Positions 1-64,000 of a DNA stretch of 64,000 bases are shown piece by piece. Below the pieces are notes generated by a model. That model made no database searches and had not been told where the DNA came from. It was given only the letters and a program-made list of their open reading frames with translations. The stretch's first letter is position 1. Every line of letters begins with the position of its first letter. The position numbers and the translations under genes were made by a program. Origin of the DNA: Sporichthya polymorpha DSM 43042 (GTDB lineage: Bacteria > Actinomycetota > Actinomycetes > Sporichthyales > Sporichthyaceae); NCBI RefSeq assembly GCF_000384115.1, contig NZ_KB913029.1, forward strand, positions 1,088,907-1,152,906, read 5' to 3'.

Positions 1-208
1 AGTTCGCCACGGCGGTCCCGCCGGCGCCGGTGATCTCGGCGACCACCGCATCCGCCGCGGCCGACCCCGCGCCCGTGCCGTCCCGCGATCCGCCGAGGTC
101 GTTGACGACCACCTTCGCGCCGGCCGCCGCCAGCGCGAGCGCGTACTCACGCCCGAGGCCGTTCCCCGCCCCGGTGATGACGATGACCCGGTCCTGCACT
201 CCCGCCAT
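1..208 (-). CDS. SDR oxidoreductase, N-terminal part cut by window edge
   Basis: The first 69 residues of a short-chain dehydrogenase/reductase are visible; the rest lies left of the window. The nucleotide-binding motif TGAGNGLG is at about residues 12-19 and is followed by VVVNDLGG, the beta2 segment typical of the (3R)-hydroxyacyl-CoA dehydrogenase/MFE-2-like SDR branch. An NAD(P)-dependent oxidation of a hydroxyacyl-CoA or alcohol is therefore likely, but the YxxxK active site is not in view. The ATG at 208 follows a GGGAG-like ribosome site. The gene reads in the same direction as the upstream operon but is separated from it by 215 bases holding a hairpin and a G-rich tract, so it probably has its own promoter. 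Confidence 0.8.
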
Positions 209-281
209 GGCTGCGCTCCCTGTCCACGTCCGTCGGTTACTCGGACAGACTGTACAGACGAGGTGCACGCCCCCACTCCCC

Positions 282-357
282 CGCGCTTCACTCGCTGCAG
301 CCAGGCCTTACTCGCCAGGCCGGGCGAGTAAGGCCTGTCGCCGGCGAGTGAAGCGCG
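282..357. terminator. Nested inverted repeats, probable terminator
   Basis: Two inverted repeats sit one inside the other. The outer 14-bp arms (282-295 and 344-357) match perfectly. The inner 15-bp arms (302-316 and 323-337) match perfectly around a 6-base loop. The position, just past the last gene of the 8.9-0.4 kb operon, suits a factor-independent terminator without a long U tract, as is common in actinobacteria. The inner arm contains TTACTCGCC, faintly like the ends of the other intergenic palindromes in this window. Confidence 0.6.
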
Positions 358-360
358 TTC

Positions 361-420
361 CGGCGGGGAGGGGGGGCGGGGGCGGCGGGGCGGGGGCGGG
401 GCGGGGCGGGGCGGGGCGGG
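361..420. other. G-rich tract, potential G-quadruplex
   Basis: Sixty bases on the plus strand consist almost only of G runs of 3-6 separated by single C or A, ending 4 bases before the stop of the minus-strand gene at 424. At least eight runs of three or more G can be counted, more than the four needed for a quadruplex. The G-rich strand is the template for leftward transcription, so a quadruplex could slow polymerase and help the adjacent hairpin terminate the operon. The function is inferred. Confidence 0.5.
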
Positions 421-423
421 ACG

Positions 424-1488
424 TCAGAGGCCGAGCGGGTGGTACCGGCCGATGATCAGGTGCTCGAGGAGGCCGCGGGCGGTCTCGGGGCCGGCGGCGC
501 ACTCGACGTCCACGTCGCAGCGGACCTGGCGGTGCCAGCGGTGCAGCTGCGCCGGGTCGGGGGCGGCGAGGTCGAGGACCTCGCGGGCGAGCCGGTACTC
601 CCCGTGGGGCAGGCCGTGGGCCCACTCGGGGTGGCGGTAGCCCAGGCCCTGCATCTCCAGGTGCGCGGTCGGCCGGTACCGCAGGCGCAGCTGCTCGCCG
701 TCCTCCGCGAGCGCGGTGAGGGTCGCCGACCGCACCCACCGCGTGCCGGGCTCGAGGTCGAGCTCCATCGTCCCCCTGCCGTGGACGAACTTCTCCGGCC
801 CGGACCCGTGCGGGCACAGTACGAGCTGGGTGTTCCAGGGCCGCCCGTCGGCGTCCGCCTTGGTGTGCCAGAACAGCGTGCGGCCCGGCAGGTGCACCGG
901 GGTCCAGAGCCAGAAGTACTGCGGCTCCGCCGGTGGCTGAAAGGGCTGCGGGTCCCGCACCCCGACCGGTCGCACGCCCCACGACCGGTCCCGCAGGCCG
1001 TCGACCCCGGACAGGCGGTGCGTCCGGCCGGCGACGGTCACGGTGCCACTGACGTCACACGCCTGCGAGAGCCGCGTGTAGTCCATGAACGACCGGGTGC
1101 CGATGCGCTGAATGAACCGCGGCTCCTCGATCGGGAAATGACGCCCAGTCAGCGTCAGGTCGCAAGCGAGCTCGTCGTCCTCGACCACGACGTGGATCTC
1201 CTGCAGCGGCTCGACGACCTCCAGCCGCACCGGACCGATCGCCATCGGGGCGCGGTCGGTCAGGGTCTGCGAGACGTGCAGGCAGTGCTGCTTGCCGTCC
1301 AGGACGACGGACAGGTGCGCGTCCGCGACCCCGATGTTCGGGTAGAGCCCGAACGCGACGGTGACGAGCAGCCCGTCGTCGCCGAACGCGCCCAGATAGG
1401 CGCGGTCGTAGAAGTTGCGGTCGGTGCCGGCGACGGCGACGGGCTCAGGGGTCTGGTGGACGAACCACTCGTCGGCCCCGGTGAGCAT
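424..1488 (-). CDS. Protein of unknown function, last gene of LivHM-P450 operon
   Basis: A 354-residue soluble protein with no signal peptide or membrane segment. It is rich in beta-strand-like, Trp/Tyr-containing stretches (FWLWTPVHLPGRTLFWHTKAD near residue 190), and SGVDGLRDRSWGVRP near residue 160 resembles the conserved RDRSWG core seen in proteins of the CrtC/AttH or DUF7064/7065 lipocalin-like type. I recognise this only loosely and assign no reaction. Its ATG overlaps the P450 stop (ATGA, 1485-1488), so the two proteins are probably made together. Such double beta-barrel proteins handle hydrophobic ligands, which would suit a P450 partner; that is inference. Confidence 0.7.
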   Translation of the reverse strand: MLTGADEWFVHQTPEPVAVAGTDRNFYDRAYLGAFGDDGLLVTVAFGLYPNIGVADAHLSVVLDGKQHCLHVSQTLTDRAPMAIGPVRLEVVEPLQEIHVVVEDDELACDLTLTGRHFPIEEPRFIQRIGTRSFMDYTRLSQACDVSGTVTVAGRTHRLSGVDGLRDRSWGVRPVGVRDPQPFQPPAEPQYFWLWTPVHLPGRTLFWHTKADADGRPWNTQLVLCPHGSGPEKFVHGRGTMELDLEPGTRWVRSATLTALAEDGEQLRLRYRPTAHLEMQGLGYRHPEWAHGLPHGEYRLAREVLDLAAPDPAQLHRWHRQVRCDVDVECAAGPETARGLLEHLIIGRYHPLGL

Positions 1489-2750
1489 CAGGAGCCGACC
1501 TTGACCGGCAGCTTCTTGATGCCCCGGAAGAAGTTGGACCGCAGACGCTCGGGCTCACCCACGACGTCGAGGCGAAGGTCCCGCCGGATCAGCTCCTCCA
1601 GCAGGATCTCGCCCTCCAACTTGGCCAGGTGCGACCCGAGGCAGAAGTGCGGCCCCCACCCGAAGCCGAGGTGCTTGTTCGGGCTGCGATCGAGGACGAG
1701 CCGGTCCGGGTCGTCGAAGACGCGCTCGTCCCGGTTGGCGGAGGTGAACCAGAGCACGACCTTCTGCCCGGCGCGGATGTGCTTCCCGTGCAGCTCGACG
1801 TCGCGCGTCGTGGTGCGGCGCATGCAGACGATCGGGGAGATCACCCGCACGAGTTCGTCGACCGCGACCCGCGGCTTCACCTGACCCTCCTTCAGCCGCG
1901 CCCACTCGCCCGGGTTCTCGTGGAGCAACAGGACGGTGCCCGTCATGAGGTTCCGCGTGGTCTCGTTGCCGGCCACCAGCATCAGCAGGTAGTAGGCGTC
2001 GAGCTCCTCCTGGTCGAGCGGGACGCCGTCGATGTCGGCGTGGGTGAGCAGGCTGATCAGGTCGTCCGTCGGCTGCGCGCGGCGGGCGGCGGTCAACTCG
2101 TGGAAGTACTCGAAGATCTCGGTGCGCGTCCGCGCCACCACCGACGGGTCCGCGACGTACTCGGGGTCGGTCTGGCCCGAGATCACGTTCGTCCAGGCGA
2201 TCAGCCGAGTCGTGTCCTCCGGCTCGACGCCGAGCAGCGCGCCGAGGACGAGGATCGGGATGCGCGCGGTCGCGATCGGGACCAGGTCGGTCTCCCCCGC
2301 GGCGACGACGTCGTCGAGGTGGGCCGTCACGAGCTCCCGGATCCGCGGTTCGAGCCGGAGCATCCGCGCGCGGGTGAACTCGGCGGCGACGAGCTCGCGC
2401 ATCTCGCGGTGCCGCGGGGCGTCCATGTTGTGGATCGACGGCTTGCCGTGACCCTCCGCCCGGCGGCTCTGGATCTGCGTGCCCTGCGCACTGGAGAACG
2501 TCTCCCAGTCGGACCCGGCCGCCTTGACGTCCTCGTACCGAGTGAGCGACCAGAAGCCCTCGCCACCGTCGGGCTCGTCGTTCCAGTGGCACGGGTCCTC
2601 GTCGCGGAGGACGCGGAACAGAGCCCCGTCCTCGGCGCGCACGAACGGGTCGAGATCCATCAGGTCGATCTGGTCTGGCCGCACGTCAGTCCTCGGGTCC
2701 GTCGATGGCGTCACCGCCCGTACGCAGTCTCGCGCGTCCGTCACCGTCAT
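1488..2750 (-). CDS. Cytochrome P450
   Basis: A 420-residue soluble bacterial P450 monooxygenase. Visible landmarks are the I-helix [12 protein letters not shown] with its acid-alcohol pair, the K-helix ExxR (ELVR), and the heme-binding loop [10 protein letters not shown], where Cys is the iron ligand. These make it a competent hydroxylase needing an external ferredoxin, and none is encoded in this operon. The start is the ATG at 2750 that overlaps the stop of the binding-protein gene (ATGA); a long upstream extension in the same frame is antisense to nothing useful and was discarded. Encoding it with a transporter suggests that the P450 attacks the imported compound. Confidence 0.93.
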
Positions 2751-4237
2751 GTGAAGCAGACCGGCTTGCTGCTCGGCGACGTCCAGCCGCGCGAGTCCAG
2801 CTTGACCGGGTAGTAGCAGTTGTTCTCGGGCGCGCTCTTCTGCCCGGGCGAGAAGGTCACCGGCGCGCTCAGCCCGCCGAACGTCTCCTTCTTCAGTTTC
2901 CCGAGCCCGTCGAGAATCGCGGCCGTCGTGATCGGCTCGGCCGCCTTCGCACCGAGCTTCTCGACGAGGACGCGCAGCATCTCGCCCGCGACCCAGGCCT
3001 GCGAGGTGGCGCCGTCGGAGTCGGCGTCGGGCGCGTACAGCTTCATCGCGTTCGCGTACGCCTGCTGGGCGGCGTTGTCCGCGCGCATCCACGGGAACAC
3101 GATGTGCGCCACCGAGACCGTCGACTTCTGCGCGTTGGCGTCGTTGCTGACCACGCTGCCGGTCGCGATCGCGGAGGTCGCGATCGCCGGGAAGTAGTTC
3201 AGCGCCGCGCAGGAGCGGAGGAAGCGCTGGATCGCGGAACCGTCCATCGCGAGCAGGAGCTGGTCCGCGCCCGCGTTCTGGGCGGAGCGACACTGCGCGG
3301 AGAAGTCGGTGCCGGTGATGCTCATCTGCGTCTCGTAGACGACCTGCGCGCCGGCCTTGGTCGCCCCGCCCTGCTTGAGCACCTGGTAGGCGTCCGTGCA
3401 GTTGTTCGCCTCGACGCAGTAGACGAGGCCGATCTTCTTCTTGCCCGCCTCGACGTTCTGCTTCACCGCGCCGATGATCGTCGCGGCGAACGTGGTGCCC
3501 TGCGGGAACAGGTACGGGGACTGGTTCCAGTCGAAGTTCAGCGAGTCGCCGCCGACGGCCGGCACCTTGAGGGCCTCGACCGCGGCCCGGAAGCCCTTGA
3601 TCGAGATCGGGACCGAGCTGCCGACCAGCGCGACCGCGCCCTTGTTCTGCACCAGGTCGCGAACCGCGGCGTTCGACTTCGACGGGTCGGACGCGTCGTC
3701 GGCCTGGACGAGCCGGATCGGGTGGCACGCGATCCCGCCGCGGGCGTTCATCGCCGCGACCCAGACCGGCAGACCGATCTTCGACCCCGCGAGGGTGTTG
3801 CTGACGATCCCGGTGAACCCGCCGACCTGGCCGATGGTGATCGGCGCCAGGGACTGCGTACACCCCGCCGCCTTCGGGGCCTCGGCCGTCCGGGCCGCGG
3901 CCCCCGGCTGGGCCGCCTTCGCCGAGCCGTTGGACGCGGTCGCGGCGCCGGTACTGCCGGTCGTCGTGCCCGGCGCAATCGTCGCCGCGGCGCCGGCGGG
4001 CGACGCGGCACCCGCGGCAGCCGCCGCGGATCCGTCGACCGCGCCGGGGTCGGTGCCCGGAGCCGGGAGCGCGCCGACACCGCCGGCGGCGTTCTCGACG
4101 GCGGAGACCGTGGAGCCGCCCGGCCCGTTCGCGGCGGCGATGGCCTCGATGCTCTGCCGGGTGCCACAGGCCGAGGTCGCCATCGTCCCGGCCAGCACGA
4201 GGGCCAGCAGGGCGTAGCGGGACTTGTGCTGACGCAT
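2747..4237 (-). CDS. ABC transporter substrate-binding lipoprotein, LivJ type
   Basis: A 496-residue extracellular binding protein. It starts with a lipoprotein signal peptide ([17 protein letters not shown]) and lipobox ATSAC, lipidated Cys at about residue 24. An Ala/Gly/Pro/Thr-rich linker follows to about residue 110, then a periplasmic-binding fold of the branched-chain amino acid/amide type ([21 protein letters not shown]). In this family such proteins often bind aromatic or other hydrophobic carboxylates rather than leucine. The ATG at 4237 was chosen because it places the signal peptide at the N terminus; a start 51 bases upstream would add an unlikely leader. It lies 7 bases after the LivF gene and overlaps the P450 gene. 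Confidence 0.9.
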
Positions 4238-4244
4238 GTCGCTC

Positions 4245-4976
4245 CTAAGCGGGGACGGGATCGGCGCTGCCGACGTTGCCGCCGACATAGCTGGTGAACA
4301 GGTCCTCGCCGTCGAGCTCGGAGGGCTCGCCGGCGAAGGAGACCTGACCCTTGTTCAGCAGGTAGACCGCGTCGGCCACCTCGAGGGCGCGCTTCACGTA
4401 CTGCTCGACGATGAGCAGGCTCGCGCCCTCCGCGGCGAGGCGACGCAGGAACTCGAAGATCTCGTCGACGATGCGCGGCGCGAGGCCCATCGACACCTCG
4501 TCGAGCAGGACGACGCGCGGCCGCTGGATGTAGGCCCGGGCGAGCGCGAGCATCTGCTGCTCGCCGCCGGACATCGTCCGGGCGAGCTGGTTTCGCCGCT
4601 CACCCAGGCGCGGGAAGGCCGAGACCGCACGGTCGAACGCCTCGGACTCACTGCCCTTCGTCGCCTGGAGGCGGATGTTCTCACGCACCGTCAGACTTCC
4701 GAAGACGCCACGGCCCTCGGGCACGTGGCAGATGCCGCGGCGAGCGAGCTGGTGCGGGGTCGCGGTGGTGAGGTCCTCGCCGTCGAACGTCCGGCGACCG
4801 GCGGACAGGCCGATCACCCCGGACGCGGCGCGCAGCAGCGTTGTCTTGCCGGCGCCGTTCGCGCCGAGCAGGGCGACGACGCTCCGCGGTGGCACGGTCA
4901 GGTCGACGTCGCGGAGCACCGTGGTCGCGCCGTAGCCGGCGCGGATGCCGCGCAGGCGGAACAGTCCGTCGCTCAT
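4245..4976 (-). CDS. livF: LivF-type ABC transporter ATPase
   Basis: A 243-residue ATPase of branched-chain amino acid-type importers. Walker A is GANGAGKT (about 38-45), the signature is MSGGEQQM and Walker B is VVLLDEVSMGLAP. The short length and the DEVSMGLAP sequence mark the LivF rather than the LivG subunit. It powers the fused permease encoded just upstream, whose stop codon it overlaps by 4 bases. A LivG partner is missing from this operon; the only livG-like gene in the window is at 39852-40682. Confidence 0.93.
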   Translation of the reverse strand: MSDGLFRLRGIRAGYGATTVLRDVDLTVPPRSVVALLGANGAGKTTLLRAASGVIGLSAGRRTFDGEDLTTATPHQLARRGICHVPEGRGVFGSLTVRENIRLQATKGSESEAFDRAVSAFPRLGERRNQLARTMSGGEQQMLALARAYIQRPRVVLLDEVSMGLAPRIVDEIFEFLRRLAAEGASLLIVEQYVKRALEVADAVYLLNKGQVSFAGEPSELDGEDLFTSYVGGNVGSADPVPA

Positions 4977-6907
4977 GCCGAGGTCACCGCCGTCCGGGCG
5001 CGGGTGGTCCGGGGACGTGGCTTGCGCCCCGGCAGGTTGCCGGCCAGGCCGGCGGGGCCGCGCCGGCGGTCGGCGGACGCGACGGCCCGCGCGCCGAACC
5101 AGCGGTCGAGGCCGCCCTGCGACGCCGCGGCGGCCACGATGGCGCTGAAGCCGAACAGGGCCTGGATCGCCGAGCCCGTCCGCTCCCCCTCCAGGTAGGC
5201 CGGGACCACGTAGAGCAGGACGGGCGCGACAAAGGCCGCCGGGATCGTGGCGCGACCGGAGATGGTGAGGACCGCGAGGGCAATCAGCGAGGCGGTGAAG
5301 GGGAACGCGAAGCCACCGACCGAGCCGAACAGGCCCGCGTACATCGCACCGCTCACGCCGGCCATCGCGGCGGAGAGGCAGAAGACGAGGACCAGCGTCA
5401 CCGTCGTGCTGACGCCGAGGGTGACCAGCGCGGTCGGGGAGTCAGAGAGCGCGCGCAGCAGGCGGCCGAGGCGGCTGCGCTCGACGACCGCGACGACGAG
5501 CGATCCGACGATCGCCACCGCGAGCAGCACGTAGTAGTAGCGCTCCTCGGACTCGAAGCCGGCCGGGCGGTGCGTCTGCAGCTTCTGTCCGAAGCCGAAC
5601 ATGTAGTCCTTCGTGTAGAAGAACTGCGCGAGAAAGACGCCGAAGCCGAACGTCGCGAGCGCGAGGTACAGACCGGACAGGCGGATCGCCGGGATCGCGA
5701 CGAACGCGCCGACCGGGATCGTGATCAGACCCGCGATCAGCAGCGCCGGCAGCCAGGGGACGCCACGGCCGAGCAGGTGGCCGAACGCGGCCGCGCCGAC
5801 GGCGGCGAACCCGACCTGGCACAGCGAGATCTGGCCGGAGACGCGGACCAGCAGGCCGAGGGAGAGGAACAGCAGGACCTGAGCCATCGCCAGGTTCCAC
5901 ACCGGCTGCTTGGCGCCGACCAGCGTCGGGATCGCGAGGAGCACCGCGAGCGCGAGGCCGTAGCCGGCGACGCGGGTGCGCACGCGAAACCGGCTGACCG
6001 GGACGGCGCGCGACTTCACCGAGCGTCCGACCTCGACGAGCTTGCCGCGCGGGGTGAACAGCAGGATCGCGAAGAGCGCGAGGAACGGGACGTTCAGGTC
6101 GAGCCCGGTCAGGGCCGGGTAGTCGACGACCTGCTGGCTGACGAGCTTCTGCACGACGCCGATGCCGATGCCGCCGATGAACGCGAGCGGCAGGCTCGCG
6201 AAGCGTCCGATCGCGGCGGCACCGAAGGCCTGGACGACGAGAAGCGAGAGGACGTCGACGTCGAGCTGGCCCTGCGCGCTCGCGAACAGGACGCCGGAGA
6301 CCGCGGCGAAGACCCCGCCGATCATCCAGCTGATGCGGCGCACGAAGGCGGGGTCGTACCCCGTCATGTCCAGGAGCATCGAGTCGTCGACCGCGCCGCG
6401 CATCGCGACGCCGAGCTTCGAGACCCGGAAGAGCACGTAGAGACCGACAGCGGCGGCGACCCCGACGCCGACGGTGATGAGGTTCTCGACCGTCACGCGC
6501 ACCCCGTCGACGGAGAACGCGGTGCCCTGCGGCAGGAACGGCGCGAGGGTTTTCGCCTCGGGCCCGTAGATCAGCTCGATCAGGCCGCGGAGGCCGACAA
6601 GCAGGCCGACGGTGCCGGCGATCTTGTACGTGACCGGGACGTCGGCGAGGACCGCGGCCATGCGCTCGAGCAGCAGGCCGGCGATCGGGCCGAACACCGC
6701 CGCGACGACGAGCACGGCGAGTGGCCAGGGCATCCCCTTCTCGACGTGGAGGCTGTAGAAGACGAACGCCGCCGCGGCCGAGACGGCACCGTGGCCGAAG
6801 TTGAACAGGCCCGAGGTCTTGTAGGTGAGCACGAGGCCCATCGCCGAGAGGCCGTAGATCGCGCCGGCGGTGACGCCGAAGATGACGTAGGGCAGCAGGT
6901 CGTTCAT
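4973..6907 (-). CDS. Fused LivH-LivM permease of a branched-chain-type ABC importer
   Basis: A 644-residue inner-membrane protein joining two permease subunits that are usually separate. Residues about 1-290 are LivH-like (YGLSAMGLVLTYKTSG then NFGHGA) and about 310-600 are LivM-like (GLLVRVSGQISLCQVGFAAVGA). Many hydrophobic helices are visible in each half. The C terminus ends in a basic tail (RRRGPAGLAGNLPGRKPRPR). The start is the ATG at 6907, overlapping the preceding stop; longer readings run into non-membrane antisense-like sequence. It forms the channel for the binding protein and LivF of this operon. Confidence 0.92.
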   Translation of the reverse strand: MNDLLPYVIFGVTAGAIYGLSAMGLVLTYKTSGLFNFGHGAVSAAAAFVFYSLHVEKGMPWPLAVLVVAAVFGPIAGLLLERMAAVLADVPVTYKIAGTVGLLVGLRGLIELIYGPEAKTLAPFLPQGTAFSVDGVRVTVENLITVGVGVAAAVGLYVLFRVSKLGVAMRGAVDDSMLLDMTGYDPAFVRRISWMIGGVFAAVSGVLFASAQGQLDVDVLSLLVVQAFGAAAIGRFASLPLAFIGGIGIGVVQKLVSQQVVDYPALTGLDLNVPFLALFAILLFTPRGKLVEVGRSVKSRAVPVSRFRVRTRVAGYGLALAVLLAIPTLVGAKQPVWNLAMAQVLLFLSLGLLVRVSGQISLCQVGFAAVGAAAFGHLLGRGVPWLPALLIAGLITIPVGAFVAIPAIRLSGLYLALATFGFGVFLAQFFYTKDYMFGFGQKLQTHRPAGFESEERYYYVLLAVAIVGSLVVAVVERSRLGRLLRALSDSPTALVTLGVSTTVTLVLVFCLSAAMAGVSGAMYAGLFGSVGGFAFPFTASLIALAVLTISGRATIPAAFVAPVLLYVVPAYLEGERTGSAIQALFGFSAIVAAAASQGGLDRWFGARAVASADRRRGPAGLAGNLPGRKPRPRTTRARTAVTSA

Positions 6908-7356
6908 GCCGCGCACACCAGGCACTCGGGGACTGCGGCGTCCGCCGGGACCTCGGAGACCTCCTTGCCTCGGACGTACTCGCAGTCCGGGCGGTGCACC
7001 TTCGTCATGCCCGGTGCGATGACGCGGACGTCGGCGGTGGCGACGGCCTCGACGCGGCCGAGGTCCATCGCGAGCAGGCGGCGGCGCAGCGCGACCCGCT
7101 CCGCGCGGATGCTCCGCAGCCCACCACCGAGCCAGACCGCGCCCGCGAGACCGCCAGCCGCGAAGGCCACGACGCCGAGGACGAGGAACGGGACGACGTC
7201 GTCCATCTGCGTGCGGCCGCTCGCACCGATCCACGCCGCGGTGATGCCGGCGGCGGAGATCCCGGCCAGCGCGACCGAGGCGAGGGCGGTGCCGCGCGTC
7301 CACGCTCCGGCCGGACCCAGGTAGGGCGCGCGGTGCTCGGGAGGGAGGACGGTCAC
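6904..7356 (-). CDS. Small membrane protein with C-terminal Cys/His motif
   Basis: A 150-residue protein with two hydrophobic segments (about 23-45 and 55-75) and a cytoplasmic-type C terminus. The end carries HRPDCEYVRGK followed after about 18 residues by CLVCAA, giving three Cys and one His that could bind a metal or form disulfides. The HxxDC-V-G-K pattern recalls the short zinc-binding loop of Ada-type modules but is not a confident match. GTG at 7356 is the start because it overlaps the upstream stop (GTGA), as at other junctions here. The function is unknown; the position just before the permease gene suggests a transporter accessory. Confidence 0.65.
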   Translation of the reverse strand: MTVLPPEHRAPYLGPAGAWTRGTALASVALAGISAAGITAAWIGASGRTQMDDVVPFLVLGVVAFAAGGLAGAVWLGGGLRSIRAERVALRRRLLAMDLGRVEAVATADVRVIAPGMTKVHRPDCEYVRGKEVSEVPADAAVPECLVCAA

Positions 7357-7640
7357 CGGTGCTCCGCGAGGTGCGGCAGACGCTCCGCGTGCAGCTCGCG
7401 CAGGGCGCGGAGCTCGCGCCACTCGTCCCGCAGGTCGGCCGAGATCCACAAGACCGCGCCGAGCCCGAGCAGGAAGAGCCCGACGAGACCGCCGGAGATC
7501 AGGTACGGCAGCTGCTCGACGACGTAGAGGGCGTCGCTGATCCCCATCCAGCCGAGGACGAGCGCGACCAGCCCGGCGACGAACGCCGAGCCCGCGGCCG
7601 CGCGGTCCCACTGGACACGCAGCCAGCTGAGGAACCCCAT
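7353..7640 (-). CDS. Small two-helix membrane protein
   Basis: A 95-residue protein with two strongly hydrophobic stretches (about 15-35 and 46-66) and a charged, Arg/Glu/Leu-rich tail (DLRDEWRELRALRELHAERL) that could form an amphipathic or coiled helix. No family is recognised. Both ends overlap neighbours by 4 bases (ATGA at 7637-7640 and GTGA at 7353-7356), so expression is probably linked to the secreted protein upstream and the Cys-motif membrane protein downstream. It may assemble with them and the permease; this is inference from position. Confidence 0.65.
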   Translation of the reverse strand: MGFLSWLRVQWDRAAAGSAFVAGLVALVLGWMGISDALYVVEQLPYLISGGLVGLFLLGLGAVLWISADLRDEWRELRALRELHAERLPHLAEHR

Positions 7641-8923
7641 CAGACACCCTTTCCACGGGAGACGCTCATCGATCGGACGATTCCGGCGGCGCCCATCGCC
7701 ACCGCGGCCGCCAGCCCGAGGGCGAGGTAGACCGGGGCGAGGTCGGGGTGCGCGTACGACGCGCTCGCCAGGGCGGCGCGGTCACCCGCGGCCGGGGCGG
7801 TGCCGAGGTCGACGGTGGGGACCGTTGCACCTGACGCGGCGTCAGGGACCAGGCCGGGCAGCGCCGCTCCGTCGACCGCCGGGGTGGTGTCCGGAGTGGT
7901 GGCGGCCGGGGTGGTCCCCGTCGCCGGCGTGAACGCGGGGATCGCGGCGGCGGGCCGGACGGTCACCGACGCGGCGGTGCGGCCGAGCGTCACGCTGACC
8001 GGCGTCTCGCCGTTGACCTGGGGGTTCTCCGGGGGCGCGGGCACGACGCCGGAGATCGTGAGCGACGGGGAAATGATCCCGGTGTCGGTCTCGACGGCCT
8101 TGGCGAACGTCATCGTGAGGCCGACCGTCCGGAACGCGTCCGCGACGGCCGCCGCGTCGACGGGCACGGAGTTCCTGGGTGCGCCGGGAACCTCGAGGAA
8201 GAACTGGCCGTCGACGAAGCCGAGATCCGGGCCGGTGATCTGCGCGCCGGCGCCGAGCGGCGACTCCGGCGGGACCGTGATCGTGATGCCCCGCGCTGTC
8301 AGGCGGCCGATGCTCAACGTGCCGCGGCGGGTGCGGTTGCCGCTGTCGTCGGCGACGGTCTCGGCCGAGGACCGCAGACCGGAGATGAGGAGCTTGTCGA
8401 ACAGTACGACGGTGTCGAGAAACGAGGAGGCGGAGGCGGACGTGCCGCCGGTGACGCGCTCGACGCGGGCGTCGGTCGCGGCCCGGTTCGCGCCGGTGCC
8501 GAGGGCGGCCCGCGCGGCCGCGAGGTTCACACCGCTCTCGGCGTGCAGGTCGACGCCGGGGGCGGTGACGTCCTTCGGCTTGTCGCCGGCCGAGGTGACC
8601 GCGACGAGCGGGAAGTCCAGCCCGCCCAGACCCTTGCCACCGGCCTGGCTGAACGCGATGCCGGTGGCCGAGTCACCGAGGTACGGACCGGCCGCGAGCG
8701 CCGAGGACTCCCCCAGCGACGTCAACCGGACCCGCGACTCCGGGGCCGACTGCTCGAGGCTCAGACCGAGCGGGACGGAGGGGTTGGTCGCGGTGACGAG
8801 GTTGCCGTAGGCGACCGCGGTCCCGTCGTAACTTCCCCCGGACGCAACGTCGGCCGCGGCGAGCGGGGCCACGCCGAACACGGCGACCCCGGTGGCCGCG
8901 GCGATCCCGACGAGCAGCTTCAC
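7640..8923 (-). CDS. Secreted, C-terminally anchored protein of unknown function, first gene of operon
   Basis: A 427-residue exported protein. Residues 1-24 are a signal peptide (MKLLVGIAAATGVAVFGVAP, then LAAADV). The middle is beta-rich and Ser/Thr/Gly-rich. A Pro/Thr/Ala linker (about 310-360) precedes one hydrophobic C-terminal segment (LALGLAAAVAMGAAGIV) and a short basic end, the layout of a cell-surface protein anchored in the membrane. The start is GTG at 8923, with AAGGAG 5 bases upstream. As first gene of a transporter operon it may capture or channel a hydrophobic substrate at the envelope; no family is recognised. Confidence 0.75.
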   Translation of the reverse strand: MKLLVGIAAATGVAVFGVAPLAAADVASGGSYDGTAVAYGNLVTATNPSVPLGLSLEQSAPESRVRLTSLGESSALAAGPYLGDSATGIAFSQAGGKGLGGLDFPLVAVTSAGDKPKDVTAPGVDLHAESGVNLAAARAALGTGANRAATDARVERVTGGTSASASSFLDTVVLFDKLLISGLRSSAETVADDSGNRTRRGTLSIGRLTARGITITVPPESPLGAGAQITGPDLGFVDGQFFLEVPGAPRNSVPVDAAAVADAFRTVGLTMTFAKAVETDTGIISPSLTISGVVPAPPENPQVNGETPVSVTLGRTAASVTVRPAAAIPAFTPATGTTPAATTPDTTPAVDGAALPGLVPDAASGATVPTVDLGTAPAAGDRAALASASYAHPDLAPVYLALGLAAAVAMGAAGIVRSMSVSRGKGV

Positions 8924-8932
8924 GCGATCTCC

Positions 8933-8980
8933 TTTGTGACGTGACTGTCACAAACTAGGCCGGTGCGCTCCGGATCACAA
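8933..8980 (-). promoter_or_regulatory. Promoter and operator of the LivHM-P450 operon
   Basis: Reading leftward, TTGTGA (8975-8980) and TAGTTT (8952-8957) are separated by 17 bases, a good -35/-10 pair. Immediately downstream is a perfect 8-bp inverted repeat, TTTGTGAC-N6-GTCACAAA (8933-8954), which overlaps both the -10 box and the AAGGAG ribosome site. A repressor bound here would block transcription start. The half-site resembles CRP (TGTGA), but the spacing (N8 between TGTGA and TCACA) does not fit CRP. The regulator is unknown. Confidence 0.6.
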
Positions 8981-9073
8981 GGGGTCGAACCCCCAAAATT
9001 CGCGCCCGTTTTTGGCGCAACCGCCCCGCACAGCCCGCGCGGTCGATGTGACTCTCGCGTCGCTGATGTCAAA

Positions 9074-9117
9074 AAAGGGTGACACCCCTTACTGCGCAGT
9101 AAGGGGTGTCACCCTTT
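9074..9117. repeat. Intergenic 44-bp perfect palindrome (family copy 1)
   Basis: Two 22-base arms match perfectly with no loop, centred on CTGCGCAG; the flanks add further near-matches (A run left, TTCTT right). The core arm reads GGGTGACACCCCTTACTGC, itself containing a small inner palindrome GGGTGACACCC. The same element recurs at 27052-27101 and 28248-28297, and a related triple form at 38977-39054. Here it lies between the operon promoter at 8.98 kb and the 3' end of the SDR gene at 9142, where it could end leftward transcription from the SDR operon. A T tract follows on one strand. Confidence 0.8.
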
Positions 9118-9141
9118 CTTGACGGCGGCCGACGTGAGCGA

Positions 9142-9927
9142 TCAGGCGGGGGCGGAGCGGGCGGCGAGGGTGCGGGCGGCGAGGGTGCGGGCGGCGAGGA
9201 GGCCGCCGTCGAGCTCGAGGTCGACGCCGTTCACCCAGGACGCGGCGGGTGAGAGCAGGAAGGCGACGGCGGCCGCGACCTCGTCGGCACGACCGAGGCG
9301 CCCGACGACGTCGGCCGAGCCGTCGACGCTCGCCCCCATCGACACGCGGAAGTCACCGATAATCGGGGTCTCGATCGGGCCGGGGCTGACGGCACTGACG
9401 CGGACGCCCGACCCCAGCAGAGCGGCCGCGCGGGCGCGGGCGTGGAGGACGAGCAACTTCTTCGACAGGTCGTACGCCGCCGAGCCGTCGAGACCCCGGG
9501 CGGTGGCGAAGGCGAGCACCTCGTCCTCCGCGGCGTCGAGCAGGGACCACGCCACGTCGTCCTCGACGCCCGGCCGCCGCGCGGCCAGCGACGTCACGTG
9601 AACGACGGAGGAACCCGCGAACATCCGACCCGTCAGGGCGTCGGTGAGCCGGCGCGCGGCGAGGAAGTTGACGCGGAGCACGACGTCCGGCGAGGCGGTC
9701 CCGGGGACGCCGGCGACGTTGGCGAGGCCGTCGAGCGCGCCGATGCCCGCGGCGAAGGCGTCGATGCCGGCGGTGTCGGTCAGGTCGAGGGTGACGCGCT
9801 CGCAGCCGGCGGGAACGCCGGTGACGTCGCGATCCACACCCACCACCGCGTGCCCCGCGGCGACGAGCTGGGCCGCCAACGCCTGCCCGATCCCCGAACC
9901 CGCGCCCGTGACGAGGTACCTGCTCAC
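9142..9927 (-). CDS. SDR family oxidoreductase
   Basis: A 261-residue NAD(P)-dependent dehydrogenase. The cofactor motif TGAGSGIG is at about 7-14 and the active site is SAAYDLSKK with the YxxxK pair; SPGPIETP is the usual loop after beta-6. It resembles 3-alpha-hydroxysteroid dehydrogenase/carbonyl reductase-like short SDRs that lack the long NNAG segment (here NVAGVPG). The GTG start at 9927 overlaps the ALDH stop (GTGA). The C terminus carries a short repeated LAART sequence (about 247-256) encoded by a near-perfect 18-bp DNA repeat. It probably acts with the ALDH on an alcohol/aldehyde pair. Confidence 0.88.
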   Translation of the reverse strand: MSRYLVTGAGSGIGQALAAQLVAAGHAVVGVDRDVTGVPAGCERVTLDLTDTAGIDAFAAGIGALDGLANVAGVPGTASPDVVLRVNFLAARRLTDALTGRMFAGSSVVHVTSLAARRPGVEDDVAWSLLDAAEDEVLAFATARGLDGSAAYDLSKKLLVLHARARAAALLGSGVRVSAVSPGPIETPIIGDFRVSMGASVDGSADVVGRLGRADEVAAAVAFLLSPAASWVNGVDLELDGGLLAARTLAARTLAARSAPA

Positions 9928-11279
9928 GCCAGCACCGCCTTGACCTCGCAGAACTCCAACAGGCCCCACTCGCCGAGCTCGCGGCCGACGCCGGACTTCC
10001 CGAACCCACCGAACGGGGCGCCCGGCCGGGTCCGCGTCCGGACCCCGTTGACCTTGACCTGACCTGCCCTCAGACCGGCGGCAACCGCGGCGATCCGCGC
10101 CGGGTCTGCACCCCAGATCTCCGCGGACAGCCCGTAGTCGGTGTCGTTGGCCAGCGCGATCGCGTCGGCGTCGTCGTCGTACGGGAGCAGCACGAGCACC
10201 GGGCCGAAGACCTCGTCCTGCGCGACCTCCGCACCCCGCTCGACGTCCGCGAGCACGACCGGCGCGCAGTACGGCGCAGTCAGGTCGACGCTCGGCCCGA
10301 GGGGGCGCGCACCCGCCGCGACCGCGCGGTCGACGAACCCGCGGACCCGTGCGTGCTGCGCGGTGCTGACCAAGGGGCCGAGGTCGGTCGCGGGGTCGTT
10401 CGGGTCGCCGACCCGGAGCGCGGCGGCCGTCGCCGCGGCGAGAGCCTCGACCCGCGCCGCCGCCGTGCGGGGATACAGCAACCGCGTCGGCGCGTTGCAC
10501 GCCTGGCCGCTGTTGACGAACGCCGCTTTCACCGCGCGCGGGATCACCTCGTCGAGATCGACGTCGTCGAGCACGACCGCGGCGCTCTTGCCGCCGAGCT
10601 CCAGCGCCACGCGGCGGATGGCCGCGCCCGCGAGCGCACCGACCTTCGACCCGACCGCGACCGATCCCGTGAACGAGACGACGTCGACGCCGTCGGCGGT
10701 CACGAGGGTCTCGCCGACCGTCGGGCCGCGGCCGGACACGAGGCCGAGCACGCCGGCGGGAACACCGGCCTCGATCGCGAGTTCGACGAAGCGCGCCGGC
10801 CCGGTCGGGGCGAGCTCACTCGGCTTCAGGACCACGGCGCACCCGGCCGCCAGGGCGGGCGCGAGCTTCGTCGCGCACTGGTAGACGGGGAAGTTCCACG
10901 GGGTGATCGCGGCAACGACACCGGCCGGGACGTGGTGCACCTCGAAGCCGTCGTGCTTCTGCACCCAGGGAAAGTCGCGTGCCGTCGCGGCGGTGTTCTG
11001 CAGGACGGCGGCGACGAGCTCCACCTGTGTCACCCGCGCGAGCGCGCGCGGCATCCCCATCTCGCGCGACGTGGAGTCCGCGATCTCGTCACCGGCGTCG
11101 AGGACGGCCTGCGCCCAGCGGTCGAGGATCGCCGCGCGGTCGGCCACCGGCACCTCGCCCCACGCGGGCGCCGCGGCGCGCGCGGCCGCCACCGTCGCCC
11201 GCACGTCGGCGGGCGTCCTCTCCGCGACGGTGGCGACGACGGAGCCGTCGACCGGGCTGATCACCTGGATCTCGTCCAC
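9924..11279 (-). CDS. Aldehyde dehydrogenase family protein
   Basis: A 451-residue NAD(P)-dependent aldehyde dehydrogenase. The catalytic Cys lies in NSGQACNAPT, the general-base Glu in ALELGGKS, and the NAD-binding PWNFPVY and FTGSVAVG motifs are present. It would oxidise an aldehyde to an acid in the cytoplasm. The family is usually 470-500 residues; this one is somewhat short at the N terminus but complete in its motifs. It is co-transcribed with the SDR behind it and divergent from a TetR gene, which may control it. Confidence 0.92.
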   Translation of the reverse strand: MDEIQVISPVDGSVVATVAERTPADVRATVAAARAAAPAWGEVPVADRAAILDRWAQAVLDAGDEIADSTSREMGMPRALARVTQVELVAAVLQNTAATARDFPWVQKHDGFEVHHVPAGVVAAITPWNFPVYQCATKLAPALAAGCAVVLKPSELAPTGPARFVELAIEAGVPAGVLGLVSGRGPTVGETLVTADGVDVVSFTGSVAVGSKVGALAGAAIRRVALELGGKSAAVVLDDVDLDEVIPRAVKAAFVNSGQACNAPTRLLYPRTAAARVEALAAATAAALRVGDPNDPATDLGPLVSTAQHARVRGFVDRAVAAGARPLGPSVDLTAPYCAPVVLADVERGAEVAQDEVFGPVLVLLPYDDDADAIALANDTDYGLSAEIWGADPARIAAVAAGLRAGQVKVNGVRTRTRPGAPFGGFGKSGVGRELGEWGLLEFCEVKAVLA

Positions 11280-11386
11280 CGGACTCCCTTGTTTGCGACG
11301 AGAGAATCACATTGGGCGTCACCAGGCAAGACCGGCCTCCGAACCTCGCCGCAGGGGTTCCCCCGACCGGCTCCGATCCGTATGGT

Positions 11387-11402
11387 GTGACTCGGCAGTC
11401 GC
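11387..11402. promoter_or_regulatory. Candidate TetR operator in ALDH/TetR divergent region
   Basis: An imperfect inverted repeat, GTGACT-N4-AGTCGC, with one mismatch, lies 36 bases before the TetR start and about 110 bases from the ALDH start. TATGGT (11381-11386) just upstream could serve as a -10 box for the TetR gene. The position suits autoregulation by the TetR protein at 11439, but the symmetry is modest and only one copy is seen. Confidence 0.3.
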
Positions 11403-11438
11403 ATTCCGCGTCGCCGACAGTCGTCCGGGAGGTGACGC

Positions 11439-12146
11439 GTGGAGTCCGACGTCCTGGCCCTCGCCGTGACCGACCCGGCGCCGAAGTCGGGCAACGCGCG
11501 CGGCCGGCGCACCCGGGCTCAGCTGGTCGACGCCGCGACCGCCTGCTTCGGCGAGTACGGCTACGAGCGCACCCGGATCCAGGACATCGTCACCCGTGCC
11601 GGGGTCTCGCAGGGCAACTTCTACCGGCACTTCGAGTCCAAGCGCGAGATCTTCCTCGAGGCGCTCAAGCCCGGCCTCGAGGACCTGCTCGAGGCACGCG
11701 CCGGTCTGCAGGACCACACCGACGCGGACGCGCTCGCCGCGGACACCGTCCTCTACCTGCGCACGTACAGCCGGCACCGTCACATCCTGCGCGTCATGCG
11801 TGAGGCGGCGGCGGTCCGCAGCGACGGCTTCGACGAGCTGTGGCTGCAGCTGCGCAGCAGCTTCGTCGCCCGCACCCAGAGCTGGCTCGAACGGCTGCAC
11901 GCCGCCGGGCGCATCGGGGACGGCGACTTCCCGCAACTGGCAGCCGTCCTCGGCGCGATGGTCGAGCAGGTCGCCTACGTCCAGATCGGTCTGCCCGACC
12001 GGACACCCCGCGACGAGGAGATCCAGCGGATCGCCCGCGTCATCGGCGACGTCTGGCACCGGGCGCTCCCGCCGGTCCCCCGCACGAGCACGACCACCAA
12101 GACAGCCACCAAGACAGCCACCAAGAAGCCCCCCGCCAAGAAGTAG
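11439..12146 (+). CDS. TetR family transcriptional regulator with Lys/Thr tail
   Basis: A 235-residue DNA-binding repressor. The N-terminal helix-turn-helix is GYERTRIQDIVTRAGVSQGNFYRHFESK (about 40-67, key residues VTRAGVSQGNFYRHF); the rest is an all-helical ligand/dimer domain. The C terminus ends in a low-complexity basic tail (TTTKTATKTATKKPPAKK) encoded by a repeated AAGACAGCCACC unit, unusual for TetR and perhaps a non-specific DNA contact. GTG at 11439 follows GGGAGGTG. It lies 23 bases before the PEP-swivel gene and divergent from the ALDH operon; either could be its target. Confidence 0.9.
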   Translation: MESDVLALAVTDPAPKSGNARGRRTRAQLVDAATACFGEYGYERTRIQDIVTRAGVSQGNFYRHFESKREIFLEALKPGLEDLLEARAGLQDHTDADALAADTVLYLRTYSRHRHILRVMREAAAVRSDGFDELWLQLRSSFVARTQSWLERLHAAGRIGDGDFPQLAAVLGAMVEQVAYVQIGLPDRTPRDEEIQRIARVIGDVWHRALPPVPRTSTTTKTATKTATKKPPAKK

Positions 12147-12169
12147 CCCGTCCCGTCCCAGGAGGACCC

Positions 12170-13909
12170 GTGCACGCCTGGCCGCTGAACGACACCGCGT
12201 CGACCGTCTTCCCGCTCACCTCGCGGGCCAACGTGGGCGAGATCTTCCCGGACCCGATCACGCCGCTGAACGCCTCGACCGGGTTCTTCGCGAACCTGGA
12301 GAAGGGCTGGCGCGACGCGTACGTCGCGACCGGGGCGTGGGACCAGGACCTCTACGACGCCGCCGTCCCGCACAACCCGATTCTCATGTTCGGCAGCTAC
12401 ATCTACATCAACATGTCGCTGATGCGGCTGTTCGGCGTGCGCGTTCCCGGCTTCACCCCCGAGGCCGTCGACCTGCAGTACTTCGGTGACATGCCCGGCA
12501 TCCCCTCGTACGAGTCGGAGAAGCGCGACTTCGACTCCGACGCTGCCGCTTCGGAGAAGGCCGGCGCCTGGCTGGTCGGTCAGGTTCTCGGGGCCACCGA
12601 CCTCGCGCCGTTCGACGCCGACCGCGCCCGCGTGCTGGAGATCCGCCGTGCGCGGCCGGACCTGACGACGCTCTCCGACGCCGAGCTCGCCGCTCGCATC
12701 ACCTCGTTCAACGACGACCTGCGGCACTTCTTCTGCAACCACATCGTCGCGAGCCTCGCGGCCGGCGTCGGGCTCGGCGCGGTCGCGCAGGTCTGCGCGG
12801 CGATCGGCAAGCCGGAGCTCTCGCTGACGCTGGTCGCGGGTATCGGTGACGTGGACTCCGCGGGCGCCTCGCGCGGCATGTGGACGCTCTCCCGCAAGGT
12901 CCGTGCCAACGCCGAGCTGACGGCGGCCTTCGACGCCGGCGTCTCCGGTCTGATGGGCCGTCTGCAGGCGCTGGACTCCGTGGACGCCAAGGCGTTCCGG
13001 GTCGACCTGGAGTCGTTCCTCGACGAGTGGGACTTTCGTGGGCAGAGCGAGTGGGAGATCCGCGCCGAGACGTGGAGCACCGACCCGGAGCTCGCGCTGT
13101 CGATGATCGAGCGCCTGCGTCTGGTCTCCGACGACGAGGCGCCCGAGGCGAAGAACGCGCAGCGCGCGGCGGAGCGGGAGGCCGCCTCCGCCGGGATCCG
13201 CGAGGCGCTCGCCGGCAACGAGGCCCTGCCCCAGTTCGAGGCGGCGCTGCACGCGGCCGCGCTGTGGGTGCGGGCGCGGGAGCGGCAGCGCACGTCGGCG
13301 GCCATGCTCATCCACGAGCTGCGGCTGGCCTCGCTCGAGCTCGGCCGCCGGGGCGCCGCCGCCGGCGCCTTGCCCGAGCCCAAGCGCATCTTCATGTTGT
13401 TCGCGGACGAACTGCCCGCGTACGTCGAGAACCCGGCGTCGTTCGCCGACACCCTCGCCGAGCGGGAACGCGTCTACCTGGACCTGTTCAACTACATCCC
13501 GCCGTTCGTCGTCGCGGGCCAGCCGGCGGACTACACGCAGTGGGCGCGCCGCGATGCGCACACCGCCGCGCCCCTGTCCGCCGGGGAGGTCCTGACCGGT
13601 GTCTCCGGCTGCCCGGGCGTCGCCCGCGGCCGCGCCCGCATCGTGCTGAACCCGGACGCGGCCGACGAGTTCGAGCCCGGCGACGTGCTCGTCGCCCCGA
13701 TCACCGACCCGTCGTGGACGCCGCTGTTCGTCGGCGCCTCCGCGGTCGTCGTGAACGTGGGCGCACCGTTCTCCCACGCCGCGATCGTCAGCCGGGAGCT
13801 GGGCATTCCGTGCGTCGTCTCCGCGATCGACGCGACCGTCCGGATCCCGGAGGGCGCCCTGCTCGAGGTCGACGGCACGACCGGTTCGGTGACGGTGGTC
13901 GAGGCCTGA
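12170..13909 (+). CDS. PEP-utilising-enzyme mobile (phosphohistidine swivel) domain protein
   Basis: A 579-residue protein whose last 80 residues are a phosphohistidine swivel domain (GVSGCPGVARGRARIV, then GAPFSHAAIVSRELGIP with the phosphorylatable His near residue 536). In PEP synthase, rifampin phosphotransferase and phenylphosphate synthase this domain moves a phosphoryl group between active sites. Here the N-terminal 470 residues are helical and contain no recognisable ATP-grasp domain, so it must rely on a partner or use the fold for another phosphotransfer. GTG at 12170 is preceded by GGAGG at 12161. It forms an operon with the TetR gene. Confidence 0.8.
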   Translation: MHAWPLNDTASTVFPLTSRANVGEIFPDPITPLNASTGFFANLEKGWRDAYVATGAWDQDLYDAAVPHNPILMFGSYIYINMSLMRLFGVRVPGFTPEAVDLQYFGDMPGIPSYESEKRDFDSDAAASEKAGAWLVGQVLGATDLAPFDADRARVLEIRRARPDLTTLSDAELAARITSFNDDLRHFFCNHIVASLAAGVGLGAVAQVCAAIGKPELSLTLVAGIGDVDSAGASRGMWTLSRKVRANAELTAAFDAGVSGLMGRLQALDSVDAKAFRVDLESFLDEWDFRGQSEWEIRAETWSTDPELALSMIERLRLVSDDEAPEAKNAQRAAEREAASAGIREALAGNEALPQFEAALHAAALWVRARERQRTSAAMLIHELRLASLELGRRGAAAGALPEPKRIFMLFADELPAYVENPASFADTLAERERVYLDLFNYIPPFVVAGQPADYTQWARRDAHTAAPLSAGEVLTGVSGCPGVARGRARIVLNPDAADEFEPGDVLVAPITDPSWTPLFVGASAVVVNVGAPFSHAAIVSRELGIPCVVSAIDATVRIPEGALLEVDGTTGSVTVVEA

Positions 13910-13934
13910 CGCTCCCTCAGGAGTCGGCGCCGGG

Positions 13935-14759
13935 TCAGAGCACCATGAACCCGGCGTCGACCGGCAGCGTCACGCCGGTGACGTAGCGCGCCTCCTCGGA
14001 GCAGAGCCACAGGATCGCGTTGCTGATGTCGAGGGCATCGAGCATCTCGACCGGCATCGCGTGAGCCAGCTTCGACAGCTCGTCGGGGTACGCCGCCGCG
14101 AGCTCGCCGAAGCCCTCGTTGACGATCATCGGGGTGTTGACCGCGCCGGGGTGGACGCTGTTCACCCGAATGCTGTGCGGGGCGAGCATGTTCGCGTACG
14201 TGCGCATCAGCCCGACGACGCCGTGCTTGGCGGCGACGTAGCCCATCATCCCGGCGTTGTCGGGGATGTTCAGCCGCCCGGACAGGCCGGCGACGGACGA
14301 GGTGAGCACGATGCTGCCGCCCCGGCCCTGTTCGATCAGCGTCGGCAGCGCGGCCTCGACGGTGTTGTAGACCCCGGTGAGGTTGACGTCGACGACGTCG
14401 GCGAAGGCTTCGCCGGTCTTCGCGACCTCGCCGATACCGGGGAAGATGCCGGCGTTCGCGAGCACGATGTCGAGCGCGCCCAGCTCGGCGCTCCCGGTCT
14501 CGACGGCCTGGCGCAGCGCGGCGGCGTCGCGGACGTCGGCCCGGGAGACGACGATCCGGGCGTCGCGCTCCTCCACGAGCTTCACCGTCTCGGCGAGGTC
14601 GTCGTCCGTCGCCATCGGGTACCCGACCGAGTCCATCTGCGAGCACAGGTCGACGCCGATAATCGACGCGCCCTCCTCAGCGAGCCGGAGCGCGTGCGAG
14701 CGCCCCTGACCCCGGGCGACCCCGGTGATGAACGCGACCTTGTCGGTGAGACGACCCAT
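13935..14759 (-). CDS. Mycofactocin-coupled SDR family oxidoreductase
   Basis: A 274-residue SDR with the extended cofactor loop [12 protein letters not shown], an insertion after beta-2 ([23 protein letters not shown]) and YVAAK active site. These are hallmarks of SDRs with a non-exchangeable nicotinamide that pass electrons to mycofactocin (TIGR03971 type, as I recall the family). It probably oxidises an alcohol. It is the last gene of a three-gene operon after a VOC protein and an APH-like kinase. The mycofactocin biosynthesis genes are not in this window. Confidence 0.88.
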
Positions 14760-14776
14760 CGAACGCTCCTTCGCGA

Positions 14777-15217
14777 TCAGCTGATGCAGAACTCGTTGCC
14801 CTCGGGGTCCTGCAGAACGACGTAGTAGTACGGGTCGTCGGCGTCGTCGTCCCGGTCCCGCCACTGCACGACGGCGCCGAGCGCGACGAGCTCGTCGACC
14901 CGCGCGTCCACCCTGGCGACCCGCTCGGCCTGCGTCAACGTGTCGTCGCGAGCGGTCGGGTACACGTCGAGGTGGACGCGGTTCTTCCCGGCCTTCGGTT
15001 CCGGCACCCGCTGGAACCAGATCGGCGGGCGCAGGCCCTCCGGGTCGAAGAGCCGGTTGTCGAACTCCTCGCCGTCCCCGAGCCGCCCCCGGTAGTGCCG
15101 GTTCCACGGGGTGTCCGGCTCCGCCGGCGGGACCGGCGTGTAGCCGAGGGCCTGCGCCCAGAACCGGACCAGCGCCGGCGGGTCGAGGCAGTCGATCGTG
15201 ATCTGGAAGAACACCAT
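14777..15217 (-). CDS. VOC/glyoxalase-like domain protein
   Basis: A 146-residue protein of the vicinal oxygen chelate fold (Glyoxalase_6-like): it starts [25 protein letters not shown] and ends [17 protein letters not shown], the two conserved strands of this family. Its role (small-molecule binding, glyoxalase or dioxygenase-like) cannot be told from sequence. ATG at 15217 was chosen because upstream codons in the same frame are antisense to the kinase-like gene's 3' end and give no homology. Seventeen bases separate it from the SDR. Confidence 0.85.
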
Positions 15218-15263
15218 GCGGCGACGGTAGACGCCGCGGGGCCCTTGCGGCGGGAGGCCGCTG

Positions 15264-16448
15264 CTACCGGAGGCTGTCCAGGCAGTCGTGGTCGTCGAGG
15301 AACGCGGCGACGCGCTGCCAGGCGCGGTGCATGTAGTCCATCGGCTGCATGCCGGCGGGCTGGAGGCGGCCGGCACCGATCGTCAGCAGGGTGAACATGA
15401 CGATGTGGAACTGCTGCTGGCGGTAGCGCAGCAGGGCCTCGTCCTTGGTCGGTGGTTTGGGGACGCCCTCCTCGCCGAGCCGCCAGAGGTAGCGGTCGAG
15501 GAGGTCCTGCTCCCAGGCCCGGCGTTCCTCGGTCGGAAGGTTCACCGACAGGGCGTAGGAGAGGTCGAGTGCCCACTCCCCGCGCGCGACGCACTGCCAG
15601 TCGTACAGACCCATCCGACCCTCGGGGTCGCGGAGCCAGTTTCCCTGGTGGACGTCCTGATGCAGCAGCGTCGGCGTGCCCGTGGAGTTGAGTCGCAGCG
15701 ACCGCATCACCGCCGGCACGAGCTCGGCCTTCCGCCGGTAGACCGCGGGCGGGGTGAGATCGCGGACGCGTTCGATGCCGACGCGGGCGCGCCGCTCGAT
15801 GCCGAGGTCGTTGAGCCGGGCCTGGAACTGCTCGGTGGTGGGGAGCTTGGCGAGGTCGGCGCGCAGTCGGGGTGAGTCCCAGAACGAGGCGTGGAAGTAC
15901 GCCATCTGGTCGATCATGTCCTCGACGTCGCGACGACTCAGGCGCTCCTTCATCGGGTCGGGGAAGGTCCAGCCGACGGCGGCGAGGTCCTCCATCAGCA
16001 CGATCGAGCGGAATCGTCGCCCGTCGGAGGCGGCGTGGAACGCCCGGGGGCTGCGCAGTCCGTCGAGCCCCGGGCGCACCTGGTTGTAGAAGATCGACTC
16101 GGTCTCGGTGACCCCGCCGAGGACGAGGAACAGCCGCGAGCCGAGGGTCGACGCCGACTTCGTGAACAGCCGCTCGGGCAGCTTCGCCGCGACGCCGGCG
16201 GAGTTGTACTCGACCCGCAGCGCGCGGCGCGAGGACGTCCCGTCCGACCCACCGACGACCTCGAAGCGCTCGACCGCGGCACCGGGAACACCCGCGCACA
16301 GGACGGCGGTCAGCCACTGCGGGGTGATGGCCCGAACGTTCGGCGGCGTCTCGTCCGCGCGAGTCACGCGGACCGGGCGCACCTTCTCCCGCAGGTGATT
16401 GCCCGTAACCCGGGCGGCCAGCAGCGGCAGCGTCAGCTTCGCGCCCAT
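15264..16448 (-). CDS. Aminoglycoside phosphotransferase/ecdysteroid kinase-like protein
   Basis: A 394-residue kinase-fold protein. LLHQDVHQGNWL (about residue 278) is the Brenner catalytic loop HxDxxxxN and LYDWQ is the metal-binding DxG-equivalent. VLMEDL fits the hinge. Similar proteins phosphorylate hydroxyls on small molecules (APH, choline kinase, the ecdysteroid kinase-like DUF1679 group), and in actinobacteria they often sit in lipid- or steroid-catabolic clusters. It is first gene of the operon and divergent from the EthR-like TetR. Confidence 0.85.
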   Translation of the reverse strand: MGAKLTLPLLAARVTGNHLREKVRPVRVTRADETPPNVRAITPQWLTAVLCAGVPGAAVERFEVVGGSDGTSSRRALRVEYNSAGVAAKLPERLFTKSASTLGSRLFLVLGGVTETESIFYNQVRPGLDGLRSPRAFHAASDGRRFRSIVLMEDLAAVGWTFPDPMKERLSRRDVEDMIDQMAYFHASFWDSPRLRADLAKLPTTEQFQARLNDLGIERRARVGIERVRDLTPPAVYRRKAELVPAVMRSLRLNSTGTPTLLHQDVHQGNWLRDPEGRMGLYDWQCVARGEWALDLSYALSVNLPTEERRAWEQDLLDRYLWRLGEEGVPKPPTKDEALLRYRQQQFHIVMFTLLTIGAGRLQPAGMQPMDYMHRAWQRVAAFLDDHDCLDSLR

Positions 16449-16473
16449 GGCGACCTCCTCGTCGAAGGCACCG

Positions 16474-16503
16474 ACGCTAAACCCCTTATTTGACGCGCGT
16501 CAA
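16474..16503. promoter_or_regulatory. Promoter with 14-bp palindrome upstream of the kinase-like operon
   Basis: TTGACGCGCGTCAA (16490-16503) is a perfect palindrome. Read leftward its second half supplies TTGACG as a -35, with TAGCGT (complement of 16474-16479) 18 bases further on as a -10 for the gene starting at 16448. A second, looser inverted repeat, CGTCAG-N11-CTGACG (16518-16540), follows up to the TetR start. The TetR encoded at 16543 is the natural candidate to bind here and control both directions. Confidence 0.5.
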
Positions 16504-16542
16504 CAGTTCTTGCCGTGCGTCAGGTTCTGCCAGACTGACGAG

Positions 16543-17208
16543 GTGGCAGAACGACGGCGGCACGGCCAGGCCCCCCGGCGCGGCGACGAGCGGCGGGAAC
16601 GGCTGCTCGCGGCACTGGAGGAGCTGCTCGCCGAGCGACCGCTGAGCGAGATCGGGGTGGCCGACATCAGCGCGGCGGCGGGGGTGACCCGGTCGGGGTT
16701 CTACTTCTACTTCCCGAGCAAGGGAGCGGCGGTCGCGGCGCTGCTGGCGGACTTCCGCGACGCCATGGCCGCCGCGGGCGCCGCCTGGTACGAGGACAAC
16801 ACGGCCGATCCGGCCGAGCGCGTCACCCGCACCGTACGGGCGAGCGCCGAGCTATGGCGCGCTCACGCGCCACTGCTGGTCGCCATGCTCGACGCCGCGG
16901 CCGGCGGCCCCGAGACCCAGGAGATCTGGGGATCGTGGACCGCCGGGTTCGTCGAGCGGATCCGGGCGCGCATCGCCGCCGACCGACGGGCGGGGTTGGT
17001 GCACACCGAGGCGGACGCGCGCGCCCTCGCCACGCTGCTCATGGGCGCGACGCTGTCCGCGATGGAGCACGAGGTCCGGGCCGTGACGGCCGGTCAGAAG
17101 CCGCGGCGGGCTCTGCTCGACGCGCTGGTCGACCTGTGGTTCCGGACGCTGTACGCGCCTACTTCTTCCGCTTCGCCAGCAGGCCCTTCACCCGCGTCTG
17201 CAGGTTGA
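16543..17208 (+). CDS. TetR family regulator, EthR-like
   Basis: A 221-residue repressor. Its helix-turn-helix ends GVTRSGFYFYFPSKGAAVAALL, very like the FYFYFPSK recognition helix of mycobacterial EthR. The ligand domain is helical (about 70-200). GTG at 16543 places the DNA-binding domain near the N terminus with no spurious leader. It probably represses the divergent kinase-VOC-SDR operon and itself. Its last 50 bases overlap the convergent SnoaL-like gene. Confidence 0.88.
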   Translation: MAERRRHGQAPRRGDERRERLLAALEELLAERPLSEIGVADISAAAGVTRSGFYFYFPSKGAAVAALLADFRDAMAAAGAAWYEDNTADPAERVTRTVRASAELWRAHAPLLVAMLDAAAGGPETQEIWGSWTAGFVERIRARIAADRRAGLVHTEADARALATLLMGATLSAMEHEVRAVTAGQKPRRALLDALVDLWFRTLYAPTSSASPAGPSPASAG

Positions 17209-17677
17209 CCATTCCCTTCATGCCCTTGTCCGGCGGGCTGCCGGCCGGGGGCATCAGGCCGATCGCACGACCGAGCTCCATCGCGTCGAAGTACGCGTCG
17301 TTGCGCACGATCAGGCCGTCGCGCACGGTGAGCTGGTCGAGGCCCTGGACCTCGCCGCCGGCGCCGGTCGGGAGGAAGCCGTCGAAGCGGCCCGGCCCGG
17401 TGAAGGCCGCCTGCGCACGCCAGTGCACGCAGACCCGGTCGCCCTGGGCGGTCGTCTCGATCACCTCGAGCTTCCACTCGCCCATCGCGTCGAACAGCGA
17501 GCCGAAGAAGCCGCGCAGCCCGGCGGGCACCGGCAGGTTCCGGTTGCCGGGGACGGCCTCCACGCCGCCGGTCGCCACCCAGCACTTGACGGCCCGGTCG
17601 AGGTCACGATCGTTCAGCGCCGAGAAGTACTCCCGGACGATCGCCGTGTTCTGTTCCAGAGTGTCCACGGAAGTCAT
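17159..17677 (-). CDS. SnoaL-like/limonene-epoxide-hydrolase-fold protein
   Basis: A 172-residue protein with the cone-shaped NTF2 fold: TAIVREYFSALNDRDLDRAVKCWVA at the N terminus, then RGFFGSLFDAMGEWKLEVIET and DQLTVRDGLIVRNDAYFDAMEL. These are conserved positions of SnoaL-type polyketide cyclases and related isomerases or hydrolases. A basic tail (RVKGLLAKRKK) ends the protein. It starts 61 bases from the divergent Meh-like gene, in a region with CTGTC-N2-GACAG (17714-17725), which could be an operator. Substrate unknown. Confidence 0.8.
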   Translation of the reverse strand: MTSVDTLEQNTAIVREYFSALNDRDLDRAVKCWVATGGVEAVPGNRNLPVPAGLRGFFGSLFDAMGEWKLEVIETTAQGDRVCVHWRAQAAFTGPGRFDGFLPTGAGGEVQGLDQLTVRDGLIVRNDAYFDAMELGRAIGLMPPAGSPPDKGMKGMVNLQTRVKGLLAKRKK

Positions 17678-17737
17678 GCCCCCAGTGTGTCGATCCCGGG
17701 CACCACGGACATACTGTCCAGACAGGTTGGAGGATTT

Positions 17738-18712
17738 ATGAGTTCCGGTTCCGAGGTCGGCCCGCCGTTCTTCGACGACCTGGCCGTCGGCGACGTCTTC
17801 TCCGCGCCCGGCATGACTCTTGCCCCGGGGCACGCCGCTCTGCACCAGGCGATCACCGGTGATCGCCTCCGGCTCGCGCTCGACGCGCCGCTGTACGAGG
17901 CCGTCACGGGGACGCCGGGTCTGCTCGCGCACCCGGCGCTGGTGTGCGACGTCGCGATCGGGCAGTCGACGGCGCCGAGCGGACGCGTCCTCGGCAACCT
18001 GTTCTACCGCGGCCTGGCCGCGCGGCCGGTGCCCGTCGGGACGACGCTGCGGACGCGGACCGAGGTCGTCGCCCTCAAGACCGCGTCCCGCGGCCGCGGC
18101 ATCGCGGCGCTGCGGTGCACGACGACCGACTCCGACGGCGCGCCCGTGCTCGACTTCTGGCGCTGCCCGTTGCTGCCGGCGCGGACGCCCGAGCCGCCGC
18201 CGCACGACGCCGACCTCGACGCGGTCGGCCGGCCGGTGGACGTCGCCGCGCTGGTGCCGTCGTGGGACCTGGCCCCGCTGCGGGCGGAGCCGCTCGGGCC
18301 GCTGTTCGCCGACCTGACGCCGGGCACGCACCGCATCGTCGCCGGTGAGACCGTGACGAGCGCGCCGGAGCTTGCGCGCCTCACGCTGAACACCGCCATG
18401 ACCCACACCGACGCCACCGCCGGGGCGCACGGGCGGCGGCTCGTCTACGGCGGGCACGTCATCGCGATCGCGCTCGGGCACGTGACGCGGCTGCTGCCCG
18501 ACCTGGCGACAGTGCTGGCCTGGCACTCCTGCGACCACACGGGACCGACCTTCGAGGGCGACCTGCTCCGGACCGAGGTGACCCTCGAGCAGTTGGAGCC
18601 GCTGGCCGACGGCGGGCTCGTCCACTTCCGCGCCCGGAGTGCGGCGCTGTCCCCGGGGGAGGAGACCCCGCGAGAAGTGTTGGACTGGCGTGCGGTGGGG
18701 TTGATGCCATGA
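17738..18712 (+). CDS. meh: MaoC-type hydratase, probable mesaconyl-C4-CoA hydratase
   Basis: A 324-residue double-hotdog hydratase. The C-terminal half holds TLNTAMTHTDATAGAHGRRLVYGGHVIA, the MaoC active-site region, and WHSCDHTGPTFEGDLL follows. Size and order fit 3-methylfumaryl-CoA (mesaconyl-C4-CoA) hydratase, which adds water to give (S)-citramalyl-CoA. The assignment rests largely on its neighbour: it overlaps by 4 bases (18709-18712) a gene that closely matches Mct, the enzyme that makes the C4 thioester. GGAGG lies 7 bases before ATG 17738. A citramalyl-CoA lyase is not seen in the window. Confidence 0.75.
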   Translation: MSSGSEVGPPFFDDLAVGDVFSAPGMTLAPGHAALHQAITGDRLRLALDAPLYEAVTGTPGLLAHPALVCDVAIGQSTAPSGRVLGNLFYRGLAARPVPVGTTLRTRTEVVALKTASRGRGIAALRCTTTDSDGAPVLDFWRCPLLPARTPEPPPHDADLDAVGRPVDVAALVPSWDLAPLRAEPLGPLFADLTPGTHRIVAGETVTSAPELARLTLNTAMTHTDATAGAHGRRLVYGGHVIAIALGHVTRLLPDLATVLAWHSCDHTGPTFEGDLLRTEVTLEQLEPLADGGLVHFRARSAALSPGEETPREVLDWRAVGLMP

Positions 18713-19911
18713 CAGGGGTTCTGGCCGGTCTTCAGGTCATCGAGGGCTCGGCGTTCGTCGCCGCGCCTCTCGGCGGGATGACGCTGGCTCAGCTCGGGGC
18801 GGACGTGATCCGCTTCGACGACATCGGCGGCGGCCTGGACTACCAGCGGTGGCCGCTGGCGCCGGGCGGGCAGAGCCTGTTCTGGGCCGGGATGAACAAG
18901 GGCAAGCGCTCGGTCAGCGTGAACCTGCGCAGCGAGGCCGGCCGCGAGCTCGTCACCGGGCTGGTCGCGAAGGCGGGCAACCTGATCACGAACTTCCCGG
19001 CTCGCGGGTGGCTGTCCTACGACCGGATGCGGGAGCACCGACCCGACCTGGTGATGGTCGCGCTGACCGGCAACCGTGACGGGACGAGCGAGGTCGACTA
19101 CACGGTGAACCCGGCGACGGGGTTCCCGCTCGCCTCGGGCCCACGCAACCTGACCGAGCCGGCGAACTCGCTGATGCCGGCGTGGGACGTCGCGATGGGT
19201 GGGCTGACCGCGACCGGTCTGCTCGCCGCCGACCGTCACCGCTCCCGGACCGGCGAGGGCCAGCTGATCGGGCTCGCGCTCTCCGACGTTGCGTTCGCGA
19301 TGGTGGGGCACCTCGGCCGCATCGCCGAGGCCCAGCTCGGCGGGCGCGACCAGGACAAGGACGGGAACTACCTCTACGGCGCGTTCGGCCACGACTTCGC
19401 GACGGCCGACGGGCGTCGCGTCATGGTCGTCGCGCTGACGAGTCGTCAGTGGAACGCCCTGCGCGAGGTGACGGGCCAGCAGAAGGCCTTCGACCAGATC
19501 GCGAAGGCGACCGGCCTCGACCTCGACACCGAATCCGGCCGGTACGAGGGCCGCGACCTGATCGCCGCGATCCTCCGGCCCTGGTTCGGCGCGCGCACCC
19601 TCGCCGAGCTCCGCGAGCTCTTCGACGGAACCGGCGTCTCCTGGGGCCCGTACCAGACCTTCACCCAGCTGGTCGTCGACGACCCCCGGTGCTCCGAGGC
19701 GAGCCCGATGTGGGAGACCGTCGAGCACCCCGGCGTCGGCTCCTACCTGATGCCCGGCACCCCGCTGGAGTTCTCGGGCATCCCCCGCCGGCCCGTCCGC
19801 CGCGCCCCGCTCCTCGGCGAACACACCGAGGAGGTTCTCTCCGAAGTCCTCGGCCTCACCTCCACCGAGATCGGGCGGCTCCAGCAGGAGGGCACGGTGG
19901 CGGTGGGCTGA
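18709..19911 (+). CDS. mct: Mesaconyl-CoA C1-C4 CoA transferase (2-methylfumaryl-CoA isomerase)
   Basis: A 400-residue class III (CaiB/BaiF) CoA transferase that, as far as I recall the Chloroflexus Mct sequence, matches it along the whole length: EGSAFVAAPLGGMTLAQLG, GGGLDYQRWP, ITNFPARGWLSYD, SEVDYTVNP, GNYLYGAFG and GSYLMPG. The conserved Asp in MPAWD (about residue 160) is where the catalytic aspartate lies in this family. Mct moves CoA within mesaconyl-CoA from C1 to C4 without free acid release. Together with the hydratase gene it overlaps, it would channel mesaconyl-C1-CoA to citramalyl-CoA. The wider route in this organism is unknown. Confidence 0.85.
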   Translation: MTGVLAGLQVIEGSAFVAAPLGGMTLAQLGADVIRFDDIGGGLDYQRWPLAPGGQSLFWAGMNKGKRSVSVNLRSEAGRELVTGLVAKAGNLITNFPARGWLSYDRMREHRPDLVMVALTGNRDGTSEVDYTVNPATGFPLASGPRNLTEPANSLMPAWDVAMGGLTATGLLAADRHRSRTGEGQLIGLALSDVAFAMVGHLGRIAEAQLGGRDQDKDGNYLYGAFGHDFATADGRRVMVVALTSRQWNALREVTGQQKAFDQIAKATGLDLDTESGRYEGRDLIAAILRPWFGARTLAELRELFDGTGVSWGPYQTFTQLVVDDPRCSEASPMWETVEHPGVGSYLMPGTPLEFSGIPRRPVRRAPLLGEHTEEVLSEVLGLTSTEIGRLQQEGTVAVG

Positions 19912-19913
19912 CG

Positions 19914-20645
19914 TCAGGCCTTCGGCCGACCCATCGACCACATCTGGACGGCCTGCTCGGCGCGCAGTGCGGACTGCCACGGCAGTTGCCGCGAGGAGGT
20001 CTGCGCCCGGAAGGTCTGCGTCGCCGCCCGCGCGAGCTCGGGGTCGGTGCATCGCCGCGCGAGCTCCAGGGCACGCTCGTCGACCTGGTCGTCCGGCAGC
20101 GCCTCCCACGCCAGGCCGAGGTCGACGAGCTTCTGCCCGACGACCTCCTCGCCGAGCAGCGTCATCGCGACCGAGGTCTGCGGGCCGGCGATCTTGTCGA
20201 GCAGCATAAAGTGCCCACCGCCGGGGTGCAGGCCGATCTTGAGGAACCCGGAGAGCAGCTTGGTCTCGGTGGAGACGATGCGGACGTCGGCCGCGAGCGC
20301 GAGGTTCACGCCGGCCCCCACCGCCGGGCCGCGCATGGCCGCGATCACGGGGACGTCGACGGTGCCCGCCGCGACGAAGCACTGGTAAACCTTGCCGAGC
20401 CCGTCCAGGACCGTCGGGTCCGTGGGGTTCTCGCGGGCGGCGGCGAGCAGCGGCCGCGCAGCTCCGGAGCAGAAGGCGCCGTTCTCCCCCCGCAGGACCA
20501 GCGCCGCCACACCCGGGTCGTGCTGCACGGTCGCGATCGCGTCGAGGAACGCGCCGGCGCTCTCGCCGGTGAACGCGTTGCGCGTCGGCGCATCGTCGAG
20601 GGTGATGATCGCGACGGTTCCGTCGACCTTCAGCGAAACGCTCAC
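19914..20645 (-). CDS. Enoyl-CoA hydratase/isomerase family protein
   Basis: A 243-residue crotonase-fold protein. GENGAFCSGA and RGPAVGAGVNLALAADVR form the oxyanion-hole regions that bind the thioester carbonyl. The two Glu residues used by classical hydratases (in PExxLG and the following GG region) appear replaced: the segment reads FLKIGLHPGGGHFML. Simple enoyl-CoA hydration is therefore doubtful; isomerase, lyase or hydrolase activity is possible. GTG at 20645 is preferred because GGAGG lies 8 bases upstream and an ATG at 20690 would overlap the divergent gene's start. Confidence 0.85.
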   Translation of the reverse strand: MSVSLKVDGTVAIITLDDAPTRNAFTGESAGAFLDAIATVQHDPGVAALVLRGENGAFCSGAARPLLAAARENPTDPTVLDGLGKVYQCFVAAGTVDVPVIAAMRGPAVGAGVNLALAADVRIVSTETKLLSGFLKIGLHPGGGHFMLLDKIAGPQTSVAMTLLGEEVVGQKLVDLGLAWEALPDDQVDERALELARRCTDPELARAATQTFRAQTSSRQLPWQSALRAEQAVQMWSMGRPKA

Positions 20646-20688
20646 AGCGGGCTCCTCCGGGTTCTCGACCGGCACCGAGCGTACGGTC

Positions 20689-21525
20689 ATGCCCGTGCGC
20701 GACGACCCCCGGATCAGCTCGACCGACGACGTGACGCTGCACGTGGAGGACTTCGGAGGAGACGGGCCGCCCCTGCTGATCTGCCACGCGACGGGGTTCT
20801 GCGGGGGTGCGTACGCACCGCTGGCGGCGGCGCTGACGCACCGGTTCCGGGTGTTCGCGCTCGACTTCCGGGGTCACGGCCGGTCCGACCCGGCGCCCGG
20901 GAACGACTGCTCGTGGCACCGGATGGCGGAGGACGTCCGCGCCGTGGCGACGGCCCTCGACCCGTCCGGGGTCGCGGTGCTCGGGCACTCGATGGGAGCT
21001 GCCGCCGCGCTGATCGCGGAGACCCGGTGGCCGGGGACGCTGCGGGCGGCGTACGTCTTCGAGCCCGCGTTGCTGGCGGACACGGACGAGCGGCCCGACC
21101 CCACGGCCTTCGTCGAGCGGACGCGGCGGCGGATGTCACGGTTCTCGTCCCGCGGCCTCGCGGGCGAGCGCCTGCGCCGGACGCCGACCTTCGTCGGTTG
21201 GAGCGACGAGAGTCTGCGGGCCTTCCTCGAGCACGGCTTCCGGGAGACCGAGGACGGCAGCGTCGAGTTGCGCTGCGCCCCGGAGACCGAGGCCGCCTGT
21301 TACGCCTCGGGCGCGGAGCGCACCGGCGTCATCGACGTGGCCGTGCCCGTGACCGTCGCGGTCGGCACCGAGCCGGACCAGATCCGCGCGGCCCGCAGCG
21401 CCCGCATCCTCGTGGACACCCTCCCGACCGCCCGGCTCGTCGAGCATCCCGGCACGACACACTTCGGCCCGTTCGAGCGCCCGGGTGAGATCGCGACCGC
21501 CGCGCTCAAGGCGCTCGCCGTCTGA
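20689..21525 (+). CDS. Alpha/beta hydrolase
   Basis: A 278-residue serine hydrolase. The nucleophile elbow is GHSMGA (Ser near residue 103), the oxyanion region is CHATGFCGGAY, and a C-terminal HPGTTHFGPFERP supplies the likely catalytic His. GHGRSDPAPGND before the cap is typical of esterases, epoxide hydrolases and C-C hydrolases in this superfamily. Start ATG 20689 has no clear ribosome site, and GTG 20695 is an alternative. It is divergent from the crotonase gene. Confidence 0.85.
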   Translation: MPVRDDPRISSTDDVTLHVEDFGGDGPPLLICHATGFCGGAYAPLAAALTHRFRVFALDFRGHGRSDPAPGNDCSWHRMAEDVRAVATALDPSGVAVLGHSMGAAAALIAETRWPGTLRAAYVFEPALLADTDERPDPTAFVERTRRRMSRFSSRGLAGERLRRTPTFVGWSDESLRAFLEHGFRETEDGSVELRCAPETEAACYASGAERTGVIDVAVPVTVAVGTEPDQIRAARSARILVDTLPTARLVEHPGTTHFGPFERPGEIATAALKALAV

Positions 21526-21536
21526 CGGACCGTCGA

Positions 21537-22181
21537 TCAGTCCGTCGGCCAGCGGTCGAGGAAGCGAACTTCGTCGAGCGGCTGACGGCTCACCCGCTTG
21601 AACACCGACGGATCGGTGTGAGCGACGGGGATGAGGCCCATCTGCAGGAACTTCGGCGGGATGCCGAGCAGCTCCGCGGCCTCGGACTCCAGATTGAGGT
21701 GCAGGGTCGTGTACACCGTGCCGAGGTTCCGGGCCCGGGCCGCGAGCATGAAGCTCCACACCGCGGGGAGGATCGAGCCGTACATCGACGCGTTCGCAAA
21801 GCTGTTGTCCGACAGCCGCCCGCGGATGCACGGAATGACGTGGACCGGGACGCGGTGCAGCACGTCGACCAGGTACTGCGCGCTGCTGTAGACCTTCGCG
21901 TTCTGGCTCACCTCGTCGCCCGCCAGGGCCTCGGCCTGCTTGGCGAAGTAGGTCGCGGAGGCCCGGCGGTAGATGTCCGCGAGCCCCACGCGCAGCTGCT
22001 CGTCGGTGACGACCAGCCACCGCCAGCCCTGCGCGTTGCTGCCGGTCGGGGCCTGAAGGCTGAGCTCGATGCACTCGTCGACCAGCGCGAGGTCGACGGA
22101 CCGCTCCAGGTCGAGCTTCTTGCGGACACTGCGGGTGGTGGCGAGGAGTTCGTCGGCGACGGAGAGGTCCAGCTGACTCAT
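21537..22181 (-). CDS. Nitroreductase family protein
   Basis: A 214-residue FMN-dependent oxidoreductase. RSVRKKLD near the N terminus and SLQAPTGSNAQGWRWLVVTD are the FMN-phosphate-binding motifs of nitroreductases, and GTVYTTLHLNLESEAAELLGIPPKFLQMGLIPVA is the conserved C-terminal region. It would reduce an activated double bond, quinone or nitro group using NAD(P)H. It ends 12 bases from the convergent alpha/beta hydrolase. The Lsr2-like gene starts 33 bases before it on the same strand. Confidence 0.88.
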   Translation of the reverse strand: MSQLDLSVADELLATTRSVRKKLDLERSVDLALVDECIELSLQAPTGSNAQGWRWLVVTDEQLRVGLADIYRRASATYFAKQAEALAGDEVSQNAKVYSSAQYLVDVLHRVPVHVIPCIRGRLSDNSFANASMYGSILPAVWSFMLAARARNLGTVYTTLHLNLESEAAELLGIPPKFLQMGLIPVAHTDPSVFKRVSRQPLDEVRFLDRWPTD

Positions 22182-22213
22182 GCCGTCAGCATTCCGCACC
22201 CGTCGGCGCGGCG

Positions 22214-22438
22214 TCAGCCGGCCCGGCGCTGGTACCGGCCCGCGTCCCGCAGGAGCGAGAGGGCCCGGACCCGCCGGGCGGCGGCGACGTACATGTCCAG
22301 GTCGCTGCGCAGGCGCTCGGCATTCTTCGCCGACAGGTCGATCTCGTAGTCGATCCCGTCGAGCGAGAACCGCACGGTCTCGTCGGCCGGTCCCCCGGTC
22401 AGGTCGTCCTCGAGCGCCTTCACCTTCTTGCGCGCCAC
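22214..22438 (-). CDS. Lsr2 N-terminal-domain protein lacking the DNA-binding domain
   Basis: A 74-residue protein that follows the Lsr2 dimerisation domain almost residue for residue: DDLTGGPADETVRFSLDGIDYEIDLS, then KNAERLRSDLDMYVAAARRV. Lsr2 is the actinobacterial xenogeneic silencer; full proteins continue for another 40 residues with an AT-minor-groove-binding domain, which is absent here (the chain ends LSLLRDAGRYQRRAG). The ATG at 22438 follows GGAGGTGCC. It could join Lsr2 filaments without binding DNA and so loosen silencing, or be a remnant. The gene is intact. Confidence 0.8.
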   Translation of the reverse strand: MARKKVKALEDDLTGGPADETVRFSLDGIDYEIDLSAKNAERLRSDLDMYVAAARRVRALSLLRDAGRYQRRAG

Positions 22439-22486
22439 CCGGCACCTCCTCCGCCGATACGGGGGATTCTAGGGCGGCGGCCGCAC

Positions 22487-23326
22487 CTACCAGCGCAAGG
22501 CGGAGGCCCCCAGCCCGACGTCGGTGACCTGACCCGTCATCACTCCGTCGAGGTCGGTGACATGGAACAGCACCGCGCGCGTGACGTGCTCGGGGTCTAG
22601 GTACCGGCGGCCGTTCAGTCCGGCGTTGTTCTGGACCAGCCGCGCCTCGAAGTCGTCGCGGGTCGGGTTCTCGATGTCGGGGCAGAACAGGTTGTACGTC
22701 GGCTGGTTGAGGAACAGCCCGGTACCGACCGCCGCCGGGGCGACGACGTTGATCGTGATGCCGCTGTTCTGCACCTCGAGCGCCGTGCCCTTCGCCAGCC
22801 CGATGACGCCCCACTTCGCCGCCGTGTAGGCCGGCAGGTTGGGGAAACCGCCGCGGGCGCCGAACGACGCAGTGCAGACGATGCGGCCGTAGTTCTGCGC
22901 GCGCATCGTGGGGATCACGGCGCGCATCATCTTGAAGTAGCCCGTGATGTTCGTGGCGAGAACGGTCTCCCACATCTCGTCCGTGGTGTTCTCGACCGTC
23001 CCGTAATTGATGACGCCGTGGTTGGCGACGAGGATGTCGATCCGCCCGAACTCGGCCAGCGTCGCGTCGACGACGCCCTGGACCGCGGCGGTGTCGCGCA
23101 GGTCGGCCTGCAGGCCCAGCGCGCGCCGGTCCTCCTTCTCGACGAGCCGGACCGTCTCCTCCAGTTCGGCGGGCGTCGCCAGCGGGTAGTCGATCGTCGG
23201 CAGGTCGGCCGCGATGTCGGCCACGACGACGGCAGCGCCCTCCCGGGCGAGCGCGATCGCGTGGGAGCGCCCCTGTCCGCGCGCGCCACCAGTGACGATG
23301 GCGACCTGACCGTCCAGCACTCCCAT
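22487..23326 (-). CDS. Mycofactocin-coupled SDR family oxidoreductase
   Basis: A 279-residue SDR with [12 protein letters not shown] at the cofactor loop, the family insertion DLPTIDYPLATPAELEETVRLVE after beta-2, and YTAAK at the active site. A long insertion after VAPAAVGTG (NQPTYNLFCPDIENPTRDDF region) is also typical of the mycofactocin-linked group. It would oxidise a secondary alcohol. It is divergent from the SRPBCC gene, and a TCAAC...GTTAA operator lies 32 bases upstream, so it probably belongs to the regulon of the right-hand cluster. Confidence 0.88.
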   Translation of the reverse strand: MGVLDGQVAIVTGGARGQGRSHAIALAREGAAVVVADIAADLPTIDYPLATPAELEETVRLVEKEDRRALGLQADLRDTAAVQGVVDATLAEFGRIDILVANHGVINYGTVENTTDEMWETVLATNITGYFKMMRAVIPTMRAQNYGRIVCTASFGARGGFPNLPAYTAAKWGVIGLAKGTALEVQNSGITINVVAPAAVGTGLFLNQPTYNLFCPDIENPTRDDFEARLVQNNAGLNGRRYLDPEHVTRAVLFHVTDLDGVMTGQVTDVGLGASALRW

Positions 23327-23357
23327 GACCGTCCCTCTTCCTGTTCGTCCGCTCTCG

Positions 23358-23373
23358 TCAACGCTAGTGTTAA
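23358..23373. promoter_or_regulatory. Regulon operator, site 1
   Basis: TCAACGCTAGTGTTAA matches the consensus TCAACNCNNGNGTTGA at all fixed positions but one. It overlaps TAGTGT (23365-23370), a -10 box ending 7 bases before the GTG at 23378. The SRPBCC mRNA would then be leaderless and be blocked by a bound repressor. The site also lies 32 bases upstream of the SDR start at 23326. Confidence 0.65.
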
Positions 23374-23377
23374 TTCC

Positions 23378-23809
23378 GTGGGCGATCAATCCGTTCTGAC
23401 TTTCGAAATTCGTCGATCCTCGACCGCGCCGCCGGAGCGGTTGTTCGCGCTGCTCTCCGACGCGCCCGGGTGGCCGACCTGGTTCCGCGCCCTGAAGCGC
23501 GTGGACTGGGAGCCGGGCGCCACGCCGCCGGTGCGGCTCATGCGGATCGGGCCGGTCACGGTGCGCGAGGCGGTGCTGTCCGAGACCGCGCCGACGCACC
23601 ACGCCTACTCGGTGCGGTCGGTGATCCCGATGCGCGACCACCGGGCGGACGTGCACCTGACCGCGCGCCCCAACGGCGGTACCGACATCGTGTGGAGCAC
23701 GACGTTCCGCCGCGCCTGGCCGGGCAGCGGACGACCGGTGCGGGCCTTCCTTCAGGCCGGCGTCAGCCGGCTGGCGTCGGCGCTGATCGCCCACGCGGAA
23801 CGGACCTGA
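23378..23809 (+). CDS. SRPBCC (START-like) family protein
   Basis: A 143-residue lipid/polyketide-binding fold: RSSTAPPERLFALLSDAPGWPTWFRALKRVDWEPG is the conserved N-terminal beta1-helix region and the C terminus is a long helix (GVSRLASALIAHAERT). SRPBCC proteins bind hydrophobic ligands in a deep cavity, some acting as cyclases or aromatases. GTG 23378 lies 8 bases after a -10 box, indicating a leaderless transcript. It runs toward the MmgE/PrpD gene, ending 19 bases from it. Confidence 0.8.
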   Translation: MGDQSVLTFEIRRSSTAPPERLFALLSDAPGWPTWFRALKRVDWEPGATPPVRLMRIGPVTVREAVLSETAPTHHAYSVRSVIPMRDHRADVHLTARPNGGTDIVWSTTFRRAWPGSGRPVRAFLQAGVSRLASALIAHAERT

Positions 23810-23828
23810 GGGTTCGTCAGGAGGTTGC

Positions 23829-25214
23829 TCAGCCGCCGCCCAGCGCGAGCTCGGCGACCTCGGCGAGGTCGTGATCCTCCAGGTGCAGGACGACGTCGAT
23901 CAGGCGCTTGGCGTTCTCCGCCGGAAGGCGGCGCAGGGTGCGTTCGACCATCGCGACCCGCTCGTCGAGGGAGGGCAGGGACGCCGTCAGGCTCGGGACG
24001 ACGCGGGTGATCGTGCGGCCGTCGTGGAGGGTCACGACCACGGTCTGATCCGCGAACGCGCGGACGCTGGCGCTGTCGTCGACGTGGATCCGCACGCGTT
24101 CCCGGGCCGCGACGTAGCGCGGGTCGCGGGACGCCTCGTCGGTGAACGCGGCGGTGTACGGCAGCTCCGGGATGCCCTCGACGAGCAAGCCGGCCACCCC
24201 GTGGCGGATGCTGAACTTCGCCTGCTCACCGCTGATCGGGTCGCGGTAGGGCGCGATGCGGTCGGCCCAGGCCGGGACGTGGAGGTCGACGGTCGCGATG
24301 TCGTCGGGGCGAAGGCCCTCGGCCCGCAGGATGTCGATCGTGCCGTAAATCGTCTGGTGCGTGAGGCCGCAGGAGCCGTACTGCTTCGGCGCGACCCCGG
24401 CGGTGAGGAGGAACAGGGTCTCGCCCAGACCCTCCGTCAGCTTCTCCTCGGCATAGGGGCGGGCGCCGCCGGCGGCGAACTGCTCACCCCAGGAGTAGGC
24501 GCCGTCAAGGTAGTTGTCGCAGGCGGTGAACCCGTCGGCCGCGAGCTGCGCGGCGAAGACGCCCGTGCGCGCCGGGACACCGGCCTCGTGGACGTGCGCC
24601 ATCGAACCGCACCCGCGGGTGCTGCCGTTGCCGAGCGGCAATGCGGTGCCGAGCGCGTGACGCATCTGCTCCGCCGTCAGGTCGTACAGCCGGCCGGCCG
24701 TCACCGCGGCACCCGCCGGACCGACGAGCGAGATCCCCATGAAGCCGCGGTCGCACGCGCCGATGCCCGCCGTCCCGAGGCGGCCCTGCATCTCGACACC
24801 CGCGACGAGCGCGGTCAGGTAGTCCCGACCGCTGCGGCTGCGGAACTCGCCGACGGCGAGCCCCGCCGCGATCGGCGGGATCAGGCCACTGCCCGGCAGC
24901 GTGCCGTAGGACTCGAGTTCGTCCGCGTGCGCGAGGGAGCCGTTGACGTACGCGGCCTCGGCCACGGAGGTCCGGAACCCGCCGCCGAGCACGGCGGCCT
25001 GGGCGGTCGCGCCGAGATCCCGGGCGTACCGGACGAGCATCCGGCTGACCGGCTGCGGATGGGCGTTGACCATGTGGCCGATGCACTCGAGGGTGAAGAT
25101 CTTCCCCACCTCGACCGCCTCGTCGGGCAGGTCGTTGAACTGCAGCCCGACCAGGAACTCACTGAGCGTGGCCGTGATCTCGCTTCGACGCTCGGTTTCG
25201 ACGGAGGCAGTCAT
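23829..25214 (-). CDS. MmgE/PrpD family protein (copy 1)
   Basis: A 461-residue member of the MmgE/PrpD superfamily (2-methylcitrate dehydratase, cis-aconitate decarboxylase and relatives). AEAAYVNGSLAHADELESYG near residue 100, GACDRGFMGISLVGP, and FSIRHGVAGLL are characteristic segments. Members dehydrate, decarboxylate or isomerise polycarboxylates or their CoA esters. ATG at 25214 follows a -10 box by 7 bases, supporting a leaderless start. It is a clear paralogue of the protein at 37549 (roughly two thirds identical by eye). It is divergent from a luciferase-like oxidoreductase gene. Confidence 0.88.
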   Translation of the reverse strand: MTASVETERRSEITATLSEFLVGLQFNDLPDEAVEVGKIFTLECIGHMVNAHPQPVSRMLVRYARDLGATAQAAVLGGGFRTSVAEAAYVNGSLAHADELESYGTLPGSGLIPPIAAGLAVGEFRSRSGRDYLTALVAGVEMQGRLGTAGIGACDRGFMGISLVGPAGAAVTAGRLYDLTAEQMRHALGTALPLGNGSTRGCGSMAHVHEAGVPARTGVFAAQLAADGFTACDNYLDGAYSWGEQFAAGGARPYAEEKLTEGLGETLFLLTAGVAPKQYGSCGLTHQTIYGTIDILRAEGLRPDDIATVDLHVPAWADRIAPYRDPISGEQAKFSIRHGVAGLLVEGIPELPYTAAFTDEASRDPRYVAARERVRIHVDDSASVRAFADQTVVVTLHDGRTITRVVPSLTASLPSLDERVAMVERTLRRLPAENAKRLIDVVLHLEDHDLAEVAELALGGG

Positions 25215-25221
25215 GCGACAA

Positions 25222-25332
25222 ACGGTAGTCGCGGCCTCCGTGAGCGTCAACGTTCGTGTTGCCAGAGGCCGCCCAGCCAGCCAATACAACGTCAACGTCG
25301 AAGTTGACAGCGGGGTGAGCGGGCCCTACTTT
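25222..25332. promoter_or_regulatory. Divergent promoters with regulon operators, sites 2 and 3
   Basis: Site 2 (25247-25262, TCAACGTTCGTGTTGC) supplies a leftward -35, TTGACG (complement of 25245-25250), 17 bases from TACCGT (complement of 25222-25227), with the MmgE/PrpD ATG 7 bases on. Site 3 (25292-25307, TCAACGTCGAAGTTGA) supplies a rightward -35, TTGACA (25304-25309), 17 bases from TACTTT (25327-25332), for the luciferase-like gene. Each promoter thus has its own operator over the -35 element. Confidence 0.7.
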
Positions 25333-25378
25333 TGAGCTCACGGCACCTGTTTCCCAGATCGAGTAGATGGAGATCGCG

Positions 25379-26455
25379 GTGGAATTCGGCCTCTTGTACG
25401 AGTGGCAAATGCCTTTCGGAATTTCCCGCGAAGACGAATCGCGTTCCTTCCTGGAGATGCAGGAGCAGATCAAGTTCGCCGAGTCGATGGGCTTCAAGTC
25501 GATCTTCTCCGTCGAGCACCACTTTCTGGAGTCGTTCTCCCACGCCTCCGCGCCGGAGGTTCTGCTCACCTGGGCGGCCGCGAACACGACGACGATGCGC
25601 ATCGGCCACGGCGTCCGGCTCCTGCCGTACCCGTACAACCACCCGATCCGCGCGGCCGAACAGGCCGCGACCCTCGACCTGCTCTCGCAGGGTCGCCTGG
25701 AGTTCGGGACCGGCCGCTCCGCGACGCTCGCCGAGCTCGGAGGCTTCAACATCGACCCCAAGGAAACGCGGGGGATGTGGGAGGAGTCCCTGGAGCTGAT
25801 CCTCAAGGCGTGGACCGAACCGGTCGTCGAGCACTCGGGTAAGTACTTCAACCAGCCCCCGCGCACGATGGTGCCCAAGCCGCTGCAGACGCCGCACCCG
25901 CCGCTGTGGATGTCGTGCACCAGCGCCGAGTCGCACGAGATCGCCGGCCGTCTGGGCCTCGGTCTGCTCTCCTTCACGCTCGCGCTGTCGATCGAGGAGC
26001 TCGCGCGTCGCATCCAGCTCTACCGCGACACCATCAAGACCGCGACGCCGATCGGCAAGTACGTCAACAACCAGACCGCGGTCTTCGCGATGACGCACTG
26101 CGCTCCGACGATGGAGCTCGCCCGCGAGCGCGCCGAGACCGGCGTCATGCGCTACCAGCACGACCAGATCGAGCTGCTGACCTCACTGCTGCCGATCATG
26201 GGTGACGGCAGCTCCTACGAGCACTACCAGCGCTTCGTCGGCGTGGACTACGACAAGTTCACCTACGACTACCTCGACAGCAAGGACATGATCGTCGTCG
26301 GCGACCCCGAGCGTTGCATCAAGATGGCCAAGCACTACGAGGCCATCGGCGTCGACCGGCTGCTCTGCTTCATGCAGTACAAGGACATGCCGCACGAGCA
26401 CACGATGGACTCGATCCGCCTGTTCGGCGAAGAGGTCATCCCCGCGTTCAGCTGA
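25379..26455 (+). CDS. Luciferase-like (LLM class) flavin-dependent oxidoreductase
   Basis: A TIM-barrel flavin oxidoreductase of about 358 residues. FSVEHHFLESF and IGHGVRLLPYPYNHPIRAAEQAATLDLLSQGRLEFGTGRS are the bacterial-luciferase family signatures. It would use FMNH2 or F420 to oxygenate or oxidise a carbon substrate, for instance by Baeyer-Villiger-type insertion. GTG 25379 is preferred because GGAGA lies 5 bases upstream; ATG 25367 in the same frame is the alternative. A DoxX-like gene follows 25 bases on. It is less like the other luciferase-like proteins in this window, which form a close pair. Confidence 0.9.
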   Translation: MEFGLLYEWQMPFGISREDESRSFLEMQEQIKFAESMGFKSIFSVEHHFLESFSHASAPEVLLTWAAANTTTMRIGHGVRLLPYPYNHPIRAAEQAATLDLLSQGRLEFGTGRSATLAELGGFNIDPKETRGMWEESLELILKAWTEPVVEHSGKYFNQPPRTMVPKPLQTPHPPLWMSCTSAESHEIAGRLGLGLLSFTLALSIEELARRIQLYRDTIKTATPIGKYVNNQTAVFAMTHCAPTMELARERAETGVMRYQHDQIELLTSLLPIMGDGSSYEHYQRFVGVDYDKFTYDYLDSKDMIVVGDPERCIKMAKHYEAIGVDRLLCFMQYKDMPHEHTMDSIRLFGEEVIPAFS

Positions 26456-26480
26456 TCCGCGAGCCGGGGAGAATGACGAC

Positions 26481-27035
26481 ATGACTGAAGGCGCGTTCGA
26501 CTTCGCACTGCTGCTCGTCCGGGTGACGCTCGGCGTCGTCATGATTCTGCACGGCAAGAACCACCTCTGGGGCGCCGGCGGGGTCGAGGGCACCGCGCGC
26601 TGGTTCGCCTCGCTCGGGTTCAAGCCCGCGAAGGTGCATGCGCTGATGAGCGGCTGGGGCGAGCTCGCCGCGGGCGCGGCCCTGATCCTCGGGTTCTTCA
26701 CCCCGTTCGCCTGCGCCTCGGTGATCGGCACGATGTGCGTCGCCGGCTGGGCCGCCCACCGCCCGAACGGCTTCTTCATCTTCCGTGACGGCTACGAGTA
26801 CGTCCTCGTTATCGGCGTCGTCGCCCTCGCGCTCGGCATCCTCGGCCCCGGCGGCATCTCCCTCGACTCCTCGTTCGGGCTCATCGACTACGACGACCCG
26901 ACCGACGCCGGCCTCGTCGGCCGCACCGGGGGCCTGATCGCCGGAGTCCTCGGCGTCGCCGGCGCCGCCGCCCTCCTCGCCACCAGCTGGCGCCCCGTCA
27001 AGACGGACGCCGACGCCGACTCCTCGGCCTCCTGA
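26481..27035 (+). CDS. DoxX family membrane protein
   Basis: A 184-residue membrane protein with four hydrophobic helices (about 8-28, 52-72, 76-96, 108-128) plus a fifth near the C terminus. LLVRVTLGVVMILHGKNHLWG is the opening of DoxX proteins, and GFKPAKVHALMSGWGELAAG carries the conserved Glu. DoxX homologues are membrane subunits or quinone-linked redox partners; the precise role is unsettled. It shares the operon with the luciferase-like gene and could supply reducing power or envelope redox balance. An acidic tail ends the chain. Confidence 0.85.
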   Translation: MTEGAFDFALLLVRVTLGVVMILHGKNHLWGAGGVEGTARWFASLGFKPAKVHALMSGWGELAAGAALILGFFTPFACASVIGTMCVAGWAAHRPNGFFIFRDGYEYVLVIGVVALALGILGPGGISLDSSFGLIDYDDPTDAGLVGRTGGLIAGVLGVAGAAALLATSWRPVKTDADADSSAS

Positions 27036-27051
27036 CGCCCCCACTCTGTGA

Positions 27052-27101
27052 AGAAAGGGTGACACCCCTTACTGCGCAGTAAGGGGTGTCACCCTTTCTT
27101 T
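27052..27101. repeat. Intergenic 50-bp perfect palindrome (family copy 2)
   Basis: Two 25-base arms match perfectly, starting AAGAAAGGGTGACACC and centred on CTGCGCAG. It is the longest perfect version of the repeat also found at 9074, 28248 and, rearranged, 38977. It lies 16 bases after the DoxX stop and, with copy 3, brackets the frameshifted DUF559-like gene. A terminator role for the DoxX operon is likely, as the hairpin is followed by TTTT. Confidence 0.85.
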
Positions 27102-27177
27102 TCCACAGGCCACGCACGTCTGAAGTTGTCCACAGGGACGACCGGGCCAGTCGTCCGGCGAGTCGACACTGCGGCGT

Positions 27178-28241
27178 ATGAAGCCACGACTCCTCACCCT
27201 CGCCCAGAACCAGGCCTTGGTCTTCAGCGCGATGCAGGCCGAACTTGCCGCGTCGCCACCCGCGAACGCCGAGATCTGGTCTCCTCCCGCATCTGGCGGG
27301 AACTCCGGCACGGCATCTACACCCTCCAGTGGTGGTGGGACCAGGCAGACGCCCGTGGGCGTCATCGCATCGAACTCGCCGGAGCTCTCCTCATCCGCGG
27401 ATGGGACCCTGACTCGCCGACGCACACGCTGGTCGGCGGGCACCGCACGGCGGCCTTTCTCCACGGGCTGCCGTTCCAACCTCCGGCGGAGGCGGTCGCG
27501 GCCGCCGCGCACGTGGAAGACCTCCGAGACCTGACGCCGGAGGCCCGGGCCGTCGTCGCCGAGATCGCCAACATCCGGCGCGGCGATGGGCCTCGGCACG
27601 TCGACCTGGTCAGCGCCGACCGCGGTCGCCGCACCTCGCGCAACGGCGTCGAGGTTCGCCCGGCCACGTTGCCGGCGGAGCACGTCGTCGTCGACCGCGG
27701 CGTCCCGTTGACGACGATGGCCCGAACGGCGGTCGACCTGATGCGGGAGGGCTCAGAGGTCGACGGTCTGATCGCTGCCGACGGCGCGCTGCACCTCGGC
27801 GTTCCCCGCGACGAGCTGCGCGCGGTGGCGACGTTCTGCTCCGCGTGGACGAACGGCCAGAAGGCCCTCGACATCCTCGCGTTCGCCGACGGTCTCTCCG
27901 AGTCCGCCGCTGAATCCCTGGCTCGCTGGGTCTGCGCGCAGGAGGAGCAAGCCCCCCGCCCCGAGCTCCAGGTCGAACTGTTCGACGCGTTCGGCCTGAT
28001 CGGACGGGTCGACCTGTTCTTCCGCGCGTTCCGCGTCGTCGTCGAGGTCGACGGCTACCTCAAGTACACCGACCCGTGGTGCGGCGACGCCCGCGAGGCC
28101 ATGCGCCGTCAGGAGGCCCGCGAGGCACGCCTGCGCCGCGCCGGCTACATCGTCATCCGGACGACGTGGCGGGAGCTCCGCGACGACCCAGCCGGCTTTC
28201 GCGCCCGCCTCCTCGCGGCCTTCGCCAGCGCCGCCGCCTGA
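27178..28241 (+). pseudogene. AbiEi-antitoxin-like/DUF559 endonuclease-fold gene, frameshifted
   Basis: The expected N terminus (MKPRLLTLAQNQALVFSAMQ) lies in one frame from ATG 27178, but the continuation (DAGRTCRVATRERRDLVSSRIWRELRHG) is in the -1 frame, from about 27231. One base seems missing near 27229-27231. The rest reads unbroken to 28241 and ends with GRVDLFFRAFRVVVEVDGYLKY and a Tyr-Ile-Val-Ile-Arg strand, the Vsr/DUF559 nuclease-like fold with D-E-V positions. Such proteins, with an AbiEi-like winged-helix N terminus, are common single genes in actinobacteria. A GTG in the long frame (27126) could also start an altered protein. A sequencing error is possible. Confidence 0.65.
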
Positions 28242-28247
28242 CGTGTG

Positions 28248-28297
28248 AAGAAGGGGTGACACCCCTTACTGCGCAGTAAGGGGTGTCAGCCTTTCTT
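28248..28297. repeat. Intergenic 50-bp palindrome, two mismatches (family copy 3)
   Basis: Same 50-base element as at 27052, with two substitutions (A to G in the left arm, C to G in the right arm) that break pairing only near the outer ends. It begins 7 bases after the stop of the DUF559-like gene and lies between that gene and the convergent amidohydrolase gene ending at 28341, where it could terminate both transcripts. Confidence 0.8.
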
Positions 28298-28340
28298 GAC
28301 ACCGGCCCGACCCTGGCCGGCGCAGTTCGGTCGGCGCCCG

Positions 28341-29633
28341 TCAGAAGGCGGTGGCGAGGGGCTTGTGGACGTCGCCGCGGGGGAAGTGGTCCTCGGTCGG
28401 GGGTGTGAGGAGCTCGGTGAGGTCGGGGCCGATGCGGGAGGCGAGGTCGGCGAGGGCGGGGCGGTCGAAGCCCCAGAGGTCGGCGGCGTTCTCGCCGAGC
28501 ATGCGGCGGGCCTCGGCGGGAGCGACGCCGGCGGCGCCGAGGGTGGCGCGGAGGTACTCGGTGGTGCCGGGGCCGGCGCCCCAGGTGCCCTCGTGGTGCG
28601 GGTAGTCCATGCCGATGCAGATCTTGTCGACGCCGATGGAGTGCCGCGCCTCGGCCTCGGCGCGCGAGAACAGCGACGACCCGAGGAACACCTGACGGGC
28701 GAAGTACTCCGACGGCTTGCGCTTCACGATCTCGCGGACGTCACGCCGGAGGTAGCTGCTCTCCCACGAGTAGTCCATGCCGGCCATCGCGCTGACGACC
28801 CAGCCGGTGCCCTGCTCGGTCAGCGTCAGACGCAGGTTCGGGTGCCGCTCGAGGACCCCGCCCCACACCATGTGGTTCAGGATCTGCTGGGTGAAGAAGT
28901 AGGCCTGCGCGGTCATGATCGGCACCGCGCAAGCGGGGTGCGGGACCTTCATCAGCGAACCGGTCGGCATGTACGTCGTGACCGCGGAGATCGCCGTGTG
29001 GCTCGCGGCCGGCATCTCCAGTTCCTCGAGCACGTCCCAGATGGGGTCGAAGGCGCGGTCGAAGAACGGCGTCGTGTCGGGCAGCGTCGGCAGGACGATG
29101 CCGACCAGGCCCGCCTCCTTCGCCCAGCGGATCTCGGCGACGGTGTCCTCGACGTCCGCGAAGCTGACGACAGCGAGCCCACCGAGGCGGTCCGGGTACG
29201 CGGAGCAGAAGTCCGCGAGCCAGCGGTTGTGCGCCTTGTTGGCGATCTCGATCTTCTCCGGGCTGCGTGAGTAACCGATGATCGCCGCCTTCAGCGGCGG
29301 GTGCAGCTCCCAGGGCAGGCCGAAGTCCGGGAAGATCACCTCGGCCGCGATGCCCTCCGCGTCAAGTTCTTTGACGCGCTGGTGCGGGTCGGTCTGACCG
29401 GCGAGCCGGCCGGGATCGATGACGTTCTCGATCCAGTCGGCGACGAGTTCCTCGTCGAGCCGGTTGCGTAGGCTGGCCGGGTCGACGGTGCGCGCACCCT
29501 CACGCGCGAACACCTCGCAGAACTCGGCGAAGTCCTCGCGGTGCGACGCCGGGATGTACGGCCCGTACTCCGGCATCACAGCCACTGCGTGGCCGTCGGA
29601 GGAAACGATGAGGGTGCGCTCTGCCTCGCCCAT
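28341..29633 (-). CDS. Amidohydrolase 2 family protein
   Basis: A 430-residue TIM-barrel metal hydrolase of the Amidohydro_rel (PF04909) type, related to ACMSD-like decarboxylases and hydrolases. The N-terminal metal motif is reduced to SSDGHA (DxH), HMVWGGVLERHPNLRLTLTEQG carries the central His/Glu strand, and CIGMDYPHHEGTW gives the Asp near the C terminus. In catabolic clusters such enzymes decarboxylate acids or hydrolyse ring-cleavage products. It follows the SDR gene by 3 bases in an operon from the promoter at 30.46 kb and runs toward the palindrome at 28248. Confidence 0.9.
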   Translation of the reverse strand: MGEAERTLIVSSDGHAVAVMPEYGPYIPASHREDFAEFCEVFAREGARTVDPASLRNRLDEELVADWIENVIDPGRLAGQTDPHQRVKELDAEGIAAEVIFPDFGLPWELHPPLKAAIIGYSRSPEKIEIANKAHNRWLADFCSAYPDRLGGLAVVSFADVEDTVAEIRWAKEAGLVGIVLPTLPDTTPFFDRAFDPIWDVLEELEMPAASHTAISAVTTYMPTGSLMKVPHPACAVPIMTAQAYFFTQQILNHMVWGGVLERHPNLRLTLTEQGTGWVVSAMAGMDYSWESSYLRRDVREIVKRKPSEYFARQVFLGSSLFSRAEAEARHSIGVDKICIGMDYPHHEGTWGAGPGTTEYLRATLGAAGVAPAEARRMLGENAADLWGFDRPALADLASRIGPDLTELLTPPTEDHFPRGDVHKPLATAF

Positions 29634-29636
29634 GAT

Positions 29637-30449
29637 TCAGCCCGCCACGTGAGTAGGTGCGTTGGGAACGCGGAGCGGGAAGCGCTGCGACACTCCCCCG
29701 TCCACGAAGAGCGTTGTTCCGGTGATGTAGCTCGACGCCGGTGACGCCAGAAAGACGACCGCGTTCGCGATCTCGACGTTGGTGCCGAACCGGCCCACGG
29801 GGATCGAGTCCTGCATCGCGATCCCCTGCGCGCTCAGCTCGCGGTTCGCGTCCGAGACGGTCGCGCCGAGCGCGACGACGTTCATGCGGATCCCGTCGCG
29901 CGCGTACTCCAGCGCGACGGACTTCGCGAGGCTGACCACGCCGGCCTTCGCGGCGCCGTAGGCCGCGGCGTACGGGCTGCTGACCTCGCCCGAGATCGAG
30001 CCGACCGCGACGATCGACCCGCCCGTCCCCTGCGCCTCGAGGAGGCGCACGGCCGCGCGCGTCACGCGCATGACGTAGCCGAGGTTCATCGTCAGGATGA
30101 GGTCCCAGTCGGAGTCGGGGGTGTCCCCGACTCGCGCCCACGGCGCGAACAGCGTGTGCCCGCCGACGACGGTGACGACGACGTCGAGTCCGCCCAGTTC
30201 GGCAGCGGCCCGCTCGACGATGCCGTCGGAGTCCGCGTCGTTCCGGACGTCGACGCCGATGCCGACCGCCGCGACCCCCGTGGCCGCGAGCTCGTCGGCG
30301 AGGGACTTCGCGGCGCTCTCGTTGTAGTCCGCGATCGCGACCGAAGCCCCGGCGGCGGCGAGCGCCCGCGTGGAGGCCCCTCCGTTACCGGGGCCGGCGC
30401 CCCCGATGACCAGAGCGCGCTTGCCTTCGAGCCCGAGCGACGTCGTCAT
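29637..30449 (-). CDS. SDR family oxidoreductase with variant cofactor loop
   Basis: A 270-residue SDR. The cofactor loop reads VIGGAGPGNGGA rather than the usual TGxxxGIG, the active site is YGAAK, and the loop after it is NVVALGATVSD instead of PG. The variations suggest an unusual subgroup but leave the Ser-Tyr-Lys machinery (GSISGEVSSPYAAAYGAAK) intact. It is first in a two-gene operon with the amidohydrolase. The ATG at 30449 is 6 bases from a -10 box (TAGCGT), so its mRNA is likely leaderless. Confidence 0.88.
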   Translation of the reverse strand: MTTSLGLEGKRALVIGGAGPGNGGASTRALAAAGASVAIADYNESAAKSLADELAATGVAAVGIGVDVRNDADSDGIVERAAAELGGLDVVVTVVGGHTLFAPWARVGDTPDSDWDLILTMNLGYVMRVTRAAVRLLEAQGTGGSIVAVGSISGEVSSPYAAAYGAAKAGVVSLAKSVALEYARDGIRMNVVALGATVSDANRELSAQGIAMQDSIPVGRFGTNVEIANAVVFLASPASSYITGTTLFVDGGVSQRFPLRVPNAPTHVAG

Positions 30450-30455
30450 GACGCC

Positions 30456-30518
30456 ACGCTACGCCCGCCCGGAAGCCCTCGTCAACGCACGCGTTGAGGT
30501 TTTCCATGTCAGCGTTGA
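30456..30518 (-). promoter_or_regulatory. Promoter with regulon operators, sites 4 and 5
   Basis: Site 4 (30482-30497) is TCAACGCACGCGTTGA, a full match; site 5 (30503-30518), exactly 21 bp further, keeps only the GTTGA half (TCCATGTCAGCGTTGA). Leftward, TTGACG (complement of 30480-30485) and TAGCGT (complement of 30456-30461) are 18 bases apart, and the SDR ATG follows after 6 bases. The region lies between the TetR stop and the SDR start, so the TetR product has a site right behind its own gene. Confidence 0.75.
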
Positions 30519-30522
30519 CGGA

Positions 30523-31161
30523 CTACTCCGCCGCGTATCCCGACAGATAGATCTCCGCGAACGTCCGGGCGATCTCCTCCGGCGCGACCGGGTAGCTCGG
30601 CCGGTACCAGCGGTGCATCCAGTTGATCATCCCGAACAACGCCAGCGCGGAGACGTTCACCGGCAGGTCCCGGCGCAGCGTCCTCTCGGTGCGCCCCTTG
30701 TTGAGGATCGACATCACGATGGCCTCGTACTCACGCGTCTGCGTGATGACCTCGACGGCCCAGTCGCTCTTCTCGTGCGAGTACCGGCGCAGATCCTCGG
30801 TGTTGACGTTCATGTGCGGATAGTTGTCCGAGTAGGACTTCACCATCGACAGGATCAGTTCGCGGATCTTGTCCGGCGTGCTCGCCTTGCTCTTCTGCAC
30901 GGCCTTGGCCGCCGCGATGTCACGGGCCAACGCCTCGCGGACGATCTCCTGCAGCAGTTCGTCCTTGCTGCCGACGTAGTAGTACAGCGACGCCCGGTCG
31001 GTACCGAGAACCTCGGCCACGTCGCGCAACGTCGCCTCGAAACCACGCTCGCGGAAGACGTTCTTCGCGGCTTGGATGATCTCCTGGCGACGGGCGAGGT
31101 ACCCGACGTTCCCCTCTTCCAGCGCGGCCCGACGCCGGGATTCAATTGCGCTACGCCCCAT
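30523..31161 (-). CDS. TetR family regulator, KstR2-like; probable master repressor of the cluster
   Basis: A 212-residue repressor. The helix-turn-helix is FEATLRDVAEVLGTDRASLYYYVGSKDELL (key residues LGTDRASLYYYVGSK), and the C-terminal sequence WMHRWYRPSYPVAPEEIARTFAEIYLSG resembles the WYRPGGPL region of KstR2, which senses a CoA thioester from steroid-ring breakdown. It is the only DNA-binding protein encoded between 22.5 and 64 kb and sits in an operon behind an amidohydrolase whose promoter has two TCAAC...GTTGA operators. This makes it the best candidate for the repressor that binds all 17 sites and itself. Binding is inferred. Confidence 0.88.
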   Translation of the reverse strand: MGRSAIESRRRAALEEGNVGYLARRQEIIQAAKNVFRERGFEATLRDVAEVLGTDRASLYYYVGSKDELLQEIVREALARDIAAAKAVQKSKASTPDKIRELILSMVKSYSDNYPHMNVNTEDLRRYSHEKSDWAVEVITQTREYEAIVMSILNKGRTERTLRRDLPVNVSALALFGMINWMHRWYRPSYPVAPEEIARTFAEIYLSGYAAE

Positions 31162-31191
31162 GGTCGAAAGCTACCTCACGGCTCGTCATGG

Positions 31192-32016
31192 TCAGGCGAA
31201 GAACATCGCGGAGGCGTTGAGCGAGAGGAACTTCTCAAGCTTGCCCGCGTCACGGAACGGCAGCCGCACCGCCTCGGTCAGACACCGTTCGTGGGTGAGC
31301 AACGGATAGTCGCTTCCCCACAGAATGCGGTCCGCTCCCCGGGTGTTCGCGTACTGCAGGATCGCCGGCGGGATGTGCTTCGGCGCGATCGCGGAACTCA
31401 TCCACGAGACGTTCGGCCACTTCACCATCAGCTTCACGCAGACGTCGACCCACGGCTCGCCGCCGTGGGCGAGGACGACCTTCAGGTCGGGAAAGAACGC
31501 GCAGACGTCGTCGACGGCCAACGGGTCCTGGTACTTGCTCGGCACGTGCGGCCCGGGGAACCCGACGTTGACACTGACCGGCACCCCGAGCTCCACGCAC
31601 TTCGCGTAGACCGGGTAGTAGGCCGGGTCGTTGTAGTACAGCTGGGTCTGCAGCCCGAGCAGGCGGATCAGCCGATGCCCCTCCCCGGTGACGAGTTCCT
31701 CGACGAGGCGAACCGCCGCCATCCCCTCCCGCGGATCGACGACGTGCGAGAGCGCGAACCGCTCCGGATGGCGGTCGCGCGCCTTCACGCACCACTCCCG
31801 GTCGCCCTCGCCGGCGTACCCCGAGCACAGCACGCCCTTCGCGACGCCGGCGGCGTCCATCTCGTCGATCAACCGCTCGAGCGTGGTCCCACGCTCCATG
31901 CGCGCGGCGAGGTCGGGGAAGAGTGCCGTGGCGGCGTTGGTCAGCGCGCCCAGGTTCGGGTTGATCCAGGCGTCGACCACGCCGGAGGGCAGCGGGAACT
32001 TCTCCGGTGTCGTCAT
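31192..32016 (-). CDS. Amidohydrolase 2 family protein, HxH motif absent (copy 1)
   Basis: A 274-residue TIM-barrel protein of the Amidohydro_rel type. The strand-1 metal motif, normally HxH, reads VVDAWINPNLG. Later conserved positions remain: VVLAHGGEPWVD (His) and ILWGSDYPLLTH (Asp). It may bind metal with fewer ligands or none, so a lyase or decarboxylase-like role is as likely as hydrolysis. It is divergent from the luciferase-like gene at 32159, and the same pair recurs at 62-64 kb. The TetR gene follows 30 bases on. Confidence 0.87.
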   Translation of the reverse strand: MTTPEKFPLPSGVVDAWINPNLGALTNAATALFPDLAARMERGTTLERLIDEMDAAGVAKGVLCSGYAGEGDREWCVKARDRHPERFALSHVVDPREGMAAVRLVEELVTGEGHRLIRLLGLQTQLYYNDPAYYPVYAKCVELGVPVSVNVGFPGPHVPSKYQDPLAVDDVCAFFPDLKVVLAHGGEPWVDVCVKLMVKWPNVSWMSSAIAPKHIPPAILQYANTRGADRILWGSDYPLLTHERCLTEAVRLPFRDAGKLEKFLSLNASAMFFA

Positions 32017-32025
32017 CGTCCCCCG

Positions 32026-32089
32026 AGGCTAGCGGCGACACCCGGCTCAATCAACGCATGCGTGGGATTTTTCAACGCACGAGTTGACA
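32026..32089. promoter_or_regulatory. Divergent promoters with regulon operators, sites 6 and 7
   Basis: Site 6 (32051-32066, TCAACGCATGCGTGGG, right half decayed) and site 7 (32072-32087, TCAACGCACGAGTTGA) are 21 bp apart. Leftward, TTGATT (complement of 32049-32054) and TAGCCT (complement of 32026-32031) are 17 bases apart and serve the amidohydrolase-TetR operon. Rightward, TTGACA (32084-32089) is a consensus -35 for the luciferase-like gene; its -10 is weaker (around 32105-32113). Confidence 0.75.
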
Positions 32090-32158
32090 GCTCGCTGCGG
32101 TGCGGAGCATCGTGGAGGTCAACCACCCCTCTCCCGCCGCGGCCATCGGAGGTCCGAC

Positions 32159-33313
32159 ATGAAGTTCCACCTCATCCAGCCGGGCATGATCGGGCGTCAG
32201 CACGAGATCAAGCAGGGCATGGCGGGCCAGAACAAGGTCCTGTACCAGCGCTACCTCGAAGAGATCCGCGGCTACGTGAAGCTGGCCGACGAACTCGGCT
32301 ACGCGAGCTACGGCCACAACGAGCACCACCTCCAGCTGGAGGGGTTCGAGGTCACCAACCACCCCGGGATGTTCAGCCTCTTCGTCGGCATGCACGCCCA
32401 GCGCATGCGGGTCTCGACGCTGGGCTACGTGCTCACCACGCACAACCCGGTCCGCGCGGCCGAGGAGATCGCGACGCTGGACCACATGCTCGGCGGCCGC
32501 CTCAACGTCGGGTTCACCCGCGGCTACCAGTCCCGCTGGGTCGGGTCCTACGCCTCGGTCCGCGGCGCGAACGCCACCACCCCGCAGGACGCCAAGGCGC
32601 GCGGCGAGGTCGACACGATGAATCGCGAGATCTTCGAAGAGTGCGTCGGCATCGTGAAGAAGGCCTGGCTGAACTCGACCTTCTCCCACAAGGGCAAGTA
32701 CTGGCAGTTCCCCCCGGAGACCGGCCTCACCGGCCACCCCGCCTACGAGAAGTACGGCGCCGGCATGGGCGAGGACGGGATGGTGCACGAGATCGGCATC
32801 GCGCCCCGTTGCTACCAGGACCCCCACCCGCCGCTGTACGGCGCGTTCGCCCACTCGATGCGCACCATCGACATGTGGGCCCGCGAGGGCGGCAAGCCGA
32901 TCGTGATGGCGAACCAGATGGAGTTCTGCGAGGCCCTCTGGACGCGGTACATGAACACCGCCGCCGCCGCGGGGCGCGACGTGAAGCGTGAGGACGCGGC
33001 TGCGTGGGGCGGCGTGTTGATGCTCGGCAGCGACAAGGCCAAGCTCGAGCACAAGAAGGCCGAGCACGACTGGTACTGGCACGAGTTCTTCCTCCCCTTC
33101 GGCCAGGGCTACGCCAACTGCCTGATCGGTGACGCCGACGAGGTGTCGCGCCAGATCGAGGACGCCCACAAGCGGCTCGGCTTCAACGAGATGTGGCTCC
33201 AGTTCGGCCAGGGTCACCTCGACCCCGAGGAGAACGAGGAGGAGCTGTACGAGTTCATGGAGAAGGTCGCGCCGCGCTTCTCCACCAAGGCACCCGACGG
33301 CACCTGGGTCTGA
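32159..33313 (+). CDS. Luciferase-like flavin-dependent oxidoreductase (copy 1)
   Basis: A 384-residue luciferase-fold oxidoreductase. YASYGHNEHHLQLEGFEV and LGYVLTTHNPVRAAEEIATLDHMLGGRLNVGFTRGYQ are family signatures. It is close to 90% identical by eye to the protein at 62052 over its whole length, so the two probably catalyse the same or paired oxygenations. GGAGG lies 8 bases before ATG 32159. Two P450 genes follow in the same operon, pointing to sequential oxygen insertion on one substrate. Confidence 0.92.
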   Translation: MKFHLIQPGMIGRQHEIKQGMAGQNKVLYQRYLEEIRGYVKLADELGYASYGHNEHHLQLEGFEVTNHPGMFSLFVGMHAQRMRVSTLGYVLTTHNPVRAAEEIATLDHMLGGRLNVGFTRGYQSRWVGSYASVRGANATTPQDAKARGEVDTMNREIFEECVGIVKKAWLNSTFSHKGKYWQFPPETGLTGHPAYEKYGAGMGEDGMVHEIGIAPRCYQDPHPPLYGAFAHSMRTIDMWAREGGKPIVMANQMEFCEALWTRYMNTAAAAGRDVKREDAAAWGGVLMLGSDKAKLEHKKAEHDWYWHEFFLPFGQGYANCLIGDADEVSRQIEDAHKRLGFNEMWLQFGQGHLDPEENEEELYEFMEKVAPRFSTKAPDGTWV

Positions 33314-33356
33314 CCGCCGCCCCACCCGGACAACTCCTCGACGGAGAGGGAATGTC

Positions 33357-34574
33357 ATGACGACTTCGAAGTGCCCGGTCTCCTCCCTGGTGGAGAACTT
33401 CGACTTCTCCGACCCGCGGGTCCGGGCCGACCCTCAGGCGGTGTGGGCCGAACTGCGCAAGGGCCCACCCGCCTGGTCGGACAACCACGGCGGGCACTGG
33501 GTCGTCAGCCGGTACGCCGACGTGGTCCAGGTCGTCGAGCACCCCGAGCTCTACACCTCGACGCAGGGCACGCCGTTCCCGCCGACCGGGTTCCCGTACC
33601 CGCTCCCGCCGAGCGAGGCGGACCCGCCGGAGCACGCGAAGTACCGCCGGATGGCGGCGCCGTTCTTCACCTCGCGCGCCCTGTCGCGGCTGGAGACGTC
33701 GATCCGCGCGGTCACCCGCGAGCGGCTGCGGTCGTTCGTCGAGACCGGTAAGGCCGACCTGGCGAAGGACCTCGCCGTCCACGTCCCCGCGAACGTCATC
33801 GCCGAGATGATGGGCTTCCCGCAGTCGGACGCCGGCTGGTTCGTCGAGATCACGGACCGCATGCTCTACACGGCCGAGCGGCCGGAGCTCGCGGAGGAGA
33901 ACGCCGCGATCGGCGGCGAGCTCGTCGGTTACCTGATGAAGCATCTGCAGGCCCGCAAGACCGAGCCGCAGGACGACCTGCTGACCGACCTGGTCCAGTC
34001 CACGATGGACGGCCGGCCGCTCACCCCCGAGGAGGAGCTCGGCCTCGCCTTCTTCTTCCTCATCGCCGGGCACGAGACCACCGTCGGGGGCGTCACGTAC
34101 CTGCTCTACCGCCTGGGTCTCAACCCCGACCAACGCGATGCCCTGATCGCCGACCGCACGTTGCTCCGCGGCGCGATCGAGGAGGGGCTGCGTATCGACT
34201 CGCCCGTCCTCCACCTCTCCCGCGTCGCCACGCAGGACACCGAGCTCGGCGGCGCGCGGATTCAGGCCGGAGACCGCGTCGTCGTCATCTACGCGTCCGC
34301 GAACCTCGACGCCGCCGCGTTCACCGACCCCGACACGTTCGACATCCGGCGTGAGCGCAACCGCCACGTCGCGTTCAGTACGGGCATCCACAAGTGCCAG
34401 GGCGCCGGTCTCGCGCGCCTCGAGATGAGCATCGTCGTCGACGAGGTCCTGGGCGCGATCCCGGACTACGTCGTCGACACCGGCGGCGTGACGTTCCGCA
34501 ACGTCCAGGGCGTCCGCTCGGTCGCGACGCTGCCGGTGACCTTCACCCCCGGCAAGGCAGCTGACATCCCGTAA
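33357..34574 (+). CDS. Cytochrome P450
   Basis: A 405-residue P450. The I-helix is FLIAGHETTVGG with its acid-alcohol pair, the K-helix ExxR is EGLR, and the heme loop is FSTGIHKCQGAGLARLE with the ligand Cys. It resembles the CYP of 42796 and other actinobacterial carboxylate or steroid hydroxylases. ATG 33357 follows GGAGAGGG. It lies 43 bases after the luciferase-like gene and 16 before a second P450. It must take electrons from a ferredoxin encoded elsewhere, possibly the ones at 52.6-54.6 kb. Confidence 0.93.
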   Translation: MTTSKCPVSSLVENFDFSDPRVRADPQAVWAELRKGPPAWSDNHGGHWVVSRYADVVQVVEHPELYTSTQGTPFPPTGFPYPLPPSEADPPEHAKYRRMAAPFFTSRALSRLETSIRAVTRERLRSFVETGKADLAKDLAVHVPANVIAEMMGFPQSDAGWFVEITDRMLYTAERPELAEENAAIGGELVGYLMKHLQARKTEPQDDLLTDLVQSTMDGRPLTPEEELGLAFFFLIAGHETTVGGVTYLLYRLGLNPDQRDALIADRTLLRGAIEEGLRIDSPVLHLSRVATQDTELGGARIQAGDRVVVIYASANLDAAAFTDPDTFDIRRERNRHVAFSTGIHKCQGAGLARLEMSIVVDEVLGAIPDYVVDTGGVTFRNVQGVRSVATLPVTFTPGKAADIP

Positions 34575-34590
34575 GAACTCAAGGAGCTCG

Positions 34591-35850
34591 ATGTCCGTCG
34601 AACAGTGCCCTTATGCCCGAGTGACCCGGCTGGCGGACGTCACCAAGCTTCTGCGGTCGAAGTCCGCGTTGGCGAACGAGCCAGAACTGTTCGCCAACGT
34701 GGCCGAGGACCCGGTCAACGGTGAGATCAACGTGCGCGAGTTCCTCGCGGCCTCGTTCATCTTCTCCGAGGGCGAGTCCCACCGGTCGCGCCGCAAGCTG
34801 CTGAACCCACTCGTCCGGACCGACGCGCTGACCGGCATCCGGGAGGACATCATCCTCCCCGAGGCGGACCGACTGCTGGCGTCGATGCCGGCCGGCGCCG
34901 ACGGAACCGTCTCCCTCGACCTCGTCGAGTTCCTCGAACGGGTCTTCATTCATTTCACCGCCCGGCTGATCGGCCTGACCGACCTGACCGACGAGCGCAT
35001 CGCGCTGTTCCGGTCCCTGGCCGGCCCGATCGCCGCGGGGACGAGTTCGGCTTACCTCGCGGATCGGGCCACGATCAACGCCCAAGCGCTCGCCGCCAAG
35101 GCGCGCTACCGGGACGAGATCCTGCTGCCGTCCCTGGCCTGGCACCGCGAGATGCGCCGCCGCATCGACGCCGGTGAGGTCCACGACGACGAGGTGCCGG
35201 GCAGCTTTCTCAGGATGGCCGCCGCGGGCCTCGACCCCAGATGGGCGGACGACGACAACGTCGTGGTCGAGTCGTCCATGCTCTTCGCTGCCTCCGTCGG
35301 CACGAGCACGCAGTCGGTCGTGCACACGGTCGACCTGCTCCACACGTGGTTCGCGGCCCACCCGGAGGACCTGCCCGAGGCGACCGACCCCACGTTCCTG
35401 CTCAACGCGCTCTGCGAGACGATCCGGCTGCGCGCCCCGTTCTCGCCGTACAACACGCGCCGGGCGTTGGAGGACCACGTGCTCTCCGACGGCACGGCGG
35501 TCCGCGCCGGCCAGGAGCTGCACGTGGAGCTGATGGCCGCCAACCGTGACCCCGACGTGTTCGGCGACGACGCCCACGACTTCAACCCACGGCGCCCGCC
35601 CCCCGAAGGCAACCTGGCGCGGTACGGCGTCGGCTTCGGCATGGGCACGCACCAGTGCTACGGCCTGCGGGTCGTCGTCGGCAACGACGGCAAGGGCGGC
35701 GCCCATGTCGAACTGCTCCGCAAACTGATGTCGGCGGGTGTCCGGCCCGACCCGGACAACCCGCCGACATCGCTCGTCAAGGACATGAGCAAGTTCGCCA
35801 TCGCGGACATCCCGCGATACCTCACCTACCCCGTGACGCTCTCCGCCTGA
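34591..35850 (+). CDS. Cytochrome P450 with atypical I-helix (copy 1)
   Basis: A 419-residue P450 with a normal ExxR (ETIR) and heme loop (GFGMGTHQCYGLRVV), but the I-helix reads LFAASVGTSTQSVVHT, lacking the acid before Thr that helps O2 activation in most P450s. The N-terminal INVREFLAASFIFSEGESHRSRRKLLNPLVR is also family-specific. It is clearly paralogous to the protein at 52921, which shares every one of these features. Peroxygenase, dehydratase or isomerase chemistry should be considered besides hydroxylation. Its last 25 bases overlap the convergent AveC-like gene. Confidence 0.9.
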   Translation: MSVEQCPYARVTRLADVTKLLRSKSALANEPELFANVAEDPVNGEINVREFLAASFIFSEGESHRSRRKLLNPLVRTDALTGIREDIILPEADRLLASMPAGADGTVSLDLVEFLERVFIHFTARLIGLTDLTDERIALFRSLAGPIAAGTSSAYLADRATINAQALAAKARYRDEILLPSLAWHREMRRRIDAGEVHDDEVPGSFLRMAAAGLDPRWADDDNVVVESSMLFAASVGTSTQSVVHTVDLLHTWFAAHPEDLPEATDPTFLLNALCETIRLRAPFSPYNTRRALEDHVLSDGTAVRAGQELHVELMAANRDPDVFGDDAHDFNPRRPPPEGNLARYGVGFGMGTHQCYGLRVVVGNDGKGGAHVELLRKLMSAGVRPDPDNPPTSLVKDMSKFAIADIPRYLTYPVTLSA

Positions 35851-36671
35851 GGCGCCGTCACCGGAACGGCGGCGGCGGGCTTCGGAGCCAGCGGCGCGAA
35901 GCCCTCCGCCGGGAACAGGCGCATTGCGGCGTACATGGCCGCGATCTCCAGCGCGATGGTCACCAGCGTCGCCGCGTAGACCAGGCCCTGCGAGGGGTCG
36001 GTCGAGTGGATGACGGTCCACGTCAGGCAGGGCAGGAAGATCAGACCCACCGTCATCGCGAAGCCGGGCAGCAGGAACGCCGGGATCAGCTGGTCACCCG
36101 TCGGCAGCGAGCGCCGGATCCGCGCCGCGCCGGCGCCGACCCACAGCACAATCGTGAGGTTCATCAGCGGGATCCACATCGGGTAGTCCGCCAGCTTGAA
36201 GGCGCCGGGACCGTGGTACGTGTACTGCTCCATGACGTGCATGAAGAACAGCTCGCCGCCGGCGAGGTACAGGTAGAGCGGACCGGCGAGGACGATCGCG
36301 ATCTTGCGCCGAGTCCAGCCCTGCTCGATCAACCACCACAGCGTCAGGCCGATGCCGCCGTAGTAGACCGCGTAGGAGAAGAAGACCCAGATCGGCATCG
36401 AGTTCTCGTACGAGCTGTAGATCGACTTCTGGCCGGGCTCGTAGTACCAGAGGTTGGCCACGACGTCGGGCAGCGGTTCGAGGAAGGCGCAGAACGTCGC
36501 ACCGAGCGCGACGGCGAGCGGGACCCAGGTCCCGAACCGGCGCCGTAGCGCGAACGCGCCGGCGTACAGACCCACGAAGCTCACGCCGATGACGACCAAC
36601 ATGATGGCCGCCGCGGTCGTGTTCGTGGGCGTCTCGTAGATCTCTTGCGGTGGGACCGGGAAGGCCTGCAT
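35826..36671 (-). CDS. AveC-like (spirocyclase family) membrane protein (copy 1)
   Basis: A 281-residue membrane protein with about seven hydrophobic helices. ATFCAFLEPLPDVVANLWYYEPGQ and FFSYAVYYGGIGLTLWWL are conserved with the protein at 43994. The overall pattern resembles AveC, the bifunctional spirocyclase/dehydratase of avermectin biosynthesis. AveC-type proteins of unknown role are common beside P450 genes in mycobacteria and relatives. Here it is divergent from an SDR and overlaps the end of a P450. The name reflects family resemblance only; the reaction is unknown. Confidence 0.8.
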   Translation of the reverse strand: MQAFPVPPQEIYETPTNTTAAAIMLVVIGVSFVGLYAGAFALRRRFGTWVPLAVALGATFCAFLEPLPDVVANLWYYEPGQKSIYSSYENSMPIWVFFSYAVYYGGIGLTLWWLIEQGWTRRKIAIVLAGPLYLYLAGGELFFMHVMEQYTYHGPGAFKLADYPMWIPLMNLTIVLWVGAGAARIRRSLPTGDQLIPAFLLPGFAMTVGLIFLPCLTWTVIHSTDPSQGLVYAATLVTIALEIAAMYAAMRLFPAEGFAPLAPKPAAAVPVTAPQAESVTG

Positions 36672-36708
36672 AGGGGCGTCCTGTTCCGGGAGACGTCACG
36701 TCCCGACG

Positions 36709-36776
36709 AACGTACTCCCGCCCGCTCGGCACCGTCAACGCATGTGTTGGAATTGTCAACGCCAGTGTTGTAACCT
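36709..36776. promoter_or_regulatory. Divergent promoters with regulon operators, sites 8 and 9
   Basis: Sites 8 (36735-36750, TCAACGCATGTGTTGG) and 9 (36756-36771, TCAACGCCAGTGTTGT) are 21 bp apart. Leftward, TTGACG (complement of 36733-36738) and TACGTT (complement of 36709-36714) are 18 bases apart, for the AveC-like gene. Rightward, TTGGAA (36747-36752) and TAACCT (36771-36776) are 18 apart, and the SDR ATG at 36783 falls at the expected transcription start, so that mRNA is leaderless. Confidence 0.75.
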
Positions 36777-36782
36777 CAGCTC

Positions 36783-37538
36783 ATGAGCAGTTTGGCGGGC
36801 CTGACGGCCGTCGTCACGGGCGGCAACGGAGGCCTGGGACTCGGCCTCGCCGTGGGGATCGCCAAGGCCGGCGGGAACGTCGCGATCTGGGCCCGGAATG
36901 CCGAGCGCAACATCGCCGCCGTCGAGGAGATCTCGCGGCACGGCGGCCGGGCGATCGCCGTCGCGTGCGACGTCAGCGACGAGGCGGACATCGAGGCCGC
37001 CATGAAGCAGACCGTCAGCGAACTCGGTCCGCTCGGCTGCTTCGTCGCGAACGCCGGCATCCATGCCGCCACCCCTCTCGTCGACACCTCGCTCGACGAG
37101 TGGCGCCGGGTCGTCGCCGTGAACCTGGACGGCGGGTTCCTCTGCACCCGCGAGGCCGCGCGCCAGTTCGTGAGCCAGGGTCAGGGTGGCGCGATCATCG
37201 TGGTCTCGTCGACGATCGTGCGCTACGGCGCCGCCGGCAACGCCGCCTACGCGGCCTCGAAGTGCGGGCTCGCCGGACTGGGACGCACCCTGGCCGTCGA
37301 ACTCGCACGCCACCGCGTGCGCTGCAACATCCTGATCCCGGGCTGGACCCGCACCGGGATGAACATCGACCTCCAGGCCAACGACGCCTTTCTGAAGGCC
37401 ACGACGTCGCGGACCCCGGTGCGCCGCTGGGCGAATCCCGAGGAGTTCCACGAGGTGGCCGCCTTCCTCGCCGACCCGAAGCTCACGTTCCACACCGGCA
37501 ACGAGGTCTTCGTCGACGGCGGCTACACGATCTTCTGA
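36783..37538 (+). CDS. SDR family oxidoreductase
   Basis: A 251-residue classical SDR. The cofactor loop is TGGNGGLGLGLA, VANAGIH follows at about residue 85, and the active site is SSTIVRYGAAGNAAYAASK with Ser, Tyr and Lys in place. VFVDGGYTIF ends the chain as in most 3-oxoacyl reductase-like SDRs. It would interconvert a ring or side-chain hydroxyl and ketone. It is followed after 10 bases by the second MmgE/PrpD gene. The predicted transcript starts at the ATG. Confidence 0.92.
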   Translation: MSSLAGLTAVVTGGNGGLGLGLAVGIAKAGGNVAIWARNAERNIAAVEEISRHGGRAIAVACDVSDEADIEAAMKQTVSELGPLGCFVANAGIHAATPLVDTSLDEWRRVVAVNLDGGFLCTREAARQFVSQGQGGAIIVVSSTIVRYGAAGNAAYAASKCGLAGLGRTLAVELARHRVRCNILIPGWTRTGMNIDLQANDAFLKATTSRTPVRRWANPEEFHEVAAFLADPKLTFHTGNEVFVDGGYTIF

Positions 37539-37548
37539 GAGGACACCC

Positions 37549-38955
37549 ATGAACGCCCCCGCGACGACCGTGGCCGAACGCCGCTCCATCCAGGCCGGGC
37601 AGATCACCCGGACCCTCAGCGAACACCTGGTCGGACTGCAGTTCTCCGACATCCCCGCCGACGCGGTGGAGCCGCTGAAGATCTTCACTCTCGAGTGTGT
37701 CGGCCACATGGTGCACGCGCTCCCCCAGCCGGTGAGCCGGCTCCTGGCGAACCACACGCGCGAGCTCGCCGCGGCGCCGCAGTCGGTGGTCGTCGGCTCC
37801 GGCTTCCGGACGTCAGCCGCGGAGGCCGCCTACGTCAACGCCTCGCTCGCGCACGCCGACGAGCTGGAGTCCTACGGCGCGCTTCCCGGGACGTGCCTGA
37901 TCCCGCCGATCGCGGCGGCGCTCGCCGTCGGTGAGGTCGCGGACAGCTCGGGCCGGGACTTCCTCACCGCCGTCATCGCAGGTGTGGAGATGCAGGGCCG
38001 CCTCGGGGTGGCCGGCATCGGCGCCTGCGACCGCGGGTTCATGGGCATCTCGCTGGTCGGCCCGGGCGGGGCCGGCGTGACCGCGGGCCGCCTGCTGAAT
38101 CTGACGACCGAACAGATGCAGCACTGCCTGGGTGTCGCGCTCCCGCTCGGCAACGGCAGCACCCGCGGCTGCGGGACGATGGCACACGTCCACGAGGCCG
38201 GCGTGCCCGCACGCACCGGCGTCTTCGCGGCGCAGGTCGCGGGCCAGGGCTTCACCGGCTGCGCCGACTTCCTCGACGGCGACTACTCCTGGGGCGAGCA
38301 GTACGCGGCAGGCGGGAACCGGCCCTACGATCCGGACGCGTTGACCGCCGACCTCGGCGGCGAGCTCTTCTTCGTCAAGGCCCGGATCGCGCCGAAGCGG
38401 TACGGCTCCTGCGGCCTTACGCACCAGAGCATCCACGGCACGATCGAGATCCTGCGCGAGCACAACCTCTCGCCCGACGACATCGAATCGATCGACGTGA
38501 TCGTGCCGACCTTCGCCGACCGCATCGCGCCCTACCGCGACCCGCAGAACGGCGAGCAGGCGAAGTTCAGCATCCGCCAGGGCGTCGCCGGGCTGCTGGT
38601 CGGCGGGATCCCCGAGCTCCCGTACACCGAGGCCTTCTACGACTCCTCCGCCCAGGACCCGCGCTACGTCGCCGCGCGCGAGCGCGTCACGATCACCGTC
38701 GACAGCAGCGCCAACGTCCGCGGCTTCGCCGACCAGACCCTCACGGTCCGCCTGCGCGACGGCCGGACGCTGACCAAGGTCGTCCCGAACCTGCAGTCGA
38801 CGCAGCCGGCCCTCGACGACCGACTCGCTATGGCCCGCCGCACCCTCGCACCGTTGGGTGCCGAGGCGACGGAACGCACCGTCGACCTGGTGATGAACCT
38901 GGAGCAGCACTCGGTGCGCGACCTGGCTGCCGCGCTCCTCGGCCCGACCCGCTGA
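37549..38955 (+). CDS. MmgE/PrpD family protein (copy 2)
   Basis: A 468-residue protein aligning end to end with the one at 23829 (for example AEAAYVNASLAHADELESYG, GACDRGFMGISLVGPGG, STRGCGTMAHVHEAGVPARTG). It belongs to the 2-methylcitrate dehydratase/cis-aconitate decarboxylase superfamily; two copies under the same operator suggest parallel substrates or a hetero-oligomer. A ribosome site GAGAGGAC lies before ATG 37549. The gene ends at a triple palindromic repeat that separates it from the convergent livF gene. Confidence 0.88.
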   Translation: MNAPATTVAERRSIQAGQITRTLSEHLVGLQFSDIPADAVEPLKIFTLECVGHMVHALPQPVSRLLANHTRELAAAPQSVVVGSGFRTSAAEAAYVNASLAHADELESYGALPGTCLIPPIAAALAVGEVADSSGRDFLTAVIAGVEMQGRLGVAGIGACDRGFMGISLVGPGGAGVTAGRLLNLTTEQMQHCLGVALPLGNGSTRGCGTMAHVHEAGVPARTGVFAAQVAGQGFTGCADFLDGDYSWGEQYAAGGNRPYDPDALTADLGGELFFVKARIAPKRYGSCGLTHQSIHGTIEILREHNLSPDDIESIDVIVPTFADRIAPYRDPQNGEQAKFSIRQGVAGLLVGGIPELPYTEAFYDSSAQDPRYVAARERVTITVDSSANVRGFADQTLTVRLRDGRTLTKVVPNLQSTQPALDDRLAMARRTLAPLGAEATERTVDLVMNLEQHSVRDLAAALLGPTR

Positions 38956-38976
38956 GTCTCTTCGCCCGCCCCGCTC

Positions 38977-39054
38977 AACAAAGGGGTGTCACCCCTTACT
39001 GACGAGTAGGGGGTGTCACCCCTTACTCACAAGTAGGGGGTGACACCCCTTGTT
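38977..39054. repeat. Triple form of the intergenic palindrome (family copy 4)
   Basis: Three units of about 27 bases follow each other, each built on GGGGTGTCACCCC (or GGGGTGACACCCC) and separated by TTACTGACGAGTA or TTACTCACAAGTA. The outer ends (AACAAAGGGG and CCCCTTGTT) pair with each other almost fully, so either three small hairpins or one large structure can form. The core is shared with the elements at 9074, 27052 and 28248. It lies between two convergent operons, as a terminator would. Confidence 0.75.
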
Positions 39055-39092
39055 CGAATCCTGTGGTCGGGCGGGGAAGGGCCGGCGGCGGG

Positions 39093-39788
39093 TCAGTGGC
39101 CGGCGCCGACGTAGCGTTCGGCGAGCTCCTCGGCGTCGATCTCCGCAGGCTGACCGGCGAACGCGACCGAGCCCCGATTGAGCAGGAAGACGAAGTCCGC
39201 GGCGGCGAGCGCGCGGGTCACGTACTGCTCGACCAGCAGCAGTGACGCGCCCTCACGGGCGAGCATCTCCAGGAACGCGAAGATCTCGTCGACGACCTTC
39301 GGCGCGAGGCCCATCGAGACCTCGTCGAGCAGGATGAACCGCGGCTTCTGGACGTAGGCGCGCGCGAGGGCGAGCATCTGCTGCTCACCGCCGGACATCG
39401 TCCCGGCCGTCTGCGCCATCCGCTCACCGAGGCGCGGGAACGCCGTGACCGCGCGGTCGAGCGCCTCGGCCTGGTCACCCTTGACGGCCTGCAGCAGCAG
39501 GTTGTCCCGCACCGAGAGCGAGCGGAACACGCCGCGACCCTCGGGGACGTGGCAGACGCCCTTCTCGACCAGCTTGTGCGGAGCGGCGCCCGTGACGTCC
39601 TCGCCGTCGATCAGCAACTGCCCGGCGGTCGGCTTCAGCAAGCCGGTTGCGACGCGGAGCAGCGTGGTCTTGCCCGCCCCGTTCGGCCCGAGCAGAGCGA
39701 CGACGCTGGAGGCGGGGATCTTCAGGTTCACCCCCCGCAGCACCTGCGTGCCGGAGTACCCCGCGGAGATGTTGCGCAGCTCGAACAT
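39093..39788 (-). CDS. livF: LivF-type ABC transporter ATPase
   Basis: A 231-residue ATPase: Walker A GPNGAGKT (about 34-41), signature MSGGEQQMLALARAY, Walker B FILLDEVSMGLAP. It forms a pair with the LivG-like ATPase 63 bases upstream. No permease or binding protein is encoded here, so the pair must serve permeases elsewhere, perhaps the LivHM protein at 4973, which lacks a LivG. It is the last gene of an operon starting at 42656. Confidence 0.92.
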   Translation of the reverse strand: MFELRNISAGYSGTQVLRGVNLKIPASSVVALLGPNGAGKTTLLRVATGLLKPTAGQLLIDGEDVTGAAPHKLVEKGVCHVPEGRGVFRSLSVRDNLLLQAVKGDQAEALDRAVTAFPRLGERMAQTAGTMSGGEQQMLALARAYVQKPRFILLDEVSMGLAPKVVDEIFAFLEMLAREGASLLLVEQYVTRALAAADFVFLLNRGSVAFAGQPAEIDAEELAERYVGAGH

Positions 39789-39851
39789 CGGCCAGTCCTT
39801 CTTCCGGTGGGGCAGCTCAGGCTGGGGAACGGGCAGGGAACGGGCAGTGAC

Positions 39852-40682
39852 TCAGTGCAGCGTGACCAGGTCGTCGTCAGCGGAGGCGAGGCCCTCGGCC
39901 TCGCTGCCGAGATAGGCGGCGCGGACGACGGGCGAGGCCGCGACCTCGGCGGGTGTGCCCTCGAAGATCGGCTTGCCGAAGTCGAGCACGTGGATGTAGT
40001 TGCAGGTGGACATGACCAGGGCCATGTCGTGCTCGACGATGAGGATCCCGACGTTCCGCTCGGCGACGACGTCGCGCAGGATCTTGCCGAACGCCTCGGT
40101 CTCCTTGCCGTCGAGACCGGACGAGGGCTCGTCGAGGAGCATGATCGGGAACTCACCGGCGATGCAGCGCGCGAGCTCGACCAAACGACGCTGACCCGTA
40201 CTCAGATCGGCCGGGCGGCGGGCCGCGAGATGGCCGATGCCGCACATCTCCAGCGAGCTCTCGGTCAGCTTGCGCAGCCGGTTCGTCTGGCTGGCCGTGG
40301 CCCGGATGTGCTTGAGCGGGTTCTTGCCGGCCATCGCGGCCTCGCGGCCGAGCTTGACGTTCTCCCGCACCGTAAGGGTGTCGAACAGCTCCATTCGCTG
40401 GAACGTGCGCCCGAGGCCCTTACGAGCGCGCGCCTGCGGCGGCGCATGCGTGACGTCCTCGCCGAACAGGTAGACCTTGCCCTCGCTCGGCCGGACCAGA
40501 CCCGTGCACGCGTTGAACGTCGTGGTCTTGCCGGCACCGTTCGGGCCGATCAGGCCGGTGATCCGGCCCCGCGGCGCCTGCAGCGTCTGCCCGTCGACCG
40601 CGACCAGACCACCGAAGCGGACGACGACACCCTCGACGGCCAGACCGTCGACGGGCGGGCCCTCGTTCGAGCGGGCGTTCAC
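39852..40682 (-). CDS. livG: LivG-type ABC transporter ATPase
   Basis: A 276-residue ATPase of branched-chain-type importers. Walker A is GPNGAGKTTTF (about 47-57), the signature LSTGQRRLVELAR, and Walker B IMLLDEPSSGLD. The extended C-terminal segment (VAASPVVRAAYLG) is characteristic of LivG. Its start overlaps the alcohol dehydrogenase stop by 4 bases (40679-40682). Genes of substrate import and alcohol oxidation are thus expressed together under the operators at 42.7 kb. Confidence 0.92.
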   Translation of the reverse strand: MNARSNEGPPVDGLAVEGVVVRFGGLVAVDGQTLQAPRGRITGLIGPNGAGKTTTFNACTGLVRPSEGKVYLFGEDVTHAPPQARARKGLGRTFQRMELFDTLTVRENVKLGREAAMAGKNPLKHIRATASQTNRLRKLTESSLEMCGIGHLAARRPADLSTGQRRLVELARCIAGEFPIMLLDEPSSGLDGKETEAFGKILRDVVAERNVGILIVEHDMALVMSTCNYIHVLDFGKPIFEGTPAEVAASPVVRAAYLGSEAEGLASADDDLVTLH

Positions 40683-41782
40683 TGCGAGCCCGAGGAAGCG
40701 CCGTCGAAATTGATCATCGCGCGGAGGACCTCGCCCTTCGCGGTGGCGTCGAGCGCCTCGTTGACCTGGTCGAGGGAGTAGCGGCGACTGATCATGCCCG
40801 CGAGGTCGAGCTTGCCCTCCTCGGCGAGCTTCACGTACCGCGGGAAGTCGCGCGACGGGATCGCCGAGCCGCTGAAGCTCGCGACGATGTGCTTCGCCCC
40901 GTAGATGAAGCCCAGGCCATGGATCGAGATGAACTCCGTGGGACTCATGGCGCCGATGACGACCGCCGTGCCGTTAGGTCGGGTCAGCTCGACGGTCTGC
41001 GCGACCGTCTCGGGCCGGCCCACCACCTCGAACGCGTAGTCCGCGCCCCGCCCACCCGTCAGCTCGCGCACCGCCTCGATCGGGTCGACGCCGGTGGGGT
41101 CGATGACGTCGGTCGCGCCGCGCTGGGTGGCCGCACCGCGCTTGAGCTCCACCGGGTCGATCGCGATGATCCGCTCGGCGCCGGCGATGCGCGCGCCCTG
41201 GATCACTGACAGGCCGACGCCGCCGCAGCCGACGACCGCGACGGTGGAGCCGGGCTGGACGTCGGCGGTCACCAGCGCCGCGCCCACGCCCGTCGTGACG
41301 CCACACCCGATCAGCGCCAGCTGCTCCATCGGCAGATCGGTCTGCACCGGCACGAGCACGCTCTCGTTCACCGTCATGAACTCGGCCATCGTGCCGAGGC
41401 CGCCGACCGCGGTGACCGCGTCACCGTTGGGCCGCGCCCCGTGCGGCGCCATCTGACCCGCGATCAGGTTCGAGCAGACGAAGGGCTGCTCGTGCTGGCA
41501 GAACCAGCACTCACCACAGGTGGTCACGAATGAGGCGATCACCCGGTCGCCCACCTGAACCCGGCTCACCGCCGAGCCGATGGCCTCCACGGTGCCCGCA
41601 CCCTCGTGCCCGAGGATCACCGGCGGCGGAAAGCCCAACGTGCCGTCGACGAAGGAGAGGTCCGAGTGGCACACCCCCGAGGCACCCAGTCGCACCACGA
41701 CGTCGTTCGGACCCGGGTCGAGCGGGGTCACGTCCTCGATCGAGACCGGCTCGTTGACGCCGACGAAAACTGCAGCCTTCAT
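40679..41782 (-). CDS. Zinc-dependent alcohol dehydrogenase, class III-like MDR
   Basis: A 367-residue medium-chain dehydrogenase. Catalytic zinc ligands are seen in GVCHSDL and GHEGAG. The structural zinc site is a cluster of four Cys in TTCGECWFCQHEQPFVC. The NAD(H) fold is VAVVGCGGVGLSVIQGA. The family (mycothiol-dependent formaldehyde dehydrogenase-like, NDMA-dependent ADH-like) oxidises primary alcohols or thiol adducts. It is second in the operon from 42656 and overlaps livG. Confidence 0.92.
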   Translation of the reverse strand: MKAAVFVGVNEPVSIEDVTPLDPGPNDVVVRLGASGVCHSDLSFVDGTLGFPPPVILGHEGAGTVEAIGSAVSRVQVGDRVIASFVTTCGECWFCQHEQPFVCSNLIAGQMAPHGARPNGDAVTAVGGLGTMAEFMTVNESVLVPVQTDLPMEQLALIGCGVTTGVGAALVTADVQPGSTVAVVGCGGVGLSVIQGARIAGAERIIAIDPVELKRGAATQRGATDVIDPTGVDPIEAVRELTGGRGADYAFEVVGRPETVAQTVELTRPNGTAVVIGAMSPTEFISIHGLGFIYGAKHIVASFSGSAIPSRDFPRYVKLAEEGKLDLAGMISRRYSLDQVNEALDATAKGEVLRAMINFDGASSGSQ

Positions 41783-41825
41783 GCGGGAAGGGTCCTTCCG
41801 GGAGTGCCCAGGATCTCGGTGGGGG

Positions 41826-42656
41826 TCAGTCGGCGACGACGTAGCGCTCGGAGGCCTGGCGCAGGATGAACATCGCGCCCTCCATCGGCGGGAACGTCGT
41901 CGGGTCGTAGGAGCGCCGGTGCACCTTGGCGATGCGCGGTCCGGCGTAACGCAGCAGACCGAGCAGCGATCGCACCTGGCGGTAACGGCTGCGCAGCTTG
42001 CCCTGCACGCGCCCGGTGGCGAGGTCGTACTTGATCATGCGGTTCGAGTTCTTCAGGACGTACGCGAAGATGTGGATCAGCGCGTACCAGAGGCCGTAGA
42101 GCCGGTACCAGTGGTCGTCGTAGAGCACCTTGTAGGTCCCGTTGACCACGGCGCGGTGCTCGTACTCCTCGGCGACGTGCCAGAGCCAGAGGAACGTCGT
42201 CGGCTCGTCCCACTGCTGCATGAGGTGCGGCGAGCGGTCGAAGAAGAACCCCGACAACGCCGGCCCGAGGGTCTCGAAGCCCTCCGAGTAGGCCAGGCAG
42301 AACTTCGGGCCCTTCTTCTCCAGAAATCGCTGGTAATCCGCTTTCAACTTCTTCTCGGCCTCGTCCAGGTCATATCCGGCCCGGTACAGAACCTTGTTGA
42401 ATTGCGCGTGCATTCGGTAATGCCGCGCTTCCTGCGAGTTGAACAGGTCGATGTCGGCGAGCAGCGCTTCCTCGGACGCCGGCACGCGGGTCTTGGCCTC
42501 GCGCATGGTCTTGATGAGGAACGGCTCGAGCTCGGGGGCGAGCGACGAGAACGCGTTGAAGACGTGGCTGAACTCGGGACCCGTGGGGTTCCAGTGGATC
42601 TTGGCGTGGCTGAAGTCGATGGTCACCTTGCGGACCTTCAACTGCATGTCGGACAC
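41826..42656 (-). CDS. PF10118-type predicted metal-dependent hydrolase
   Basis: A 276-residue helical protein. FNSQEARHYRMHAQFN and WHVAEEYEHRAVVNGTY form ExxxH and ExxEH patterns spaced like a ferritin-type di-metal site. This matches the family annotated as predicted metal-dependent hydrolases (PF10118), members of which sit in lipid and steroid catabolic clusters and whose reaction is not known. GTG 42656 is preferred, with GGAGG 9 bases upstream; an ATG nine bases later is the alternative. Longer readings cross the operator region. It is first in an operon with ADH and LivGF. Confidence 0.82.
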   Translation of the reverse strand: MSDMQLKVRKVTIDFSHAKIHWNPTGPEFSHVFNAFSSLAPELEPFLIKTMREAKTRVPASEEALLADIDLFNSQEARHYRMHAQFNKVLYRAGYDLDEAEKKLKADYQRFLEKKGPKFCLAYSEGFETLGPALSGFFFDRSPHLMQQWDEPTTFLWLWHVAEEYEHRAVVNGTYKVLYDDHWYRLYGLWYALIHIFAYVLKNSNRMIKYDLATGRVQGKLRSRYRQVRSLLGLLRYAGPRIAKVHRRSYDPTTFPPMEGAMFILRQASERYVVAD

Positions 42657-42691
42657 GACGCCGGCCTCCTCGCACACCTTCGTGGATGTCG

Positions 42692-42758
42692 AGCGTAGTC
42701 GACACGCGCGTTGAATACAACACCGGTGTTGACTGGATCTACGCTCGCGCACTAGTTT
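42692..42758. promoter_or_regulatory. Divergent promoters with regulon operators, sites 10 and 11
   Basis: Site 10 (42699-42714, TCGACACGCGCGTTGA) and site 11 (42717-42732, ACAACACCGGTGTTGA) are 18 bp apart. Leftward, TTGTAT (complement of 42715-42720) and TACGCT (complement of 42692-42697) are 17 bases apart, for the hydrolase-ADH-LivGF operon. Rightward, TTGACT (42729-42734) and TAGTTT (42753-42758) are 18 apart, for the P450-AveC operon. Confidence 0.72.
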
Positions 42759-42795
42759 TCCCGGACGCCCGAATACACCGATTCCGAGGTGCGCT

Positions 42796-43965
42796 GTGCG
42801 ATTCGAAATGCGGGACCCCGAGGTCGCCCAAGAGCCCGGTCCCTACTACGCAAAGCTACGCGAAGGTTGCCCCGTCGCGCACGTGGACGACTTCGGCGGG
42901 TTCTACATCCTGAGCACCTACGCCGACGTGTGCGCCGCCGCCCGGGACCCGGAGGTCTTCAGCTCCGCGGACGGCATCACGATCCCCAAGCTGCCGATCC
43001 CCCCGCAGATCTGCCTGGAGCAGGACGAGCCCGAGCACGGCCGCTACCGGCGCCCGATGCAGCAGTGGCTCTCCCCCGGCCGGATGGCGAAGCTGGAGGA
43101 GTCGGTCCGCAAGATCGTCGACACCTTGATCGACTCCTTCGTCGACGCGGGCGAGGGAGACCTCGCCGCCGAACTGGCCGAGCCGGTGCCGCCGCTGGTG
43201 ATGGCTTTGCTGATGGGGCTGCCGGACTCGGACTGGCACACCTTCCGCGACCAGATGAGCCGCCTCGTCGGCTACGCGGCGGCGGAGGACCCCGCGGCCG
43301 CGCAGGCCGCGTCGCAGGAATTCGTCGGCTACCTCGCCGGGCAGCTGACCGACCGCGCCCAGAACCCGCGCGACGACATGATGACCGACATCGCGACGCT
43401 GCAGATCGACGGCGAACCGCTGAGCTTCGAGGACCAGGTCTCCATGGCCTTCCTCCTGCTCGGCGCCGGCCACGAGACCACCGTCGGAGCTCTCGGCGGG
43501 CTGCTGTACTACCTCGCTCGCGACCCCGGCCTGCAGGAACAGCTGCGGGCCGACGCCTCGCTCGTTCCCGGCGCCGCCGAGGAAGCCGTGCGCCTGGTCG
43601 CACCCCTGCCGGGGATGGGCCGCACGGTGCGGGAGGACATCGCCGTCCGGGACACTCCGCTGCCCGAGGGGGCGACGGTGATGCTGCTCTACGGCAGTGC
43701 CAACCGCGATCCCGAGGAGTTCGAGGACCCGGAGGAGTTCAAGCTCGGCCGCGACAGCAATCGGCACGTCGGTTTCGGCCAGGGCATCCACCGGTGCGTC
43801 GGCGCGCCCCTGGCCCGCCTCGAGCTCAAGGTGGTGCTCGAGCAGGTTCTCGAGCGCCTGCCCGGTCTGGAACTGGCCGCGCCCGACGCCGCGGTGGCCC
43901 GGTACGGAACCAGCCGGAGCTACCGATCGCTGAACTGTCGTTGGACGACACCGCAGTCCAGCTGA
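42796..43965 (+). CDS. Cytochrome P450
   Basis: A 389-residue P450 with all canonical parts: I-helix LLGAGHETTVGAL, K-helix EAVR, and heme loop FGQGIHRCVGAPLARLE. GTG 42796 is preceded by CGAGGTGC. Its closest relative in this window is the P450 at 33357. It is transcribed with an AveC-like membrane protein 28 bases on, mirroring the P450/AveC neighbourhood at 34.6-36.7 kb. It probably hydroxylates the cluster's substrate or an intermediate. Confidence 0.93.
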   Translation: MRFEMRDPEVAQEPGPYYAKLREGCPVAHVDDFGGFYILSTYADVCAAARDPEVFSSADGITIPKLPIPPQICLEQDEPEHGRYRRPMQQWLSPGRMAKLEESVRKIVDTLIDSFVDAGEGDLAAELAEPVPPLVMALLMGLPDSDWHTFRDQMSRLVGYAAAEDPAAAQAASQEFVGYLAGQLTDRAQNPRDDMMTDIATLQIDGEPLSFEDQVSMAFLLLGAGHETTVGALGGLLYYLARDPGLQEQLRADASLVPGAAEEAVRLVAPLPGMGRTVREDIAVRDTPLPEGATVMLLYGSANRDPEEFEDPEEFKLGRDSNRHVGFGQGIHRCVGAPLARLELKVVLEQVLERLPGLELAAPDAAVARYGTSRSYRSLNCRWTTPQSS

Positions 43966-43993
43966 GCTGACCCCGAGCCCCGGAGCCCGCCGC

Positions 43994-44824
43994 ATGATGA
44001 CGTTCCCGCTGCCGCCGGACGAGATCCTCAACCAGCCGGTCAACGAGACCGGCCAGACGATCATGAACATCGCGATCGCGGTGGGCGTCGTCGCCGTCTA
44101 CGCGACCGCGATCCGGCTGTCGCTGGTGCACCGGACGGTGGTCCCGGTCATCGTCGCCCTCGGCTCGACGTTCTGCGCGCTGATCGAACCGATGCCGGAC
44201 ACGCTCGCGAACCTCTGGTACTACGCGCCGGGCCAGGACACGTTCTACACGGCGTTCGAGAACCCGTTCCCGGTCTGGACGTTCTTCAGCTACACCGCGT
44301 TCTACGGCGGGATGGGCCTGACGTTCTGGCGCCTGGTCGAGGCCGGCTGGTCACGTCGACGCCTGATTCCCGTCTGCGCGGGAGCGGCGCTCTACCTGCT
44401 GGGCGCGGAGCTCTTCATGATCAACGTCATGGAGGTCTACACCTACTACGGTCCGGCCGCGTTCATGGTCGGCGACTTCCCGGCGTGGATCCCGTTGCTC
44501 AACACCTTCATCGTGCTGACGATCGGCGTGGGCGCCGCCCGCATCCGGCGGTCGCTGCCGACCAGGGAGCAGATCGTCCCGGCGTTCTTCCTGCCGGCCG
44601 TGGCGATGGTCCTCGGCCTCGTCATGATCCCGCTCGTACTCTGGACCTACATCCACAGCGCGGCCCCGGACCATGTCGTCGTCTACGCGATCACGATCCT
44701 CACCGCGGGGATCGCGATCGCGATGATGCACACGACGATGCGCCTCATGCCCGCCGAGGGGTTTCCCCCGATCGAATCGACGCGGTCGGAGGCCCCGGAA
44801 CGCGAGCGCGTGCCGGCGGCCTGA
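43994..44824 (+). CDS. AveC-like (spirocyclase family) membrane protein (copy 2)
   Basis: A 276-residue membrane protein with about seven hydrophobic helices, paralogous to the one at 35826: STFCALIEPMPDTLANLWYYAPGQ, WTFFSYTAFYGGMGLTFWRL, and GVGAARIRRSLPTREQIVPAFFLP line up with little gapping. Family and caveats are as for copy 1. Acidic and aromatic residues conserved in both (EPxPD, NLWYY) are candidates for the active site. It directly follows a P450 gene. Confidence 0.8.
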   Translation: MMTFPLPPDEILNQPVNETGQTIMNIAIAVGVVAVYATAIRLSLVHRTVVPVIVALGSTFCALIEPMPDTLANLWYYAPGQDTFYTAFENPFPVWTFFSYTAFYGGMGLTFWRLVEAGWSRRRLIPVCAGAALYLLGAELFMINVMEVYTYYGPAAFMVGDFPAWIPLLNTFIVLTIGVGAARIRRSLPTREQIVPAFFLPAVAMVLGLVMIPLVLWTYIHSAAPDHVVVYAITILTAGIAIAMMHTTMRLMPAEGFPPIESTRSEAPERERVPAA

Positions 44825-44908
44825 CCCCTGACGTTATCCACAGGCGACGATCGGCGCGCCGGTCGGGAGCGGTCCTCGGGGTAGCGTCCCGGCGAGGGGG
44901 GTCGCACA

Positions 44909-45409
44909 ATGACGAACATGCCGGGAGACGAGTACGACGAGCTCGAGGCGCGCGTCAGCGCGCTGGAAGCTTCAGTTGTCCCGTTGCGTGCGCGCAGCGC
45001 CGACGTGCGGGGTGAGTTCGCCCGCGTGCACGAGGAGATCGCCGGCGTGCAGACACAGCTCGCGCACCTGAGCGCGACGGTCGAGGACATCCGCGAGGAG
45101 CAGCGGGATCTCTCGGTTGCCCTGATCGCGCAGTCGGCGCGGTTGGACAACGTCGTCGAGCAACTCCAGGACCTTCGATCCACAGTCTTGATGCTGGCCC
45201 GCGCATCCAACGAGCACACTGCAACGCTCGCCGAGCACAGCACCATCCTCGACCAGCACACCGCCACCCTGGACCGGCACAGCACCATCCTCGACCAGCA
45301 CACCGCCACCCTGGACCGGCACAGCACCATCCTCGACCAGCACACCGCGACGTTGGATCGCCACACCGGGCTGTTGCACGAGATCCTGCGGCGGCTGCCC
45401 GCGGCTTAG
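44909..45409 (+). CDS. Coiled-coil protein with 14-residue repeats
   Basis: A 166-residue soluble protein predicted to be one long coiled coil: the N-terminal ELEARVSALEASVVPLRARSADV region has heptad-spaced Leu/Val. The C-terminal third is three exact copies of HSTILDQHTATLDR followed by RHTGLLHEILRRL. No enzymatic motif is seen. ATG 44909 follows GAGGGGGG. It has no operator upstream and ends 4 bases into the convergent CoA-transferase gene. Similar DUF-type coiled coils in actinobacteria are of unknown role. TTATCCACA, a DnaA-box match, lies 67 bases upstream. Confidence 0.7.
   Translation: MTNMPGDEYDELEARVSALEASVVPLRARSADVRGEFARVHEEIAGVQTQLAHLSATVEDIREEQRDLSVALIAQSARLDNVVEQLQDLRSTVLMLARASNEHTATLAEHSTILDQHTATLDRHSTILDQHTATLDRHSTILDQHTATLDRHTGLLHEILRRLPAA
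45236..45361 (+). repeat. 42-bp tandem repeat, three units, in coiled-coil gene
   Basis: Units start at 45236, 45278 and 45320 and begin CACAGCACCATCCTCGACC. The first two are identical; the third differs at a few bases near its end. Each unit encodes 14 residues, two heptads, so gain or loss of units would lengthen or shorten the coiled coil without changing frame. Confidence 0.9.
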
Positions 45410-47952
45410 ATGACGCCGTCCTCCGCGAGCCGGGCGATCTCGGACGACGACAGGCCGAGCAGCTCGCCCAGCACCCACTCGTTGTCCTCGCCGTACCCCG
45501 GGGCGCCGCGGTCGATCGGCCCGCCGATGTGGGCGGGCGTCTCCGACAGGCGGACCGGGAACTCGGCGAGCGGCCAGGTGCCGATCTTCGTGCCGGTCAC
45601 CTCGGTCAGCCAGTTCAGGTGCGCCAGTTGCGCGTCGGTGTCGCACCGGTCGCCCGCGGTCTGGCAGACACCGGCGGGGATGCCGAGCGACTGGAGCCGC
45701 TCCATCGCCGCGTAGGACTCCCGGGTCGAGGTCCAGGCCGTGATCCGGTCGTCGAGGTCGGGCGACGCCAACCGCTGAGCCAGCGTCAGGTCCTTGGGCA
45801 GGCCGATTTCGGCCGCGAGGGCGCGCCATTGCTCCTCGGTCTGGCAGGCAATGGCGAGCCAGCGGTCCGTGCCGGCGCACCGGTAGATCCCGTGCGGGGC
45901 GGCGTCGCCGGTGACGGACGCGTTGCCGGTCCGGACCCACGGGCGGCCGGTGACCGAGTGCTGCAGCACCGCACCGCCGGCGACGTACAGCCCGGACTCG
46001 GTCTGCGAGGCGTCGATCCACTGCCCGCGTCCGGTCCGGTCGCGGTAGTGGAGCGCGGCGAGCATGGCCGTCGCGAAGCTGTAGGCGCCGATCCAGTCGA
46101 GATAGGAGTAGCCCCAACCCGCGGGCATCGCCGGCTCGGGCAGGCCGGACATCTCCGAGACACCGGAGAGGGCCGCCGCGACCGGGCCGACCGCGCGCAG
46201 GCGGCCGTAGCTGCCGGCCGTGCCCATCCCGGACTGCTGCGCATAGATGATGTCCGGCTTGATCTGACGGAGCGTCTCGTAACCCAGACCCCAACGGTCG
46301 AGCACACCCGGCGAGAAACCCTCGGCGACGATGTCGGAGACCGCGATCAGCTTCCGCGCGATCTCCAACCCCTCCGGGTGGCGCACGTTGAGCGAGAGCC
46401 CACGCTTGCCGGGGTTCTTGTTGTTGAACTGCCCGCCCATGTCGGGGTCGGTGACGCCGGGCAGGGGCGCCGTGGCCGCGTCGCGCGCCGCGCGGCCGCC
46501 GACCGGCGCCATCGCCGCGATGCGGGTGTCCGGGTTCGCCTTCCACTCGACCTTGATGCACTCGGCACCGAGCGCGGTGAGGAACCGTGTCCCGCCGGCG
46601 GAGGCGAGGAACCAGGAGAAGTCGAAGATCCGCACTCCCGCGAGCGGGAACGGCTTGCCGTGCACGGAGAGCTCGTTGCGTCCGAAGATGTGGTCGCTAT
46701 AGCGCGCACTTGTTCGGACGTTCGAGGTGCGCCCGGCGAGCTCCTCGACGATCGCCTGGGTGTCCTCGCCGAGCAGCGGGGCGCGGCGGCCGACCGTCCA
46801 GGCCGGTTCGGTCGAGAGCCACTTGCTGACGGCATAGGTGTAACTGCGGCCCTGCTCGGGGTGCTCGACCTGCGCGAAGGAGCCGCGGGCGAGCCAGTGC
46901 TCGTCGGCCGCGTTCTCGTGCGGCTTGCGCAACGGCGAGCAGACGACGCCGGCGTCCTGCGCCTCGAGCCAGGGGAAGTCCTCGTAGGTGTACTTGCGGA
47001 CGAAGCGCGCCACGAGATCCAGCACGCGCGCCGAGCGGTCGCTCACCGCGGAGCTGCCGGGGATGTTCCGCCCCGTCTCGGTGCTCGCGTCGTCTCCGAG
47101 GTCGGTCGGCATGCCGTGGGCGGCGAGGAAGTCGAGGATCTGCTTCTCGTTCTTGGCCCCCATCGCCATCGTGACGATCCAGCGACCGTCCTTCGTCTGC
47201 GCGATGGTCGGGACGCTCGACACCTTCTCGGCCGCGTGCCGGCAGGTCTGTCGGTGCAGCGGAGCGCGACGCATGACCCAGTTCATGAGGTCGAGCTCGG
47301 TGCTCTTCGCGACGGCCTCGTGCACAGCCAGCGAGAGCTCCTGCCCGGCCCCGGTGCGCTGTGCGTGCACCAGCGCCGCGAGGACGCCGATGACCAGCTG
47401 CTCCCCGGCGATCACGTACGACTGCCAGGCGGCCGGCGCGATCGGAGGGAGGTCGTAGAAGCCGTCCGGGCGCGGGTCGTAGCCACAGTTCATGACCGGA
47501 CCGCCGAGGGCCAGGTGCACGAGGTCCGAGCCGACGTAACCCGCCCACGGCCCGTCGTCGCCGAACGGGGTCATCCGCGCGACGATCAGATTCGGGTGGC
47601 GCGCACGCAGGGCGTCGACGTCGAGCTCCGCTGCGAACGGTGTGGCGTCGCGACCGGCGAGGAGCAGCACGTCGGCGGTGGCCAGTAGGTCCTGAAGCAT
47701 CGTCAGATCTGCTTCGGGGTCGAGGACTATCGACCGCTTCCCTCGGTTGTGCTGCCAGAAGAACATCGAGGTGTCCGGCGACGGGTCGCCGGCGAACGGG
47801 CCGATCCGGCGCGTGACGCTGCCGGTCGGCGGCTCGACCTTGACGACGTCGGCCCCGAGACCGGCCAGCAGGAGCCCGGCGTGCGCGGCGAGTTCGTCGG
47901 CGATCTCGACGACCCGAACGCCGTCGAGAATGCCCGGAATGAGATCGGGAAT
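45406..47952 (-). CDS. Fused double CaiB/BaiF (class III) CoA transferase
   Basis: About 848 residues with two full CoA-transferase domains in tandem, split near residue 410. Domain 1 starts LDGVRVVEIADELAAHAGLLLAGLGADVVKVE and contains FFWQHNRGKRSIVLD. Domain 2 starts LAGVRIFDFSWFLASAGGTRFLTALGAECIKVEW and has NNKNPGKRGLSLNVRHPEGL. The family moves CoA between carboxylic acids. No ATG, GTG or TTG precedes domain 1 in frame after the stop at 47959-47961; ATT 47952, 9 bases after AGGTGG, is the best start unless a frameshift is present. The first ATG (codon for the M of MFFWQ) would remove about 65 conserved residues. Confidence 0.8.
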   Translation of the reverse strand: MPDLIPGILDGVRVVEIADELAAHAGLLLAGLGADVVKVEPPTGSVTRRIGPFAGDPSPDTSMFFWQHNRGKRSIVLDPEADLTMLQDLLATADVLLLAGRDATPFAAELDVDALRARHPNLIVARMTPFGDDGPWAGYVGSDLVHLALGGPVMNCGYDPRPDGFYDLPPIAPAAWQSYVIAGEQLVIGVLAALVHAQRTGAGQELSLAVHEAVAKSTELDLMNWVMRRAPLHRQTCRHAAEKVSSVPTIAQTKDGRWIVTMAMGAKNEKQILDFLAAHGMPTDLGDDASTETGRNIPGSSAVSDRSARVLDLVARFVRKYTYEDFPWLEAQDAGVVCSPLRKPHENAADEHWLARGSFAQVEHPEQGRSYTYAVSKWLSTEPAWTVGRRAPLLGEDTQAIVEELAGRTSNVRTSARYSDHIFGRNELSVHGKPFPLAGVRIFDFSWFLASAGGTRFLTALGAECIKVEWKANPDTRIAAMAPVGGRAARDAATAPLPGVTDPDMGGQFNNKNPGKRGLSLNVRHPEGLEIARKLIAVSDIVAEGFSPGVLDRWGLGYETLRQIKPDIIYAQQSGMGTAGSYGRLRAVGPVAAALSGVSEMSGLPEPAMPAGWGYSYLDWIGAYSFATAMLAALHYRDRTGRGQWIDASQTESGLYVAGGAVLQHSVTGRPWVRTGNASVTGDAAPHGIYRCAGTDRWLAIACQTEEQWRALAAEIGLPKDLTLAQRLASPDLDDRITAWTSTRESYAAMERLQSLGIPAGVCQTAGDRCDTDAQLAHLNWLTEVTGTKIGTWPLAEFPVRLSETPAHIGGPIDRGAPGYGEDNEWVLGELLGLSSSEIARLAEDGVI

Positions 47953-47999
47953 CGCCGGTCACCACCTAACGCGCACCGAAATACAATTCGGCGTGTCAG

Positions 48000-48015
48000 T
48001 CAACACTGGTGTTGA
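48000..48015. promoter_or_regulatory. Regulon operator, site 12
   Basis: TCAACACTGGTGTTGA matches the consensus fully. It lies between the SMP-30-like stop (48036) and the CoA-transferase start (47952). Leftward it supplies TTGACT (complement of 47999-48004) as a -35; no strong -10 is seen at 17-18 bases, but TATTTC a little closer could serve. The CoA-transferase is therefore likely to have its own repressed promoter. Confidence 0.65.
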
Positions 48016-48035
48016 GTGTAGCCGGAATTACCGGG

Positions 48036-48872
48036 TCACGCCAGGCGTACGGCCGCCGCGGGAGCGGGCAGACCCGCCGTCGCGGCGGGCATCGCGAACA
48101 CCGAACCGCCGGCTGGATCCGGGTACTCGGAGTTGACCCCGGTCAGCACGAACAGCGTGCGCAGGTCCTCGCCGCCGAGGCAGACCGAGGTCACCAGCCG
48201 GGCGGGCACCTCGATCTCCGCGACCACAGCACCGGAGGGGTCGAACCCCACCACCAGCGATCCGCCGGCCAGCGCGACGAACAGGGTGCCGTCCGCCGCC
48301 AGCGCGAGGCCGTCGGGCACTCCGGGATATGCCTCCGTGGAGACGAAGTCGGTGCGCTCACCGCCGGGCAACGCGTAGCGCCAGACGACCTTGCGCGGGG
48401 TGTCGACGTGGAAGAGCGCCGTGCCCGCCGGGTCCGCGGCCAGGCCGTTGGTGATGCGCACGTCCTCGGCGAGCACGTCGACCGCGCCGTCGGTCTGCAG
48501 CCGGTAGAGGCGGCCGAACCCGTTCTCGTGGTCCTTCGGCACCGACCCGATGTAGAGGCGGCCGGCGGAGTCCGCGGTGAGGTCGTTGAAGAACTGCTCG
48601 TCCTCCGCCGTCTCCAGCAGCACGACGCCGGTCCCGTCCGCGCGCTTGTGCGTCACGTTGCGACCGCTCACGACCAGGCCGCCCTCCGCGTGCGGCACCA
48701 GACCGCCGATGCCCTTGCGGTGCTCGACCAGCGGGGTCGGCGCGGCGTCGTTCCGCAACGCGTACACGCCGCCGCCGAGCATGTCCGAGAACACCAGCCC
48801 GTGCTCGGGCAGCCAGCGGGCGGCCTCGAGCAGGACGAATCCCGAGGCGAGTCGGGTCAGCGTGGTCGTCAC
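48036..48872 (-). CDS. SMP-30/gluconolactonase-like beta-propeller protein
   Basis: A 278-residue six-bladed beta-propeller. ARWLPEHGLVFSDMLGGGVY, EQFFNDLTADSAGRLYIGS, ITNGLAADPAGTALFHVDT, and GVPDGLALAADGTLFVAL are successive blades with the metal-binding Glu, Asn and Asp of the SMP-30/gluconolactonase/LRE family. It would hydrolyse a lactone, a fitting step after Baeyer-Villiger-type oxygenation by a luciferase-like monooxygenase. GTG 48872 overlaps the preceding stop (GTGA). Confidence 0.88.
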   Translation of the reverse strand: MTTTLTRLASGFVLLEAARWLPEHGLVFSDMLGGGVYALRNDAAPTPLVEHRKGIGGLVPHAEGGLVVSGRNVTHKRADGTGVVLLETAEDEQFFNDLTADSAGRLYIGSVPKDHENGFGRLYRLQTDGAVDVLAEDVRITNGLAADPAGTALFHVDTPRKVVWRYALPGGERTDFVSTEAYPGVPDGLALAADGTLFVALAGGSLVVGFDPSGAVVAEIEVPARLVTSVCLGGEDLRTLFVLTGVNSEYPDPAGGSVFAMPAATAGLPAPAAAVRLA

Positions 48873-50107
48873 AGTCCGGCCTCCGTGGCGGCTTTGGTCA
48901 ACGTCTCCCGGTGCTCCGGGGCGGCGACGGCGACGATCCGCCGCGCCCGCTCGCTCGCGCTCACCCCGCGCAGGTCGGCGACGCCGTACTCGGTCACGAC
49001 GACGTCGACGTCGGCGCCGGCCGCGGTCACGCGCGCGACCTGCGGCACGATCCGCGACCGACCGCGGGAGGCCGTGGTGGGCAGCGCGACGATCGCGCGT
49101 CCCCCCGGCGAGACCACGGCCGCACGCAGGAAGTCCACGGATCCACCGACCGCGCCGACATAGCGACTCCCGGCCACCTCGCTGTTCACCTGCCCGAACA
49201 GGTCGACCTCGAGGGCGGAGTTCACGCAGACGAAGTTGCTGATCGAACCCACGACGCCCGGGTCGTGCGTGTACGAGACCGATCGCAGGTCCAGCCGCGG
49301 CTCGGCGGCCGCGAGCGCGACGCCTCGCGCAGAACCCAGAATGGATCCGGCGACGGTCCGACCCTCGTCGATCTCCTTGAACCGGTTGGTGACGACGCCG
49401 TCGCGCATCAACGCCAGGGCGGTGTCGCCGATCATCCCGGAGTGGATCGACAGGTCGCGGCGATCGACGACCGCGTGCAGCACCGCCTCCGCCAGCTTCC
49501 CGATGCCGACCTGGACGCAACTGCGGTCCCGGACAAACCCGGCGACGTGGCGGCCGATCTCCTGCTCCAGCGCTGACGGAGCCTGCGCCCGGTACTCCGG
49601 CAACGGGTGCGAGACCTTCATCGTCGCGGCGAAGGTGTCGACGTGCAGCCGCGTTTCGCCGGCGACGACGGGGATCGCGTCGTTGATCTCCGCGATCACC
49701 ACGCGGGCAGAGTGCACCGCCGGCCACACGTAGTCAGAAACCACCCCGAGGCTGCAGAACCCCTCGGCGTCGGGCGGGCTGACGCTGACCAGGACCACAT
49801 CGGCCTTCAGCGGGCCGGCGGCGAACAGCCGCGGCAGCGCCGACATGTGCGCGGGGATCAGGTCCAGCCGCCCGTCGGCGATCAGGTCCGAGAACGGCGG
49901 CATGCCGACGAACGAGCACAGCCCGAACCCGGGCGGGGCCTCGGGGAAGACCGTGGTCAGGCTCATCCCGGCGAACATCCGGACGCCGGGGACGTCCGCC
50001 ACCGCGGCGAAGACCTCCGCGATCAACGCCGTCGGTTCGCCCAGCGCCTGACCCGCGACGATCAGGTCGCCGGGCCGGATGAGATCGCGAAGAATGGCGG
50101 AATCCAT
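48869..50107 (-). CDS. Acetyl-CoA hydrolase/4-hydroxybutyrate CoA-transferase family protein
   Basis: A 412-residue class I-type CoA transferase of the AcH family. KADVVLVSVSPPDAEGFCSLGVVSDY and QVGIGKLAEAVLHAV are family segments. GVVGSISNFVCVNSALEVDLFGQVNSEV contains the residue patch where the catalytic Glu lies (ALEVD). It would move CoA from acetyl-CoA or a similar donor to a carboxylate, or hydrolyse a thioester. It is divergent from the acyl-CoA ligase and overlaps the SMP-30-like gene downstream. Confidence 0.87.
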   Translation of the reverse strand: MDSAILRDLIRPGDLIVAGQALGEPTALIAEVFAAVADVPGVRMFAGMSLTTVFPEAPPGFGLCSFVGMPPFSDLIADGRLDLIPAHMSALPRLFAAGPLKADVVLVSVSPPDAEGFCSLGVVSDYVWPAVHSARVVIAEINDAIPVVAGETRLHVDTFAATMKVSHPLPEYRAQAPSALEQEIGRHVAGFVRDRSCVQVGIGKLAEAVLHAVVDRRDLSIHSGMIGDTALALMRDGVVTNRFKEIDEGRTVAGSILGSARGVALAAAEPRLDLRSVSYTHDPGVVGSISNFVCVNSALEVDLFGQVNSEVAGSRYVGAVGGSVDFLRAAVVSPGGRAIVALPTTASRGRSRIVPQVARVTAAGADVDVVVTEYGVADLRGVSASERARRIVAVAAPEHRETLTKAATEAGL

Positions 50108-50139
50108 TTCCCGGCAGAGTCCCAGTATCGGCCGCAGAC

Positions 50140-50169
50140 TGTCAACACGAGTGCTGATTCGGCTACGCT
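50140..50169. promoter_or_regulatory. Divergent promoter with regulon operator, site 13
   Basis: TCAACACGAGTGCTGA (50142-50157) has one mismatch to the consensus. Rightward, TGTCAA (50140-50145) and TACGCT (50164-50169) are 18 bases apart, and GTG 50176 follows 6 bases after the -10, so the ligase mRNA is leaderless. Leftward, the same site gives TTGACA (complement of 50140-50145) as a -35 for the CoA-transferase operon, with GACTCT as a weak -10. Confidence 0.7.
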
Positions 50170-50175
50170 GGCGGC

Positions 50176-51684
50176 GTGTCCGGCTGTGTGTTCCCCGTCC
50201 CCGGTGCCACGACCCCGGAGGTGCTGGCCGCGGTCGCCGCGACGCACCCCGACCGCGAGTTCGTCGTGGCCGAGGACGGCCGCGCCTCCTACGGAGAGGT
50301 CGCGGTGCGGGCCGCTGCCCTCGCCACGCGCCTCCGGGCCGCCGGCGTGCAGCCCGGCGACCGCGTGGGCCTGTCCCTGCCGAACGGCCTGCGCTGGGTC
50401 GTCGGTCTGCTCGGCGCGCACGCCGCCGGCGCCTGCGCCCTCCCGCTCAACACCTGGTACAAGCCCGCCGAGTTCGACGCGGTCCTCAAGCGCGCCACCC
50501 CGCGGGTGGTCCTGACGCCGGAGAACTACGACGCCTTCGGTGGAGATGACATCTCCACCCCGTGCACTGAAGATGACATCTCCAGTGCACTCGAGACGTT
50601 GCGGGCGGCCCCGGCCGGCGAGACCGACCTCGCCCTGCTGCTGTTCACCAGCGGGTCGTCGGCCGAGCCGAAGGCCGTCCCGCTCACCCAGGGCGGCATG
50701 GTCAGCACCGCCCGCGCCGTCGGCGAGCGCCAGGGCATCCGCGACGGCGACCGGTTCTGGTTCGCCCTCCCGCTGTTCTTCGTCTTCGGTTGCTCGAACG
50801 CCCTGCCCAACGCACTCGTGCACGGCGCGACCCTGTGCGTGCAGGAGCGGTTCGAGCCGGCCGCGGCGCTCGAGTTCATCGAGCGCGAGCGCTGCACGGT
50901 CTACTACGGCGTCGCCCCGGTGACGCGAGCGCTGGCGGCGCATCCCGACCTCGCCCGCCGGGACATCTCGAGCCTGCGCACCGGCACCGCCAACGCGACT
51001 CCCGAGGACCTACGCATCGCCATCGAGGAGCTCGGCGTCACCGACGTCTGCAACGCCTACGGCCTGACGGAGGGTCACGGACACTCCACGATCACGGCGC
51101 ACACCGATCCGCCCGCGATCCGGATGGCCACGCAGGGCACCCCGCTGCCGACGCAGGAGGTGCGGATCGTCGGCGAGGACGGGGCACCCGCGCCGGCCGG
51201 GACGACCGGGCACATCCAGATCCGCGGCACGATCACGCCGGGCTACCTTGACGCGCCCGAGCAGAACGCCACGGCGTTCGACCCCGACGGCTGGTTCCGT
51301 ACCGGCGACCTCGGCTGGTTCGACGACGCCGGTCGGCTCCACTACATCGGCCGCAGCTACGAGATGATCAAGTCCAAGGGCATCAACATCTCCCCCGCCG
51401 AGGTCGAGGCCCTGCTGGTCCAACACGCCGAGGTCGATCAGGCCTTCGTCTTCTGCGTCGAGACCGACACCGGCGACCAGGACGTCGGCGCCGTTCTCGT
51501 CACCACCACCGTCGAGCACGACCGCCTCGCCAAGGAGGTCGTCGACTGGGCCCGCGAGCGGATCTCGACCTACAAGGTCCCCCGTCGCACCTGGGTCCTG
51601 ACGGCCGATCAGCTCCCGCTGACCCCGACCGGCAAGGTCTCGAAGCGGCTGCTCCGAGATCAGGTGCTCACACCGAGTACGTGA
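50176..51684 (+). CDS. AMP-forming acyl-CoA synthetase/ligase
   Basis: A 502-residue adenylate-forming enzyme. LLLFTSGSSAEPKAVP is the AMP/ATP-binding P-loop, CNAYGLTEGHG is motif A5, GWFRTGDLGWFD carries the Asp of A7, SKGINISPAEVE is A8, and the catalytic Lys lies in PTGKVSKR. It would activate a carboxylic acid to its CoA thioester, the likely entry step of the pathway. Residues near 122-140 (GGDDISTPCTEDDISSALE) are an unusual acidic insertion encoded by two DNA hairpins. It overlaps the convergent SDR by 17 bases. Confidence 0.92.
   Translation: MSGCVFPVPGATTPEVLAAVAATHPDREFVVAEDGRASYGEVAVRAAALATRLRAAGVQPGDRVGLSLPNGLRWVVGLLGAHAAGACALPLNTWYKPAEFDAVLKRATPRVVLTPENYDAFGGDDISTPCTEDDISSALETLRAAPAGETDLALLLFTSGSSAEPKAVPLTQGGMVSTARAVGERQGIRDGDRFWFALPLFFVFGCSNALPNALVHGATLCVQERFEPAAALEFIERERCTVYYGVAPVTRALAAHPDLARRDISSLRTGTANATPEDLRIAIEELGVTDVCNAYGLTEGHGHSTITAHTDPPAIRMATQGTPLPTQEVRIVGEDGAPAPAGTTGHIQIRGTITPGYLDAPEQNATAFDPDGWFRTGDLGWFDDAGRLHYIGRSYEMIKSKGINISPAEVEALLVQHAEVDQAFVFCVETDTGDQDVGAVLVTTTVEHDRLAKEVVDWARERISTYKVPRRTWVLTADQLPLTPTGKVSKRLLRDQVLTPST
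50539..50590 (+). repeat. Two adjacent hairpins inside the acyl-CoA ligase gene
   Basis: The first is GGTGGAGATG-A-CATCTCCACC (50539-50559, 21 bases, arms shown as separate halves), perfect with a one-base centre. The second has arms GTGCACTG (50562-50569) and CAGTGCAC (50583-50590) around the inner AGATG-A-CATCT. Both share the core AGATGACATCT. They keep the reading frame and encode an acidic loop between conserved parts of the ligase. Confidence 0.85.
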
Positions 51685-52594
51685 CCCCGGTCAGCTCCTC
51701 GGAGACGGTCCAGAGCCGCTCCTGGAGCGTCTCGTCCTTCGACTGGGCGCTCGAGCCGACGACCTCGGGGAGACCGCGCAACTCGCCAAACCCGCCGGGG
51801 CCGTAGTACTGGCCGCCCTCAGCGGCGGGGTCGGTGGCGGCGCGCAGGGAGGGCAGCGCGCCCCGGGCCGCGGACTGCGCGACCAGCGGAACCAGGGCTT
51901 TGCCGACCAGCCGGACCGGCCGCGGGAGGTTGCGAATGAGATCGGTGTTCGACCCGCCCGGATGGGCCGCAAGCGCACGGGCGGGCGCGCCGGCGCCGAC
52001 GAACCGACGGTCGAGCGCGTACGTGAACATCAGGTTGGCGAGCTTCGACTGCCCGTAGGCGTCGACCTTGTGGTACTTGCGCTCCCACTGCAGGTCGTCG
52101 AAGTGGATGGACGCCCGGAGCCGGTGGCCGATGCTGCTGACCGTCACCACCCGCGAGCCCGGCGTCGCCAGCACCTGCGGCAGCAGGAGGCCGGTCAGCG
52201 CGAAGTGACCGAGATGGTTGGTCCCGAACTGCAGCTCGAACCCGTCGACGGTCTTCGAGTACGGCGGATACATGACGCCGGCGTTGTTGATCAGCAGGTC
52301 GATCCGGGGATGCGCGGCGGCGAGCTCGGCCGCCGCCGTGCGGATCGACGTGAGCGACGAGAGGTCCAACTCCTGCACCGTCACGTCGGCGCCGGGCGCC
52401 ACCGCGGCAATCCGGTCCGCCGCCTGCTTCCCCTTGTCGAAACTGCGGACCGCGAGCACGACGCTCGCACCCCGCTGCGCGAGCACCCGCGCGGTCTCGA
52501 ACCCCAGGCCCGTGTTGGCGCCGGTGACGACCGCGACCCGTCCGGTCTGGTCCGGCACGTCGGCCTCGGACCATGCGTTCGTTCCCACGAGCAC
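51668..52594 (-). CDS. SDR, retinol dehydrogenase/protochlorophyllide reductase-like
   Basis: A 308-residue SDR of the longer NADP-type group: cofactor motif TGANTGLGFETAR, AVRSFDKGK after beta-2 (Arg typical of NADP binding), LLINNAGVMYPPYS, and active site SSIGHRLRASIHFDD then YGQSKLAN. Such enzymes reduce or oxidise hydrophobic alcohols and aldehydes. It is the last gene of the five-gene ALDH-Rieske-P450-ferredoxin operon (56040 to 51668), 5 bases after the ferredoxin gene. Confidence 0.9.
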   Translation of the reverse strand: MLVGTNAWSEADVPDQTGRVAVVTGANTGLGFETARVLAQRGASVVLAVRSFDKGKQAADRIAAVAPGADVTVQELDLSSLTSIRTAAAELAAAHPRIDLLINNAGVMYPPYSKTVDGFELQFGTNHLGHFALTGLLLPQVLATPGSRVVTVSSIGHRLRASIHFDDLQWERKYHKVDAYGQSKLANLMFTYALDRRFVGAGAPARALAAHPGGSNTDLIRNLPRPVRLVGKALVPLVAQSAARGALPSLRAATDPAAEGGQYYGPGGFGELRGLPEVVGSSAQSKDETLQERLWTVSEELTGVTYSV

Positions 52595-52599
52595 GGACG

Positions 52600-52920
52600 C
52601 TACTGCGTCGGCGCCACCCGCACCACGAGGCCGTCGACGGCGTCAGACATCGGCAGCTGGCAGGACAGCCGGCTCCCGGGTTCCCGCGGGGCCTTGACGA
52701 AGCCGAGGGCCTCGTCCTCCTCGTCGCTGATCGGCGGGAGGGCGTCGACCGGACCGTCCACGACGTAGACGTGACAGGTGGAGCAGATCATGTCCCCGCC
52801 GCAGATCGCCTCGATCTCGGAGACTCCGGCCGCGGTGGCCGCCTCCATGACCGAGTCCCCCACGGGGACGTCGAGGATCTCGTCAACGCCGCTCGGGCGT
52901 TGCACGGTGAGCTTGGGCAT
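52600..52920 (-). CDS. 2Fe-2S ferredoxin, adrenodoxin type
   Basis: A 106-residue electron carrier. Three Cys lie in EAICGGDMICSTCHVYV (spacing C-x5-C-x2-C) and the fourth in SRLSCQLPM, the pattern of vertebrate-type/adrenodoxin-like ferredoxins such as putidaredoxin. It is encoded head-to-tail with the P450 at 52921, whose stop immediately precedes its ATG, so it is the natural redox partner and may serve the other P450s of the cluster. No ferredoxin reductase is seen. Confidence 0.93.
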   Translation of the reverse strand: MPKLTVQRPSGVDEILDVPVGDSVMEAATAAGVSEIEAICGGDMICSTCHVYVVDGPVDALPPISDEEDEALGFVKAPREPGSRLSCQLPMSDAVDGLVVRVAPTQ

Positions 52921-54270
52921 TCAGGCCTCGGGGGTCAGCAGGACGGGGTACGCCGTGTACCGCGGGATGTCCTCGACGGAGAACTTGTTCATGTCCTTCT
53001 TCAGGGACGTCGGCGGGTTCTCCGGGTCCGGCCGGATGCCGGCGGCCATCAGCTTGCGCAGCAGTTCGACGTGCGCGCCGCCCTTGCCGTCGTTGCCGAC
53101 GACGACGCGGAGGCCGTAGCACTGGTGCGTGCCCATGCCGAAGCCGAGCCCGTAGCGGTTGACGCCGTTCTTCGGCTCCGGACGCCGCGGGTTGAACCGG
53201 TTCGCGTCCTCACCGAACACCTCGGTGTCGCGGTTGGCGCGCACCCACTCGATGTGGAGTTCCTGGCCGGCGTGGATCTGCGTGCCGTCGGAGAGTTCGT
53301 TGTCGGTCAGCGCGAGCCGCGTCGTGTACGGCGAGAACGGCGCGCGCATGCGGATGACCTCGCACAGCGCGTTCAGCAGAAACGTGGGGTCGGTGGCGTC
53401 CGCGAGGTCCTCGGGGTGCTCGGCGAACCAGCCCTGCAGCAGGTCGAGGGTGTGCACGATCGACTGCGTGCTCGTGCCGACGGAGGCCGCGAACAGCAGC
53501 CCCGACTCGACGACGACGTCGGAGTCCTTCTCCCAGTCGGGGTGCAGCCCGGCCGCGACCATCTTCAGCAGGCTGTTCGGGACGTCATCCTCGGAGATCT
53601 CGCCGGCCTCGATGCGCTTGCGCTGCTCACGGTGCCACTCCAGCGAGGGGTAGACGAACTCGGCGGCGTAGCGCGCCTTGGCCTCCAGCGCCATCTTGTT
53701 CACCGCGGTGCGGTCCGCGAGGTACGCCGAGCTCATCCCGGCCGCGATCGGCCCGGCGAAGCTGCGCATGAGCTCGATGCGCTCGTTGCGCTCCATGTCC
53801 GTCAGCCCGATCAGGCGCGCGGTGAAGTGGAGGAAGACGCGCTCGAGGAAGTCGACGAGGTCCATGCGGACGAGACCGTCCGCATCGGCCGTGCGGCGCC
53901 GCTCCTCCAGGAGCCGGTCGGCCTCCGGCAGGATGATCTCCTCGCGGATGCCCGACAGCGCGTCCACGCGGACCAGCGGGTTGAGCAGCTTGCGGCGACT
54001 GCGGTGCGAGTCGCCCTCGTTGAACATGAACGAGGCACCGAGGAACTCGCGAACGTTGATCTCGCCGTTGACCGGGTCCGCCTTGACGCCGGCGAACAGC
54101 TCGGGCTTGTGCGCCACCGCGCCCTTGGTCCGCATCAGCTTCGAGACGTCGGGCAGCTGGTTGACGGTCGCGAACGGGCATCCGCAGGAGCCGCCGGCGC
54201 CTTCGATCAGCTCGTGCTCGGCCGGAGCCGCGGGCCGGGTTTCTGATGCTGTCTCAGTCATCTCAGTCAC
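52921..54270 (-). CDS. Cytochrome P450 with atypical I-helix (copy 2)
   Basis: A 449-residue P450 paralogous to the one at 34591, with an N-terminal extension of about 35 residues. ExxR is EVIR and the heme loop GFGMGTHQCYGLRVV is identical to copy 1. The I-helix LLFAASVGTSTQSIVHT again lacks the acid residue next to Thr. A Cys-containing SCGCPFATV near residue 30 is not conserved with copy 1's CPYARV except for one Cys-Pro. It overlaps the Rieske gene by 8 bases and abuts the ferredoxin gene, forming a dedicated oxygenase set. Confidence 0.92.
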   Translation of the reverse strand: MTEMTETASETRPAAPAEHELIEGAGGSCGCPFATVNQLPDVSKLMRTKGAVAHKPELFAGVKADPVNGEINVREFLGASFMFNEGDSHRSRRKLLNPLVRVDALSGIREEIILPEADRLLEERRRTADADGLVRMDLVDFLERVFLHFTARLIGLTDMERNERIELMRSFAGPIAAGMSSAYLADRTAVNKMALEAKARYAAEFVYPSLEWHREQRKRIEAGEISEDDVPNSLLKMVAAGLHPDWEKDSDVVVESGLLFAASVGTSTQSIVHTLDLLQGWFAEHPEDLADATDPTFLLNALCEVIRMRAPFSPYTTRLALTDNELSDGTQIHAGQELHIEWVRANRDTEVFGEDANRFNPRRPEPKNGVNRYGLGFGMGTHQCYGLRVVVGNDGKGGAHVELLRKLMAAGIRPDPENPPTSLKKDMNKFSVEDIPRYTAYPVLLTPEA

Positions 54271-54574
54271 CGATCTCGACGAAGACCTCGTCCCCGTCGA
54301 TGTGCACGGGGTAGGTCGGGACGGGGGCTGTGGCGGGCAGACCGCTGGGCTTGCCGGTGCGGACGTCGAAGCAGGAACCGTGCGCGGGGCACATCACCTC
54401 GTCACCGTCGAGGTCGCCGTCCGAGAGTTCGATGTCCTCGTGGCTGCACTCGTCGCCGATGGCGAACACGCCACCGTCGTTCAGACGTACGAGACAGATG
54501 GCCGTGCCCTCCGGCTCGACCCGGCGCAGCGAGCCGGGTTCGAGCTCGCCGAGGCTGGCGACGCGGCAGCGCAT
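54263..54574 (-). CDS. Rieske-type [2Fe-2S] ferredoxin
   Basis: A 103-residue Rieske protein: DECSHEDIEL supplies Cys-x-His and VMCPAHGSCFD supplies Cys-x2-His, spaced as in NirD- or biphenyl dioxygenase ferredoxin-like proteins. It carries single electrons to an oxygenase. Its ATG overlaps the ALDH stop and its 3' end overlaps the P450 start. Having both a Rieske and an adrenodoxin-type ferredoxin flanking one P450 is unusual; one of them may serve a different oxygenase. Confidence 0.92.
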   Translation of the reverse strand: MRCRVASLGELEPGSLRRVEPEGTAICLVRLNDGGVFAIGDECSHEDIELSDGDLDGDEVMCPAHGSCFDVRTGKPSGLPATAPVPTYPVHIDGDEVFVEIGD

Positions 54575-56040
54575 CAGGCGCTCACCGCCTCGGCCGGAAC
54601 GTAGCCGGCGGGCAGCGCGACCGACTTGGTGGCGAGGAAGAACTCCAGGCCCTCGACGCTGCGCTCGCGCCCGAGGCCCGACTCCTTGCGGCCGCCGAAC
54701 GGACCGCCGCCGCCGGACGGCGGACCACCGTTGACCGCGCAGGTCCCGGTGACGATCCGGCTCGCGAGCTCGATGGCGTGCTCGGTGGTCGGGGCGAAGA
54801 CGGTGCCACCGAGACCGAAACGGCTGTCGTTGGCGATCGCGATCGCCTCGTCCTCGTCGGAATAGGAGATGACCGACAGGACCGGCCCGAAGATCTCCTC
54901 CTGCGCGATGCGCATGTCGTTGCGGACGTCGAGAAAGATCGTCGGCTCGACGAACCAGCCCTTCTCCAGGCCCTCGGGACGTCCGCCGCCGTGGACGAGC
55001 TTCGCGCCGTCCTCGATGCCCGCCGAGATGAAGCTCTCGACGATGTCACGCTGGCGCTGCGAGCACAGGGGGCCGAAGTAGGTGTCGGCGTCGTCCGGGT
55101 CCCCGACCTTGAGGGTCGAGACGTACTCGCGAAGCTGCGCGACGAGTTCGTCCCGCTGTGAGGAGTGCACCAGGACGCGGTTCGTGGAGATGCACATCTG
55201 CCCGCTGTTGCGCAGTGAGGAGTCGACGAGCGACTGCAGGTACGGGCGCATGTCGACGCCCTCGGCGACGAGCGCCGCGGATTTGCCGCCGAGTTCCAGG
55301 GTGACCGGGCGCAGCAGCCGCGCGCAGGTCTCGGCGATCGCCTTGCCGCCGCCGACGCTGCCGGTGAAGGTGACGAGGTCGACGTCCGGGTGCCCGACGA
55401 GGTACGCGCCCACCTCGACCCCGCCGTTGACGATGCTGAGGACGCCCGGCGGGAGGCCGGCCTCGACGGCCGCCTCAGCGAGGACGTAGCAGGAGAGCGG
55501 GGACTCGGGCGCGGGCTTGACGACGATCGGGCAGCCCATCAGCAGCGACGGGAGCACCTTCGACAGGACCACCATCACCGGGGCGTTCCACGGAGTGACG
55601 GCAGCCGTGACGCCGACGGGCTCCCGCAGGACGAGGACCTTGCCGACCGCGCCGTCGCGCACGTCGCGGGTGGAGATGCGGTGGGCGTCGGCAACGGCCG
55701 CCTCGAGGAACGGGCGGACCGACGCCATCGTGACGGTGGTGAACGTCCGGGTCGCGCCCATCTCCAGGATCTGCAGGTCGATCGCGCGGGCGCGCTTCGC
55801 GTCCAGGCACTCGACGAACTTGCGGAGCAGCGCCGCCCGCTCGTCCAGGCTCAGCCGCGGCCACGGGCCGGAGTCGAACGCCGCGCGCGCGGCGGCGACG
55901 GCCTCGTCGACCTCGCCCGGCGTGGCCACGGGAACGCGACCGACAACCTCCTCGGTCGTGGGCGACACGACCTCGAGAACCGCGTCGCCGGCCGCCGCTA
56001 CCCAGCGGCCCCCGAGAAACTGGTTGCTCCGGACGAACAT
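54574..56040 (-). CDS. Aldehyde dehydrogenase family protein
   Basis: A 488-residue NAD(P)-dependent aldehyde dehydrogenase of normal length. The catalytic Cys lies in RNSGQMCISTNRV, the Glu in TLELGGKSAA, and PWNAPV and FTGSVGGG are the NAD-binding motifs. The C-terminal SGGGGPFGGRKESGLGRE is typical. It heads the five-gene operon and would oxidise an aldehyde produced by the P450 or an SDR to a carboxylate. A regulon operator lies 52 bases upstream. Confidence 0.93.
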   Translation of the reverse strand: MFVRSNQFLGGRWVAAAGDAVLEVVSPTTEEVVGRVPVATPGEVDEAVAAARAAFDSGPWPRLSLDERAALLRKFVECLDAKRARAIDLQILEMGATRTFTTVTMASVRPFLEAAVADAHRISTRDVRDGAVGKVLVLREPVGVTAAVTPWNAPVMVVLSKVLPSLLMGCPIVVKPAPESPLSCYVLAEAAVEAGLPPGVLSIVNGGVEVGAYLVGHPDVDLVTFTGSVGGGKAIAETCARLLRPVTLELGGKSAALVAEGVDMRPYLQSLVDSSLRNSGQMCISTNRVLVHSSQRDELVAQLREYVSTLKVGDPDDADTYFGPLCSQRQRDIVESFISAGIEDGAKLVHGGGRPEGLEKGWFVEPTIFLDVRNDMRIAQEEIFGPVLSVISYSDEDEAIAIANDSRFGLGGTVFAPTTEHAIELASRIVTGTCAVNGGPPSGGGGPFGGRKESGLGRERSVEGLEFFLATKSVALPAGYVPAEAVSA

Positions 56041-56066
56041 GCAGCACTCCTCACGCGCGTACGACG

Positions 56067-56107
56067 ACTGTGGCAGCCGTCACCCGTGCTGTCAACTCGA
56101 CTGTTGA
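56067..56107 (-). promoter_or_regulatory. Promoter with regulon operator, site 14
   Basis: TCAACTCGACTGTTGA (56092-56107) matches the consensus halves and reaches to the last base before the luciferase-like gene's stop. Leftward, TTGACA (complement of 56090-56095) and CACAGT (complement of 56067-56072) are 17 bases apart; the ALDH ATG follows 26 bases on. The -35 is embedded in the operator. Confidence 0.68.
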
Positions 56108-57049
56108 CTACACGCCGGGGATTTCGACCGCTTCTCTGAGCGCTTTCAACAATTGGCCCAGCTGATCCAAATCGAGACCGTAGTAATTCAGCGGAACGTT
56201 GAAATGCGTGATTCCCAGCGGAACGAGCCGCCGGACCCGCGCGACCGACGCCTCGACGAGGTCGTCGAAGCTCTGCGCCTTGTTCCAGTCCTCGGTCGCG
56301 GTCAGCGAGACGCGCATCCCGACGGTCGCGGGGTCGCGGCCGTACTGCTCGCAGGCCGCGCGGATGCCGGCGGCCGAGGCCTCGATCTCGGCCTCGGGGG
56401 CGGCCTCGCGGGCGAGCCAGCCGTGGCCCAGCGTGACGACGCGTCGCGCCGTCACCCGGTGCGAGGCGTCGCCGGCCCACCAGACCGGCGGTCCGCCGGG
56501 CGTGAACGGCGCCGGTTCGGTGATCACGCCGGAGAAGGAGATGTGCTCGCTCTCGAACTCCGACAGCCCCGGCGCCCACAGTTCCCGGCAGGCGCGGAGG
56601 ATCTCCTCCAGCCGCCGCCCGCGCTCCGCCGGCGGGATGCCCATTGCCGCGAACTCGTCGGCGTACCAGCCCGCCCCCACCCCGAGGGTGAAACGGCCGG
56701 CCGAGAGCTGGTCGAGCGTGGCCGCCTGGCGGGCGAGGATCGCGAAGTTGTGCGCGGCGGCGAGCAGGATGCCGGAGACGAACCGGATCCGTGTCGTCCG
56801 GGCGGCGCACGTGGCGAACATCAGCATCGAGTCGCAGCGGTCGGAGTGCTGCGTGTCCCGGCCGTGGACCATGTTCCCGGAGCCACCAGGGTGGTGCATG
56901 ACGGGCGCGAACAGAATGTGCTCGCCGTCCATGACGTCGTCGAACCCGAGCCGCTCGAACTCGACGACGAGGTCGGGGACATCACGCAGGGTCGGCGCGT
57001 ACCGGGGAACGAGACCCGGTAGCTTGACTCCGAACTGAGGCACCGTCAC
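56108..57049 (-). CDS. Luciferase-like, F420-type oxidoreductase
   Basis: A 313-residue luciferase-fold protein of the shorter F420-dependent group (TIGR03619-like): VPQFGVKLPGLVPRYAPTLRDVPDLVVEFERLGFDDVMDGEH opens the barrel, followed by RIRFVSGILLAAAHNFAILARQAATLDQLSAGRFTLGVGAGW. It probably transfers hydride to or from F420 rather than inserting oxygen. GTG 57049 overlaps the DUF35 protein's stop (GTGA), making it the last gene of the thiolase operon. Confidence 0.88.
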   Translation of the reverse strand: MTVPQFGVKLPGLVPRYAPTLRDVPDLVVEFERLGFDDVMDGEHILFAPVMHHPGGSGNMVHGRDTQHSDRCDSMLMFATCAARTTRIRFVSGILLAAAHNFAILARQAATLDQLSAGRFTLGVGAGWYADEFAAMGIPPAERGRRLEEILRACRELWAPGLSEFESEHISFSGVITEPAPFTPGGPPVWWAGDASHRVTARRVVTLGHGWLAREAAPEAEIEASAAGIRAACEQYGRDPATVGMRVSLTATEDWNKAQSFDDLVEASVARVRRLVPLGITHFNVPLNYYGLDLDQLGQLLKALREAVEIPGV

Positions 57050-57468
57050 TGGTACTCGCCCCGGGCGCCCGCGGACAGCACCGAGGAGGTGCGCCGCCAC
57101 CGGACCTGGCCGTCCACGAACGCGGCCTCGACCCGGTCGCCGACCGTGAGCGGCTCCTCGGTCTCGAGCCGGCCGACCATGTACGGGCCGTCGTCGAGCT
57201 TCACCATCGCGACCGTGTAGGGGACGTCCGCGGCGAGCTCCTTGGAGAACGCGCGCAGGTAGACGACGAAGCTCCACACCTCACCGTGGGGGCGGATCTC
57301 CGTCCATTCCGCCTCGGGGTGCAGACACTCCGGGCACCCGTCGAGCGGCGGCCACCGCAGCACCTGGCACTCCCGGCACCGCTGGACCACCAGGCGGCCG
57401 TCCCGCGCGGCCGCCCAGAACGGCGCGGTCAGGGGATCTTCGGTAGTAACCGCTGAGTTCGGCGTCAC
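57046..57468 (-). CDS. DUF35 OB-fold, zinc-ribbon acyl-CoA-associated protein
   Basis: A 140-residue protein with a zinc ribbon, CRECQVLRWPPLDGCPEC (C-x2-C-x10-C-x2-C), and a C-terminal OB fold (GEVWSFVVYLRAF, YTVAMVKLDDGPYMVGRLE). DUF35 proteins pair with thiolase-like enzymes; in the steroid side-chain system the ChsH2 DUF35 domain binds the aldolase Ltp2. GTG 57468 overlaps the thiolase stop. A stable complex with the protein at 57465 is likely. Confidence 0.88.
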   Translation of the reverse strand: MTPNSAVTTEDPLTAPFWAAARDGRLVVQRCRECQVLRWPPLDGCPECLHPEAEWTEIRPHGEVWSFVVYLRAFSKELAADVPYTVAMVKLDDGPYMVGRLETEEPLTVGDRVEAAFVDGQVRWRRTSSVLSAGARGEYQ

Positions 57469-58610
57469 GCCGCCACCTCCGGATCGGTGGAGAGCACGGA
57501 CGCGGCGGCCTTCACGAAGCCGTGGCTGGAGCAGTAGAGGGCGAGGCGAGGATCGTCGAGTTGACGTTCGCCGGCCTGTCCGCGCAGTTGGCGGACCGCC
57601 TCGACCAGGTGCATCCATCCCCAGCTGTAGCTCTCGGACAGCTGGCCGCCGTGGGTGTTCAGGGGAAGTCGGCCACCGGGGAGCGTGTGCCCCTCGCCGA
57701 GGAACGGCCCGCCCTCGCCGATGCCGCAGAAGCCGTAGTACTCCAACATCTGCAGGGACCACAGCGCCGTGGGGTCCTGGATGTAGAGCGCGTCGATGTC
57801 GTCGGGACCGAGCCCGGTGTTCGCCCAGATCGCCCCGGCCGCGTCGCGGAGCCAGGGGCGGAGCAGGTTCTCCGGGTTGTGCTCGCCGCGCACCCCCGCG
57901 TGCTCGGCGATGCCGGCGACGTACACCGGGCGGTTGGGAAGGTCCCGCGCCCGCTCGGCCGTGGTGACCACGAAGGCGACACCGCCGTCGCTGATCATCG
58001 TGACGTCGGCCCGCCGCAGCGGCGCGACCATGTACGGCTGGGCGAGGTAGTCGTCCATCGTCATTGGCGTGCGGAAGATGGCGTTCGGGTTGCGCTGCGC
58101 CCACTGCCGCTGGCCGACGGCGAGCATGCCGAACTGCTCGTCGGTGGTGCCGTAGATCGCCTTGTGCCGCTGCAGCGCCAGGCCGGCGCGGCCAGCGATG
58201 TGCACGAGGCCGTTGGCCTCGGCCATGTCGACGCCGTACACGGGCGCCCCGAAGTCGAACTTCCCGCTCCGCGCGTTCGCGCCGTAGGTGAGCAGGACCG
58301 TCTCGGCCATCCCCGACAGGATCGCCATCACCGCGAGGTGCAGCGAGAAGTTGCACGTCCCGTAGTCGAGGGTCTGGACGTAGGGGAGGTTGACGCCGAG
58401 CAGCTTGCCGGTCGCCACGTCCCCGCCGCCGCCCTGGACGGACTTGCACGCGATCAGGCCGTCGAGGTCCTTGCGGTCGATCCCGGCATCGGCGAGCGCG
58501 GCCGCTCCGGCCTCGACGGCGATCGACGAGACGGACCGTCCCGGAAGCTCGCCCTGGACCGTGTGCCCCAGGCCGACGATGGCGACCTGGCCACCGAGCC
58601 GACGCGGCAT
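57465..58610 (-). CDS. Thiolase-fold protein, SCP-x/Ltp2-like
   Basis: A 381-residue thiolase superfamily protein of the lipid-transfer (SCP-2 thiolase) branch. The N-terminal nucleophile position is kept in YGTCNFSLHLAV (about residue 85) and the His in NTHGGQLSES (about 320). The C-terminal segment reads YCSSHGFVKAA, not the classical CxGGG. Together with a co-encoded DUF35 partner this recalls Ltp2-type retro-aldolases as well as true thiolases. It would cleave a C-C bond of an acyl-CoA. First gene of a three-gene operon. Confidence 0.87.
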   Translation of the reverse strand: MPRRLGGQVAIVGLGHTVQGELPGRSVSSIAVEAGAAALADAGIDRKDLDGLIACKSVQGGGGDVATGKLLGVNLPYVQTLDYGTCNFSLHLAVMAILSGMAETVLLTYGANARSGKFDFGAPVYGVDMAEANGLVHIAGRAGLALQRHKAIYGTTDEQFGMLAVGQRQWAQRNPNAIFRTPMTMDDYLAQPYMVAPLRRADVTMISDGGVAFVVTTAERARDLPNRPVYVAGIAEHAGVRGEHNPENLLRPWLRDAAGAIWANTGLGPDDIDALYIQDPTALWSLQMLEYYGFCGIGEGGPFLGEGHTLPGGRLPLNTHGGQLSESYSWGWMHLVEAVRQLRGQAGERQLDDPRLALYCSSHGFVKAAASVLSTDPEVAA

Positions 58611-58644
58611 GCTGACGCTCCTTCACGACCCGACGGACGTTTCG

Positions 58645-58711
58645 AGGCTAAATGCCGCCGGGGCGTCAGTCAACTCTCGTGTTGACCGAGTTCGGAATTC
58701 CGCCGTAGGCT
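58645..58711. promoter_or_regulatory. Divergent promoters with one shared regulon operator, site 15
   Basis: TCAACTCTCGTGTTGA (58670-58685). Leftward, TTGACT (complement of 58668-58673) and TAGCCT (complement of 58645-58650) are 17 bases apart, for the thiolase operon. Rightward, TTGACC (58682-58687) and TAGGCT (58706-58711) are 18 apart, and GTG 58718 follows after 6 bases. A single operator thus covers both -35 boxes, the clearest case in the window. Confidence 0.78.
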
Positions 58712-58717
58712 TCTCGT

Positions 58718-59014
58718 GTGATGGTGATCGTGGATGGTGCGGCCGACTCCGTGCGGATGGACGACGCCGAGAACCTGCGCGGGCTGAGTGTCGAACTCCG
58801 CTCGTGCACCCCCGCCGAGGCCCCTGCGCTGCTCGGGGACGTGGGGACGCTGGACGGCGAGCACGTCTGGCTCGACATCGCCGCGCTCAAGGCGTTGAGC
58901 CCGCTCGCCGCCGACCCGGCCTGGTCCGCGGGGTTCGACGACGTGATCACCTACGCCGGCACTCAGGGATGGATCGACGAGAGCGGCTCCCGCGTCCGGG
59001 CGCATCTGCGTTGA
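58718..59014 (+). CDS. Small protein of unknown function
   Basis: A 98-residue soluble, acidic protein with no recognised domain (MMVIVDGAADSVRMDDAENL at the start, AGTQGWIDESGSRVRAHLR at the end). It looks real because its codon use matches its neighbours, its GTG start falls at the predicted transcription start of a regulon promoter, and its stop overlaps the start of the next gene (TTGA). It may be a small partner of the MmgE/PrpD protein it is coupled to. Confidence 0.65.
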   Translation: MMVIVDGAADSVRMDDAENLRGLSVELRSCTPAEAPALLGDVGTLDGEHVWLDIAALKALSPLAADPAWSAGFDDVITYAGTQGWIDESGSRVRAHLR

Positions 59015-60372
59015 GCGCGACCCGCACCCTCGCCGATTTCGTCGCCGAAGCCCCCGCCGGTGTCGCCTCCCCGCGGGCGATTGAGGTCCTCTCCCGCGCG
59101 GTCCTCGACCTGGCCGGGTGCGTCGTCGCCGGCGCCGACGAGCCCGCCGGCCGCCTGGCTGCCGACTACGCCGTCGCCTCCGGCGCACCCGGAGCCGCCG
59201 CCCTGCTCGGCGCGGGCCGCGGCCGCCTGTCCCCCGCGCTCGCCGGAATGGCCAACGGCACCGCCGGCCACGCCCTCGACTTCGACGACATCGGGATCGG
59301 CGTCGGGCACGTCAGCGTCGCGATCCTGCCCGGCGTGCTGGCCCTCGCCGAGCACGTCGGCGCGGACGGCGCCGCCTTCCTCGACGCCCTCGTCCTCGGG
59401 TACGAACTGGCCTCGCGCCTGACGTCGATGTACCCCGACACCCGCCTCGGCCCCTACGCCGCCGGCTACCACAAGCCCGGCGTCTACGCCGCTCTCGGCG
59501 GCGCGGCTGCGTGCGGCCGTCTGCTCGGCCTGAACGCAGACGGCATCGCGTCCGCCCTGGGTATCGCGGCCTCGCAGGCCGGTGGCCTCCGCGCGAACTT
59601 CGGCACGATGACCAAGCCCCTGCACGCCGGCGTCGCCAACCGGACCGCGGTGGAGTCGGCGCTGCTCGCCGCGTCCGGATTCACCGCGAGCACCGAGATC
59701 CTCGAGCAGCGTTTCGGCTGGCACGACGTGATCTGCCGCGGCGAGGGCGACCTGGACGGGATCGTCGCCGGTCTCGGCGACGGCTTCGCCGTCGAGGAGG
59801 GCCTGGTGTTCAAGGCCTACCCCTGCTGCGGGGCCAATCACCATGCGATCAGCGCCCTGCTCGGCCTGCTCAACGACGAGGGCGTGGACGCGGCCGACGT
59901 CGACTCCGTCGACGTCGAGATCGAGGCCCGCAACCTCTCCGAGGTGCTGGTCTACGACTGGCCGCGCTCGCCCCTGGAGGGCAAGTTCTGCCTCGCCTAC
60001 AACGTCGCCGCCGCGCTGGCCGACCGGGCCGTCACCGTCGACACCTTCACCGACGCCGCGCTCGAGCGGCTGACCGCTCACCGCGATCGCATCCACGTCC
60101 ACCCGGTGACCCACCTGCCGCAGCACGGCGCCCGCGTCGCCGTTAATCTGACGGACGGTCGCACGCTGAACCGCGAGCAGCTGACGCTCCGTGGGAGTCT
60201 CGCCGACCCGATGTCGACCGAAGAGCTCGTGACCAAGTTCCGCGGCTGCGTGGCGGGTCACCTCGCCGACCGCCGCCTGGCGCCCGACGGGGTGGAGGAC
60301 TTCCTCTCCCGCGTCACCACCCTGGAGAAGCAGCCCGACCTGCGTTCGCTCACCGAGCCGCTTCTCGGCTAG
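59011..60372 (+). CDS. MmgE/PrpD family protein (copy 3)
   Basis: A 453-residue MmgE/PrpD protein more distant from the two others: GMANGTAGHALDFDDIGIG, SMYPDTRLGPYAAGYHKPGVYAALGGAAACGRLLGL, and FKAYPCCGANHHAISALLGL are the family's conserved positions, including the HALDFDD metal-free active-site region. Dehydratase, decarboxylase or isomerase activity on a branched carboxylate is expected. TTG 59011 is the start because it overlaps the stop of the small gene (TTGA); no ATG or GTG lies nearby. Confidence 0.87.
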   Translation: MSATRTLADFVAEAPAGVASPRAIEVLSRAVLDLAGCVVAGADEPAGRLAADYAVASGAPGAAALLGAGRGRLSPALAGMANGTAGHALDFDDIGIGVGHVSVAILPGVLALAEHVGADGAAFLDALVLGYELASRLTSMYPDTRLGPYAAGYHKPGVYAALGGAAACGRLLGLNADGIASALGIAASQAGGLRANFGTMTKPLHAGVANRTAVESALLAASGFTASTEILEQRFGWHDVICRGEGDLDGIVAGLGDGFAVEEGLVFKAYPCCGANHHAISALLGLLNDEGVDAADVDSVDVEIEARNLSEVLVYDWPRSPLEGKFCLAYNVAAALADRAVTVDTFTDAALERLTAHRDRIHVHPVTHLPQHGARVAVNLTDGRTLNREQLTLRGSLADPMSTEELVTKFRGCVAGHLADRRLAPDGVEDFLSRVTTLEKQPDLRSLTEPLLG

Positions 60373-60382
60373 TTTCGGCGCC

Positions 60383-61363
60383 ATGACCGAGGTCGGGCGC
60401 ATCACGCAGATCTGGCGGTTCCCGGTGAAGTCGATGGCCGGGGAGCGACTCTCCGCCGTCGACGTCGACGCGCGCGGCGTCCACGCGGACCGCATGTGGG
60501 CGGTGCGCGACGTGGAACTGAAGGCGACGACGAGCGCGAAGCGCCTGCCGTCGTTGATGCTGCTCTCGGCCCGGTACGCCACGCCCCCACCGGCGGACGC
60601 GGGGCCGGGCAACGCACCCGAGGCCGTCATCACCTTCCCCGACGGCAGCGAGATCGCGACGACGGACCCCGGCGTGCACAAGGCGCTGTCGACGTTCCTC
60701 GACCGCGACGTCGAGCTGCGCCCGCTGCCCGCGGTGACGGACAAGAAGGGCTACCGCGGTCCGCTGCTGACGAAGGCCGACATCCGGACCGTGATGGGCC
60801 TCGACCCGGACGAGCCGCTGCCGGACCTGTCGATGTTCCCGGTCAGGACGCTCGCGGAGCTCACCCGTTACGTCACCCCCGTCGGTACCTACGCCGACGT
60901 CTATCCGCTGCACCTGCTCACCGAGCAGAGCATGGCCACGATGGAGAAGCTGACGCCGACGTCGACGTGGGACGTCCGCCGGTTCCGCCCCAGCCTGCTC
61001 GCCGAGGCCAGGTCGTCCGCGGACCATCCGGAGTGGCAGTGGTGCGGTTCGACCGTGCGCGCCGGCACCGCGAACCTGGAGTGGCTGTTCCCGACGATCC
61101 GGTGCCGGATGCCCGGGCACGAGCAGCTGGGCCTCCCCCAGGATCGCGACGTCGTCCGCACCATCTCGGCCCACGCCCGTCGCTGTCTCGGCGTCTACGG
61201 GACCGTTGCGCAGCCGGGTCGTGTCGCGGAGGGCGACGCCCTCACGGTGGTGGCGACCGAGCGTCCGCCGCTGGGAGCGCGTCCCGACGCCCTGGCCGCC
61301 CGGGTCAAGCGCCGGGCGCTGAAGGCGGGTCAGATCGCGATCCCGCGCGGCCGCGCCCGCTGA
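60383..61363 (+). CDS. MOSC domain protein
   Basis: A 326-residue protein with an N-terminal MOSC beta-barrel (IWRFPVKSMAGERLSAVDVDARGVHADRMWAV) and a C-terminal MOSC core; PTIRCRMPGHEQ holds the Cys where mARC/MoCo-sulfurase-like proteins bind molybdenum cofactor. Such proteins reduce N-hydroxylated compounds or transfer sulfur. ATG 60383 lies 10 bases after the MmgE/PrpD stop, so it may be co-transcribed, yet its link to the pathway is unclear. Confidence 0.87.
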   Translation: MTEVGRITQIWRFPVKSMAGERLSAVDVDARGVHADRMWAVRDVELKATTSAKRLPSLMLLSARYATPPPADAGPGNAPEAVITFPDGSEIATTDPGVHKALSTFLDRDVELRPLPAVTDKKGYRGPLLTKADIRTVMGLDPDEPLPDLSMFPVRTLAELTRYVTPVGTYADVYPLHLLTEQSMATMEKLTPTSTWDVRRFRPSLLAEARSSADHPEWQWCGSTVRAGTANLEWLFPTIRCRMPGHEQLGLPQDRDVVRTISAHARRCLGVYGTVAQPGRVAEGDALTVVATERPPLGARPDALAARVKRRALKAGQIAIPRGRAR

Positions 61364-61381
61364 GACTCCGGCCCGACCAAG

Positions 61382-61456
61382 TCAGCCCCGGATCAGTCAG
61401 CTCCGGATCAGTCAGCTCCGGATCAGTCAGCTCCGGATCAGTCCGCCCCGGATCAG
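61382..61456. repeat. 15-bp tandem repeat spanning a stop codon
   Basis: Five 15-base units run from 61382 to 61456; the middle three are identical (TCAGCTCCGGATCAG), the outer two vary at one to three bases. On the minus strand each unit reads Leu-Ile-Arg-Ser-stop or a variant, so the crotonase gene ends inside the fourth unit and further copies of its last codons plus stop lie downstream. Confidence 0.88.
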
Positions 61457-62068
61457 TCGCCGGGTCGCGGCGATCGCGGCGCGGTCGCCGATCAGCAGGT
61501 CCGCGACCACGGACTCGACGGCCCCGTCGAGCAGTTCCGGCGGCGCGGTGTGGGCGACGAGTCCGAACGAGGCGGCCTCCGCGGCGTCGAACTGCCGGCC
61601 GCTGAGGAAAAGGTCGAGCAGTGCGCCTTCGGGAACCCGACGGCGGCAGGCCGCGATCGCGGGTTCGGCGACCATGCCGAAGCGCACCTCGGGGAAGCCG
61701 AAGCGGGCACCGTCGGCGGCGACCGCGATGTCGGCGGCCGCCACGAGCGCCAGGCCGGAGCCGAACGCCGCGCCGTTGACGCGGGCGACGACGGGGACCT
61801 CGAGCGAGTCGAGGCGGGCAAGCAGGTCGAGGACCAGCTTGCCCGCCCGCTCGATGTTGGCGGGGTCGGCGATCTCGCCGCGGTCCGCGCCGGAGCTGAA
61901 CGTCGTGCCGGCTCCGGTGAGCACGACGACCCGGCAGTCCCCGCCGACCAGGTACAGCCGGTCGAGGAGATTGCTCAGGACGTCCAGGCTGAGCGCGTTG
62001 CGCGTGCGGGGATCGTCGAACGTGAGGGTCAGGACGCCACGGGCGTCCTGATCAGACCCAAGTCCCAT
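61427..62068 (-). CDS. Enoyl-CoA hydratase/isomerase family protein, short
   Basis: A 213-residue crotonase-fold protein; the family is usually about 260. GAGTTFSSGADRGEI and RVNGAAFGSGLALVAAADIAVA are the oxyanion-hole segments, and FGFPEVRFGMVAEPA keeps the first active-site Glu region. The C-terminal trimerisation helices are shortened, ending RRLIRGGLIRS within a tandem repeat. Its 5' end overlaps the 3' end of the luciferase-like gene by 17 bases on the same strand, so the two are co-transcribed. Confidence 0.85.
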   Translation of the reverse strand: MGLGSDQDARGVLTLTFDDPRTRNALSLDVLSNLLDRLYLVGGDCRVVVLTGAGTTFSSGADRGEIADPANIERAGKLVLDLLARLDSLEVPVVARVNGAAFGSGLALVAAADIAVAADGARFGFPEVRFGMVAEPAIAACRRRVPEGALLDLFLSGRQFDAAEAASFGLVAHTAPPELLDGAVESVVADLLIGDRAAIAATRRLIRGGLIRS

Positions 62069-63206
62069 CCGCGTCCTTGGTCGAGAACCGCGGCGCCACC
62101 TTGTCGATGAACATCTGCAGCTCCTCCTCGTTCTCCTCCGGGTCGAGGTGACCCTGGCCGAACTGGAGCCACATCTCGTTGAAGCCGAGGCGCTTGTGCG
62201 CGTCCTCGATCGCGTAGGAGATCTGGTCGGCGTTGCCGATCAGGCAGTTCGCGTAGCCCTGGCCGAACGGGAGGAAGAACTCGTTCCAGTACCAGTCGTG
62301 CTCGGCCTTGATCTCCTGCAGCCGGTCGGGGTTGTTGCCCAGCATGAGCACGCCACCCCAGGCCGCGGCGTCCTCGCGCTTGACCTCACGGCCGGCCTCG
62401 GCGGCGGTGGCGATGTAGCGGTCCCAGAGCTTCTCGCAGAAGTCCATCTGGTTCGCCATCACGATCGGCTTGCCGCCCTCACGTGCCCACATGTCGATGG
62501 TGCGCATCGAGTGCGCGAACGCCCCGTACAACGGGGGGTGCGGGTCCTGGTAGCAGCGGGGCGCGATGCCGATCTCCTGGACCATCCCGTCCGGCCCCAT
62601 GCCCGCGCCGTACTTCTCGTACGCGGGGTGGCCGGTCAGGCCGCTCTCCGGCGGGAACTGCCAGTACTTGCCCTTGTGCGAGAAGGTCGAGTTCAGCCAG
62701 GCCTTCTTCACGATGCCGACGCACTCTTCGAAGATCTCGCGGTTCATCGTGTCGACCTCGCCGCGCGCCTTCGCGTCCTGCGGCGTGGTCGCGTTCGCAC
62801 CCGGCACCGCGGCGTAGGAGCCGACCCAGCGCGACTGGTACCCGCGCGTGAACCCGACGTTCAGCCGACCCTGCAACATGTGGTCGAGCGTCGCGATCTC
62901 CTCGGCCGCGCGGACCGGGTTGTGCGTCGTGAGCACGTAACCGAGGGTCGAGACCCGCATCCGCTTCGAGTGCAGACCCACGAACAGGCTGAACATGCCC
63001 GGGTGGTTCGTGATCTCGAAGCCCTCGATCTGCAGGTGGTGCTCGTTGTGCCCGTAGGACGCGTACCCGAGTTCGTCCGCGAGGCGGATGTAGCCGCGGA
63101 TCTCCTCCAGATAACGCTGGTAGAGCTCCTTGTTCTGGCCCGCCATGCCCTGCTTGATCTCGTGCTGACGCCCGATCATGCCCGGCTGGATCAGGTGGAA
63201 CTTCAT
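62052..63206 (-). CDS. Luciferase-like flavin-dependent oxidoreductase (copy 2)
   Basis: A 384-residue luciferase-fold protein that aligns without gaps to the one at 32159 and differs at roughly one residue in ten, mostly in the C-terminal third (AEAGREVKREDAAAWGGVLMLGNNPDRLQE versus AAAGRDVKREDAAAWGGVLMLGSDKAKLEH, shown for the variable stretch). It opens MKFHLIQPGMIGRQHEIKQG like copy 1. It is divergent from a partner amidohydrolase gene, as copy 1 is, but in the opposite orientation. Confidence 0.92.
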   Translation of the reverse strand: MKFHLIQPGMIGRQHEIKQGMAGQNKELYQRYLEEIRGYIRLADELGYASYGHNEHHLQIEGFEITNHPGMFSLFVGLHSKRMRVSTLGYVLTTHNPVRAAEEIATLDHMLQGRLNVGFTRGYQSRWVGSYAAVPGANATTPQDAKARGEVDTMNREIFEECVGIVKKAWLNSTFSHKGKYWQFPPESGLTGHPAYEKYGAGMGPDGMVQEIGIAPRCYQDPHPPLYGAFAHSMRTIDMWAREGGKPIVMANQMDFCEKLWDRYIATAAEAGREVKREDAAAWGGVLMLGNNPDRLQEIKAEHDWYWNEFFLPFGQGYANCLIGNADQISYAIEDAHKRLGFNEMWLQFGQGHLDPEENEEELQMFIDKVAPRFSTKDADGTWV

Positions 63207-63250
63207 GCGGCCCTCCGTGGGAGCACGATCGAGATGAGTTGTCTTCCCAG

Positions 63251-63337
63251 AGATTGCCTCGAAAGCAATTCCCTGTCAACTCACGTGTTGAAAATGCCTA
63301 CGTCGGCGTTGATCGCGGCGAGCCGCGGGGCTAGGCT
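63251..63337. promoter_or_regulatory. Divergent promoters with regulon operators, sites 16 and 17
   Basis: Site 16 (63276-63291, TCAACTCACGTGTTGA) is a full match; site 17 (63297-63312) keeps the GTTGA half (CCTACGTCGGCGTTGA) and lies 21 bp away. Leftward, TTGACA (complement of 63274-63279) and CAATCT (complement of 63251-63256) are 17 bases apart, for the luciferase-like gene. Rightward, TTGATC (63309-63314) and TAGGCT (63332-63337) are 17 apart, for the amidohydrolase gene. Confidence 0.77.
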
Positions 63338-63345
63338 GAGAGGCG

Positions 63346-64000
63346 ATGACAGCGACGCGCGCTCCCCACTTCCCCCCGCCGACCGGTGTCGTGGACGCCT
63401 GGATCAACCCCAATCTCGGTGCCACCGCCGGCGACGTCTCGTACCTGTTCCCCGACCTCGCCGAGCGCCTCGAACGCGGCACCACGCTCGAGCAGCTGAT
63501 CGACGAGATGGACGCCGCCGGCGTCGCGAAGGGCGTGCTCTGCTCCGGGTTCTTCGGTGACGACCGGGAGTGGTGCGTGAAGGCCCGCGACACCCATCCA
63601 GACCGGTTCGCGCTCTCCCACGTCGTCGATCCACGGGACGGCATGGCCGCGGTCCGCCTCGTCGAAGACCTTGTGGCACAGGACAATTACCGCCTGATCC
63701 GCATGATGGGACTGCAGACGCAACTGGCCTACAACGAGGCCGCGTACTACCCCGTGTACGCCAAATGTGTGGAGTTGGGGATCCCCGTCAGCCTCAACGT
63801 CGGCTTCCCCGGGCCGCAGGTTCCGAGCAAGTACCAGGACCCGCTGCCGGTCGACGACGTCTGCGCGTTCTTCCCCGACCTGAAGATCGTCCTCGCCCAC
63901 GGCGGGGAGCCGTGGGTCGACGTCTGCGTGAAGCTGATGGTCAAGTGGCCCAACGTGTCCTACATGACCTCGGCCATTGCCCCGAAGCACATTCCGCCCG
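63346..64000 (+). CDS. Amidohydrolase 2 family protein, HxH motif absent (copy 2), cut by window edge
   Basis: The first 218 residues of a paralogue of the protein at 31192. VVDAWINPNLGATAGD again replaces the metal-binding HxH segment, and VLAHGGEPWVDVCVKLMVKWPN keeps the central His. Conservation is high across the visible part (GTTLEQLIDEMDAAGVAKGVL, ALSHVVDPRDGMAAVRLVED). The ATG at 63346 is 8 bases after a -10 box with GAGAGG between. The C-terminal Asp motif lies beyond the right edge. Confidence 0.88.
   Translation, partial: MTATRAPHFPPPTGVVDAWINPNLGATAGDVSYLFPDLAERLERGTTLEQLIDEMDAAGVAKGVLCSGFFGDDREWCVKARDTHPDRFALSHVVDPRDGMAAVRLVEDLVAQDNYRLIRMMGLQTQLAYNEAAYYPVYAKCVELGIPVSLNVGFPGPQVPSKYQDPLPVDDVCAFFPDLKIVLAHGGEPWVDVCVKLMVKWPNVSYMTSAIAPKHIPP

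What the first reader, a model, noticed from the sequence alone, without database searches (positions are those of the whole stretch)
17738..19911. Meh-Mct pair of the 3-hydroxypropionate bi-cycle in an actinobacterium
The CaiB-family protein at 18709 matches Chloroflexus Mct along its length as I recall it, including MPAWD and GNYLYGAFG, and is translationally coupled to a MaoC-type double-hotdog protein fitting mesaconyl-C4-CoA hydratase. The pair would turn mesaconyl-CoA into citramalyl-CoA, a source of acetyl-CoA and pyruvate. In this host it could serve glyoxylate, propionate, itaconate or mesaconate assimilation.
Basis: partly seen in the sequence, partly recalled or inferred. Interest (0 to 1): 0.7.

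Follow-up and report, generated by a model that had tools for sequence, protein, structure and literature searches.

The report
Actinobacterial mesaconyl-CoA isomerase and hydratase pair
An actinobacterium carries two translationally coupled enzyme genes that most likely turn mesaconyl-CoA, an intermediate of its acetate-assimilation pathway, into a compound that splits to acetyl-CoA and pyruvate; the first enzyme resembles one known from the Chloroflexus CO2-fixation cycle, but its partner is a different hydratase from the one used there.

Summary
18709-19911(+) encodes a 400-aa CoA-transferase, 59% identical over its full length to crystallised Chloroflexus and Roseiflexus Mct, with every crystallographic contact residue kept. 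It overlaps (ATGA) a 324-aa double-hotdog protein, 17738-18712(+). The interpretation needs two corrections. (1) The hydratase is not Meh: its profile match to Meh is negligible, while its match to mesaconyl-C1-CoA hydratase (Mch/MeaC) is full length with 7 of 8 malate-binding residues conserved. The closest solved relative is the uncharacterised Rv0216. The Mct is a sister clade, below NCBI's cut-off for 2-methylfumaryl-CoA isomerase. (2) The context is not the 3-hydroxypropionate bi-cycle. The host encodes the ethylmalonyl-CoA pathway (Ccr, Ecm, Msd, Mch, Mcl) and no detectable isocitrate lyase. The pair recurs in over 40 loci, often with a CitE/Mcl-type lyase adjacent, and such Mct loci go with Ccr in 25 of 30 actinobacterial genomes but 0 of 10 proteobacterial, Binatota and Myxococcota ones. 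Best reading: mesaconyl-C1-CoA to C4-CoA to citramalyl-CoA to acetyl-CoA plus pyruvate, a side exit of the ethylmalonyl-CoA pathway; in four MAGs it may replace Mch. Hydratase regiospecificity and flux direction are inferred. New variant of a known kind.

The parts
17729..17733 (+). GGAGG ribosome-binding site of the hydratase gene, 4 nt before its ATG
   Evidence: read directly from the sequence
17738..18712 (+). double-hotdog mesaconyl-CoA-type hydratase (called MaoCx here), 324 aa, sister of Mch/MeaC and Rv0216; predicted mesaconyl-C4-CoA hydratase
18709..18712 (+). ATGA overlap of stop and start codons (translational coupling); the same 4-bp overlap is seen in 21 of 44 related loci
18709..19911 (+). 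Mct-like family III CoA-transferase, 400 aa; catalytic D160, L43 and R47 of the sealed intramolecular active site conserved; predicted mesaconyl-CoA C1:C4 transferase

Best explanation
The two coupled genes form a two-step module. The Mct-like enzyme moves CoA within one molecule from C1 to C4 of mesaconate through an Asp160-bound intermediate. The MaoCx hydratase then adds water to mesaconyl-C4-CoA to give (S)-citramalyl-CoA. A CitE/HpcH-type lyase encoded elsewhere in this genome (next to the pair in the closest relatives) cleaves that to acetyl-CoA and pyruvate. In this host mesaconyl-C1-CoA comes from the ethylmalonyl-CoA pathway (Ccr, Ecm, Msd all present), so the module is a side exit that yields pyruvate alongside the usual glyoxylate + propionyl-CoA branch (Mch, Mcl); net, acetyl-CoA + CO2 to pyruvate. 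Shown here: homology, active-site conservation, coupling, recurrence of the pair, the host's ethylmalonyl-CoA gene set, and absence of a detectable isocitrate lyase. Inferred: the substrates, the C4 regiospecificity of MaoCx, which lyase is used, and flux direction.
For: Mct: 59% identity and 532 bits to crystallised Mct versus 105 bits to the next family. Ligand contacts L43, R47, R75, N100, F101, R104, E133, D135, Y136 and D165 of C. aurantiacus (PMC9813914) are all kept; position 43 is Asp in all five other family III CoA-transferases compared. MaoCx: profile match to Mch 99.9% over 322 columns; Z 38.9 to MeaC, with a gap to 23.5 for other hotdog dehydratases; MeaC residues N85, R142, N226, H231, Y248 and G249 (PMC10164722) invariant in 22 MaoCx proteins, S79 as S/T. 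Pairing: MaoCx lies beside Mct in most of 44 loci, with ATGA overlap in 21; a CitE-type lyase is adjacent in 14, including the window's nearest relatives L012 and L042. Host: Ccr 600 bits over a 378.55 cut-off, Ecm, Msd 79% and Mch 85% to Streptomyces, two CitE-type lyases, no isocitrate lyase detected. Co-occurrence: Ccr in 25 of 30 actinobacterial genomes with such Mct loci; in an even sample of 396 Actinomycetota, 9 of 12 genomes with a close Mct versus 124 of 384 others, Fisher p 0.0036, not corrected for phylogeny. C4 over C1: an Mct coupled to the hydratase has no evident purpose if the hydratase takes the C1 ester that the pathway makes anyway; in Defluviicoccus a true Meh takes the same place beside Mct and Ccr is present; four MAGs with Ccr, Msd and Mct-MaoCx show no Mch- or Ich-type MaoC.
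Against: No biochemistry. MaoCx is closer to the C1 hydratase Mch than to Meh. The adjacent CitE protein tested resembles malyl-CoA/beta-methylmalyl-CoA lyase more than dedicated citramalyl-CoA lyases, and none lies beside the pair in this host. The host has a regular Mch, so the module is not needed to complete the ethylmalonyl-CoA pathway there. Ccr is absent from the 10 proteobacterial, Binatota and Myxococcota genomes with comparable Mct loci (most of them with MaoCx), so the module has another use at least there. Arg314' of Mct, given a role by simulation (PMC9196870), is Gly309 here. TIGR04253 cut-off not met.
Confidence: 0.5

Rival explanations
1. Same enzymes, other source: the module is the second half of the 3-hydroxypropionate bi-cycle used for glyoxylate/propionyl-CoA co-assimilation. 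Mcl and Mch run backwards from glyoxylate + propionyl-CoA to mesaconyl-C1-CoA, then Mct, MaoCx and a lyase give pyruvate + acetyl-CoA.
For: The host has Mcl and Mch, and bacteria with MaoCx-Mct but without Ccr (Binatota, Mesorhizobium, Myxococcota) must get mesaconyl-CoA some other way. A non-autotrophic partial bi-cycle was proposed for Kentron (PMC6593406).
Against: In Actinomycetota the Mct loci go with Ccr, and four MAGs lack a detectable Mch of the Streptomyces type, which this route needs.
Confidence: 0.18
2. MaoCx is a second mesaconyl-C1-CoA hydratase (an Mch), and Mct feeds it from mesaconyl-C4-CoA made by an itaconyl-CoA hydratase. The module would drain itaconate, citramalate or methylsuccinate to glyoxylate + propionyl-CoA.
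For: MaoCx is homologous to Mch over its whole length and unrelated to Meh at profile level; the neighbouring lyase tested is Mcl-like; the host has an Ich-type hydratase beside CitE2.
Against: The host already has a regular Mch. Four MAGs with the pair have no Ich-type protein. The strict F71 to I change in the acyl pocket separates MaoCx from Mch. A C4 to C1 route forgoes the short path from citramalyl-CoA to acetyl-CoA + pyruvate.
Confidence: 0.15
3. The pair acts on a different branched dicarboxylyl-CoA, for example an intermediate of ring or terpenoid catabolism, with the same intramolecular transfer followed by hydration.
For: The neighbourhood is full of short-chain dehydrogenases, an amidohydrolase, a luciferase-like oxidoreductase and crotonase genes; intramolecular CoA transferases with other substrates exist (ThnP, IaaL; PMC11659651); TIGR04253 cut-off not met.
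Against: Acyl-pocket residues for the C5 dicarboxylate are kept in both proteins. Neighbours other than the pair are not conserved: the downstream side is not seen next to the pair in a sister species, and across 44 loci only MaoCx, Mct and CitE recur.
Confidence: 0.15
4. A remnant of a true autotrophic 3-hydroxypropionate bi-cycle acquired from Chloroflexota.
For: TIGR04253 hits in Actinobacteriota MAGs have been read as possible bi-cycle markers (PMC9802188).
Against: The partner is not Meh; Smt, Mcl and double-hotdog Mch are not clustered with it; the actinobacterial Mct proteins fall outside the Chloroflexota/Accumulibacter clade (99/98 support). [quoted passage not shown]
Confidence: 0.02

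Closest known systems
[quoted passage not shown] C. aurantiacus 8APQ, R. castenholzii 7XKG)
   Same: 59% identity over the full length; catalytic Asp; Arg47 and Tyr136 that hold the free carboxylate; Leu43 that narrows the tunnel; adenine-end Phe101, Arg75 and Arg104
   Different: Sister clade (UFBoot 99 / SH-aLRT 98 for the Chloroflexota-Accumulibacter clade that excludes it), 546 bits against a 725-bit cut-off; Arg314' replaced by Gly; hydratase partner is MaoCx instead of Meh
[quoted passage not shown] 8HGN)
   Same: Double hotdog, Z 38.9; 7 of 8 malate-binding residues conserved
   Different: About 26-32% identity; Phe71 replaced by invariant Ile; coupled to an Mct, which suggests the C4 ester as substrate; Pfam MC_hydratase 15.4 bits against a 26.5 cut-off
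Rv0216 of Mycobacterium tuberculosis (2BI0), function unknown
   Same: 53% identity, Z 41.8, same acyl-pocket residues including the Ile
   Different: Partner genes of Rv0216 were not examined here
Meh, mesaconyl-C4-CoA hydratase of the 3-hydroxypropionate bi-cycle
   Same: Predicted reaction and place in the pathway
   Different: Different protein family: profile comparison 13% probability over 50 columns
Ethylmalonyl-CoA pathway of Streptomyces type (ccr-ecm-mcl-mch-msd)
   Same: All its genes are in the host, at about 73-85% identity to Streptomyces
   Different: The Mct-MaoCx side exit is not part of the published pathway as far as the library searched here shows
Itaconate/methylsuccinate cluster (Ict, Ich, Ccl, Mcd, Msi; PMC12290011)
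   Same: Mesaconyl-C4-CoA to (S)-citramalyl-CoA to acetyl-CoA + pyruvate
   Different: There the C4 ester is made directly and no intramolecular transferase is used; hydratase of another type

Membership tests
Mct (TIGR04253) | Score at or above the curated equivalog cut-off of 725 bits | tested here: not met
   545.8 bits; controls Roseiflexus 863.6, Accumulibacter 813.5, Defluviicoccus 738.5
Mct (TIGR04253) | Catalytic Asp165 plus Arg47, Tyr136, Asp135, Asn100 around the substrate | tested here: met
   D160, R47, Y131, D130, N95 in the window; all five invariant in 42 MaoCx-linked Mct proteins
Mct (TIGR04253) | Leu/Ile at position 43 that narrows the tunnel in intramolecular transferases (PMC9813914) | tested here: met
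   L43 in the window; D in five other family III transferases, A/V in mycobacterial Mct-like proteins
Mct (TIGR04253) | Arg314' of the second subunit, proposed from simulations (PMC9196870) | tested here: not met
   G309 in the window; Arg in 21 of 24 canonical proteins, mostly Gly/Asp in the MaoCx-linked ones
Mct (TIGR04253) | Intramolecular C1-C4 CoA transfer without external acceptor | not testable with these tools
   needs an enzyme assay
Meh (mesaconyl-C4-CoA hydratase) | Homology to bi-cycle Meh proteins | tested here: not met
   hhalign 13.2%, 50 of 338 columns; no tblastn match of three Meh proteins to the window at 1e-6
Meh (mesaconyl-C4-CoA hydratase) | Hydration of mesaconyl-C4-CoA to (S)-citramalyl-CoA | not testable with these tools
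   inferred from coupling to Mct and context only
Mch/MeaC (mesaconyl-C1-CoA hydratase) | Full-length double-hotdog homology with Asn226/His231 catalytic pair and dicarboxylate site | tested here: met
   Phe71 is the exception (Ile)
Mch/MeaC (mesaconyl-C1-CoA hydratase) | Pfam MC_hydratase (PF19315) gathering score | tested here: not met
   15.4 bits against 26.5; Roseiflexus Mch scores 53.5
3-hydroxypropionate bi-cycle locus | Mct clustered with Meh, Smt, Mcl and Mch | tested here: not met
Ethylmalonyl-CoA pathway (host) | Ccr, Ecm, Msd, Mch and Mcl encoded | tested here: met

The most novel reading that the evidence does not exclude
A natural variant of the ethylmalonyl-CoA pathway ends in pyruvate: mesaconyl-C1-CoA is moved to the C4 ester by Mct, hydrated by a hydratase of the Mch/Rv0216 group and cleaved to acetyl-CoA + pyruvate, so that acetyl-CoA + CO2 gives pyruvate without glyoxylate, isocitrate lyase or pyruvate synthase. 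In some actinobacteria (candidates: four Pseudonocardiales-type MAGs with Ccr and Msd but no detectable Streptomyces-type Mch) this is the only exit from mesaconyl-CoA.
Probability: 0.3. Interest if true: 0.75.

Novelty: new variant of a known kind. Interest (0 to 1): 0.52.

Why it matters
If true, it adds a pyruvate-yielding exit to the ethylmalonyl-CoA pathway in actinobacteria. It also warns that TIGR04253-type hits are not by themselves a marker of 3-hydroxypropionate autotrophy: the actinobacterial ones pair with another hydratase and tend to go with Ccr. It gives a testable function for the Rv0216 group of double-hotdog proteins (mesaconyl-type dicarboxylyl-CoA hydratases), whose founding member has had a structure since 2005 and, in the library searched here, no assigned substrate. 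For synthetic CO2-fixation cycles it offers an Mct/hydratase pair from a non-Chloroflexota source that could link mesaconyl-C1-CoA to pyruvate.

Tried and rejected
Meh homology: rejected. Membership in the curated Mct equivalog: rejected, while the residue signature is kept. MmgE/PrpD gene at 23829-25295 as a methylsuccinate isomerase or cis-aconitate decarboxylase partner (suggested by PMC12290011): set aside, because its best solved relative is an iminodisuccinate epimerase and this side of the locus is not seen beside the pair in the sister species G001. Mycobacterial Mct-like proteins (374-405 bits) as orthologues: set aside, since position 43 is Ala/Val and no MaoCx was found beside the gene in the loci fetched. 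Search for a lyase or Mch on further contigs of the four Mch-less MAGs: only Ccr, Ecm and Msd found, inconclusive. A careful tree of 92 Mct proteins did not finish; a 44-protein careful tree was used instead.

Full report
What is there. ORF 18709-19911(+) (400 aa) and ORF 17738-18712(+) (324 aa) overlap as ATGA; GGAGG lies 4 nt before the first ATG. The next genes on either side point the other way (SnoaL-type 17159-17677(-), crotonase 19914-20690(-)), so the two are an operon of their own. In a sister species of the genus (G001) the pair is 95% and 97% identical; 7905-15236 and 17154-19904 of the window align at 92%, the rest of the surroundings in the stretch fetched does not. The pair is therefore the stable unit.

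The CoA-transferase. It matches crystallised Mct of Chloroflexus (8APQ) and Roseiflexus (7XKG) at 59% identity over its full length with 532 and 531 bits; the next family scores 105 bits. The structure paper (PMC9813914, read) names Asp165 as nucleophile, Arg47 and Tyr136 as holders of the free carboxylate, Asp135, Glu133 and Asn100 along the tunnel, Phe101, Arg75 and Arg104 at the adenosyl end, and Leu43 (Leu/Ile in intramolecular enzymes) as the constriction. All are kept in the window protein. Position 43 is Asp in Smt and three CaiB paralogues of the same genome, and Ala/Val in mycobacterial Mct-like proteins. Arg314', given a role by simulation in PMC9196870, is Gly309 here. NCBI's equivalog model gives 545.8 bits against a 725 cut-off that canonical Mct proteins pass. 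In a 44-protein tree the window protein pairs with a Conexibacter MAG (L012; 99/93) in a clade of MaoCx-linked proteins (100/99), outside the Chloroflexota-Accumulibacter clade (99/98). It is a sister of Mct that keeps its mechanism-specific residues.

The hydratase. Best solved match is Rv0216 (280 bits), then Mch (87 bits). Profile comparison with 12 bi-cycle Mch proteins is full length (99.9%, 322 columns); with 12 Meh proteins it is negligible (13%, 50 columns). The AlphaFold2 model (pLDDT 94.3) aligns to Rv0216 at Z 41.8, to MeaC 8HGN at 38.9 and to a Chloroflexus protein 4E3E at 37.9, then drops to 23.5. Of the eight residues around malate in MeaC (PMC10164722), Asn85, Arg142, Asn226, His231, Tyr248 and Gly249 are invariant in 22 MaoCx proteins, Ser79 is Ser/Thr, and Phe71 is invariantly Ile; Rv0216 shares this pattern. 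By its pocket it is a C4/C5-dicarboxylyl-CoA hydratase. The haloarchaeal Mch hydrates mesaconyl-C4-CoA with only a 3.5-fold bias for C1 (PMC5592240), so C4 activity of such MaoC-type enzymes has a precedent, but a C4 preference here is not shown.

The pair elsewhere. A genome scan with the Mct profile gave 80 loci. Most fall into two layouts: the bi-cycle layout (Meh, Smt, Mct, Mcl, Mch) in Chloroflexales, Accumulibacter, Rubrivivax and others; and a second one in which MaoCx accompanies Mct (44 loci with the window and two further genomes, 21 with the ATGA overlap) in Thermoleophilia, Pseudonocardiales, Acidimicrobiia, Binatota, Myxococcota and Mesorhizobium. In 14 of these 44 a CitE/HpcH-type lyase is adjacent, among them L012 and L042, the nearest relatives of the window. 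The host genome has only three matches to that lyase family, two of them over the cut-off, so chance adjacency is unlikely, although the loci are not all independent. By sequence the lyase of L011 is closer to malyl-/beta-methylmalyl-CoA lyases than to dedicated citramalyl-CoA lyases, which leaves the lyase's own preference open.

The host. The genome (5.5 Mb, one contig, 99.5% complete) encodes Ccr, an Ecm-type mutase (73% to the Streptomyces Ecm), thiolase, MeaB and epimerase beside Ccr (by reading), Msd (79% to Streptomyces), the single-hotdog Mch (85%) beside an Mcl-type lyase, and a second CitE in a leucine/itaconate-type cluster with an Ich-type hydratase. No isocitrate lyase was detected. 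Mesaconyl-C1-CoA is therefore expected in this cell as a product of the ethylmalonyl-CoA pathway.

Co-occurrence. Ccr over its cut-off is present in 25 of 30 actinobacterial genomes with non-bi-cycle Mct loci, in one Chloroflexota genome, and in 0 of 10 Proteobacteria/Binatota/Myxococcota genomes with comparable loci. In an even sample of 396 Actinomycetota, 9 of 12 genomes with a close Mct (490 bits or more) have Ccr against 124 of 384 others (Fisher p 0.0036, no correction for phylogeny; several of the twelve belong to one family). Four related MAGs (G033, G034, G036, G038) have Ccr and Msd (three also Ecm on the contigs read) and Mct-MaoCx, but no Streptomyces-type Mch or Ich-type protein at E 1e-10; G028, with Ccr, also lacks it. 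They are MAGs of one clade, so this is a lead, not a proof. In Defluviicoccus and its near twin (L072, L068) a true Meh sits next to Mct and the genome has Ccr, an independent case of Mct + C4 hydratase + ethylmalonyl-CoA pathway.

Interpretation. Mct next to a mesaconyl-type hydratase makes sense if the hydratase uses the C4 ester, or if C4 ester has to be brought back to C1. The host's own Mch, the Mch-less MAGs and the Defluviicoccus analogue favour the first. I give about 0.75 to intramolecular C1-C4 transfer, 0.6 to C4 hydration, and 0.5 to the whole reading as a side exit of the ethylmalonyl-CoA pathway. Substrates, lyase choice and direction are inference.

Known versus new. That TIGR04253 hits occur in Actinobacteriota without a complete bi-cycle was reported before (27 MAGs, PMC9802188). 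The consistent partner hydratase, its Mch/Rv0216 affiliation, the adjacent lyase and the link to Ccr were not found in the papers searched; that search covers open-licence papers only.

Noticed in passing
L112, L113, L114, L115 (mycobacteria-type genomes G123, G395, G301, G403; the taxon is inferred): A third Mct-like group (374-405 bits, about 43-47% identity) with Ala/Val at position 43, next to a TesB-like thioesterase in L112; in L114 and L115 a Meh homologue lies a few kilobases away. Function unclear, intramolecular signature not met.
   Followed up: partly
L121 (G362, actinobacterium without Ccr): Mct-like gene with a Meh homologue (49%) and a CitE-type lyase (39%) on the same 19 kb: another combination of the same three activities.
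   Followed up: no
window 17738-18712 versus PDB 2BI0: Rv0216 of M. tuberculosis shares 53% identity and the complete dicarboxylate pocket with MaoCx, so it is predicted to be a mesaconyl-type dicarboxylyl-CoA hydratase.
   Followed up: partly
window 23829-25295 (-): MmgE/PrpD-family protein, closest solved relative an iminodisuccinate epimerase (112 bits), then bacterial IRG1; probably unrelated to the pair.
   Followed up: partly
window 45406-47766 (-): 786-aa protein with two CaiB/BaiF CoA-transferase halves fused in tandem.
   Followed up: no
   Followed up: no
L021/L117 (Conexibacter arvalis): Mct present and Ccr present, but no MaoCx recognisable beside it although the close relative L017 has one.
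   Followed up: no
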